A stretch of 64,000 bases of DNA from Maylandia zebra (taxonomy: Eukaryota > Chordata > Actinopteri > Cichliformes > Cichlidae), in contig NC_135175.1 in assembly GCF_041146795.1 (NCBI RefSeq), positions 33,356,136 to 33,420,135 of the forward strand, in the 5' to 3' direction. Shown one piece after another: positions 1-64,000 of the stretch (position 1 is its first letter; the number at the start of each line of letters is the position of its first letter). Under the pieces are notes generated by a model. It saw only the letters and a program-made list of their open reading frames with translations, had not been told where the DNA came from and searched no databases. Position numbers and translations under genes: made by a program.

Positions 1-10276
<10,276 letters not shown>

Positions 10277-13200
10277 CCTCCTCTTTCTCCTCCGCCTCCT
10301 TCTTTTCTTCCTCCTCCCGTCAACTCTGACCTCGATCTGACCTCCGCCGGACCTTCCCTCTCCCTCACTTCGGTCCGGCGGGACAGACTACTGATGGACC
10401 TGGGAACCGCTAACGCCAAATAGGAGCACAGAGGCCGCCCCCCTCCCTCCTCGATCTCTCCTTCACCTCTGCGGGCTCTTCTGATTGGATCTCTTCTGCT
10501 GTCTTACCGTAGAGTCTCAGCTTTAGCATCACTGTTCAGCAGCCGGACTCAGCTGTCGAGAAAACCTTAAAGGGCGAGCCCTACGTTTCTCTTCTCTTTT
10601 TGCTTTGGACAATCAGCGCTAGCTCGCAGGCCCAGAGGGCGAGTGCGCGTCAGGAAGATAAAAGTACTGTATTTATTTACTCCAGACGGGGGAAATCATA
10701 GGAACAAAGTAATGTAAGGTATGCATTTAAAGAGCTAGAGTCTTTGTTATCATACTGTGGTCATGGTTCTGCGTAGCTGTAGATCCTGCATCTAAGCCTC
10801 AAGTAGCCTGAGAGACGACGGCGTCTGCAGAAAAGGACAGACGGTGGGACATTCAGCCCGACGGGCGGAGCAGCCTCAGCCTCAAAATGGTTTTAAAATC
10901 CAAAAAGCTAAAGCAGCGTGTTGGGGTCACTGAAGGTCAAATTACAGAGCAAAAGTCTTTTTAGCTTAAAGTCCTAAATTTATGAGTAGAAAATGACAAA
11001 ATTAAGAGAAATGAAACAGCAAATGTTGATGGGAAGAATTCCAGTTTATCTGAAAAAGAGTTTTGCAAATTTATTAGAAAAATAAATAAATAATTTTATG
11101 AGGGAAGAAAATGTGAAGATTAGTAAGAAAAAATGGCAAATTTACCAGAAAAAAAGAAAACACCTCTCCAGTTAATCTGAAAAAATTCCACATTTTGAAA
11201 AACAAAAATTTCATTAAATCTTCACTTTTATTGGCTCCGTGTGGCCCCAGACGAAAACATAACGCATATCCATGCTCTGTAATCACGTCACACACAGTGG
11301 CACAAACGCTGTTCTCATAAATTTGCCTTTTCTTTAAGAAAAGTGAATGAAATCGATTTTATTTAACCTTCAGTAACCTGCTGCAGCCGTCTGCAGCCTG
11401 TGTTGTTGTTGTCGGACAAACCGAAACCCGCTTTCCAGTATTTTATCTTTAATGTGCAACAACAAAGCAAAGAACAAACATCTGAGCCGTGTTCTAGTCC
11501 AGAGTGTTTGACGGTGGGCTCGTTCGATCATCCGGTCAGCAAACGTAACGACACCTCCAGATGTTTTTTCTTACTGCCAATAAATCCCATGATAAGATAC
11601 TAGAATCAGTTTGTTGGGATTTGTTGACAGCAAGAAAAACATGATCGGATTTATTCTTTGAACAAACAGAGATCCAGGAAATCACGGAAGAGTGATGCAA
11701 GTGTGGAAACAACACTTGCAGCAGAAAGAGCCACTCTGTCTTTGTAACAGTATTTTTTTTGTCCAGCATCAATTTTAAGCTGCACATGTTGAGCTTTTGC
11801 TGCCCCCTGGTGGCCACGGGAGGGCTGTGCTTCTGAAACACTCCTCCCAGAGTAGTTTGTCATCAGTATAACGTCTCCTGGACACTCTGGTCTGATATTT
11901 AACACTATTGTCCTGTTATTTTACTCTTTAATCTGGTTTTTAAAGATCTTAATGTGATGAAGGGCGGTGCTCCCTCCTCCTCCTCAGGAGACTGGAGGCA
12001 AAGCTTGAGCCTATCAGCAGCTGGGATTTCAAATTTTAGCACTAAAGCTTAAATAGAAATGTAAAATATCCAAATAATTAACTTTATCTGAGCTTCTGAG
12101 CGTGATCAGAGAGCTGCTGATAAAACCCTGAAACATCAGTAAAGTCAGGTGTTTGTGCAGCAGGGCCGAGCACCTCTGCTTTAAAGCTCCTCTCTGGCTT
12201 CTCTTGTGCAGTTTTAGGATGTGCCAGTAAATTTAAAGCAGAAGAAGAGGCCACAGAAGCAGCTTTAACTCTGAGTTTTCTCCTTCTTCCTTCACAAACA
12301 CAAACTAAAATGACGTGTTGCCTGCCTGTAAATGAGGCTGACAGGGGAAAGAGGCGTTTCTCGCCTCCACCGATGGTCACGCGACGTCTGTATGAGCCGG
12401 CTGATCTCCTCCTTACGTGCAGCAGAACTGTAAATACAGAACATGTCGAGCAACTCAGGTTTCTATGAATCAAGACAATGCATTTTTATACGTCCACGAG
12501 GAGGGGGTGTACATACAAATATTAAAAACAAAGCACAGAAGTGTGAGTGGAAGAAGGCGAGCGAGGCACAGAGATGTGTTTATCAGACCTGATATGGAAA
12601 CTCCAAAACCTGAATCCTTGTTTTCATCTTTGCTGATGTTTATTTTATGATTTAGAAGTCTTACATTTACTTTTCGACGTGTTTTTCTGGAGTCAAACTC
12701 TTCTGTCTCGACTGCTGTGGCGCTGTTTCTGCCAGGTGAGCTGGCGTCTGGTGCGTTTCCTGTTTTTGTGTCAGCGAACCCTTTAAAAATCTGACGAAAA
12801 AAACACTTTTAAAAACATTCCAGCAGGAGTCGAAACTACCGGCAAACCACGTTGGGCGTGCAGTCGGAGGTCCAGTGGTGGAGAAATCAGTGAAAGGGTC
12901 AGTTCACTGAAACTTGTGGACGATCTTTGTGAAAAGAATCAGTTCCAGCCACTAAAATACAAACATGTCCATCTTTTCTACATTTAATATCTCGTTAAAC
13001 TGAAGGTCTTTGGGGTTAGGCCCTAATGAAACACTTCCAAGAACAAATATCTGATTGATTGTGTCAATGTTGGACTTCAAGTCCTTCATCATCATCACAG
13101 CTGATTTTACATCCTGGATCGATACGAGCACCGACGTCGCTGCCAGACGTTGTTACGGCCTGTTAAACTCCTCCGAAGCTTCCTCGTGTCCGCAGTGGTC

Positions 13201-13675
13201 GGCATTCAGGGCCGTTACGCTCCGCCCTCTCTGCGTGCGCCTCTGCTGCAAACAAGCGAGCGTCACATAAAGCAAAAAGCGCCGGACTCAGACTGTGTGA
13301 GCTCGTTTTCCACCAGCAGAAGAAAAACAAAAATCATGTTTAAGTCGCTTAATGGTGTAAATCATTTATGTTCAGATTGAGGCTCCAATTAAAAAATTCT
13401 AAATTATGAGAAAAAGTCCAGTTTTAAAGTAGAAACTGGAAATGTAGAAGTAAACTGTCACTAATGAAGTTTTTAGATCAAAATGCTGGAAAGTGACATT
13501 AAAAAGCTTTTAAACAGCAGAGTCACGTGTTAAAGATGAAACTATGATATAAGGAGTCCAGATTTTATAAAACATAATAGTGAGACAAAGTTTCAACATA
13601 ACAGTTTAGAGATGAAAATGTGAAATATTAAAAGGTAAAGTCAGAACCTTTTTTGAAATCGTGGCCGGTCTTTGT
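10277..13675. other. rps6ka3 3' UTR and intergenic DNA
   Basis: This follows the rps6ka3 stop. The first few hundred bases are CT-rich and then increasingly AT-rich, as in a long 3' UTR. Possible poly(A) signals AATAAA occur near 11081 and at 11579-11584; which one is used cannot be told from sequence. I saw no protein-like exons. Short open frames here have no family resemblance. Confidence 0.5.
11799..11817 (-). promoter_or_regulatory. CTCF-like motif, reverse
   Basis: GCTGCCCCCTGGTGGCCAC downstream of rps6ka3 is the reverse complement of a near-consensus CTCF core. Together with 8557-8572 it forms a convergent pair about 3.2 kb apart around the end of rps6ka3. This is a motif match only. 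Confidence 0.35.
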
Positions 13676-14073
13676 TCATCGTTTCCTGGTGGAGATGATC
13701 TTCCACAGCCACTGAGCTTCTTGCTTCTGCGGGTCAATGATTAGAAACTGCTTCCTCTCTGTGGTCGTCTGGGTGTCTGTGAGAAAAAGGGATAAAATGC
13801 AGATTTTCTTTATGTTTTATATATAATTATTGAATATATATATATGTAAGTGTTGATCTCTTCCTCGTCTATCCATGTACAGCTCTGGGATGATGAAACA
13901 TGAAACGCTGATTTTGTTTTCCCCCTTTATGACCAGAGGCATAGCTTTCTTTCTTCTCTCTTCATCCTCGCTCCTCTTCCTCTCCTTCTCTGATTTGATC
14001 CTGTCGGAGACGCAGTCAGCCCTGCTGCTACGCCAGCTCTCAGTTTTTGTACCTGCGGCGAGAGCTGGACTTT
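13676..14073 (-). CDS. Possible terminal exons of an unrecognised minus-strand gene
   Basis: Reading the minus strand, a good acceptor (tttttctcacag) at 13777 is followed by an open stretch 13776-13676. In one frame it ends ERKQFLIIDPQKQEAQWLWK..RKR and a stop (32 residues); this looks protein-like. Upstream on the same strand, after an acceptor at 14074 (tttttaatag), 14073 to about 13930 is open and encodes a charged segment, KSEKERKRSEDEERRKK. No obvious donor joins the two in the required phase. I do not recognise a family. It may be a small gene convergent with rps6ka3, a gene relic, or chance. Confidence 0.2.
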
Positions 14074-14801
14074 CTATTAAAAACAATAAAAACAATAATC
14101 AGTCAAAGAGTGTCGTGCTTTGATCTCCCTGAAGCTGTTACCTCATTCCTTTCTAAAAAAAAAAAAGTTCTCACTTTCACGTTGTTACAACTGACACCAG
14201 AGACTCTGGACACTTGACTTTAAATGTGAAAGCATAATAACCTAAAAATGATACTGCAGAGCAGGAAGTGGCATCTCCTGCATCCACACACAGCTGACAG
14301 CTAATCCCTGGGAACACTTTTTAATGGCCATAAAATCAGTGGTTTTTACTTTGGCACAGCAAAAAGCGCCTGTTAGTTTGTTGCAGAGCTGGAATGTAAA
14401 TGTGCCTTTGAAGCCGCTGGGTCAGCTCCTGTTGGTTCAATGTGCTGCAGGATAATAATAGTGCATGTTTGAGGAACGTTTTTACTTTATTTAACACAAT
14501 TCAGGGGGCTACATGCTGGACTTAGAGGGCAGAAGCAAAGTATGGCTCTGATGCCGATTCCACTGTGTGTTCTGTCGATACCGTGGATGTCCGGATCGTT
14601 CTGCACACCTCACAGCTCAAAGACTTTGGAGAGCTTCAGATGGAGTGGACTGAGGACGACATCGCCACCATGCACAGCTGTCGCAGTCCTGATGTCAAAC
14701 CGCTCATGAGCCAAGACCTCAACTGTTGCTCGGAGGTCCAAAGTCCTGTCTTCAGATGAAAGTGAATTTTGCGTATCATTAGTAAGACGAAGCTCCGAGT
14801 G

Positions 14802-15327
14802 CAGGGATGTCAAACTTCTAACACTGTGAGGCCAACCTGTGAAACTCTTCTTTCTGTGAGTCTTTATCTTAACATAAGATGTCCAGTCTCAGCAGCACGC
14901 ATCAGTTTCTCTGCGCGGTGAACAAATCTGTCAGCACGACTCTTTGGGATTAAACTGTAAGAAATACATGTTTAAAATAGAATAAAAATCTGGTGCTCGG
15001 ACTCTAAGTATAGTACTGTAGTTATAAAACAGGAAGTATTTGTTAACAAGGGTTTGTTATTATTTGTTTTAACTTATTTTAAACTGAAATTTCTTTAGTA
15101 GAAAGTGAAAAAATGGAACTTTTATGTCATTTTATTGTTTATCTGCTACTAAATTACTATGTGTAGTAAGCATGGCCATGGGGGAAGTGTTAAAATAAGC
15201 TTATATACTACATTTGAAACTCCAGAACTTTACACCATCCTTCACATTTTCCAAAGCTGTCCACTGGGCTCTACCGGGGTCTTTACCAGGCTGATTCTGG
15301 CCCCTGGGCCTTATGTTTGACACCCCT
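14802..15327. mobile_element. hAT-like MITE with TGTCAAAC-type inverted ends
   Basis: The left end reads AGGGATGTCAAAC and the right end, reverse complemented, reads AAGGGGTGTCAAAC. These ends are common on non-autonomous hAT-like elements of fish. There is no coding capacity between them. The borders are accurate to a few bases; I could not confirm a target-site duplication. Confidence 0.5.
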
Positions 15328-15960
15328 TATCTGGAGCCTGGAAGAGGAAAGGAGAAGCCAAGGTGCCTGGAGTCCAGTGTGAGGTTTCGATGGTGCTGAT
15401 GGTGGCAGATCAACGGGTCCGTAGTTAAAGCAGCAGCCACCTGCAGATGTCAGAGCTGCTGCCCACAGAACAAAACGATACCAGATCAACATCTCCATCA
15501 CCTCAGATTGCATTAATAACTACACCATGTTTAAATCAACCCCCCTCACTGCTCACACTGTGCTCTGAGTTTCCCTAAACCACTGCTAAGCTGAGAGTCC
15601 CTCCTCATGTTTCATGTTTCATGTTATTAGTCCGATTTTGGAGGATTGTTATTAAATATTCGTGTTTGAGGTATTAAATTGGCAGATGCAGTCATTTCCA
15701 GAAACTGGAGAGAGGAGGAGCAGCTCCACGGGGGGAGAAGTGAAAGTGAAAGTGCTGGACTCCATTTTGGAGCCGACAGAGGAGCAGAAGGAGCGAAGCA
15801 GGGTGATCTCAGCATAATGATCGTTATTCTGCTGTCAGGGTGTCTCCGTGGGTGAAGCAGGGAAGCAAAGACGGAGCTTTTCATCAGGCGGAGGATTCAA
15901 AAAGCTGTTTCACTCCCGAACCTGACACGTGTCCGTCTTTCACTCTCAGACTGAGGGAAC

Positions 15961-18900
15961 ATGAGTGATTTGGCGGAAGAAGAGGACCGAAGCTGCCGGC
16001 CTCTGAAGAGAAACCACCCCAGACCCGGAGCCTGGGATCTAAAGTAAGACCCGGTTTTCGCCCAATGCTCATGCTGCTGCACCCGGGAGGGGCATTGACG
16101 TCGACTTCAACAGCAGGAAATTAACTTTGCACAAAATTATTTTCTGCCTCTTTTTTGCCATATTTTTCAATTAACCTAAATTTGACAGCATATTAAAACT
16201 GGAAATTCTGTGTTAAGTGTGCCACCCCAATATTTTTAGTTGCCCCCATATGGCCACAAGTATGAAAAACATTCTGGTTGCATCCCTTTAATTCAGGCTC
16301 ACACGAAAGGTGGTGTTTGCCATCATTTCCCCCAGAGTGGATCGACTGACTGCCCGGTCAGAGACATTACCAGAGGAGCGGCTGATTATATAAGAGCAGA
16401 AACCAGCACGGATGCTGAATATCAGCCAAGAGAGAAATGCTGCACCGCTGCTCTGCGCTGTCCTTAATGTAACATCTGCATGTTAGAGTCCTTTGAACTT
16501 TACACTGCGGCTCAGCCTTAAACTTGATCCATTAACATTAACTCAGCGTGACGAGGAGACGTGGAAATCACTTTAGGTTGTAGACAGATTAAAATTAAAT
16601 TCTTTGACTGACACTCGAGGCCCTCCATAGATCACCGACTGTTCACAACAAATTATATAAAACACATCAGATGTTTAAACTGAAGAAAGCTACAATCTGT
16701 AAAAAAAAAAAAAAGAGCTAATTCTTCATTTGACAGCAGCAACGTGACTCTAAAGTTGCCACAGGGCCATGTTTATCCTTCTACTGTGTTCTACTATGAA
16801 TTTAAAAAGAAAATGAGAGAGATTTGTAAGTCATTCCACTTTTTTAAATGTACATTTTACAATTTGTGATTTATTCTACATTCGTGCACAGACAGAGAGC
16901 GGCGTCTCCAGGATCCGACTGGTTGTCCATGATGAGTGACATTTCCATAGAAGCCCCTCCAGACTTAAGGAATCAACCCGGACCCTCACACACAGAGTAA
17001 GACTCAGTTTGTGCTGCAAACAGAGGTGAAGGTGACTCATGCTGAAGCAGGAAGAAAACTAAGAATGCATTCCTATGAACACAGCAAAGCTTCAGTGATG
17101 AACTTGTTTAACGAGCATCAACATAAACTCATGAATAAAGGAGTTCTTGCAGTTCTGTGTGCATCTAATATAAAAAACAGGAAGGTTCCAGTTTATTATC
17201 TTTGTGTTTCCAGAGGTGGGCAGCACAGACACAGAGCAGAGTCTCCAGGATCCGACTGTTTGTCTATGAAGAGTGACTCCTCCAGGAAAGACCCTCTAAA
17301 CTTCAGCAATCAACCCGGACCCTCACACACAGAGTAAGAGACCACTTCTTCTGAGAACAGACCTGATGGTTAACTTTCAGACCGAAGAACAACGCTTTCT
17401 TATTAGTTATGAATTATTAAATCAACATTCGAGTTGTACTAAAGAAATCCTGAACTTTAGTCCAGTTAATCAGATTCTGACACAATAAGAGCAATTTGTG
17501 ATTTATTCTACATTTGTGCACAGACAGAGAGCGGCGTCTCCAGGATCCGATTATTTCTCCATGAAGAGTGACTCCTCCAGGAAAGACCCTCTAAACTTCA
17601 GCAATCAACCCGGACCCTCACACACAGAGTAAGAGACCACTTCTTCTGAGAACAGACCTGATGGTCAGCTTTCAGAGCGAAGAATGTTTTTTAAAGCAGA
17701 ACTATTAGTTCACATATATCTCTCTATTCCAGGAAACTTTTTATTGATTATATTAGATATATATTTATATTATATTTGAGTTATATCTGTCTGATAGATT
17801 ACATTTGTTCATGTAAATGAGGAGTTTTCCTCACACACACTGGAGGTTTTCTGGGATCTGTATTAGACCTGATACTTTACACCTTATAAACCCTTAAAAA
17901 ACTGCATATGCTGCAGAACTGAAGAAGCCTCTTGGATCAGAGGTGAAACATCTCCATAAAAAAACGTAAAGAAGTCCTGTTGCCTTCTCTTCAAGCTCCT
18001 AAACCTGGATGACTGAGAAACTACACATACGTTCAAAAAACCTTCTTTCTCCTGTTTTTCTGTTCACGTGGCTGCAGACACATCTGGTCAGCGCCCAAAC
18101 TGAGATAAAATTCAAAATGAGGAGTTATTTACTGGTTTGAGGATGTTGTCCTTGTACTGTAGTGTAAAGGGGATTGAGCTGATTTATATTTGACACAGTT
18201 TTAGAGCTGTTGGTGCGAGCTATAGACCCACCTCACACCTTTTTTTTGCCTAAGGTCTTTGAAAAAGTTGTTTTTAAGCAGCCTGCTGAGCATCTGTCAA
18301 CAAACAATCTGTTTGAGCCATTTCAGTCTGTTTTTAGACCAAATCACTCCACAGAAACGGCCTTAATCAAAGTGGTAAACGATTTGTTGGTGAATGCAGA
18401 CAATGATCACACTTTACTTTTATTACTTTAATGATCTAAGGCTGCCTTTGACACTATGGATCCCTGTATTTTATTGCATAGGCTAGAACATTTTATTGGA
18501 GTTACAGAAATATTTTTGTTATCGTGGCTGAGATCCTACCTGTCTTAAAAATGATCTCTCTGTGACCTGTGCAGTCAGGCATGTTTATGTCCGACAATAT
18601 TTTCACGGACCGGCCTTTAAGGTGTCACGGATAAATACAACAAAATGAAACCAGTACTGGTACCAAAAAAAACGAAGATTTTTTCATAAGACACAGGAAA
18701 AGACCCAGGGAAACCAAGTAACCCATAAAAATGATAACAAATGGCGATAAAAACACTGAAAACCATAAATTTCACACCCGAGCCTCAACTCTCGCAGCCC
18801 GAGACCAAATGACTCACGGACTGGTACCGGTCCCTGGCCCGGGGGTTGGGGACCGCTGCTTTAGTCCTTTTAATCTGATTCTGACACAATAAGAGCAATT

Positions 18901-21900
18901 TGTGATTTATTCTACATTCGTGCACAGACAGAGCGCGGCGTCTCCAGGATCCGACTGGTTGTCCATGATGAGTGACATTTCCATAGAAGCCCCTCCAGAC
19001 TTAAGGAATCAACCTGGACCCTCACACACAGAGTAAGACTCAGTTTGTGCTGTAAACAGAGGTGAAGGTGACTCATGCTGAAGCAGGAAGAAAACTTAGA
19101 ATGCATTCCTATGAACACAGCAAAGCTTCAGTGATGAACTTGTTTAACGAGCATCAACATAAACTCATGAATAAAGGAGTTCTTGCAGTTCTGTGTGCAT
19201 CTAATATAAAAACAGGAAGGTTCCAGTTTATTATCTTTGTGTTTCCAGAGGTGGGCAGCACAGACACAGAGTGGCATCTTCAGTATCCGACTGGCTGTCT
19301 ATGAAGAGTGACATATCCAGAGATGCCCCTCCAGACTTAAGGAATCAACCCGGACCCTCACACACAAAGTAAGAGACCGCTTCTTCTGAGAACAGACCTG
19401 ATGGTTAACTTTCAGACCGAAGAACAACGCTTTCTTAAGCAGAACTATTAGATCACATATATCGCTCTATTCTAGGAAACTACTTATTGATTTAAAAACT
19501 GGGTTTATAAGGTATAACACAGTCGTGTATTCCAGCCCTAACCATGACCTTAATCGTGTTAGGTAGTATTTTCCAAAGCGATTTAGGTAGAATAAACGTA
19601 CATGTGTGGATTCATTCTAAATGGTTATATTGTTTCCACATTTTTCTGAACTTGTAACATAGGGACATGTTGGGTGGCCAAAGTGTAATATACAGACGAT
19701 TTGTCAGCTAGCGTAAAATGTTATGCTTTGGGAGTGAGAACATGTTGCTAAACTACCATGACCTGGATGACTGAGAAACTACACATACGTTCAATCAGAT
19801 ACTCACTCGAAATAAAAACTTTCTTTCTCCTGTTTTTCTGTTCACGTGGCTGCAGACACATCTGGTCAGCGCCCAAACTGAGATAAAATTCAAAATGAGG
19901 AGTTATTTTACCAGTTTGAGGATGTTGTCTTTGTACTGTGATGTAAAGAGGATTGAGCTGATCTCCATTTTACACAGTTTTACAGCAGTTTAGGTAAAAG
20001 TGTTTTGACTTCCACAGTTTAAAATGCTAATCTACAATTAACACTGGAAAAAAGAAAACAGAGGTGTGTATCCCAAGTTATCTGTTGATATATTTTAACT
20101 CCATTCTTTATAAAGCACAGCACTACATATGCAGCTGTGAGGTTTTAGTATCATGATGCATGGGAACATTCAGGTTTTACTAAAGAAATCCTGAACTTTA
20201 GTCCACTTAATCTGATTCTGACACAATAAGAGCAATTTGTGATTTATTCTACATTCGTGCACAGACAGAGAGCGGCGTCTCCAGGATCCGACTGGTTGTC
20301 CATGATGAGTGACATTTCCATAGAAGCCCCTCCAGACTTAAGGAATCAACCTGGACCCTCACACACAGAGTAAGACTCAGTTTGTGCTGTAAACAGAGGT
20401 GAAGGTGACTCATGTTGAAGCAGGAAGAAAACTAAGAATGCATTCCTATGAACACAGCAAAGCTTCAGTGATGAACTTGTTTAACGAGCATCAACATAAA
20501 CTCATGAATAAAGGAGTTCTTGCAGTTCTTTGTGCATCTAATATAAAAAACAGGAAGGTTCCAGTTTATTATCTTTGTGTTTCCAGAGGTGGGCAGCACA
20601 GACACAGAGTGGCATCTTCAGTATCCGACTGGCTGTCTATGAAGAGTGACATATCCAGAGATGCCCCTCCAGACTTAAGGAATCAACCCGGACCCTCACA
20701 CACAAAGTAAGAGACCGCTTCTTCTCTAAATAGTTGTTAATGTTAATTACAACACAGAGCTGTTGACATTTATTTGTCCATTGTCCAATCGTATTAGCAA
20801 ACTGTCTAAGCTTTTACTTTTATAGAGATGTTCACATTTGATTATTCAATGAAGGGCATTTGTTTGGAAGCCCCTAGATGATACGTGCCCTCCTAATCGC
20901 TATGGAAGCAGTAAGGGTGCACTTAGATTTTCAAAGGTCCTGTGAAAACATTATTTTCATTGTTATCGCATACACAAAGCAGGATGCAATTCACTTATGT
21001 CTCCAAGACATAAAGGCCTGAATGTAACTTTTCTCCTGATACATTCTGACTTTTTAGTTTGGTCTACTAGTCTTTTGCTAAAGCTTAGTCGTCCTGTCGG
21101 TATACAAACTGTAGTTTGGCCTTTTTAAAAACTTATTGTCTCAGCTGCAGCATATATTGTCCTAAAAGCTACTATCCAGCATTAATGGTGCTTTAACAGA
21201 TGTGGAAGTTACCCATGCACAGATGCACTATTGCAGCTGTGCTCCGGTGCACTGATAAAAAGCCAGAGGGTTCCTCTGCTCTGTAGCAGGGACCATAGCG
21301 TCAGTGATTGGTCAGACTGTACAATAGTTTTTGATTTTCTTTCAATAATCCTGCCAAATCAAAACCAATAACATAAAGCTGTCGGTGAGGGTATTAGCAT
21401 TAGGGCACATGGATGACTTTACTAATCATTACCTCATTTACATGTGTGATTCTGTTAAAGCAGAAATAAAACAGAGGTGTTGTATTTAAATATGATTCAA
21501 TAATGATATTTTTCTGTAAGCCAGCATGTTATTAAACTTTGATATTTATGACACTTCTGCAGACAGTGCTTCACTTCATGCAGGGACTGGTCTGCTTCAT
21601 CAAAGCTGCCCTCCTGGCACCACTCAGGAACCACAGCTGGAGTCCAGACAGCCAGTCCGAGCAGCTTGATACCAAGTAAGACTGAACATCTATTTGCTGG
21701 TAGCTTCATTTCTGAAAACTGGAGTTTATCTTCTTGTTCAGACATTTAAGAGTTTTCTTATATTGTGTTTTCCTTCTTTTCAGTTGATGGTGGTTTGCAG
21801 GAGGTTTTAGATCATCATAAGCTCATACTGAAGAGGAAATGTGAACGTGTGACTGAAGGAACTCATGAAACCGAAGGAACCCTCCTCAACAGGATCTACA

Positions 21901-24900
21901 CTGAGCTCTACATCACGGAGGGGCGGCCTGAAGATGTGAACACGCAGCATGAGGTGAGGCAGCTTGAGACACCTTCCAAGAACACCCACCAGGACACTCC
22001 AATCAAGTGCCATGAGATCTTTAAAGCCTTACCTGACCAACAAACAGATATCCGAGTCGTTCTGACAAATGGCATCGCTGGAGTTGGGAAGACCTTCTCG
22101 GTTCAGAAGTTCACTCTGGACTGGGCAGAGGGCTTGGAAAACCAAGACATTAATGTGGTGGTTCTGCTCTCATTCAGAGAGCTGAACCTGATACGAGATG
22201 AGCAGTACAGTCTTCTGGAGCTGCTCCACGTTTTCCATCCAACATTAAAGAAGGTCACAGCGGAGAACCTGGATCTCTGTAAACTTTTGCTCATCTTTGA
22301 TGGCCTGGATGAAAGCAGACTTTCACTGGATTTCACCATAACAAAGATCATATCAGATGTCACACAGAAGTCATCAGTCTGTGAGCTGCTGACAAACCTC
22401 ATCGAGGGGAGTCTGCTTCGCTCGGCTCTCATCTGGATAACTTCCAGACCTGCAGCAGCCAATCTGATCCCTTCTAGATATGTCGACAGGGTCACAGAAG
22501 TACGTGGATTCACGGATGAGCAGAAGGAGGAGTACTTCAGGAAGAGACTGAGTGATGAAGAACGGTCCAGTAGAGTCATCTCCCACATCAAGTCATCTAG
22601 GAGCCTCCACATCATGTGTAGAATCCCAGTCTTCTGCTGGATCACCGCTACAGTCCTTGAAGACATGTTGACTACAGAGCAGAGGGAAGAGCTGCCCAAG
22701 ACCCTGACGGATATGTACTCACACTTCCTTCTTGTTCAGATGAAGAGAAAGAAGCACAAATATCATGAGGGACAAGAGATGGCAGAGGAGGTAGCAGAGG
22801 CTGATCGGGAGGTTCTTCTGAAGCTGGGAAGGCTGGCATACAAACATTTGGAGAACGGAAGCATCATGTTCTACCAAGAAGACCTGGAGAAGTGTGGTCT
22901 GGATCCCGATGAGGCCTTGGTGTATTCAGGGGTTTGTACAGAAATCTTCAAAAGAGAGTGTGTGATCTTCGAGAAACCAGTCTACTGCTTTGTTCATCTG
23001 AGCATTCAGGAGTTTCTGGCTGCCGTCTACATGTTTCACTGTTACACTAACAAGGACATAGAGGTGTTGAAGCAATTCCCAGGGACAAAGTGGGACAACA
23101 CAAACAGTGACACATCTCTGGATGTCTTTCTGAGCAGAGTCATGGACAAGTCCCTCAAAAGTAAAAATGGCCACTTGGATCTGTTTGTTCGTTTCCTTCA
23201 TGGCCTCACTCTGGAATCCAACCAGAAAATCTTAGGAAGTCTGCTGGGCAAGGCAGAGATCACTCCAGAAATCATCCAGAGAACCGTTAACAGCCTCAAG
23301 GAGAAGAAAACAAAAATCGCCCCCGACAGAAGCATCAACATCTTCCACTGCCTGATAGAGATGAATGACCTCTCGGTATCTCAGGAGATCCAAGAGTTCC
23401 TGAGGTCAGAAAACAGATCAGAGAAGGAGCTCTCTGAGATCCACTGCTCAGCTCTGGCCTACATGCTGCAGATGTCAGAGGAGGTTCTGGAGGAGCTTGA
23501 CTTGAAGAGGTACAAGACATCACTGGAGGGACGACTGAGATTGATCCCAGCTGTGAGAAACTGCAGAAAGGCTCGGTAAGTCCAGGTGGAAATTTCTTTT
23601 GGAGTCAAACGTAGTATTTGACTCTACCAGTGTATCATTTGGTACCGATATGAAACTAACGGGAGTATGTTCAGTAAGTTCAACTCCATAAAAAGTAGAC
23701 AAAAGCCGTGTCCAAATTCATGGGCTGCATCCTCCTGAGGACCCGGCCTTTGCAGTCTACGTGGGCCAGGTCCTTCGAAGGCCGGGTAGGCCAGAAGTGA
23801 GCGAACTTTAATCTCAGCCAAACCAATTAACTTACGAACTAATAAAACACTGAAAAAAGCCAAACAATAACATTTTTAAATTATCTAAGTAACTTATGTT
23901 TAACCTGAGTAGCGAAAGACCACCCTGGGTTTGAAAACGAGTTTGCTGTTCTCGCCAGCTCTAGTGAGCCTTGAACCCCGGCTAGCTATCGAGCTGGTGG
24001 GTAACAGATGTCTCAGAAAACGTCGGAGCACTTTTACAAATATGTGATATCTTAAAAAACTGAGCAGATATTAGAAGTTTACACAGCGACATTCTCACCT
24101 GAAAATATCTTAAAAGTTTATTTTGTGACCCAGAAAGACTAATAATAAAACTTAGTAACGGCCACCATTGTTGGAAATTGGAATTGGCTGGGCCGCACTA
24201 TGAATTCTGGGATATGGTGGGCCACAAAGGATACACCCAACCCATCCTTCAAATCTGGGGAAAAGGAGGATGGATTTGTCGGCCTCATTTGTCGGAGTCT
24301 ACGACTTTAGACAGCCTTTGTCACATCGCTGTGACGCAATCGGCCAACAAATGCGGCCTCAGGAGGATGCAGCCCATGAATTTGAAGAAGCCCAAAGTCA
24401 CATTAAATGCAGTGGACAATAACATTTTCCTGGAAAAGATGGCCTCTCGATATCTTTGGGGAATCTGATGTGGGAGTGTAGCAGACTGCGGACTGTATGG
24501 GGTCTATAAATGTATTGTAACACATTTTGTTGTATGTGTATTAATGTGTGTGACAGACTCCCTGGCTGTGAGCTCTCAGATACTCACTGTGAAGTCGTGG
24601 CCTCAGCCCTGAAGTCCAGACCCTCCCACCTGGTACATCTGGACCTGAGTGGAAACTACCTGAAAGACCCAGGAATGGAGCTGCTGACTGGTGGACTCAA
24701 AAGTCACAACTGTAAACTAGAGTTTCTGAAGTCAGTTCATACTTTAAATTCAAAAAATAATAATAATTCTTCCCCCAAGTGTTCAGTGATCAGATTTTCA
24801 CAAACATATAATTTAATATCTAATATCTCAATATGTTTATGACTAACGCTAATGACTATAGATGCGTATTTGAATCTACAAAGAGTCTGAACTCGTCTTT

Positions 24901-26346
24901 TCCTGCTGAAGATCGAGCCAAATCCAAATCCAAGCTCATCAATAACATAGTTTGACTCTCAGGCCTGTTTAATAAAAGGTTTGAGATTGTGAACACTAAA
25001 TGTTCTCAACTAGGAGTTTAAACTGTTTTGTTCTGTGTCCAGTTTGAGTTCATGCAGGTTGTCAGAGACCAGCTGTGATTCTCTGGTCCGTGCGCTCATG
25101 TCCAACCCCTCCCATCTGAGAGAGCTCGACCTGAGTGACAATAAGCTGCACGATTCAGGAGTGGAGCTGCTTTGTGTTTTTCTGGAGAGTCCAGATTGTC
25201 GACTGGAGGCTCTGAGGTCAGAGTTTTCTTTTATTCTGGTTTCCTGCTTTTCAGTTGATGGCGGTTTGCAGGATTAGGAAATGTTAACACACTTAAAACC
25301 TAAAATACGATTTGATTGTAAAATATGTTATTTAGGTGATCTTTATTTTTCATTTAGGTTGAGGATCTGCAGATTGTCATCCTACAGTTGTAGTTTTCTG
25401 GTCTCTGCTCTCAAGTCCAACCCCTCATATCTGAGGGAGCTGGACCTGTCTGGAAACAACAAGCTGAAGGATGATGGTGTGGACTACCTGTGTGATTTTC
25501 TGGGCAGTCCAGACTGTAGGCTGGAGATTCTAAAGTCAGTCAACATTTTTCTTTTCCACTTCCTCAGTTTGAATCACTGCATCTATTTGCCTTTATTATT
25601 TTGTTTTTGCGTTGCAGTTTTCTAAACTTCTCTATGTTAAATTTTCTTCTTCTCTGAACACATTATTATCAAACACCTAACTTTGTGAAGTGGGAGTTTG
25701 TTTTTCTAAACCTGTTTTATTTTTTATTCAGACTGTGGGAATGCAGATTGACGAGGTACAGCTGCCATCCTCTGGTCTTAGCGTTGAAGTCGAACCCCTC
25801 CCATTTGAGAGAGCTGGACATGAGCAACAACTACTTGAAGAATTATGACGTGACAGCACTGATTGATCTTCAGAAGAATCCAGACTACAGACTGGAGACG
25901 TTCAGGTCAGTAGGAGGTTGTTATTAATCTGCTTCAGCCTCACCAATCAGCCTGTCATAGAAGTCCCCTCCTCATGATCTCCCCTTTATAGATTCTATGG
26001 CCTTCAGGGCACTTTTCTAAATATTCAACATTAAATTTGTCTTGAGTGAAATCTGCTGAGAAAAAAAGACTTGAATCCATTGAATTCAAATTTATTTATG
26101 TCGCATCAAATCATAACATCAGTCGCCTCAAGGCATTTTATGTTGTATGGTAGCAACCCCTCTGTAATACAAGCATGCAAGTCTTTGAACTCAGCATGCT
26201 TAAGGAAACATGAGCGCTGAGGAAGCTGCTATGCTGCTCATGTGCTGCATCAGTGACTGACAGCTGACTGCGTGAGTCTCTGTAAACACTAACTTATCAC
26301 CTCAATTGTTTCTCTTTTCAGGTGGGAGTCACCGATGCGTAAGTGA
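15961..26346 (+). CDS. Fish-type NLR (FISNA-NACHT-LRR, NLRC3-like), 15 coding exons
   Basis: Exons: 15961-16043, 16892-16996, 17214-17333, 17524-17628, 18928-19032, 19249-19368, 20265-20369, 20587-20706, 21563-21675, 21784-23575, 24557-24730, 25043-25216, 25358-25534, 25732-25905 and 26322-26346. They join without a break to 3492 nt, 1163 residues plus stop. Order: an acidic start [19 protein letters not shown], seven short repeats with an SP-G-SD-L/F-SM-SD core (about 28-288), a linker exon, FISNA (about 340-390), NACHT with Walker A GIAGVGKT (422-429) and Walker [11 protein letters not shown] (493-502), four LRR exons, and a short tail WESPMRK. There is no B30.2 domain. Known: this large fish-specific NLR-C family acts as cytosolic sensors or regulators of innate immunity. 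The ligand cannot be inferred. The ATG choice fits the usual MSD-acidic start; the 21563-21675 exon is called from phase alone. It could be a functional gene or a recent, untested family member. Confidence 0.85.
18200..18580 (+). mobile_element. Non-LTR retrotransposon reverse-transcriptase fragment (L2/CR1/Rex1-like)
   Basis: The plus strand encodes [11 protein letters not shown], then [15 protein letters not shown] and [18 protein letters not shown], the conserved N-terminal part of CR1/L2-group reverse transcriptases. The frame is broken after about 18430, although the AFDT-type region can still be followed in other frames. It lies in the NLR intron between the 17524 and 18928 exons and is absent from the matching place in the duplicated unit near 19990. 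Confidence 0.75.
18575..18865. mobile_element. hAT (Charlie-type) non-autonomous fragment
   Basis: The stretch ends GGCCCGGGGGTTGGGGACCG followed by CTGCT and contains 'cacggaccggcc' near its start and 'cacggactggtaccggtccc' near its end. This is the typical look of hAT-Charlie-like elements whose ends read CAGTGGTCCCCAACC. No coding capacity. It directly abuts the retrotransposon fragment in the NLR intron. Confidence 0.5.
21784..23575 (+). CDS. FISNA-NACHT exon of the NLR gene
   Basis: This single 1792-nt exon enters in phase 1 (split codon, then [12 protein letters not shown]) and leaves in phase 2 (CG, donor gtaag). It holds the fish-specific NACHT-associated domain ([14 protein letters not shown]), Walker A, Walker B, the sensor-like region [27 protein letters not shown], the ARC and winged-helix region ([32 protein letters not shown]) and the start of the LRR linker. 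The usual Cys after GLDE in these proteins is Ser here (GLDESR), from memory of the family. An in-frame ATG upstream at 21765 is in the intron and is not the start. Confidence 0.93.
23713..24384. mobile_element. MITE with 28-bp perfect terminal inverted repeats
   Basis: Positions 23713-23740 and 24357-24384 are exact inverted copies of each other over 28 bp (core ATGGGCTGCATCCTCCTGAGG, cut here to CTGCATCCTCCTGAGG). The roughly 670-bp element has no transposase-like frame. It lies in the NLR intron between the NACHT exon and the first LRR exon. The superfamily is unclear; a clean target-site duplication was not identified. Confidence 0.7.
24557..25905 (+). CDS. Four leucine-rich-repeat exons of the NLR gene
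   Basis: Exons 24557-24730, 25043-25216, 25358-25534 and 25732-25905 are 174, 174, 177 and 174 nt and all phase 2-2, the standard unit of fish NLR LRRs. The first three carry the ribonuclease-inhibitor type pattern (CxLS, LxxALxSxPSxLxxLDLSxN, GxxLL). The third has one extra codon (SGNNKLKD). The fourth is worn: [19 protein letters not shown] lacks the D-GV-LL pattern. Confidence 0.9.
26083..26175 (+). repeat. Dispersed teleost repeat, short copy
   Basis: 'aaatttatttatgtcgc', 'cagtcgcctcaaggca' and 'ttttatgttgtatgg' match the start of the repeat found more fully at 26610-26835, 36741-36905 and 43826-43990. It lies in the last NLR intron. Confidence 0.6.
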
Positions 26347-26609
26347 ACGTATGTCCTCGTGTGCAGAGACGCTCTGATTGTGGCCATATTGTTGGGACGT
26401 AGACATTCATCCAGCAGCGACTGACAGAAGAGTGAGAGGAAGTGTAGATGATTGTCAGCGCTGCAGAGTGGACTGCACCGTTTTCAGAAACCAAACCTTC
26501 TACACAGGCTGCGATACACTGGGATCCTTTCTAAAGCTCCTCCGTTAACCCTCTTTGGAAATCCAGTCTGGGATCAAATCCACCGTTTGTACATTTCTTC
26601 AAAAGAATA

Positions 26610-26835
26610 TTCAAATCAATTTTATTTATATAACACCAAATCGCAACAACAGTTGCCTCATGGTGTTTTATATTGTAAGGTAAAGACCCTACAATAATAC
26701 AAAGAGAACAGAGAAAAACCCCAACGATCAGATGACCCCCTATGAGCAAGCGCTTTGGTGACAGTGGGAAGAAAAACTTACTTTTAACAGGAAGAAACCT
26801 CCAGCAGAACCAGGCTCAGGGAGGGGCGGGGTCCC
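26610..26835 (+). repeat. Dispersed teleost repeat (long copy)
   Basis: Recognisable landmarks in order are 'attttatttatataacacc', 'acagttgcctcatggtg', 'gaccccctatgagcaagcg', 'ttggtgacagtgggaag', 'aggaagaaacctccagcaga' and 'caggctcagggagggg'. I know this as one of the most common interspersed repeats of teleosts. It probably lies in the NLR 3' UTR or just downstream. Confidence 0.75.
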
Positions 26836-27187
26836 CGAACACTGTTTATCTTGGCCTATCTCCCACCAACATATATGACTATATTTGTCAATAAATAAAG
26901 TATTAGCTGCACAAATCCCGCCCAGTAACTCCGGTGCCTTAGTGACTCACTCTCTTCCTGATTGGTGGCATCATTCAAATCCCGCCCAGTAACAGCTGCA
27001 GGTCTCAGGACGACTGGGTGACAGTAGACAGATGATGCGATGATTAGAGATGTGATTTTATAGAACGTGTTTGTTGCTGTTGTTTGCATTTAGCTCTGTG
27101 ATAATGATGGCTGATAAATGTTTACTTATTTCATGGTCTGCGGCCTTTTAAAAACAAAAATCTGATCTGAAAGAACCTTTAACTTTA

Positions 27188-27240
27188 AACAAATTTCCCA
27201 CGCATGGGACTAATAAAGGTTATCTTATCTTATCTTATGT
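27188..27240 (+). repeat. Non-LTR retrotransposon 3' tail with TCTTA microsatellite
   Basis: 'aaatttcccacgcatggg' followed by 'actaataaaggtta' and TCTTATCTTATCTTA is the typical 3' end of fish L2-type elements, which terminate in short tandem repeats. Confidence 0.55.
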
Positions 27241-30165
27241 CAGGTGACTTTGCTGGGATAACAAACTAAAATAAACTTAAAATACCAAATCAGCCCGTCA
27301 CACATCTTGTATGTAGCGTGGTTCAAAACTGACATAACCAGGTCACCTGTCTCAGCTCCGTTAAGGTGGACTGTCCTGTGGTGCTGTGAACTCTGCAGAG
27401 CACTACAATACACAATGTTTACAAACACCAGTATCAGTTTATCAGAAACACCAGTATCTGTACTTTTAAATTTTTTGCCTTTATTGAATAGTGAAGACAG
27501 ACAGAAAGCAGAGAGACACACAACAAACGGCCACAGGTCAGACTTGAACCCAGGCACTGCATCTGTACTTTCACTTTCACTGTTTTTTTACTGTTAAAGC
27601 AAAAAATTATCTGCACTCTCCCACCAGAGTAAATTTATTTTTGCAATAAGAGTTAAAAGTAAACATAATAAGAAAGAAAACAGTAGTAGTAGCAGAAATG
27701 TGCTCACAGTGCTGCAGTATTTAACAGGGCCCACCTGTTATAAATGCCAAAAGCTGGGTGTGTGGAAGCTTGTTCCTGCCACTGAAAAAACTTGTTTTCC
27801 ACATCAGTAAGTCACAATTTCAGTTTATGGTTAGAGTTCAAAGTGTTTTTGTTGTCAGTTTATAATTTTCTCAGTGTTTCGAGTCTGAGCCCAACCTGAA
27901 CTGTAATTTCAAGTTTGATAATAACCTGAAAATTTGACTTACAGATGGAAAAAAGGGAGGAAACATGCATCGTTTTTGTTGATATTGTTGTTGTTTTGTC
28001 TTTCACTGATGTTAAATAACCGTTACCACAGTCACCTACTGACTGTGTTTTATTGTATTACCTCTGACAACCTGTTTTGTGTCTCTTTGTTTCTTGATGC
28101 TCGTTTGTGCCTTCAATATAAAAATGTTAAAATACACGACACAGCCCAGACTCAATAACCCTCATCCACAAATACATTTTTCTAGACGATCAAATTCAGA
28201 TTAATAGTGCTCCAATGGGACTACACATAGAAAACAGCAGAAAAATGTGCATGGACGTTTAAAAAACCCAACATCAGTAAAGAAAGAACATCTGGTTGCT
28301 GTAGTTGGGTTTGGCTGCAAGATAAATATGTTTTCATTAGATTTAAAGCCATTTTTGATAACATGCATTATTATTGCTGTAAAAATGTGCACAAACAGTC
28401 ACGAGCAGCTGCTGGATGGAGGAAAATATTATGAACTCTACCTGATTAACATCTAACCGAAAGAAGAAATTTTTTTTCAAAAGCTGCCTACTTTGGCTTC
28501 ACCTGCTGTGGGGATGCCAACAGCTCGTCTCCTGTCATCTTTCACCAACATGGTGCTACAGACTAAAGTTAGAAACACAGCTTGCATCAGAAGATGCTTG
28601 ACCAGTAGCAGAGGCAGCTAGTCCTGTTTGCTGAGGTGATGGAGGAATGAGCCAGTCGAGCTCCAGGTGTCACACGAGGCCTCCGTAAACAGGCTGTTAA
28701 AAGCTGTTTTTAAAATGGGAAACAACCTTTTTTATGTGAATGCAGCCAAATGTCGACTTTATATTTATCTTTGTAGTTTTTACAGCATTTAAGTGCAAAG
28801 CATAAATGTATGTTTACACTACACCTGTCATTTGAATAAAAAATAATTTCACAGAACGTGAACCTCAGGAGCGTTTTATTGTGAAAGATGCAATATTTAG
28901 CTTATGTCAACTGAGATGAGATTTGTCGTTTGTTGGCTTTTTGTCTGCTTGTTGCTCTCAATTAATTTTTTTTATTAAAGAAATGTTTTTAAAAACTTGC
29001 AAAATAAAAAAACTGTGACACATGAAGCACCTTGTAAACCCCCTTCAGTATAAAAACTCATCCACACTCACTTTCCAGGGTAAAAATGTGAACAGAAAAC
29101 AGCAGCGCTAAGAATCAGTGGCATTTCCCTTTAATGCAATGTTGCAGGCAAAAAATGAAATCACCACAGCAAAGAACAAAAATGCAAAAAAATTAACACA
29201 GCAAACCTGCGATTTCACTGCATTTCAATTAAAAAGAAGAAAAACTAAAACGCTTCATAACACAGCTCGTTGCATCTCTTTTCAGTGTTATGCAGCAAAC
29301 TCAGTTCATATTCGAATGATTTTCACCTCCTGTAAGATAAAACGTACAGTTATGACAGGATGAGTTTAAAATAACATTTGAAAGGTTTCGGCTCCTGCAA
29401 CGAGTGAGCTCTGTGGCAATTTAATTACACACGGCCGGCTCTTTAAAAGCCACATTTTAGCCTCGAAAAGAGTTTTATGCTTGATTTAGTGTTGATGCAT
29501 ATTTCAGTACAAACTTCACAAACGCAGTTAAGACTGTAACATTTCATTGGTTTCCAATGTGTGGCCAGAGTCCACTAAAAGAGTCCTACATTGAGTATTC
29601 AGGGACCATTAATGCTAATTATCTGTATTCCTGTTACACAAAGTTATGTGTATTTTAAAGTTTTTTGGGTCTTTTTAAATATTTGTAGCTTTTTCACCTT
29701 GGAAAGCTCCTTCAGAAAAGGTATAACACATACTCAACGAAAAAGGCAAATGAACAGCTTTGAATCTGTCTTCTGTCGTAACTTCTTGAGGTCAGCTGAC
29801 CAGTGTTTTTGGCAGCAATAAACATGACAGTTTACTTATTTTAATTTAAGACATGTTTTATTTTAATTAAGTTTAAAACTTTTTTATTTAATGTAAAATT
29901 ATATTTTGTTTTAATTTACTTTGAAATTCTTCAGTTGCTGAATGGGCTGCATAGTTTTCATAAATAGCTATAATTGTACCAGATGGTTGCATTCAGTTAA
30001 GTTGGACTAGACTGTAATACAAACCGTTCAGTTTGTCAACAATAAAACTGACTGAAATGAGAGAAAGACTGAGTGTGAGACTTTGTTATTAGATAAAATG
30101 AATATTGATAAAGTTTACCTTTATGGACAGAATCTGAATATCGCAAAATATTTTAAAAAATTGCA

Positions 30166-30235
30166 ATAATATCGTATCGTGCGTTAAGTATTGTGATAAT
30201 ATCGTATCGTGGGATGTATGGTGATTCCCACCTCT
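30166..30235. repeat. ATATCGTATCGTG-type repeat fragment
   Basis: Two copies of AATATCGTATCGTG lie about 30 bp apart, followed by 'gtgattcccacctct'. This pattern is familiar from fish interspersed repeats; the family is not identified. Confidence 0.4.
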
Positions 30236-30552
30236 ATTATATGGACGCCTGTGCTGATTCTGACCGTTTCCTGGACGTTTTTCTTTGAGACAAGTTTTTT
30301 GTCCCGTTTCATCAACTACGATTATCCTTAATTGAAAATAAAGGAAGGGAATTCAAATAAATCTTAGACACTTCTACTTAAACAGTAACATGTTTGGTCA
30401 TTAACTGCACACACACAAAAAAGGTTTTCTAACTGTTAGGGGAAAAGTTTTTCTGCCCAAAGTTCAGTTCAGATGCATAAAATGTGGGATTTGACCCTGA
30501 CGTCTGTGAGCCGCTTCACTCGAACACGAAGCTAAACGGTGAGTCTGGAGCG

Positions 30553-31662
30553 TCAGAAGTCGGAGTCGTCTGTCGCCGAGTTATCAGCACCGGCGGAGAC
30601 TTCAAAAGTCTGCAGGCGGCTTTCATTAGCCTTCTGCTCAGTCATCTTCTTCTTGTTGTGGTTTCTGATGTGCACGCTCAGACCGCGCTCAGTCATTTCG
30701 TAGATCTGACACTTGGCGCAGTAGTACGGCGACACCCCGACGTGCCGGAACTGGTCGGCGAGGTACGACACGAGCGTCTTGAAGCCTTTGTTGCAGATGT
30801 CACAGCGTGGGATAACACCTGGATGCTCCTTCTCCAGGTGCTTCTTCAGGCCCCACCTGGACCCTTTGAACCCCTTCTTCTCCTCCGTGCCGGCTTCCTC
30901 CTCGGCTGCGCAGAGGCGGCAGACGAACACGGCGTCCTGGTTGGCGTGGCGCCTCGTGTGCGCGTCGAGCTCGATCTGAGTGCGGAGTGACTGCTGGCAG
31001 GAGTTGCAGAAGAACGTCTTCTTCCCCTCCATGTGGTGCATCTGCTTTAAATGCACCGCCAGCCCAGACGCCCTCTTGAAAAGCTTACCGGGCGGCGGGC
31101 ACATCGTGCACACCAGTTTCTTACCTGAGCCCGAGTTCATCTCCATCACATCGCTGTAATCCTCTCCCAGCGCCAGCACGCTCGTATTGCTCACCGTGAA
31201 CTCTTCGCTTTTGATCTCCTCTTCCTCGGTTACCAACCTCCTCTTCTGGCTCACCTGAGGTCGCAACCTCGCCGGTCTAGACGGCAGCAGAGCTCCGGGG
31301 TTCTCGCTGACCACCGGAGTTTTAACAATCGGCTCTTTCGCTGGGAGCGACCGATCTACGGACATCGTGAACTGGTAACTCTCCCCCTCCTCTTCAGGGT
31401 TTGAATACTCGATGACGTAGACGCCGTCATCGTCATCCTCTCCCACGACCTCGTCCTCTGCAGGCAGCGAGCACTCCACCTCGTAGAACACCTTCCCGTC
31501 AACGTGTGACTCCTCTTCAGCGATGTGAGTGTCGTCTATTCTCACGACTGTTATCTGGTCCATCCCACCGGCGCCATCCCAGTTTTTGTTTCCGGCCATG
31601 ACCGAGGATGATGATGCTTTTCCTGCACCTCCGCTTTGAACGGTCGACTGCTTGGAAGCCGT
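30553..31662 (-). CDS. Unassigned C2H2 zinc-finger protein, last exon
   Basis: The minus-strand exon starts after a clear acceptor (ctcctttcag) at 31663. It runs to TGA at 30555-30553. The first good ATG is at 31599 (MAGNKNWDGAGG), giving 348 residues. If an upstream exon is coding, translation could cross the splice site in phase 0 (TASKQSTVQ). The N-terminal half is acidic and without known domains (AEEESHVDGKVFYEVE, GEDDDDGVYVIEY). The C-terminal half has about five C2H2-like fingers: CTMC..HLKQMHH, CNSC..HTRRH, CRLC (long insert)..HLEKEH, CDIC..RH and CAKC..HIRNH. Two fingers have non-standard loops. Probably a nuclear DNA-binding protein; the family is not recognised. No repeat-like decay is seen, so it is likely functional. 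Confidence 0.75.
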   Translation of the reverse strand, partial: TASKQSTVQSGGAGKASSSSVMAGNKNWDGAGGMDQITVVRIDDTHIAEEESHVDGKVFYEVECSLPAEDEVVGEDDDDGVYVIEYSNPEEEGESYQFTMSVDRSLPAKEPIVKTPVVSENPGALLPSRPARLRPQVSQKRRLVTEEEEIKSEEFTVSNTSVLALGEDYSDVMEMNSGSGKKLVCTMCPPPGKLFKRASGLAVHLKQMHHMEGKKTFFCNSCQQSLRTQIELDAHTRRHANQDAVFVCRLCAAEEEAGTEEKKGFKGSRWGLKKHLEKEHPGVIPRCDICNKGFKTLVSYLADQFRHVGVSPYYCAKCQIYEMTERGLSVHIRNHNKKKMTEQKANESRLQTFEVSAGADNSATDDSDF

Positions 31663-31783
31663 CTGAAAGGAGAAAAATGTATTACATACGCAGCAAACAG
31701 ATAAAATACTACAGAATGAAGGCATAAAAAGTCTTTCTGAGATATATCAATAAATCAATACCATATACACAGTATTTCCTGAC

Positions 31784-31885
31784 AGTAAATATTGGTTTGT
31801 GACTGGCGTCCTCGTTCTGCTCGGCGTGGCAGCTCATGAAACAATCCTCCACCTGCATCACATCCTGGTTAGAGAGCAGCTCCAT
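31784..31885 (-). CDS. Possible upstream coding exon of the zinc-finger gene
   Basis: On the minus strand, after an acceptor-like tract (ttctgctctttgag), 34 codons from ATG at 31885 read MELLSNQDVMQVEDC and on to SHKPIFT. They would splice in phase 0 to the 31662 acceptor. The donor (ACT, then gtcagg) is weak. If used, the protein would start here and be longer than 348 residues. Confidence 0.3.
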
Positions 31886-34400
31886 CTCAAAGAGCAGAAC
31901 AAGGACTAACATCACCCAAGACGGTGAAGTCAAAGTCAGTCTGACCACAGGATCAGAGTCTGGCAGTCACAGCAAAAGCACTCTGATCAGCCTATTGTTG
32001 GAAAAACGGGAGACAGGAAGGGCCGATGCAAGTTTGTCAATAGTGAATCAACTTTCAAAATAAGAGCATATGGGAATATGTGATAGTGAACTGACTGAGA
32101 TGCTGTCTGAAATTGATAAAACAATAAAAATAAATCTCAAAACACACCTGAGTGGTGTGCTAGCTTGGAACATGCTGGACTCATAACAGATCATTTTGTG
32201 TGGAAGAATACTCCTATAATGTGTGAAAGGCCCCTTTATATGAGAGCGCACTCAGAGCCTCAAGGACAAAGTCTGGTTTAGCAGAGAAAGTCGATAACTG
32301 CCCTTGTGACACCCCTCATCTCTGACTCGGGGTTTATAGGTAAACTTTCTTCATCCCTCTGGGCGGCCCACCAAAGTCTACGTGTGAAAAACACTTAACA
32401 TTTATTCATAAATACTAAATATTATCCAAGTTTTATTTTTGTTTGGAGTGACCAGGATGGAAAGACTTAGAAATAAAAAGATCAGAAGGAGAAGTTAGAC
32501 ACACGAGCCTGAGGTGGTTTGGACATGTGCAAAGGAGGAGAAAGGATGTTGAAGATGGAGCTGCAAGGGAGGAGGAAGAGAGGAAGACCTCAGAGAAGAA
32601 TCATGGATGTAGTGGAGGAGGACATGCAGGCAGTTGGTGACACAAAGGAAGATCCCAGGGATGGGGTGGGATGGAGCAGCTGAAAGATGTAGGTCTGCAC
32701 GGTGATGGAGCTGAATTTGAGTAAAAGCAGTTCCACTCAGCAGGAAATATATTATTAATTAATGATTAATGAATATTAATATTACATGTCCAGGTATTTG
32801 TTCGTAGTTTTTATCTGTACATGCTTGTATGCTACTCATTCATTGATGCAGGTATGCATTAACATATAAATAGACAATAAACAAGAGAATTATTGTTCAT
32901 AATACAATTATTATATTATTATATACATGTACAATAACTACTTGTATTATTTACAAAATCTGTAATTGTGTTTATTATGTCAAATAATCATTTGTGATTA
33001 CAGTAAGTATTTTACTGTTTATTTATGTAACTGCACAGCTCTTGCCCATAATTCATGCAATTGCCATTAAGACCATTTTTTCTATTATAATATTTTAATT
33101 TTCACATACATGTAGATTATATAAGCTACTATTATAATTTTTCATTATAATTTTGTATTCCTTTTTTATAAGTGCACGTTTAAATGTTTATTTTGATCAT
33201 TCCTGTTATAACAAGACTTCCATTCAAAATGTTCTGTTTTAAGTAGAAGTGAGACGTGAGCAGCGATACTTCACATTTTAACGAAACATTTTTTCTCTAA
33301 TAAATAATCCGCCACGACCTATTTTTCTGCTCAAGTCTTTTCTGTTTATTCTTTTAAATAACAGCAAGAATAGAGTCAACATTCAGCACGACCCTGCAGC
33401 CGAAGTCAGCCATCACAACCATTAGCTTAGCAACGAACAGCTAATCAGTAGATAGAGGCAGCTCTGAGGTTCAGATTTCTCCACTATGAACTAGTTGGCT
33501 CTTTAACATTAAAGGAAAAGAGTTGAACTGCATGCACAAATGTTCAGGTACAGCTAATCGTTCACCTTTAATCGATGCAGATGGTCAGATTTCCTGCAGA
33601 AAGCTAGCTGAGCCACAAAAAGAAAACACACAAAAAGACGTGTGTTTTCTTTCAGGACAAACTAACGAGCTGAAAACACATGACAGAGCGCCCCCTGGAG
33701 CCCTGGATGTACTTTAAAAGTACCAGCAGTCAGCGAAAAACAGTTCAGTAAAAAACTGTACAACAGAACGATATTGTACGATAAGATACAAGTTACCCTA
33801 GAAGGGACTCAGTTACGTGTAAACTAATAAATAAAGTCACATAAAATGAGCTTAACAAGTTAAAATGTCATATAATAATAAATATAAAAAAATAAACATT
33901 TGTAATTTAGTAAGGAGCTCGGGGTAAATTTAAAAATAACAATTAAATTAAAATGGAATAAAAATGAGTAAAGGAAACAACAGAATAGCCCTCAACATTA
34001 AAAAAAATCAATAAAAAACTAAAAGAAGATTGGAAATAAAATACAATAAAATTTAATAAAATATAATTTTAAAAAAATCATAATTTAATTCGTGAAGAAG
34101 CTCCACAGGTTAAGGTACATGTAAGAAAAATATTGAAATAATGTTTTTATAAAATAAAATAAAACGTAAGAATGTGAATATAAATCAATACATTAATAGC
34201 TGAAGAAAATAAAACAGCCACAATAAAAATGTTTTTAACTGTATGATAATAATGTAAAAATTGAACATAAGCAATAAGAATTACTACTACTACGGTACTT
34301 TTACATTTATTAGAGGTGAATTTCGTCACTGTTGCTTCTTTACTGAAAGAAGCGCTTTGTCTCTGTAACAATGCCCTGTTCCAATAAAGTACTGAGGTTT
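31886..34400. other. Intergenic DNA between zinc-finger gene and eif1ax
   Basis: Very AT-rich, especially 32740-33220 and 33830-34300, with one retrotransposon remnant. The zinc-finger promoter should lie in its first part on the minus strand, but I see no distinctive promoter motif. No coding exon is seen. Confidence 0.5.
32494..32690 (+). mobile_element. Decayed non-LTR retrotransposon, C-terminal coding remnant
   Basis: The plus strand reads LRWFGHVQRRRKDVED, then, after a shift of frame, GRRKRGRPQRRIMDVVEEDM. This is the well-known end of RTE-like retrotransposon polyproteins in fish. One frameshift and the short length make it a dead fragment. Confidence 0.7.
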
Positions 34401-34414
34401 TGAATATCCTGGTC

Positions 34415-34426
34415 TGCGCATGCGCA
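34415..34426. promoter_or_regulatory. NRF1-type palindrome in the eif1ax promoter
   Basis: The perfect 12-bp palindrome TGCGCATGCGCA lies about 150 bp upstream of the eif1ax ATG, in a locally CG-containing stretch followed by pyrimidine-rich DNA (tgctttctctgcattc) suited to a TATA-less start. NRF1 sites of this form are typical of housekeeping promoters. Confidence 0.55.
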
Positions 34427-34573
34427 CTTCTGATGAGTGATTCGACGCTGAGTAGCTAGCATCTCGTCAGATCTGTGCTTTCTCTGCATTCGCTCACTTC
34501 TCGTGAACAGTTATTGTTTAACAGCTGGTCATTTCTACCGAGCGGAACTACCGTGACCGAGGCGTGAAAGAAT

Positions 34574-37500
34574 ATGCCCAAAAATAAAGGTAAGGCTAGC
34601 GGGAAGCCATCCGTTAGCGACGAGTTTCAGTTGATTGTGTCGGAGCCCGCCGCGGACACACGCAGCTAAAACGTGACACCGACCGGCTGCTGCTAGTTAG
34701 CCCCGCGGAGCCTCGTTTACACGACCGTTAGCGTGGTATACGTGATGTTTACCCTCTCTGTTTGGTTCTATGCGGGGTAACTGTGAATTTAGGAGAAATC
34801 TAATAAAGTTCTCCTTCTCCGTTAACGATTGAGCTAACCTGATTACTGGTGTAGTCCGCTGCTAACTATTACAGCTAACCAGCTAGCTTCTACCTAGTTA
34901 CCCCACCCGGGCCGGCCCGTAATATCCGCCTCCAATTTCCACCAATATTCAGCCCTTTAAAACACCAGAGTGTCTTTATACTGGGTTCTAAACTATTCTT
35001 CAGATGGTATTGTAGCGTTTGGACGATGTTACGACCCTTAACATAAAGGTTAGCTCCTCTTTCTGTCCGGTTCCCCTTTCAGAGAGAAGCTCACACAGGC
35101 GTTGAAATTAATGTCATCTCTGCTGTGTACCACGATAAAACGCCAGTTTGGATAACTGAAATTGAACCATTCACACGTACTTAAAACAAGGTGTCAGTGT
35201 TGTCTTGTTTAGCAGAAGTTTCTGGTGTTTCTAGTCATTTTTGTTCCGTTGCTAAACAAAAAGCTGCCTTAAGCTTGATTAAATTTAACTCCACTCAAGC
35301 CAACCTGATGAAATCTTAGTATTGGTGTTTTTCCATTTAATTGTTGGTTGATTGTTTATGGCGCCAAAATTATTTATATGTACGTTTAAAAAAACAAAAC
35401 AGTGAAATTGACACAAACCACTAATGTATTTCTGCTTGTTTCTGTTTACAGGTAAAGGAGGTAAAAATCGGCGACGTGGAAAGAACGAAAATGAGTCTGA
35501 GAAGAGGGAGCTGGTGTTCAAGGAGGATGGACAGGGTGAGTGTGGGTTCAGTTTATTCTGTTTGTGGGTTAGAAGAGTTGCCTTCACCTCCGAGCTAAGC
35601 AAGTATGCAAGTATTGCTTGCACAATATAATGCTGTTCACAGAAAGGAGCGCCTTACAGAAAATTGTCAGGTAAACAAAACACTGACAACATTATAGCAC
35701 TGACGCATTTACGTGTTCAAAAAGGAGTAGGACGAAGTATAAACTTATTCATAAGGTCTAGGATTAAGTGTCACTGCATGTCCTTAACAAACAGTAATTT
35801 AGTGTGTTTGATGTGAGTGGGATGAAGAGTGAACTATTAAGGTTTTAAAGTATGTCTCAGTTAAAATACAGTGTTTCTTATTATGGGAAAATAAAATTGA
35901 GTTACACAAAGGAGAGTGATGAGTAAAATACAAAATAAAATGTAATAAATGTAAAAAAAATAATTAAACCTTTTAAATGAATGAAACAAAGTGCTGTTTA
36001 AAAAGCTGCATATTATTGGATAAGTTGGGTCTGTAGAGTGAGCTCGTTAAATTCAATAAAACAGAATAAAAAGTGCCTCCCTAAAACAAATACGTCACAT
36101 ACTAAAAGTGTAGTGGTCAGTGTATGAAGAAGAAAAGTTATTTAAATAGTAATAATAAAAGTTTGTTCTAGTGTTAGTTTACTGTATCAGCTGTAAAACA
36201 CAGTTACACAGAGCTATGTTTCACTATATTATGTCTCTCTCTCTTTTTCCTTTTTTTTTTTTAGCATCTGCAAATAAAAAAATGTTCTCAATAACTTGAA
36301 ATCAAAATGAAGACATGATATAAAAAATTTTAAATGCTTTGGCGAAACCTGAATATCATCTAAACGTTTAGAAAGTAACAGGATGAATACAAAAAGACAA
36401 AAATAAATTTAAGGAGGAAAAAAAATCCCAATTGTAAGTTGGGCACAGTTTTAAGAATTGTAAACGAGTGTCATAGCTCATCGTTCATGTTAGAACTACT
36501 TAAATCTCTAAGATTGAAATGTAATCTTTCAGTCTAATCTAATCAGTTTTATCCAAACAAAAAAATGCTTGAAGTTTTCAGTCCTGTGCTTGCATATGTG
36601 ACAATTATTTGATGGTAAATCAAATATTTGCTTAAAAAATGTCTCGTTAAGCTGTGAGGATTTAAAATATCAGCTGTAGTTGATGAGCAGACAGTCAAAA
36701 CACACCAGCTCCCCAGCCTGCAGGTGTCATTTAACTCATATCAATTTAATTTTGTTTGTATAGCACCAATTCACACCAACAGTTGCGTCAAGGCGCTTTA
36801 AGGTAAAGACCCCACAGCATTAGAAAGAAACCCCAACTTTTACATGACCTACTATAAACAAACATTTGGTGACAGTGGGAAGGAAAAACTCCCTTTTATC
36901 AGAAGGCAAGGATTTAAGAGCAGTGATGTTTAGAGCGCTGGATGACTGAGGGGTTTACCGGCTTTACTGGATCTTCAGCTTAGAAGTGTCAGGATCCAGC
37001 TGGAGCTGCTCAAAAATTCACTGCTCAAATCCGGATGTAACAACCTTCTGAGGAGCAGGTTTAAAAACAAATTAAAATTTAAAGTTAAACATTGCAATCA
37101 CTGGATGATCTATCTTGTGTCATTATGCCATTCACAAATATTTATGGCTGGATCCACTCCCTACAGCCTCGGTGCATGTGTCACTGATCCTGCCAGACCT
37201 GGATCAGAGAATCAGGGACCTCCTGGACAGTCTGGTGCTATTTGGAAGCATGGGTACAGAACACTTCAGAGGTTCTGATGAAGGTGTGGGTCAGTTCTGC
37301 CTTCATCATTCAAGAACTGTTCTGTACCAGGAAGAACCCAAAGCACCAGGATAGGATTGCAGTCATTCTGGAGTGTGTTTCAGGCTTCAGACTCTCACGT
37401 CTGTCGCATGTGCTCAGTGTGAACAGTTTGTTCAGAAACATGCACAGGAGTGACCTGCAAAGCAGCACATACTGTTCCTGCTGTTATCTACAGCTTTGTC

Positions 37501-39919
37501 TAGCTCTGCTCCTGCTGGTGTCCACTCCAAATCTTGGCACTCTGCTGGGAGACTCTGCAAACTTTCCTGTAACCGCAGGCATGGAGATCCTGAAGGATCT
37601 GGACTGCACGGGCAACCATCAGTAGCCGGGACACTAACTAAAAGCAAAACTAGAGAAAAATCAGTCAGAAGAGAGGAAGAGCGAGCAGTCTGTGGGCACC
37701 ACCTGCCATCCCTTTGTGGGGGTTGTCTTGTTGTCTCATCCAGTGCATCTGTCACTTTCATTTGCACCAAGGCAGCTGAAATAGATTCATAATGGTTTAT
37801 TCCTCCTATTCTGAACAGTGTACGAGCCCTTTATTACAGGCGAGTATATCACGGGTTGATTTAAGCTTCCTTTGCTCTCTTGTGTCTCAGAATACGCTCA
37901 GGTGATTAAAATGTTGGGGAACGGACGTCTGGAGGCGATGTGCTTCGATGGAACCAAGCGGCTTTGCCACATCAGAGGAAAACTCCGGAAAAAGGTAGGA
38001 ATGACCCGAGCACCTTCTGTCGCCTTCTCCCACCATCACACACAGAGGAAACTCTGTGGTGTGACGCCGCGTCAGCATTTTCTCAGGCAGCCGCCGTCAG
38101 CGTGTGTGCGGGTCACAAAGTGCAGCGTGACCCTGTGCCACTCATCCCTGCTTTGTTTTGTTTTCCTCCAGGTCTGGATTAACACGTCGGACATCATCCT
38201 GGTCGGGCTGAGGGATTATCAGGTGTGTTGGTGGCTCACACAGGCTTCAGATCAGACCACTAATACTGTTGTCAGTCACTGAGAGGGCACCGTGAAGCTT
38301 TAACAGCCTGAATTACTTTTCCTAAACTTATTTGTGTTTTATCAGTAGAGATGTTGATGTTTATGATGGCCACAAATAACAGAAAACTGCTCACAGTTGT
38401 GTTTACATGGAGAGTCCTACCTACGGGGCTCTGTAGGGGGGCTTAGTTAAAAAATCTTAAGTTACTGTGATCAGTAACACAAACTTCAACCCCAACTTCT
38501 GTTCCAGGACAACAAAGCTGACGTCATCCTTAAGTACAACGCAGACGAGGCTCGCAGTTTGAAAGCGTACGGAGAGCTGCCAGAGCACGGTGAGTTACGC
38601 TGCACGTGTCACATTAACGAGGCGGTTTTTTAAAAACTTGCTGTGTTAATGTTACTGCAGCTGGTTGTCTGGTGTCTGTTTTACTTCCATGAACTTCCAC
38701 AAACATTATTGTGTCAGACCTGTAGGTGAAGTAGGATTCTGTTTTCCTGCAAATCCAAGGTGGAAAATAGTTGCAGGTTTTGATCAGCAGAGGGCCTCAT
38801 TGCACATCACAAACATACTGAATTTTGGGACTGAGCAAAGTAGCAGCACCGTGGTGATGACCCAACCAACTGCAGGAAAACAATAGAGGAAGCGTTAGGG
38901 CTACCCGGTTAGCCATGCATGAACTTTCAAAATAAAAGTTCAAGGTTTCTCCACTAATAAATCACGTGCAAGGTGGAGAAGTGGTGACAGTCTCATTTCC
39001 AAACTGCTCCCTGATGGTGATCATTCAGAGCATCTATAACTGCACAGTCCGACCCTGTGGCGTGATTAGATTCACTCTGGGGTCGGCGTGAGTACTCGTG
39101 AGATGTTTCTGATGCATTTTCTGTTTCATCTGCAGCCAAAATCAACGAGACAGACACATTTGGACCTGGAGACGACGATGAGATTCAGTTCGATGACATT
39201 GCAGATGACGATGAGGACATTGATGATGTAAGTTGGCGTAATTGAACAATATTTTTTTTATATATTCTAAGTACCTGAATTTAATTCTTCACAGGAGTGA
39301 ATTATAATCCCAAAAGTAGTCTTGAAGCCAGTACAACACCTTGAATTAAACATAAAGAACTAGCAGCATAATTTTACTTTCTTCTTTTAGTTCTAAATCT
39401 CCATCAGTGACCTTATTTTCTGAGACACAGTGGAGCTTTGCTTGCTCTTAAACAAGTTTGGTCTTGGAGCTTGTGTCATCAAAAAAGTTGTGGTGGTCAC
39501 ATTTTATTGCATTTTATAGACAAAAAGCTTATAAATCATAATTGGTCGTATTTAAGTTCATTTCTGATTTAAAACAATAAAAAAAAAAAAAGAGGAGATG
39601 TGAGGATGGTTCTGACGAGACAGTTTAGCTGAGCGAGCCTGGGCGTAAACTTGTTTTTAAGTGACTTTGGAGTCTTGCACCTTCTAACAGCCTTATATTG
39701 GCTTTTTTTCACATGTGTTTTAGATTAATGCATTTGAGAGATTTTCTAGATATTTGATGATCCTCACCATCTTTGGTTGCACTTTAACCCCCAACATGAT
39801 ATAAACTGTAGAAGTAGTTTGTTTGGTCCAAATATGGTGGATAACTAAACTGCGTGCACGCTGGGATCAGATTGTGCAGAACAAACTCAAATGTTTCCTC
39901 TTCCTCTTTGCAGATCTAA
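34574..39919 (+). CDS. eif1ax: Eukaryotic translation initiation factor 1A, X-linked type
   Basis: Seven coding exons (34574-34589, 35452-35535, 37891-37994, 38172-38222, 38508-38589, 39136-39227, 39914-39919) give 435 nt, 144 residues plus stop, the family's usual length. The protein starts [20 protein letters not shown], contains the S1-like OB fold (ICM-type core [36 protein letters not shown]), and ends in the acidic tail [19 protein letters not shown]. From memory it differs from human at FDGTKRL (Val in human) and DDIADDD (Gly in human). eIF1A binds the 40S A site and promotes scanning and eIF5B-mediated subunit joining; the acidic end is the eIF5B contact. The first exon holds only five codons plus one base, the last only Ile and stop. 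It is collinear with rps6ka3 upstream and map7d2 downstream. Confidence 0.97.
36741..36905 (+). repeat. Dispersed teleost repeat, third copy
   Basis: 'tttgtttgtatagcacc', 'acagttgcgtcaaggcgctt' and 'ggtgacagtgggaaggaaaa' match the family at 26610-26835. It lies in eif1ax intron 2. Confidence 0.7.
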
Positions 39920-40560
39920 AATCCTGCCACTGGAGGGAGAAGGTGGGATTTTGTTAGAGATGCTCCGATTGGGATCTTTCGAGCCGAACACAGCGCACCG
40001 AAAATAATTATTTTTATTAAGATCAGCCTATGCCAGTCCAATACAGTTTATTAATATACAGTATGTTTAATCCAGCTTGTTTATCATCAGTAGACATCTT
40101 TGTTGTTTGGAGAACTTTAAGTGCATTTCACACGGGGGAGATCACCATCAGTACTTTGATTTATTAGACAAGACGCTGCTTTAGAGACTGTCTCAGTTAT
40201 CAGACGGAGACCACTGAGGAGGATGATTATGAAGATGATGATGACGCCGACAGTTTGCTTTCCCCACCTTTGTGGAGAATCTGAGCTGATCGACTGCATC
40301 ATACGTGTAAGGTGAACATCTGGAGCATTTCTAGATTTTTACCCTTTGCTTCCAGCTGCAACAGAAAAAGGCAAATCTGCCATCTCAGTTTTGATTTTTT
40401 GTTTCCTCCTTAATTTTACACACAGCTGCGCAGAAAACACACTCATTGTCTCATGACTGCAAAATATCTCACACCTAGTGCATGTCATCTTTTAAAAATG
40501 TATTTATATTCATTTCACACTGTGGAATTTACAAACGAGTACAGAATCTCTGGATTCGCC

Positions 40561-40566
40561 AATAAA
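40561..40566 (+). other. Possible proximal poly(A) signal of eif1ax
   Basis: AATAAA lies 642 nt after the eif1ax stop and upstream of the hAT MITE. Use of this signal would leave the MITE out of the mRNA. Confidence 0.4.
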
Positions 40567-40861
40567 AACATTAACTAGTTTGTGTTTTTCCTCCTTGATC
40601 GTTTATCGTTGTTTGTTGATTGCAGAAAGAATGCGTTGACCTCCACGGTGGCTTTTTGCTCCCTTTCCTTTACGCCCTGCCTGCTCACATAAGCTCGTAT
40701 TTTTAGTTTAAACCCAGGCTGAATGAAGGCAATCCTGCTCCCCTAAAATCAAAAGAAGACTCAGATGTATTCTTCTGTTTACTTCCCTCATTTGTCTTTC
40801 TGTTGTTGTTTCTTTGTCCTCTCTTTGAACTCTTTGCTGCTCGCAATTCCGGTCGCTAGAC

Positions 40862-41049
40862 CAGCGGTTCCCAAACGTTCCCCTTGCAGACATCCCCACC
40901 AGTTAAACCAGTAAAACCTCACAGCACAGCCATTTATCATCGCATAGAACCTCTAGAAAAATCAGTGATTTATATCTGCAGCATATTATATCTATTTCCC
41001 CTCCTCGCAGTCCCCGAGGAGGCCCAGCACCTCAGTTTGGGAACCACTG
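40862..41049. mobile_element. hAT MITE with degenerate NTCTAGAN-type target duplication
   Basis: The element begins CAGCGGTTCCCAAAC and ends GTTTGGGAACCACTG (15-bp inverted ends, one mismatch). Flanking octamers are CGCTAGAC (40854-40861) and CTCTAGCC (41050-41057), matching at six of eight positions and resembling the NTCTAGAN target preference of hAT-Charlie elements. At 188 bp it has no coding capacity. It lies after eif1ax, between two candidate poly(A) signals, so it may be in the longer 3' UTR. Confidence 0.75.
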
Positions 41050-41134
41050 CTCTAGCCGACGTGGGGCCTGTTGCTGTTGTAACTGAATTAATAAAAAATT
41101 AAAATGTACTATGATGTTTGAAGGCTGGGTTTCC

Positions 41135-41140
41135 AATAAA
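41135..41140 (+). other. Likely distal poly(A) signal of eif1ax
   Basis: AATAAA in 'ggtttccaataaagatc' is followed within 35 nt by the GT-rich stretch 'tcgtggtttttggg', a good cleavage context. It would give a 3' UTR of about 1.2 kb that includes the hAT MITE. Confidence 0.5.
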
Positions 41141-41159
41141 GATCTTAACTCCACTGACC

Positions 41160-42684
41160 TGGCATCGTGGTTTTTGGGCGCCTAACGCACTTCCTGTGCC
41201 GGTCTGATGGTGGCAGCAGGACAGATAAACTGACCTTGTGCTCTTGGGCACTTTAAGCTGAGAACATTCAGGGTTGCAGGGAACAAAAGCTGGTATTTTT
41301 GTCCTTACAGTGTGGAGAGGCTGTGCAGGAAGTGACGACCTGCTGTGGTGAATCCTTCAGCCTCAGGCTCACAGTGTGCCTGCTCTTTGTCTCCAAATGG
41401 TTTTATTTAAAGTTGACCAGTCCTTCTGTCCCTTATTTAAGTTCTTATTTCATATTATTTCTACTCTTAAATGTTTACGTTGGGGAGAACAAAGACCAAG
41501 GAAAGAAGCTCAGTAATGCAGGCTTTTTCTGGCACAGCGCTTGCAAAAACAATACCTAATTAGATCAGAACCTTTGGTATCTGTTTATACTGCATTTATA
41601 CTCTGTGTGTTTGTGTCTTATGTCCTGCAGGTTTTTCATAAAGGTCCATTTTACCACATTATTGGGTTTATGTAATATGATATAATTTGAATGCACACCG
41701 AAGCGGATTTTGACCGTTTTTAAGACATCGGCTGGTTTAGTTCGTTGGATTTCTGCAATTATCACACAAAAACATCTGTATCTGAGAGGCTGTGGTCCAC
41801 ACGTTAATTTTTTCTTTGTGATTTATTTAAAAACCTCATTGTTGTTATTTACTCAGTAAGCGTGTGTGTGTTTTGATCTGAAAACAGCAGCACTGACCCA
41901 CATTTACAGCAGCCATCCTCACGGTTTGCTATTATCTATGACGTAACTGCATCGCTGGGGCCGGCACGTGCGGCCTGTCACGAGCCAATTTCAGCTAGTT
42001 TTACTGCCACGTGAGGAAGAATGTGTCCTTTTGTGACCACAAACGGATTTAATCTGAAAAGTTACAAAAATGAAAGTAAGTGACATAAACATGTTGTAAA
42101 GCTGCTTTACAGTGATTTATTCTTCCGCCAAGCTGCTTTTATAGTTCTGGGCAAGCGACAGGCGCTACCTGGTTGCTAAGCGACGCATAACAGCGCGAGT
42201 GGGCGCATTAATATGTAAATTAGCCAAATGTAAAGCGGTCACAGGTTCGTGTTTCCGTTATAAACCAAAAAGCTGGAAAATGTAATATTTTTTTTACTAC
42301 ACGTTAGATACTTTTATAATATCACAAAGAGCAATGTTTAATCTTTTTCTTTCATTCCAATGTTTTTATTTTTATTTTATGAAGTAGTCCCGACGTTTCG
42401 TTGAAGCTACCCTTGTATTTGAAGCTTTAAATATGGCTACATTGGCGGTATCGGTTCTGGTTTATCTGAGAGAAGTATATACGAGGACTGACATGAAGAT
42501 TACGTTTTATAGCATCGAATAGAAATCCACTCTTGCTCCCCTCCCCTCCCTGTGCCTCCATACTCCTAGCATCCTCCTAGACTTCTCCTGAGTCACTGTG
42601 TCGGACCGGCGCTCTCCTGTGTGGGGTACCGCGGGTTTAACGTCTTTCTGGCTCTTGTCACGTCCCTCTACTGGAAAACACTCG
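41160..42684. other. Intergenic DNA and upstream region of map7d2
   Basis: Contains a CRE-like TGACGTAA at about 41939 and a moderately CG-containing stretch 42590-42680 just before the first map7d2 exon, which is where its upstream promoter is expected. I saw no TATA box or coding exon. Confidence 0.4.
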
Positions 42685-45600
42685 ATGACCCAGGTGGCTC
42701 CAGGTCCAGCTGACATGACAGGTGAGAAAAATATATGCTCCTATTTATGAATCTTATATTAAATGTGTATTATTGGCTGGGTAATCTTCCTACGCTCAGA
42801 AACGCCCATGGACAAACATTAACCCACAACCATTAACCTGGATAGGACTGATTCACGCTGCATTTTCATTTAAAGACCTTTAAAGAGTCATGCGTTACAT
42901 CCGCATATACTGAAGAATTACTTTAGATATGTGCATCTGGAAATAAATTTTCCATGTGTAATGTTTCTTATGTTTAGGCATGGTTTTGCATGTTGCGTTG
43001 TACAAATATGTTGTTGCATTTCATATATAGAGGTCTACGTGAGTGATACACATCAAATGACGTCTTGGGAAGTATATTTTATGATAGGCCAGCATAAATA
43101 TTCTAACTGATTATGTTTGCTATCCTACATTATATTGATTCCACCCATCCCTCTTTATGGGCTGTCAGCTCTTTAACCATCCACAGTCCTCGATCATCCT
43201 CTTAAACAAACAGCAGATTTCTGCATGTGATGTAATGTACACTGGAGACAGAGTGTGGGAGAGGGGACTTTTGGCTCATGTTTGCATGTATTTGCATATC
43301 TAATGCCTGTATGTTAAGACCACTGTTTGTTTTTTAAAAAAAAACCCATTGAATGCACAGAGCACGGTGGATAGTTGCCCTTTGGCTGCTTTCAGGCTGT
43401 CAGTTTGACAGATTAAGAGGGAAAAAAAGGAGCAGGAAGAAGGCCGGAGGTTACACTCAGGGGTCTTGCTCTGACATCTGACCCCCAGAGGCGAAGCAGT
43501 GACTGACAGAAAATGTATTGCATCTGGACGCCCTGTGACTGATAGCTTTCTTAATCCCTGCTCTTCCATATTGACAGAGTGGTCACGTTTGCCGCTCTGG
43601 CTTTACATTTTTAGCTTTATTTTGCTTCTCGGCCAAGTGTGAATCATGTCTGACTCTTCTCTCCCAAAACACAGCGCTGGTCCCTCCTCCTGCGCCAACA
43701 CTGCTCGCCAACAGGCACGCATCTCCTTCTCGATCACCATCCAATCACAGGAGCCCTCCAGGTAAATGTGTAATCTCATCATAGCCTTTTACATACTCCC
43801 AGTATTTTAATAAAGAAGAAGGTGACAGTTCTATTTATAGAGCGCCACTTCAAAACAACAGTCATCTCCAGGGGCTTTATTTAGTGAGCTGAAAACAAAC
43901 TGCACAATCACAGCATCCCCTATGAGCAGCACTTGGTGACTGCAGGAAGGAAGAACTCTGTTTTGATAAAAATCAAGCACAGGAAGTGAATGACTTTGCA
44001 AAACAAAAACCTGCAAGAGAGATTAAACAAAAGTTAATGACACAGTCATATTCGTGGAAGCTTGTTTCTGCCCCTGGAATAAAACAAAAAGGTTCTTTTG
44101 CCCCTCAGAAGTCAAAATTTTGGGTTATTATTTCAGGATTTCTGCTTACTAACAAAAACTTCTAAGAAGATAACTCAACTTGGGAAAATAACCTGAAGAT
44201 AAGAGTTACTGAGTGAAATTTTTAAGATAGCAACCTGAAATTTTGACAACAAGCTTCTGTACACTTATTTATTTAATATGTGTTTGTTGAAGGACATATC
44301 CTGGTCAAAAAATGACTGATGATTCTTCATAATCTTATTGGAAGTCTAAGGAAATGCCATCCAGAGTCAGCGTCCGGTTAGACACTGAAACATAGATAGA
44401 TGCAAACTAACGTTAGTATTATTTTTGAGTCATTCCCGTGTTTGTCTTAACTGTTTTTCAGATTGTGTTTTTGTGTGGTTAAAATTCCAAACAAAGTGAA
44501 TGTGATTACATGTAGGGGTGGAGCTAAAGCAACATGATAAAACATGAAAGATATCAAACATATGTAGAACCTGCAGGCGGCCAAACTAATCACTTAATTT
44601 TTCCTTTTACAGGCTCCCAGCTGCATTTAGCAAAAGAGCAAAGCAACGACGGAGAGAAAATTCGAGGTATGAGCGATTGTCCAGCTGGTGTAGCTGAGTG
44701 TGGTCTGTCTGCTTCATCTGTCACTGGCAAACGCACACAGATTGTTGGAGGCTTTCCTGTGATACGCAGTGTGCTGTATAGTGGATCAAGAAGTGCATTA
44801 TTTCCCTTAAAATGTTGTGGAGGAAACAGTAGAAGTTGAGTTTCTAAATAAGTAAATAACGAATACCCCGGTGTGTGCGCAGAGCTGTCAGAGGAGCTGC
44901 AGGATAAAGAGCGTCGCGTTCAACAGCAACTGGAACGCTGCGCAGAGGAGAGAGGGAGGAAGATGGAGGAGCAGAGGAGGAAGGAGCAGCAGCGCAAGGT
45001 GGCGGCCGTGGAGAAGAGACGAAAACAGCAAGAGGCGGAAAAGGTCAGAGGTCACAACACACTAATGCGTCGTTCCATTTAACTGGGAAGCCCGATGTTA
45101 GAACGATGTCATCCCAAGATAAGCGAGTTCCAGTGGTAAAGTCAAAAAAACTGGATTTGCTTTGCTCTTTAGAAAGGTAGAATTCACTAGCTAAACAGCG
45201 TGAGGCTTGGTTTTTGTGCTTAAAATCAAAGCTTCTGCACGTTCCTGCACAGGGTCTGGTCTGTTCTCCACATTTGGCTTTTTAAGCCACTTACAAATAA
45301 AGCTTTCTACCACTGTCTTCATTGTTAGGTGGGGGCTGGTGACCTGCTCTGACTTTAAAATTCAGACTAGGAATTCAAAAAATTCTGTCTTTGAATTTCA
45401 AATGGAACGGACCATAACTGTGCTTTCAGATAACATGAGAAGAGTAGAGACCCACCAAGGCTCTGAAGCATATGTGGCTTCAGATAGGGTTTAACTAATG
45501 ACAGGGTTATTGGGAAAGAAAGATGAGCTTCGCTAGCTCTCTGCTGCTTTGGGTTTCAGGTCATTTGTTTGCATTGCAGACTGTCAAGGAAAAATACAGT

Positions 45601-48600
45601 TAACATAAGAGGCGAGTCAATTCATGGGCGAATAGTGTGGTTGGGAGAAAAATCTGACTTTGTGCAGTCTTTAAAAAACTGCTAACACAGCTAAACTGCA
45701 AACAGTACTAGTGAGCTAAAGGGGATACGCACAGCTAATTCATTCAAACCCCTTGGGGCTGGTCTGGTACCTGGTTGCCAACTAACAACCAGGTTAGCTA
45801 AAAACTGCTGTAACGTGCTTGCTAGCATTTCATGGCTGTTTCTCAACATGCATACTTGTGAAACATACAAGTACAGCTCCAGTTAAAAGTCCACTGTGTT
45901 CCTGCTCCACCCATCAAGGATGCTTCACCTGCATGCATTTGGAACGGAAAACAAAAGTAGGGCCAAACTCTTACATTTTGAATATATTAATGTTTCTGTG
46001 ACACAAAATAAACCTTTAAGATGTTTTTAGTCGAGAATGTAGTTGTGGTTAACCTCAAATATGTGATTTATCAAGCTATTGTCTATTTGTACAAAAGGTC
46101 TGGCGTTTTTGGAGATGTCCACCCCGCTAGTTTAACAACCAGCCTCTTGCCTCGCCAGCTAGCAGCAGTTTTAAAAATGATCTGTGGGAGCCGGGTGCTC
46201 TCGGCAGGTAACATGAGCTCCGACTGCCTGACTCCAGGCACATCCTTTTCCCTACTCGGTAGACATTAAATGCAGGGTATGATTCACTTAGGTCTTCTCT
46301 GTGGGGTGATCTTTGGTTTATTTCAGTGTTTTATTTATGCTTAAAATATATATTTTTTAATAATCTGTTTTGTAAAGAAATCTGTTATTATGCATATCAT
46401 ATGCACAGGCCAGTAAATGAAATTAAGGGTTAAAAATGTATTTGAGGGGAAATACTAACTGTGTCCTCCCACCTTGGAGGTTCAGACTCTCAAATGAACT
46501 TGCGAAGTATGAACTAGCAAGCAAAGCCCTCATACCTCAGTAGGAATGCTAGCTGGCTAGCTTGCCTAATTACTTCAATATGATGCTAAATTCTTTGTAG
46601 TGTCAGATAATTTTATCCATCGATAAATCTTCTAGAACAAACAAACATATATAACTAACATTTAATTTCTACAGTAATACCTATTATCATGAGGGTAGTT
46701 AGCCAGTTAGCTGTACCTTAGCCACACAGCGTGTATCTGATATTGGCAGCTTTAAGCTAGAAAAATACTCTTTTGTAAGTTTTTAAAAGGTCATTAGTAT
46801 GAAATCATTAATTTAGACAGCATCGAGACAATAATGTAATCAATCATCAAGAAGGTCAGCACAATAAAACTGGATTATCATCCAGCCCAGGTCACACAGA
46901 CTTTATGCTTCTCAGTGAAATAAAATCTGAGCTGTGCTCCCCTCAGACTGTCTCCTCCTTCATCTCCCCTCTTCAGAAACCTGATCACAGGATCAGAGAA
47001 AGCCTGGAAAGACAGGCTTTCTCTGTTTCCCACCACTGATCACTCTTTTCCCTTTTCTGTCTGTGAGCTCGCTGCTCTCCAACACTGAATTATTAACCGT
47101 GTCGATCCATAATCGAGTCAGTGTGTTTCCAGCTGTGTTGTCAGGCTGAACCAGAGCTTAGGAAAGTCCTGAGTAATTAATGCAGAAGCTCTAAAGACTT
47201 TCTGCCAGCAGACCAATTGTGTGCATTCAGCTGAAACATGAAAAGTTTAGCTGGCTGGTTGTCTGCAGACTTAAAGTTACTGGACATTATTGTTTTCCTG
47301 AGCAGGGCACCATCCCCAGGTTTGGGATTTTGAAATCCTCTCCTCACCTTATTGCCAGAAAAAATCAGCAACCAAAAACAAACCAGGACATGAGATATAA
47401 TAAGATATAACAGAAAGCAGTCATCTGTGGTGTTATGTGTAGATGAGCGATGCATTAATATTCAGGTTCAGCTGAACTGTGATTGAAGTTCCAATATTTT
47501 GCGGCCACTGCGTGACCTGAAAGTCAAAATTAAAATTCTTACTTCTTGTATGAAGAGCTCTCTTCTGTGATTTTAGTCCGGCCACTCTGCGTTTCATGAT
47601 TATCTTCTTGGGCATCTCCATTCTGCAGCACAGCTGATTTTTTACATCTTTCTCTGGAGGCCGTCTTCTGACCTCGTACGCTGAGCCCTCAGAGGCGTCT
47701 TCATTGAATTAAACTTACGCCAACATCAACTCATGTTTCAAACTGATTCGCCTGAAGTAGAGATCAGTAATGGACTGAAGATTGTTTAGTTCATTTCTTT
47801 CTAGTTCATGTCCCCTGTAATTATCACACTACATCATATTGTCACAATACTGGCCCTGTTTTTATATCCTCAGTTGGCTGTGGGCGCTTCCCTGTCCCAC
47901 AGCTTATTCTACCACATTTTTAGCACATGTGGAGAAAAACACTCCTATAATACAAGAATGAACATTTCAAGTAAAATTATAGTTAGATTTTCATCAATTA
48001 ACTGGGCTTGTTAGATTGTGTCTTTCCACCACCGACTCAAACCTCTCTAAACACACTGGACGTCATTCTCGCTCACTTTTTTAAAGATGTTCCACACAAG
48101 ACTTTTTGAGGGCTGTAGTCAACTTTGGCTTTGCATGTTTGTCTTGTTTGTACAGAAGCATCTGATCTCATCAGGCCACACACTTTACTGGCCTGAGACC
48201 TGGTAGGTAGTGGGACCAGTGTCGCTACAAGGGAGGAATTCCAGTTCCTGTTAATCCCACTGTACAGAAATTGTCTGCACTTCAGCTGGGGGCGTTTGTA
48301 AGAATAAATACAGTGAATGGAGCTAAATGTGTCACATATACCGCATCACGCTGAAAAAGACAGCTCTCTTACAGTGAGGCTGACTTAGCCTGAAATCAAG
48401 CAGTGACATGTGGAGCACTTACAGAGTTGTTTCATTAAAATCAAAAATTGGAACTATTTATTGAGCAACTGTTATTAAAAACCGGATTAAATTTTCCAAA
48501 AGAAAAATGTTTACACTGCAAAGTTTGCATTGTTTCTACAGCTCCACAGAGCCCCACTCATCCTGGCCTCTGTGTGGAAGAGGAGAGCTCTTCTTTGTTA

Positions 48601-51600
48601 GAAGTTCTCAGTCGAAGCAATTTTTCTTTGTGCTGCTTAATAAAAGCTGGCAAACGGCTCAGAGGCACATTACTGCCACCTTCTAGCAGTAGTAGCACAT
48701 TACAGCTTAGCAGGCGCTGGTAACAACAAGGGAAAAGTATATATTAAAAAATGATCCATAAGCCATTCAGCATTTCTGCGATCTCTCATATGACCATTCC
48801 TACTACACTGCAGACAAAGGCAGTAATTGTCTCCTTTACTGGACTATTTCTTTAGATCATAATCCTGTGAAATGACTCAGATTCACAGACGGATGTGCAG
48901 CAGATATGATGATGTAGCTGTGGTGTGGGATCCTGCTGAGCTGCTGAGACGAGCTCTTTCTGTTTTTACTTCTTCTTCAGAAGCAGTGAAACACCTCATC
49001 TCACTCTGCGTGAGTCATGAGTGGGCATCACTCTGCCTAAAACCACTGACTCATGTTATTACACTGCTGAATTAATGATCGGCTGTTTCGTATCGAGAGC
49101 ATACATTTCTGGTGGTTGTTTGGAAAGCTAACCAGCACACAAAGGGTTAACAGGTGGTGCACAGAGAGGAGAGAGAAGAAGAGGAGGAGGAGGGGGATTA
49201 TTATCTCTATTGATGTGGAGGCTCTCTTTGACTGCTAACAGCCTCCACCTCCTCCTCCACCTCGTGTCTTCCGCCTCATATGCATAACTTAATGATATAA
49301 TGATCAGCTGGGCTCACGGGACGATGACATCACCTCCAGCGTATCGTGTGTCGTTTACTGGAACAGACAGTCGATGCTGTGACAAGCACATATTTCACCT
49401 TTGAACCGGAGAGCAAAGCTGCAGGATCGAAGTGCTTCACGTGACGAGAGAGTTAATACAGGATCCAAACTAAAACAAAGCAAAGTACTTAAAACGAAAT
49501 AGCTTGTAGTCACAGTGCGGGATGCATTTTTTAAATTTATATTGATTGTACCAGGAAGGAGAGACCTCACCAGGACCCATAAACCACATTTAAAAAGGTT
49601 TTTGATCATCGTTTAGCACTGATAGATGAAAAACAATGAATCCATTATAAAAATATAACAGTAATCCTTTGCAGCTCCATAAATCCATTAGCTAACTAAT
49701 CATTTGTCAGTATTTAAAGCAGATAAGTTCCTCCATGTTCTGTGGTGCAGTGTGCAACTGAGCTTTGGTTCCACGAGGCTCGTGTTAGAGGCTACTGCGG
49801 GCCTTTCTGAACCAGTCAATAAATAGTTTTGTCTATGAAACAAAAATAAAAACTGCTTTCAATGGCTCCTTTATTCACAAGGAGTCACAACAGCGGGTAG
49901 CCTCGTATGTTCGATTTGGCTGAGGTTTCACGCCCTTCCTGACACAAACCCCACAGGGATTTGTCTCCTCCCAGGATCGAACCGGGGCTCTTGTGCTTTT
50001 TAGGTGAATCTATAAACCAGGAATAAAACGAGGAGAAGATACCAGTCAGAATCACCTGGAGTTTAAAATGTTTCCTATCCCAAAAGAAGTTTTAAAGTCT
50101 CTCACCTTTTAGAAGCAATAACGTTTTAATGAGTAGTCATCGGAATAGTTGTTTTTTTATCGTCTGTTGATGAATTTCAGTTATTCCAGCTCTGCATTGG
50201 AGTTTAGTGGTTTTAAAACTAGAGATAATAGAATCCTTAAAAAAGGATTTTAAATCCTTTTTTTTTGCAGACTTATTATTTTAGTGTTTGTCTCTGCAGT
50301 TAACTCTTTATAACGCCTCAGATTTATTAATTGGCCTTGTACAAATCAAATTTAATGTGTGTGTGTACATTGAGGTTTCTCATGTGATGTCATGTGCACG
50401 CTGCTCGGGAGTTTTCCACCATGTTAGATGTGTGTGTTGTCACGGCTGACCTCCATCATTTGATCATGCCTCCCCGTTTGAGTATGTCGCCGGGACCTGC
50501 TTCACTCTGTGTGGTGTGAAGCAGCACCTCCCAGAAACCAAAGCAGAGGAGGGTAATATGGTCAAACCTTCTGTTTATGAGAGGCAGCCAACAATCCCAA
50601 AAAGCTGATTCTGTTCATGTGGACGTAGCGTTTTCATAGTGGGAGCAGCTAAAGTGGATCGTTTCAGACAGAGGATAAACTGAGGGGCTGCACAAAGGCT
50701 CAGTATAACATAAAACCAGATTATTTTGAACTGAGAATCATGCAAAGCTACTCTAATAAAGCCCAAGAATAAAATATGCAGAATGGATTTAATATTAGTC
50801 TGAGGTTATTTTGGAGATAAAAACTGAACCTGGTTCATTTTTGTCTAAATACTATTACTTTGAGTAGTGTTATTAATTACTGACCGTGTCTTGTTGACAG
50901 CTCACCTGCAGCACTCGACTCTTTGTTTTATTTGTCTCATGAATGGTTTGTGTTGAATCCTTTCATCTCATCAGACAGGCTCACTTCACATTCAGCACTG
51001 CAGAGGTAAACGAGTCCATTATGACTAACTCTGCCACGTTTGCCTTGTAAATCATCTCAATCAGCTCTGCCGCTGATAAATAAAGCAAATTGCACTCTAG
51101 TAAAAGTACTCATCAGGAGTCAGTTATGAGGGGACCTGCAGGCTGCTCATCCATCCCAGCCCTCCTCTCTATCTTTGATCTTCCACTCTCTTTCCACATC
51201 TTCACTCCCTCCCTCACCTTCATCACATTCTGCTGTCTCCCTTTAAATCCTGACTCCCCCTCCCCCGCAGCCTCTCCCTCCTCCTGCAGTTATGTGCGTG
51301 ACTGTGCATACACCTTCACCCCACCCCCATAGTGCTGAGGTGGGGCATTTCCACCCATTCCATATACAGACAGTACACTGAAGCAGTGTTTCAGCTCTGT
51401 GCTGGGCAGTTACTCTGCATGGGCCACCTTAATGGTCGATGATTGGAAATCCAGTATGACCAGAAAGCTGAGCCACATAAAAAGCAGACGGCTCACTTTT
51501 TACCCTCTGCAACAAACACAGAAACAGCTCAGTGTACAAACAGGTATAATATGAATAAACAAATAAAAAATACACATAAAAATAAATGCAGGGATGATAA

Positions 51601-54600
51601 TATTTACCTCGTAAGGCAATGAGAACATCACTAAATGGAAAATGCTTCTCTTCTGGTCTTACATTTTTACATAAATATAAATAGTCTCAAATAAAAGTCT
51701 GTTTTCTAAAGAAGGACAATCGGACAACCCAACAAATTTGCAAACATTTAACATTTATTTATTTTTAACAAATAAACAGTTTAAATATGAAAAACAGCAA
51801 ATATCAAAATAAAACAAAGGGGCCTTTACAAATATACCTGAACCTGAAATATTCTTTAATCTTAAAAGGCTTCAATTTACTGCTTTAATATATCTGAATA
51901 TAATAACAGCTCATTTTAGATTCACAAATGTGTCTGATTTCTTTAAGGTGCCTGGCGCCTTTATTTGGCATCCTATGACATGTTTATATTCATCAAATAT
52001 GAATGTCAAAATAGAAATAAGTGTCCGTCACTTAATGACATTAGGAAACCCGACAAAGTCATGAATCTAAAAATGAACCCTAATTAAGTGTTTCTAATAC
52101 ACCAGTGAGGACTTTAATTTTGGTTCCATGAATTTATTCCCTGGATTTTACTTTTCAGGTAATTGACTCCTTATTTTGCCCCTTAAAACATTTAGATTTA
52201 TATAAATGTGTTTTATATATATTTGAATTCTGCCTTTCTGAGGTCTCACGTGTGCTTCGACGTGGGATCTATGCTTTTCTGACTTATTTCCTGGTGTTGT
52301 GTTATTGAGGTTTGTAGGGCTGTTTGTAATGCAGAGCTTTAGTTGTTCTGGTTTTTGTTTAGTTTTATATTGACTTTTTGCGCCAGGCAACTATTTTGTT
52401 ATTTCTTTTTGTGGCCGTAGTTTTGTGTCTCTAGTGTTAGCGGTCTTTTGTTTATTTCCTGTTTTACTTTGAAGGTTGGCTTTCTTGGATGTCTTCCATT
52501 GGTATTACTTCCTCCTTCATTATTGTCCGTTCGCCCTGATTACCTTTACCTGTGCGTATTAACTGCACCTGCTTGTCTGCACATAAAGCCCTTTGCCCAG
52601 CTCTGTCTTGTGCTCTTTGACTTTTCTAGTGAACCTGTCAGCTTAAATAAACGCTGCACTTTGCTCGACCTCTGAACTGACCTTCAACGCTCTTATATTG
52701 AACATCTCAAAATAATTGTCAATATATCTCTTTTTCAAATGACAGAGCCAACAAACTTTGTCTTTTTTTGTGGCTGGGATGCCGGCTAACAAAGAGCGAG
52801 AAGTGCCGATAAAATAAGAACCAGCCTTGAGCTGTTGTCGAGTGAGGTGAACTTTGGAAATGTCAACATGTCACGTTTGCATGCAGCGCAGAGTAGTTTG
52901 GATTTGTCCCGTGCATCTCAGATCTGGGCGTTGCAGATGCTGACGGGGTGTTTTTATTTTAACTGTGTGGTTTATTTAAAAAATCTGCTGCTGGTGCGTT
53001 TTTATAATGCAAGAATCCAAATTTTATGAAGTCTTTTCTTGGCTGAACGTCCACCTGAATGGTTGGATTTTTGAGGCGTCACTTGAGGCCACAAGGTGTT
53101 TTAGGGAGAAATATTTTCACATTCGCATTTGTATGTATTTTGCATGTGAAATACTCTGCATGTGCATACAGTGCATCTACAGCTGTAAGCACAATAGGGC
53201 AATCAGACATTCACTAAGTAATAATGATGCTCTGGAACAAAGGAGCGAGGTCCTCTATAGTAACAACAGCAGAGGGCAGGAGGTTTGCATCCAGGGTCTT
53301 TGTCTGTTTTCCCAGTAGCTCTTGCTCAAGGATAATGTTGCAAAACAGAATTAGGTTGCATGTAACAATTTATAGTATTTTATTTTTGATGTGTCAATGT
53401 GTGATAAGTTAAAATTGTGCTGAATGGGCTCTCACTCTGTGATCTGGAGCAAAATCCTTCCCACAGATAATAGAACAAGGACCTCACCGTGACTCCAGCA
53501 TGAAGACATTAAGAATGTCAATCATTAGGAATAACAGCTGTCTCGCCATAACATTCCTTTAATATTCAACAGAAATGTCTCTGAGTTCATACAGGCCCAA
53601 ATCCATGAAAGATTTTTATTGTTTTCCTCAAACTGTGAGCATGATGTAAGATTAATAATTGTACCCAGTCATGGTTTACTAATCTGTGTCTGCCAGTCAC
53701 TCCCCAATGCCGAGTGTGTGTTTTCATTTTCTAGGAATGGTTATTGTCACACTGCAGCATGCATGCAGTCCAGAGGCAAAGGTAGAGGAAGGCAAAAGGA
53801 TAAAAGAAATGCAACCAGTATCAATCTCCGATCCACCCACCATCTGTGTGTGTGTGCAGGCATGGTCCCCTGTGTAAACGTGTGTTCATGCATGTGTATG
53901 CATGTGGTGGGGGGTGGTGACGGGCTGCATTTTGCTTCCTCCCGTCTGACTAAAGTGCTTCAGAAACAGACTCAGTCATTAGAGAGGGAGTGGGTGATCG
54001 ACATAGAGAGAGAGAGGGAGAGAGGAAGAGAGAGAAGGAGTGAATTGAACTGCGAGGTGGGGGAGAGGGAGAGAGGGAGCGGCAGACGGAGGAGAGAGAG
54101 CGAACAGAGCTGCTGTATCACTGAGTGGCAGACGGGCGAGCGAGGGCTGGTGACCACCAGCAGACAGCAAACAGACGAGCGCGAAGAGGGGCGAGGCCGC
54201 TGCCGCTGCTGCTGCATGCGGTAACCATGGCGCAGCCATCTCCGAGTGCATCGCCCGGCATCCGTCGCCGTAGCGATGGCTCGGTAAGAGAATCTCTCTT
54301 CTTCCCTGTTTCTGAACGTAACGAGCAGGAGAGGCTGGAGGCCATGGTACGCCGAAGAGCCGGGGGCCCTGAAAGACGAGGAGGAGGAGGTGGAGGTGGA
54401 GGAGAAGCCCGGGAGCACCTGGATAACAGGCCTAAACGGTGGACATGGGGAGGACCGCCTGATGGAGTGGAGGGTGAGTACCAACAGAAATGATGATGAT
54501 GTCATTGGAGGGTGGGTTTGATTTCTAGAACTCGGGGGGGTTGGTAGTGATGGAGAAGTGGAGAGATGTTTCAGGAGGAGGAGGTCTGGAGGTCAGGAGG

Positions 54601-57278
54601 AGACGGGGGGGTAGCTGTGGGAATAAAGGGTGGAGACGTAAAAGCAGAGGACAAAGAGCAGGTGAAGTGAGGATATAGAGAAGGAGAAAACACAGCGGGG
54701 CAGTGGAGGAAAAGGGTGGGGAGGCTGCAATGCAGGAACGCTTTGTCTCCAGACCCCTTCAGGCTTTAGAGAGACTCGGAGTGAGTTCTTAATGCTTCAG
54801 CCTGATCAGACGGGGTCAAGCTGTGCCTGTAAACTGCTGTTTAAACGTGCTACAGGTGCCGGTTTATTTTTATGTTTGTGTGTTTTATTTCCGAGCTGGG
54901 ATGCAGGACTAATTCTCAGAAGACCTTGAACGCAACAAGGCCACACACATAAACAAAGTGCGACACAGGGCTGTTCACTGAGCCAACTTCCATCACTCGT
55001 ATTTTATCTCTTTTCTTCACCGTCACTCTTTTCTGAGATGTTTTCTGTCTTCTTGTCGGCCCGAGCCTGGCTCTATGCTGTGGTGCATTCATAACGCCAT
55101 CAATTATTCACAGTACCCACCAGCTGAGCCGGGATCGGGTCCACCAGGCAGCTCCTCTGGCTCCGGCCCGGCTGACTGGGGAAGAGGCGCTGCTCTGGGA
55201 TCTGTGGGGCCCGGCAGAACGCTCACTGCAGCAGAAACGGCACCAGCTCATCTTACAGCTCGATTAAAGGACAGACACTCACCCAAAGACGCAAAGTGTG
55301 TGTTTTTGTGTGTGTGTTTGTGTGCTGCGTATTTTCCTCTGGTCCCGAGCTCCAAAATGAGCTGCTACTTTATTCGAACAAGGTGTTCAGGCCGTGATAG
55401 CAGCTGCTGCAGATATTTACCCAACCGGGATCACAGCAGATACACAACCCTGTGAAAAAAAATATTAGGATTTCTTTTATGTGTGTCCATTTTCAAAGGA
55501 TTATTTCTCCTCTTGTTGCCAAGACTTGGGGGAATAATTTAAAAATAAGCACTGAGATTACGGTTATTGATCCGAACTGGCACCGGGTGATGTTAATACA
55601 GGAGCATTCAAAGGGACCCAGCAGTATATCTGTGTATGCGTTTTTGGACAATGGCACTTTCCTTTTTAATGTTGCGTCTGTACACCACCACAGTGGAGTT
55701 TAAATCACACAGCCGACATGTGATTGAAATGCAGGCGTTCATCTTTAATCCCACGGGGCCTTGTGGAGCTCTGATCAGTTGTGCAGCATTTGCCTGAGGA
55801 GAGTCTAACCCTGTACGCTTCACAACTCGTCCCGCTGCTTCTATCAGCAGTCACATCATCAATAAATACTAGTGACCCACTTCCACTGGCAGCCACACAT
55901 ACACATGTCAAAACATTACCTGCACCATGTTTGACAGGTGATGTGTTATGCTTCAGATGATGAGCTGCTTGCCTCTTCCAGTCGTCCTGGTCCTGGTTAA
56001 TCTTCATTTCAAAGACTTTCTTTCAGAACTCTTTTAGATGTTTTCTTCTTGTTTTCAAATGGTTTGCATCTTTTTATAAACTCTCTTTTACATAATGTAA
56101 CCTATGTTCTCTTAGAATGTTCTTGATTGGTTAGATGTTGTTGTTAGATGTTTTCTTAAGCAAGTAATGAACTCTGTAATCGTCCACTTTAGTTGTCTTC
56201 AGGCCTTTTGATGTCCCTGAGCTCACCAGTGTCTTCCTTGTTTTTGAGAATGAACCAGATTATTGATTTGGCCACTATGAAAGGTTTTTTTGTCTTTTAT
56301 ACACCGATCAGTCTTAATAGTCATGACCACGGTCATATGAAGGGAATCACTCTGATTGTTTCTTCATCATGACACCTGTTAGTGCCATAGTGAAGATTAT
56401 CTGTTCATCGTAGCACTGCTAACACTGCTAACAGCGCATCAAGTGGTCCAAGAAGGGAACAGTGATGAACCAGCGACAGGGTCACATGAAGAACAAAGGC
56501 CGGCTCTGCTCCGATCCAACAGATCAGCTGTTATAGCTGAAATTGCAAAAAAGGTCATTCCTGGTAGAAAGGTGTCAGAGTACACAACACATTGTATCTG
56601 TTTGCTGTTTCTGTAGCAAACAGCTGGACACAATATTATACAAGTCATAATGTTGTGCCTGATTGGAGAGAGTTTATTTTGGCCTGTCAGCCTAATGACA
56701 CTCCTTCACTTGCACTGACGTGTCTTTGGATGTCACAGTGACAGTTTCAGTGAACAGCTACCGGCACACTCCACTTCTTTTATCTGCTGAATTTGTCATA
56801 AAATAATGAGGAACCAGGCCTCAGCCGGCCAGCTGGTTGTCAGTCAGTTAAGTTACTGAAAATGGGAGACTGTGTGAATCCAATACTCTAATAACACATG
56901 TTCACTGTTTGATTTCAAATCCTCTGTGGTGGTGTAAAGAATCAAAACTACAATAATGTCCAGTGTCATTGTTCAGAACCTGTAGATCTGCCTACATGCT
57001 GAACATGGTAGTTTAAACAGTTCTCTTACAGCAGATGTTGCTTGAACCTCCACATGATGAGAACAGGATCTTAGATCTTCCCTGAGAGGGCAGTGACACT
57101 TCTTTTGCACGTATTCGCGTCACAGTTTTGTGTTTCACTCTCCCTCTTGTTGGCTCGTTTGCCTTTACAATGTTTTTGAACAGATTTTGATGCCTCTTTC
57201 ACTTTAACCCAGCGTGTGTGTGTGCACCGAGCTTGGTTGTTGTTTTCTGTTTGTATGCCTGTCATGTGTCCCTGAAAC

Positions 57279-57325
<47 letters not shown>

Positions 57326-60300
57326 TATGTAATGCTTTGCTTTCTCCGCTCTGCTTCACCTGCTGCCCAGGTAACCCTAAGACCCCACCCTGCCATGCCA
57401 TTGGCTCCGCTCAGCCCAATGAGCTTCCTGCTGCTTCCAGTGCCAGCCAGTCCCGTAACGGTACAGACCACATGACTATGTGTGCCACACCCACCCACCG
57501 CCACCTGCAGTCGATCCTCTGTTTGCATGTTCGTAGCTGTAGCGTCATCCTGAAGTGTGTGATAGTCGTGTGTATTATATTTCAATCCTTTTAAAAATGT
57601 TTGCACTGATTTTTGTCACGACTGTTCTTAGAGGACCTAATAAAACGCGCTCCACCAGCGATAAATTGGAATATAAATCTGAATATTTGTAAACAAAGTT
57701 GCAGCAAAAAAGTTTGCACAGGTTTCCTCTGCAGTAAATGTAGCAGCATGTGCAGTATGTTGGCACACCTCAGTGGACGTGAGTTTTGTCAGCCATCATG
57801 TGTTTTTTGGTTTTTTTAGCTAGAGTGGCCGTGCTTATATGAGAGGGTGGAGTACTACGCTATCAGCTAACAATAGCTGGCTTTGTTACCAGCCTGCATT
57901 CATACAGACACAGATAGCTAATAATGAGTTATTAGACTTTCATTCACCAAAACTGGAGCACAGACAATGTGTTAGTACAATTAACTGCACAGTAATCAAT
58001 ATTATTGGTCCACATGAGTTACTCCAGTTAACTGAGGTGAAGCCTGGCAGACAGCTGCAGCTGCATTCGCCTTCCTCGCCATCCAACTTTCAGTCAGAGC
58101 AGCACAAGCCTAACTTTGTCCTTAAAACAATTCTAATAAGTAAATTGTAAAAATATCTGTTGCTGTTATGAAGTAGGAAACTATCCAGAGGCAGCGTTTT
58201 TTAAGCAGGCTGTAAACACATTTATTTTCTGAGTAAAAGTTGTAAATGTTAACATGGGAGTCTGTTGGGACTGACTCCATAGAGAGTCACTCCAAAGGGA
58301 GTCATATTTCAGTGCCACATGTGGCACAGAAAAGGAAAATCTATGCAGAAGCATAAAGAAAAGCTGAAAGAAACAAGTCAATATATTCAATTTAAAAAAG
58401 GTGATAACGAAAGAAGCTTTTTATTAAAGCTCAACATGCATAGAGTTTAGGTGTGTAATGTATGGTTATATTTACTACATGTACAGGTAACTACATTATC
58501 ATTTATTATCTGGCCATACAACAGCCTCCACTGCTGAATCTGCTCATCAAAGGACAACATTGTGCTTTAACTTTTCAAAGGTTTTTACAGACATTTTAAA
58601 GCTAAAAATGTTCCCAAAAACTTAATGTGTGAAATCTTTACTCAAAAAACAAAAATCTCTGTAGAGCTCTAAATGTTTTTTAACGTTTACAGGAGCTTTG
58701 ACCTTCACACAGTGGTGACAGCGCTGATCAGAAAGAGTTAAAACCAATCAAATGCGTGACCTCCGACCCACTCAGTGTGTGTTATTTGTGTCAGCTGCCG
58801 GTGTTCTCCACCCATCTTCATCAACAGTGCCGTCATATCTCCTCTTACTGTCTAATGAGCATCTGGTTTGAAAGCCCCACCACACATAAGTGCGTATGCA
58901 ACACACATGCTCTCCCACCCCCACAACAAAGGGCTGCTCCACTTCCTGTCTTCCTGGCCCAAGGCCTTGTTTAGCGATGCATACGTATTTTTCTCAGCAG
59001 GGAATTTTGTCTATGAAACACCCTGTTACTACACACACACACACCATAAATCATAGCAGACTTCACCCTCCAGCTATCTGTGAAACTTATTAGACCTCAC
59101 ACGCTCTCACACACAGACGCCATGCGATCATTACTGTCCCATATCACCGACTCAAATAACCTCCATGGTGTTTTGCACTCGGCCTGACCTGCTGGTGCAC
59201 TTCCTGTGTTGTTTGGTAGTAATTTCAGGAGAAACAGAGTAAACGAATCAGAGTTTAAAACTGCAGTCAGGACACTGTTTCAATCAAAGAAGTACAGGAG
59301 AAATATTTGTCACTTAAAAAGATTCGGCAGTTGATATTACAAGTTACAGACCTCGATGTAAACCATCGGTCTGCTTCACAGAAAGGATGACTTTGAATCG
59401 GGCCACAGTTTTATACCCCAACAATAACACATTATTATTACGACTATCTTCTTTAAGAACCAACAGACCGTTTTGTTGTGTCCCTTCGAGTCTCCTCTTC
59501 GTTCAAGTCCCTCTTATCTGCTCCTTTCCTGGAAGGACAGAGACAGAAACACCTGCCTTGATTATTAATATTATCCTGATACTGATTCTATTTATTATCT
59601 ACATTCGGGACACTTCCTTTGGCCCAGAAAATATCCTCCTGACGGTTATCTGCTGTGATGTGTAAGCATGCAGTAAAGACCCTCCGCGCTTCTACGTCAA
59701 TTCAATATTTCAATTCAGTCGTAACGCTGAATGACGCTTCGACCCTCAAAAACACAGAGTGCCGACTCGGAGTGCACAGAGTGCAATGTGTACATAAAAA
59801 TCCTAAAAATCAGCTTTATTTAATCATTTTAAATCGTAACAACACTAAGCTGGAAAAAGACACAAATATAAACGATAACTGTGGCTCATTGCTTTCTGTT
59901 TATCAATAAATATTTTCTCTGAATTCATCAGATCAAAGTAAATGTATTTAAGTTAATTACATTAATTGAAACATTTGTAGCATTTAGTTAAAACAATTAC
60001 AAGATATTTTAGGGTATAATTAACTAGAAGAAACAGTAAAACAAGATAATTGGTTAAACTAATGAGGCAACAAAGACTAAACTTAACAAATATTATAGGA
60101 ATATGAAAAAAATAAAACAAAAACTGTGACATGACGTCTGAGTGACTGTGAGGAAAAACATGTTTTTAAATCGTTTTTTGAAGATTATGAATGAACTTAC
60201 TGACAGTAAATATTTTATTATTTTTGTTACTTACTTATAGTAGCTCACTAAAATAAATGTTTTATGTTAAACAGGTTAACAACACACTCTCCTAAAGATA

Positions 60301-63300
60301 AAAGTGAATAAAAAAATCATGCAAACTTGGATTATTTGGAAAGAAAATAATCCTTTACTCCTAAAATCTAATCGCTATCCCAGAAAATCCCAGAGAGCAG
60401 ATCAAGTCTTTGGTCACAAACGGAGTTTTTAAGTCCTGCTTTTGTCCGGTCGCGTCTCTCGTCTCTGAAACGTTCACCTCACAGCTTTATGGCTCTGCAG
60501 TCGCTGCTTCGCTATCATCATCCTCCATTTCATGATGAAGCACTTCCTCGTGTGTGTGTGCGTCTCTGCTGCTGTTTCGTTTCTGTCTTACATCACCAAG
60601 GTTAATTCATTCAGCGCCCTGCACGGCTCATCGATCAGTGGGTTTATTTTCTGCGTGAGCCGGCAGATTTGTGTTTGTCGTGTGAGGGGTGTTTGTGCTG
60701 GGATCGGACGTTCACTGGACAGTTTTACACCGAGCAGCAGCTGTTTAAGTCGCTGTGGTGTGTGCGTCCGTTTAAATGATTCGCTTTTTTGTTTTTGTGT
60801 TACTTCAGCGGTTGACTTCCTGTCTCCACCATCTGATCAGCCAATCAACAAACAGCTCTCCAACTCTTCAGCTGCTCTTCACTCACCAGACAGAGGTGAG
60901 ACTTTATGAACCTTAAACTAAAAATCACCCGAGTACCAAACTGGAGAGCAGGATTCAGGCTTAACTCTTTGTTTCCAGTGTTTCAGATCAAAACAAATAC
61001 ATGTAAAAGTAAAAGTGTGAAGAAGTCGCCCAGATAAGAGTTCTTTCAGCTCTGTGCCTGTAGACCAAACAGACAGTACTCCTGCTTTATAGGTAACAGC
61101 ACTCTGCAGCATGGATCTAATAAACTTGGGTAGAACATCAAGGTTGATGCATGTAGGCAGTTATTCCTCTGCTGTTTGTCTCCCTGTGCTCCTCCTCAGC
61201 AGCTGCAGGACACATCCTGTACAAACAAGCATCTGCTCCCTCACCTGAATCATCTTCTTAGATCAGTCTTTGCTTTCTTAGTCGTTACCTCCATCTCGTC
61301 TCTCTGAGCTTGTTCAGGTTTTTTCACAGGTGCCAGTGTTGAGTTGATCACCTGCACGGCTGGTTTTCACACAGGGGGCGGCAGCAGAATTATTTCTAGC
61401 ACCATATTGTCTCAAATATTTGGATGTTAGCAAATAGCCAACTTGATTCATGCTCAATCATCCAAGTAAAGAAAACCCTTAAAGTTGGTTCTGTTCAGTC
61501 TTCAATCTGTGGTGAGTGATCAAATGTTTCTGAAAACACTACGTCCACGTGAGCAGACTTAACTTCCTGAGACATTTAGGTTGTTGATTGGCAAATGATG
61601 AAAGAGTTAAGTAGGCAGATACAAGCCGTTGTTCCTGGCTCACCCCACACGGCTGGAGTCTGTGTTTTATTGGGTGAAGGAGAAGGTTTAGACCCCTCTA
61701 ACCATGCAACATGCAGCTGGATGCATAAATCCTGTGAGATCTGGGAAAACGATGACAAAATGAAAGTCGCCTCAGAAACAAATCTCAGCGACTCTGCAGC
61801 ACCTTGAGTTTGATGTTGGAAAAGACATGATGTACTCTTTAACCCTCCAGCTCCTTTATCCATACATGTTAGGATCCTGCAGGTAACTGTAGGCGTCCTC
61901 CATCACCCCTCGCCTAAATATGAACACATCTCAGGCACATGATTTCCACCTCGAGACAATATCCCAGCTGCATTTTCCCGACATTGTCTGAAAGTCATGA
62001 AGAAAAACATTAATTGACATCAATCATCATGTGTTAAAAAGACCAGCTTTTTACTTGTTAAAAATATTTTACTTGTGTTTTTAAGGGACAAAAAGTTAAT
62101 GCTGTTTTTTCTATCTGGAAGCGCAGTGAGCCTCTCCGGGTTAGAGTCAGCAGAAAAAGCAGAAACGGTTTCTCATTTGTTTGCACAACGTGTCTTCCTA
62201 ACCGAGCGTCTCATTCTCCTCCATCTGTGTCTCTGTCTGTATGTTGTAAACGTGTTTCACGTGTTATTTCTGTGTGTCCGTCTTTGACCCGTCAGTGTCT
62301 TTTGTGTCCCATCGAACAGCTTCATCCAACAACCACAAACTAACCAGGAGTTCCTCCAACCGCAGAAGCATCGCTGGGTTCCCCGAAGAAACATCCAGAG
62401 CCAAAACACCCACGGTCAGACACACACACACACTAACATATAACACCACATAGCTCTTTGTAAGCGAGGTGTTTGGAGCTAAAAGGGCACATTAGCAACT
62501 GTTGTGCTGTGTGGTAATCTTATAGATCTGGACTCATGAACCTTCACTCTCCCAGAGCTGTGGACTCTGTGTGATGTGTTGCTGGGTGAATCACTTGCCG
62601 TTGCTTTTGTAAGTCTCTGGTTTCTTTGTAAGAGGTTAATAACTGCAGGACTGTGTATTTGTCCTGCAGTCTGAGTGTCAGCACTGTAGCCAGGTAACAG
62701 GCATTACCTGTATGAAACGTGGTGTTTGGACTCTGGTTGTGTTAACATTTTGACCATGTTGTGTTTTTCTTAGAGCCAGAAGTCATATTTGAACAATAGG
62801 GTGGAATGATTATGGCGCGATGCAGGGACACAGAAATCTTGTGCTAAATAACAGACCAATAAAACACTATTTTATTTTTTCTTGGGTTATAAAAGATTTG
62901 AATATGTTTACAGGTGGGGTTTTGTGTTTTTGTGCATCTGAACTTTTCTTTAGTTTTGTTCTGTTTTGTCATTTAGCCTAATGTCTGCACCTCTGTTTGA
63001 ATTTGTTGTTGTCACACTTTTTCTGCAGCAGTGTGTGAACTCTGTTTGTAAAGTACTACATATTTAAAGCTGTTCTTTTTATCTTTAGGGTTAGAGTTAT
63101 AATTAGAGTTGACACTGCTGATGTCTTAAGCCTCTCAGGGTAAAACTGCTAAAAAAGGAAGTGCATACACATGGAGCTAAGATGAAGATTAGTATACAGC
63201 TGGGAGCTTCTGCACTTGTGTTGTCATGTGTGTCAGACAGTGCGGCCAAGCCCCAAACTTTAAACCTTAACATGAGGTACAGAAAAATCCCCCCATGCAG

Positions 63301-64000
63301 TCATACCAAACTCTAAATGTCTTTATTTCTGCTGTAAATTTGTGAATTCTGAGTGTGTGGGGACTCTGTCAGAGCCAGCCTCAAGCAAACATTAGATGAG
63401 CTGATAGTTTTTCATTCCACCTCATTATTTCAGCCTCAGACGGGGTTCCTGCTCGGTACTGACTAGTTTCAGGATGTAGCTGCAGGATTAAAGATGTGCA
63501 AGTTACTAAACTGGGCCGCACCGGTCAAAAAGCCAGTAAAGCTTTCAGTAATGAATTCATTTGTATGCTAACAAACATCTATGCAGTCAGAACTGTTTAG
63601 TAACTGTTTGAGATTCATGAAGTTTTATTCCAGCTAACGAGCATGTAAGATGATCCTCTGTCGTTCTGCACTGATGCTTCGGACAGGAAGGAAGGACTCA
63701 GTTTTAATGAGGCAGGAAAACGACTGCTCACGTCGTTCACAAACTGATGTTGTAGTCGTTACTGATGTGAGTAAGCTGCATCCAGCATGATGAAGCTTCA
63801 TCCTGACTCATCCTCACTGATGGGTCTCCAGTTACACGGCTATAACAAGAGCTTCACGAAGTCCTGATGTTCTGATTATCATGTGTTTATACAGCCAGTA
63901 ATATTTGTGAAATCTGACTTTTAGGGGGAGTCAGCAAACACACCAAGCCGCAGTTCTTCCTTCAGGGCCAACAGCAAGGGCCCTGCCACACCGAAACGGT
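42685..64000 (+). CDS. map7d2: MAP7 domain-containing protein 2, 5' part (nine exons, truncated by window end)
   Basis: Exons 42685-42721, 43675-43761, 44613-44666, 44883-45043, 54329-54473, 57371-57460, 60809-60895, 62320-62414 and 63925-64000 join in phase to at least 277 residues. The start is MTQVAPGPADMT, then a Pro/Ser-rich segment, then a charged coiled coil at about 61-113 (ELSEELQDKERRVQQQLER, KMEEQRRKEQQRK) followed by ERLEAMVRRR, the MAP7 family N-terminal microtubule-binding region. KRWTWGG and LSNSSAALHSPDR match conserved points of MAP7D1 and MAP7D2. The kinesin-binding C-terminal coiled coil lies beyond the window. Known: MAP7 proteins bind microtubules and recruit kinesin-1. 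The name map7d2 rests on synteny with eif1ax; sequence alone would also allow another MAP7 paralogue. Exon 5 encodes a run of eight glycines. Confidence 0.85.
43826..43990 (+). repeat. Dispersed teleost repeat, fourth copy
   Basis: 'ctatttatagagcgcc', 'ccctatgagcagcacttgg' and 'tgactgcaggaaggaagaac' align with the family at 26610-26835, more diverged. It lies in map7d2 intron 2. Confidence 0.6.
49860..49990. repeat. Dispersed teleost repeat fragment
   Basis: 'cacaacagcgggtagcc', 'gttcgatttggctgagg' and 'cacgcccttcctgacacaa' are landmarks of a common fish interspersed repeat. The end 'ggatcgaaccggggct' is reminiscent of a tRNA-derived B box in reverse, but I cannot show that it is a SINE. Confidence 0.45.
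52300..52680 (+). repeat. Probable dispersed repeat, T-rich with terminal AATAAA
   Basis: The order 'ttttgtgtctctagtgtta', 'tttcctgttttactttg', 'ccctgattacctttacctg', 'aagccctttgcccagctctg' and 'cttaaataaacgctgc' resembles a common teleost repeat that looks like the 3' end of an LTR or similar element. Family and ends uncertain. Confidence 0.35.
53940..54226 (+). promoter_or_regulatory. Putative internal map7d2 promoter and 5' UTR, with GA-rich tract
   Basis: From about 53995 to 54110 the plus strand is almost pure purine (repeats of GAGAGAGAGGG type). It is followed by a CG-containing, CTG-repeat-bearing stretch (gctgccgctgctgctgc) up to the ATG at 54227. CG dinucleotides are much denser here than in the surrounding intron. 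This is what a teleost TATA-less promoter with a GA-rich leader looks like. Confidence 0.5.
54227..54328 (+). CDS. map7d2: Alternative first coding segment of map7d2
   Basis: ATG in a strong context (gtaaccATGG) opens 34 codons, MAQPSPSASPGIRRRSDGS and on to SERNEQ, that run without a stop straight through the exon 5 acceptor (cgagcag, 54328) in the same frame as exon 5 (ERLEAMVRRR). A transcript starting upstream would thus use a composite first exon ending at 54473. It would make a protein lacking the 113-residue N-terminal coiled-coil part. A good-looking donor (GGCTCG, gtaaga) at 54283 could alternatively splice this exon onward. Confidence 0.55.
55725..56240 (-). mobile_element. Degenerate Tc1-like transposon, same type as at 1 kb
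   Basis: The minus strand encodes HNTSPVKHGAGNVLTC and GSGSLVFIDDVTADRSS, the catalytic-domain region of Tc1 transposases (VKHGGGN and FIDDVTAD landmarks). Surrounding sequence ('ggccttttgatgtccctg', 'gaatgaaccagattattg') also fits such an element. Broken frame, inactive. It lies in the map7d2 intron between exons 5 and 6. Confidence 0.6.
56300..56667 (+). mobile_element. Internally deleted Tc1-like element with recognisable inverted ends
   Basis: The left end TACACCGATCAGTCTTAATA and the right end, reverse complemented CCAATCAGGCACAACATTAT, are inverted copies with several changes. Between them the plus strand retains a transposase HTH piece (KWSKKGTVMNQRQGH, then CSDPTDQLL). The usual 1.1-kb catalytic part is deleted. 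It sits about 60 bp after another Tc1 remnant. Confidence 0.7.
57281..57323. repeat. (GT)n microsatellite
   Basis: About 21 uninterrupted GT units lie 48 bp upstream of map7d2 exon 6, between the probable branch region and the acceptor. Likely polymorphic in length. Confidence 0.95.
57461..60808. other. map7d2 intron 6
   Basis: Intron between the exons at 57371-57460 and 60809-60895. AT-rich, with no exon-like coding or clear repeats recognised. The introns 60896-62319 and 62415-63924 that follow are similarly featureless. Confidence 0.6.

Follow-up and report, generated by a model that had tools for sequence, protein, structure and literature searches.

The N-terminal repeat region of a fish NLR-C gene in the 64-kb stretch of DNA analysed here (the window) probably arose by tandem duplication of a pair of exons, fusion of one pair into a single hybrid exon (E3) and short exchanges within the array, and would encode a flexible arm. 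By sequence comparison, the amplified unit is a pair made of a 105-nt exon (A) and a 120-nt exon (B). The gene was predicted to have 15 exons and to encode 1163 residues in a single open frame from ATG to stop, with the seven repeat exons joining in frame; all seven were assumed to be included in the mRNA. The features of the gene, all on the + strand, were as follows.

15738..15751, +, match to AANNGAAANNGAAA, about 210 nt 5' of the ATG
15961..16043, +, E0, predicted start exon with the ATG; 83 nt, phase 0-2, without the repeat core
16892..16996, +, E1, A-type repeat exon; 105 nt, phase 2-2
16997..17213, +, A-to-B intron of pair 1; 217 nt, 2-3 mismatches to pairs 3 and 4
17214..17333, +, E2, B-type repeat exon; 120 nt, phase 2-2, differing from E5 and E7 at 20/120 sites
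17524..17628, +, E3, apparent A/B hybrid exon; 105 nt, phase 2-2, A-type acceptor side and B-type (E2-like) donor side
17629..18927, +, B-to-A intron after E3, with inserted DNA; weak reverse-transcriptase-like stretch near 18252-18551
18928..19032, +, E4, A-type repeat exon; 105 nt, phase 2-2
19033..19248, +, A-to-B intron of pair 3
19249..19368, +, E5, B-type repeat exon; 120 nt, phase 2-2
20265..20369, +, E6, A-type repeat exon; 105 nt, phase 2-2
20370..20586, +, A-to-B intron of pair 4
20587..20706, +, E7, B-type repeat exon; 120 nt, phase 2-2, the same as E5 at 120/120 nt
21563..21675, +, E8, linker exon; 113 nt, phase 2 to 1, without the repeat core
21784..23575, +, E9, exon with FISNA, NACHT, winged helix and HD2; phase 1-2, Walker A GIAGVGKT
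24557..24730, +, E10, LRR exon; 174 nt, phase 2-2, LRR_6 frame common to E10-E12
25043..25216, +, E11, LRR exon; 174 nt, phase 2-2, same LRR_6 frame
25358..25534, +, E12, LRR exon; 177 nt, phase 2-2, same LRR_6 frame
25732..25905, +, E13, called LRR from its likeness to E10-E12, with no Pfam match of its own; 174 nt, phase 2-2
26322..26346, +, E14, predicted last coding exon including the stop

Domain content agreed with the initial annotation, which had called the gene an NLR, and the gene is apparently an intact member of the teleost NLR-C type (FISNA-NACHT-LRR). FISNA (PF14484, E-value 1.9e-24) lies directly before NACHT (PF05729, 9.5e-27) in the one large exon, both above the Pfam cut-offs, which NOD2_WH and NLRC4_HD2 also exceeded in the predicted protein. 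Downstream, LRR_6 was matched (E 3.7e-14) in three stretches of one frame, and four LRR-like exons of 174-177 nt follow in frame. The nearest solved relatives were NLRP3 chains (E 5e-40). Pfam gave no PYD match in the first 329 residues and no CARD match in the scanned stretches of the gene, and no SPRY/PRY (B30.2) match was found on the + strand from 23500 to 40300; absence of B30.2 is permitted in teleost NLR-C, where the domain is present in subsets only. Among prokaryote and viral contigs, the FISNA-NACHT exon yielded 23 and 5 pattern matches, respectively, and no relatives. The N-terminal start encoded by E0 somewhat resembles paralog start exons.

The repeat exons follow one another as 105-120-105-105-120-105-120 nt between 16892 and 20706, each encoding 35 or 40 residues upstream of FISNA and together adding about 260 residues at the N-terminus. 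Checks bore out the borders, sizes, AG/GT splice sites and phase (2-2) in 7/7 exons, along with the start spacings within pairs (322 nt for E1-E2, 321 for E4-E5 and 322 for E6-E7). Each unit keeps the frame, as initially described. Searched with a nucleotide profile of the seven exons, the window gave seven strong copies, all in this gene (E 2.2e-31 or better), and no further degenerate units above noise (next matches E 3.5 or worse). The core SP-G-SD-LSM-SD had been ascribed to every unit; it is altered in E3 (YFSM) and in E5 and E7 (SSVSD), and what the seven units do share is 17 invariant columns. The proposed division into two size classes held for the sizes but apparently not for E3, which looks like an A/B hybrid with a switch inside the exon rather than an ordinary 105-nt member.

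Outside the B exon, pairs 1, 3 and 4 (E1-E2, E4-E5 and E6-E7) are 98-99% identical, which bears out the earlier claim that exon pairs were amplified. Their A exons differ at 1-2 of 105 sites, and their A-to-B introns show 2-3 mismatches over 216-217 nt and one 1-nt gap. The introns had been called nearly identical throughout; this is true of the three A-to-B introns but not of the B-to-A introns, which measure 190, 1299 and 896 nt and differ among themselves. Pair 4 matches pair 3 at 98.7% over 529 nt, with homology ending abruptly at 20725. Three of the four units thus look recent, about 1% apart, so that the recency claimed for the array would stand with the E2 exon excepted. The idea that B-to-A introns had diverged more than A-to-B introns within the same unit pairs was dropped because the long B-to-A comparison includes the unit around E3; in the comparable first 69 nt of this intron, pairs 1 and 3 differ at one site.

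Besides that of this gene, 72 FISNA-NACHT exons were scored in a genome search, and five other upstream regions were read. The initial annotation described a module of variable copy number; in the one assembly read, repeat number differed among NLR genes: two to four repeat exons in each of these five regions, seven here and 10 in an NLR on another contig (C24). Paralogs carry both long (B-like) and short (A-like) forms, and in several paralog regions the repeat exons are not closely paired. The C24 array resembles the present one in its repeat exons, which are phase-2 and belong to one family with those here, its two types and the FISNA-NACHT exon downstream (67% identical to that of this gene), but is longer and apparently younger. 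It consists of a start exon and nine 120-nt exons in which the two main types mostly alternate; the five exons of one type do not differ from each other, nor do the three of the other, and the ninth differs from the types at 5 and 11 sites. Identity between C24 blocks is 98.7-99.8% at lengths of 1.5-6.4 kb, and 95.6 and 98.0% for two of 684 nt. The peptide of the ninth exon mixes features of both types.

The repeat region is rich in serine (18.8%) and proline (11.9%) and fell on the disordered side of a crude hydropathy-charge test (0.375 against a line of 0.422), whereas the FISNA-NACHT exon, taken as a control, fell on the folded side (0.465). We propose that the seven similar peptides form a flexible arm rich in Ser and Pro where other NLRs carry PYD or CARD, and that this arm may provide multivalent docking or scaffolding, with a valency that could be changed by exon gain, loss or skipping. 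A modest chance has to be given to the array being neutral baggage, in which symmetric exons let repeats amplify without any specific role for the arm. The range of 2 to 10 repeats among the genes read would fit this, as would the lack of a Pfam family for the repeat and of any reported function in the available text of the NLR literature consulted (including PMC4852459, PMC11192531 and PMC6988351). Neutrality sits less well with 7/7 units being open with intact splice sites, likewise the nine later repeat exons of C24, or with the 17 invariant columns, part of which recent copying explains. Many fish-specific NLRs lack a recognised N-terminal effector domain, and the two arrays offer clean material on the role of the repeats, as their units can be counted, removed in frame and traced through populations. 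We regard as doubtful a broader reading, that N-terminal arrays of fish NLRs behave as whole-exon coding minisatellites in which pairs amplify, fuse and exchange segments within exons so rapidly that individuals differ in the number and order of units, which would tune signalling valency, with introns homogenised and exon cores kept diverse; if it were true, this genome would provide independent instances in at least two NLRs.

The B exons depart from the similarity of their surroundings. E2 and E5 differ at 20/120 sites in the exon and at 5/372 in the flanks (Fisher p 2.6e-9), and the differences are sharply bounded, beginning at exon index 8 (0-based) after 64 identical bases and ending at intron position +11 before 58 identical ones. 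An unlikely explanation is that positive selection on point mutations, and not recombination, diverged the B cores while the introns stayed alike. About 14 nonsynonymous differences on 79 sites are in keeping with it, but synonymous sites are raised too (about 5 differences on 23 sites, pS 0.21, against 2/216 in the adjoining intron, p 1e-4), which selection at the protein level does not predict; the bounded differences and the sameness of E5 and E1 at indices 61-102 speak against it as well. Five informative sites (62, 68, 70, 75 and 78) underlie this A-like 3' part of E5. Selection also draws on the private changes of E5 at indices 8-31, for which no donor was found in the array and no close match elsewhere in genome searches, so that exchange does not account for the whole excess. 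The idea that another NLR gene had supplied the core of E2 or E5 was not supported: of 32 places listed for DNA of the E4-E5 pair, the 28 outside the gene were 69-79% identical, with none above 79%, and of 150 places scored for the E2 peptide, from 354 candidates, the 143 outside the gene reached 41-63%.

The hybrid appearance of E3 extends from its flanks into the exon. Its upstream bases differ from those of E4 and E6 at 4/69 and 3/69 sites and from those of B units at 45-47/69; downstream, it differs from E2 at 3/54, from E5 at 4/54 and from A units at 24/54. The same flank comparison fails upstream of E1 (29/69 differ) and downstream of E7 (22/54) because homology there is only 32 and 19 nt long. 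Within the exon, the last A-type site is index 36 and B-type sites are unbroken from index 41; indices 41-104 differ at 0/64 from E2, 12-13/64 from A units and 12/64 from E5 and E7. Identity to E2 is unbroken over 105 nt, from index 37 to intron position +37. The A-then-B order within the exon was modestly significant (17 sites, four runs, permutation p 0.038), with exceptions in a B-like site (30) inside the A part and three private changes. When the 5' and 3' exon parts (24 and 48 nt) were placed in trees with 21 paralog cores as outgroup, they gave different topologies, at low support given these lengths: E3 grouped with A in one (0.73), and in the other was identical to E2 and separate from A with E5/E7 (0.82). 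Conflicting ancestry of parts within one unit was hence seen in the flanks, exon parts and trees of E3.

We consider it quite unlikely that E3 is instead an ancestral single-exon unit, from which the A-B pair arose later by internal duplication with no fusion. An A-type acceptor flank and a B-type donor flank would be expected of such an exon, and the lack of close pairing of repeat exons in several paralog regions is compatible with it. The 105-nt identity of E2 and E3, set beside an E3 acceptor flank that differs at 3-4/69 sites from E4 and E6, fits a later exchange or fusion better, and the occurrence of long and short forms in paralogs means that both may predate this array. Under the duplication and fusion reading, an A-B pair would have been duplicated in tandem to four units, and E3 would most simply be the fused fourth pair, produced by recombination between homologous A and B cores, with loss of one A-to-B step (about 322 nt) and the frame left unbroken. 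Short exchanges within the array would then have moved pieces between exons, so that the A, B and hybrid cores form a patchwork. Together, the hybrid exon and the exon-versus-flank discordance are signs of recombination within exons in addition to the duplication of pairs, and E3 may be a readable record of how arrays can change without breaking the protein. Neither observation was part of the initial annotation. An assembly artefact in which a single pair was written out repeatedly is highly improbable: the identity of E5 to E7 and the closeness of pairs 3 and 4 might suggest it, but every pair carries substitutions not found in the others, the B-to-A introns vary both in length and in what is inserted, the homology between pairs 3 and 4 breaks off at 20725, E2 and E3 are distinct from the other units, and a haplotype duplicate would have brought its flanks along.

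The novelty first claimed for the array, with related repeats acknowledged, proved weaker than stated because variable-number N-terminal repeats of about 30 residues, one per exon and of two main types, have been published for zebrafish NLR-C (PMC4852459, PMC11192531). The present gene shares with these the FISNA-NACHT-LRR structure and exon-wise peptide repeats upstream of FISNA, a likeness by description and architecture, with sequences compared only among repeats of the same genome. According to the available text of these papers, zebrafish repeats occur in groups 2-4, whereas this gene has the Walker A of group 1 (GIAGVGKT) but no detected PYD, which group 1 has, and thus falls outside that group. 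Exon shuffling between members and gene conversion have been described for the zebrafish NLR-B30.2/NLR-C family, conversion for the NACHT and B30.2 exons; pairwise amplification and recombination inside N-terminal repeat exons do not appear in the same text. In round goby (PMC6988351, available part), group 6 has Walker A GVAGVGKT, the exon end L(I/V)P(A/V)VRNCRKA and neither PYD nor B30.2. The end of the large exon here fits goby groups 3 and 6, and PYD and B30.2 are absent as in group 6, but the group 1 Walker A differs from those of group 3 (GIAGIGKT) and group 6, a mismatch that places the gene outside group 6; N-terminal repeats are not mentioned for goby NLR-C groups in that part. The consulted portion of PMC2268669 mentions undefined N-terminal 'X' domains and, like that of PMC10648357, has nothing on repeats as such. 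A literature text search with the peptide SMKSD gave apparently nothing on NLRs, and one with narrow terms on chimeric exons and exon arrays gave no match. The N-terminal repeat architecture of NLRs was thus known already, and the present sequences would add the pair unit, the hybrid E3, recombination within exons and the C24 array.

The AANNGAAANNGAAA pattern near the start exon, which we take to be IRF/ISRE-like by consensus, had two matches in the window against a mean of 0.50 in shuffled sequences, and at least two were reached in 12 of 100 shuffles.

The seven-exon array reported at 16860..20730 in the initial annotation was correctly observed, and the sequence bears its exons out: 7/7 have an acceptor and a donor site, a length of 105 or 120 nt, and phase 2-2, with start-to-start spacings inside exon pairs of 322, 321, and 322 nt. 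The exons lie in a predicted single open frame (15961-26346; 15 exons, 1163 residues). The exon set is a sequence prediction.

Predicted exons, in window order
E0: start exon, 15961-16043
E1 to E7: seven repeat exons, comprising A exons (E1, E4, E6; 105 nt), B exons (E2, E5, E7; 120 nt) and E3 (105 nt)
E8: linker exon
E9: large FISNA-NACHT exon
E10 to E13: four LRR-type exons
E14: short last exon

Pfam matches to FISNA, NACHT, NOD2_WH, and NLRC4_HD2, each above cut-off, were found in the large exon, and three LRR_6 matches downstream of it in the frame of E10–E12; E13 is similar to these, yet has no Pfam match of its own. The closest solved structures were NLRP3 chains. No Pfam family matched the E1–E7 repeats above its cut-off, and PYD, CARD, and B30.2 were not found in the stretches scanned (PYD: first 329 residues; B30.2: plus strand, 23500-40300). 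When the 962 Mb genome was searched with the large exon, 73 of 595 candidate places were scored, the gene itself included; the best of the others was 80% identical, and one of the 73 contained an internal stop. Because the genome thus holds at least 72 other matches, the gene is one of many in the teleost NLR-C family. In its Walker A motif it agrees with zebrafish NLR-C group 1, and the end of its large exon matches groups 3 and 6 in the goby paper's table, so that no published group accommodates it completely; within this large, already known family it is an ordinary member. The first residues of its start exon resemble those of paralog start exons; the latter carry the repeat core, whereas this one does not, perhaps through loss or replacement of the core.

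The repeat unit is a pair consisting of an A exon, an intron of 216-217 nt, and a B exon. Between pairs 1 (E1–E2), 3 (E4–E5), and 4 (E6–E7), 1-2 of the 105 A-exon sites are different, as are 2-3 of the 216-217 in the intron, and E5 and E7 show no differences. The copied blocks have sharp ends: the resemblance between pairs 3 and 4 breaks off 19 nt past E7. The B-to-A introns measure 190, 1299, and 896 nt. The second and third have common stretches of 85-87% identity, with 97% at the 3' end, and their remaining DNA differs. The intron after E3 includes a weak RVT_1 match (18252-18551; E 0.021, below cut-off), possibly a retroelement remnant.

The initial annotation had placed E3 in the 105-nt class. 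This holds for its length, but its flanks and core are A-type upstream and B-type downstream. Over the 69 bases upstream, E3 has four and three differences from E4 and E6 and 45-47 from the B exons; over the 54 downstream, it has three and four from E2 and E5 and 24 from the A exons. Comparisons with E1 upstream (29/69 different) and E7 downstream (22/54) are uninformative, since homology there extends for 32 and 19 nt only. At exon indices 41-104 (counted from 0), E3 shows 0/64 differences from E2, 12-13 from A exons, and 12 from E5/E7. The 17 exon sites considered alone form four runs (permutation p 0.038), a weaker test because one A-part site is B-like. Three changes are private to E3. Most simply, this pattern would mean that an A exon and a B exon fused via their homologous cores to give E3, which would have shortened the array by one A-to-B step with the frame intact. 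That E3 is instead an ancestral unit seems to us unlikely.

Cores and flanks of the pairs diverge unequally. E2 differs from E5/E7 at 20/120 sites, whereas pairs 1 and 3 differ at 5/372 across the A exon, intron, and near flanks (Fisher p 2.6e-9 against the E2–E5 exon). The E2–E5 differences are confined to exon index 8 through intron +11, with 64 identical bases to the left and 58 to the right. As synonymous differences are raised too (about 5/23 sites), point selection on the protein is insufficient to explain them. At indices 61-102, where just five sites separate A exons from E2 (62, 68, 70, 75, and 78), E5/E7 show no difference from E1 and one from E4 and E6, at 87; the likeness to E1 contrasts with indices 0-60 (p 0.013). 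E2 and E3 are identical across 105 nt. With 21 distinct paralog cores as the outgroup, which a fixed residue pattern had selected among 38 matches, derived bases were common to A exons and E5 at 30, 62, and 75, and to E2 and E3 at 57, 58, and 68. The 5' part (24 nt) and 3' part (48 nt) of the core gave conflicting trees, grouping A exons with E3 (support 0.73) and with E5/E7 (0.82), respectively. The pattern fits short exchanges inside the array. Such exchange does not explain everything, because no donor was found for the private changes of E5 at indices 8-31.

In zebrafish, Howe and colleagues describe N-terminal repeats of ~30 residues, of two main types and one exon each, with extensive duplication in groups 2b and 3b, exons shuffled between genes, and gene conversion of NACHT and B30.2 exons (PMC4852459, accessible part). 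An architecture of this kind was thus already known. Neither pairwise amplification nor a hybrid exon nor exchange within repeat exons appeared in the passages and literature listings consulted. The array is a readable case of NLR N-terminal repeat evolution.

A genome search with pair-3 DNA gave 32 places. Four are the units of the window gene; the other 28 listed match at 69-79% identity over 66-208 nt. With the E2 peptide, 150 of 354 candidates were scored, of which seven belong to the window gene and 143 lie outside it (41-63% identity among those scored). Given these many outside matches, the repeat exon forms a large family in this genome; among the matches listed, amplification of this pair appears private to the window gene. 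In the E2 peptide list, seven places on contigs C2 and C33 have match pairs spaced by exactly 363 nt, a hint that another NLR subgroup has a conserved exon pair as well.

Repeat exons upstream of other NLR genes (contigs of the same genome; counts take in start exons that carry the repeat core; 6 kb read for each of C25, C3, C9, and C11, 4 kb for C33)
C24:3847910-3865769: second NLR, ten repeat exons at the N-terminal end, organized in near-identical blocks
C25: four
C3: two, one weak
C9, at 36.45 Mb: two
C11: four
C33: two, in a stretch that does not contain the NACHT exon

The C24 gene has a start exon with the core, then nine 120-nt repeat exons, and a FISNA-NACHT exon downstream on the same strand, 67% identical to that of the window gene. 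Five of the nine are mutually identical, three others are mutually identical and eight sites from the first type, and the ninth is five and 11 sites off; the two types alternate for the most part. Identity reaches 98.7-99.8% in its blocks of 1.5-6.4 kb, and 95.6 and 98.0% in two blocks of 684 nt. Longer and younger-looking than the window array, it is also more open to assembly error because its copies are near-identical, and is a candidate for either very recent amplification or such an error.

Each repeat unit, and likewise E3, preserves the frame. The initial annotation's idea of a module whose copy number varies among individuals is a hypothesis. The 260 residues of the repeat region (18.8% Ser, 11.9% Pro) fall on the disordered side of a crude hydropathy-charge test (0.375 vs. 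the line at 0.422), and the FISNA-NACHT exon, as a control, on the folded side (0.465). They may thus form a flexible arm. Similar peptides arrayed where an effector domain would sit suggest multivalent partner binding, which would occur upon NACHT assembly.

About 210 nt before the NLR ATG, at 15738-15751, lies AANNGAAANNGAAA, an IRF/ISRE-like match. Two such sites occur in the window against 0.50 expected, a count reached in 12/100 shuffles; the upstream site would, as weak evidence, suit an inducible immune gene. A 397-codon open frame on the minus strand (30553-31746) has C2H2-zinc-finger-like matches below Pfam cut-offs, and the whole-stretch scan at E 0.05 listed no match. The NLR gene is flanked by kinase exons nearest to ribosomal protein S6 kinase alpha-3 (7648-8028) and, on the other side, by an eIF1A-like exon (37860-38282); these two genes adjoin in mammals too.
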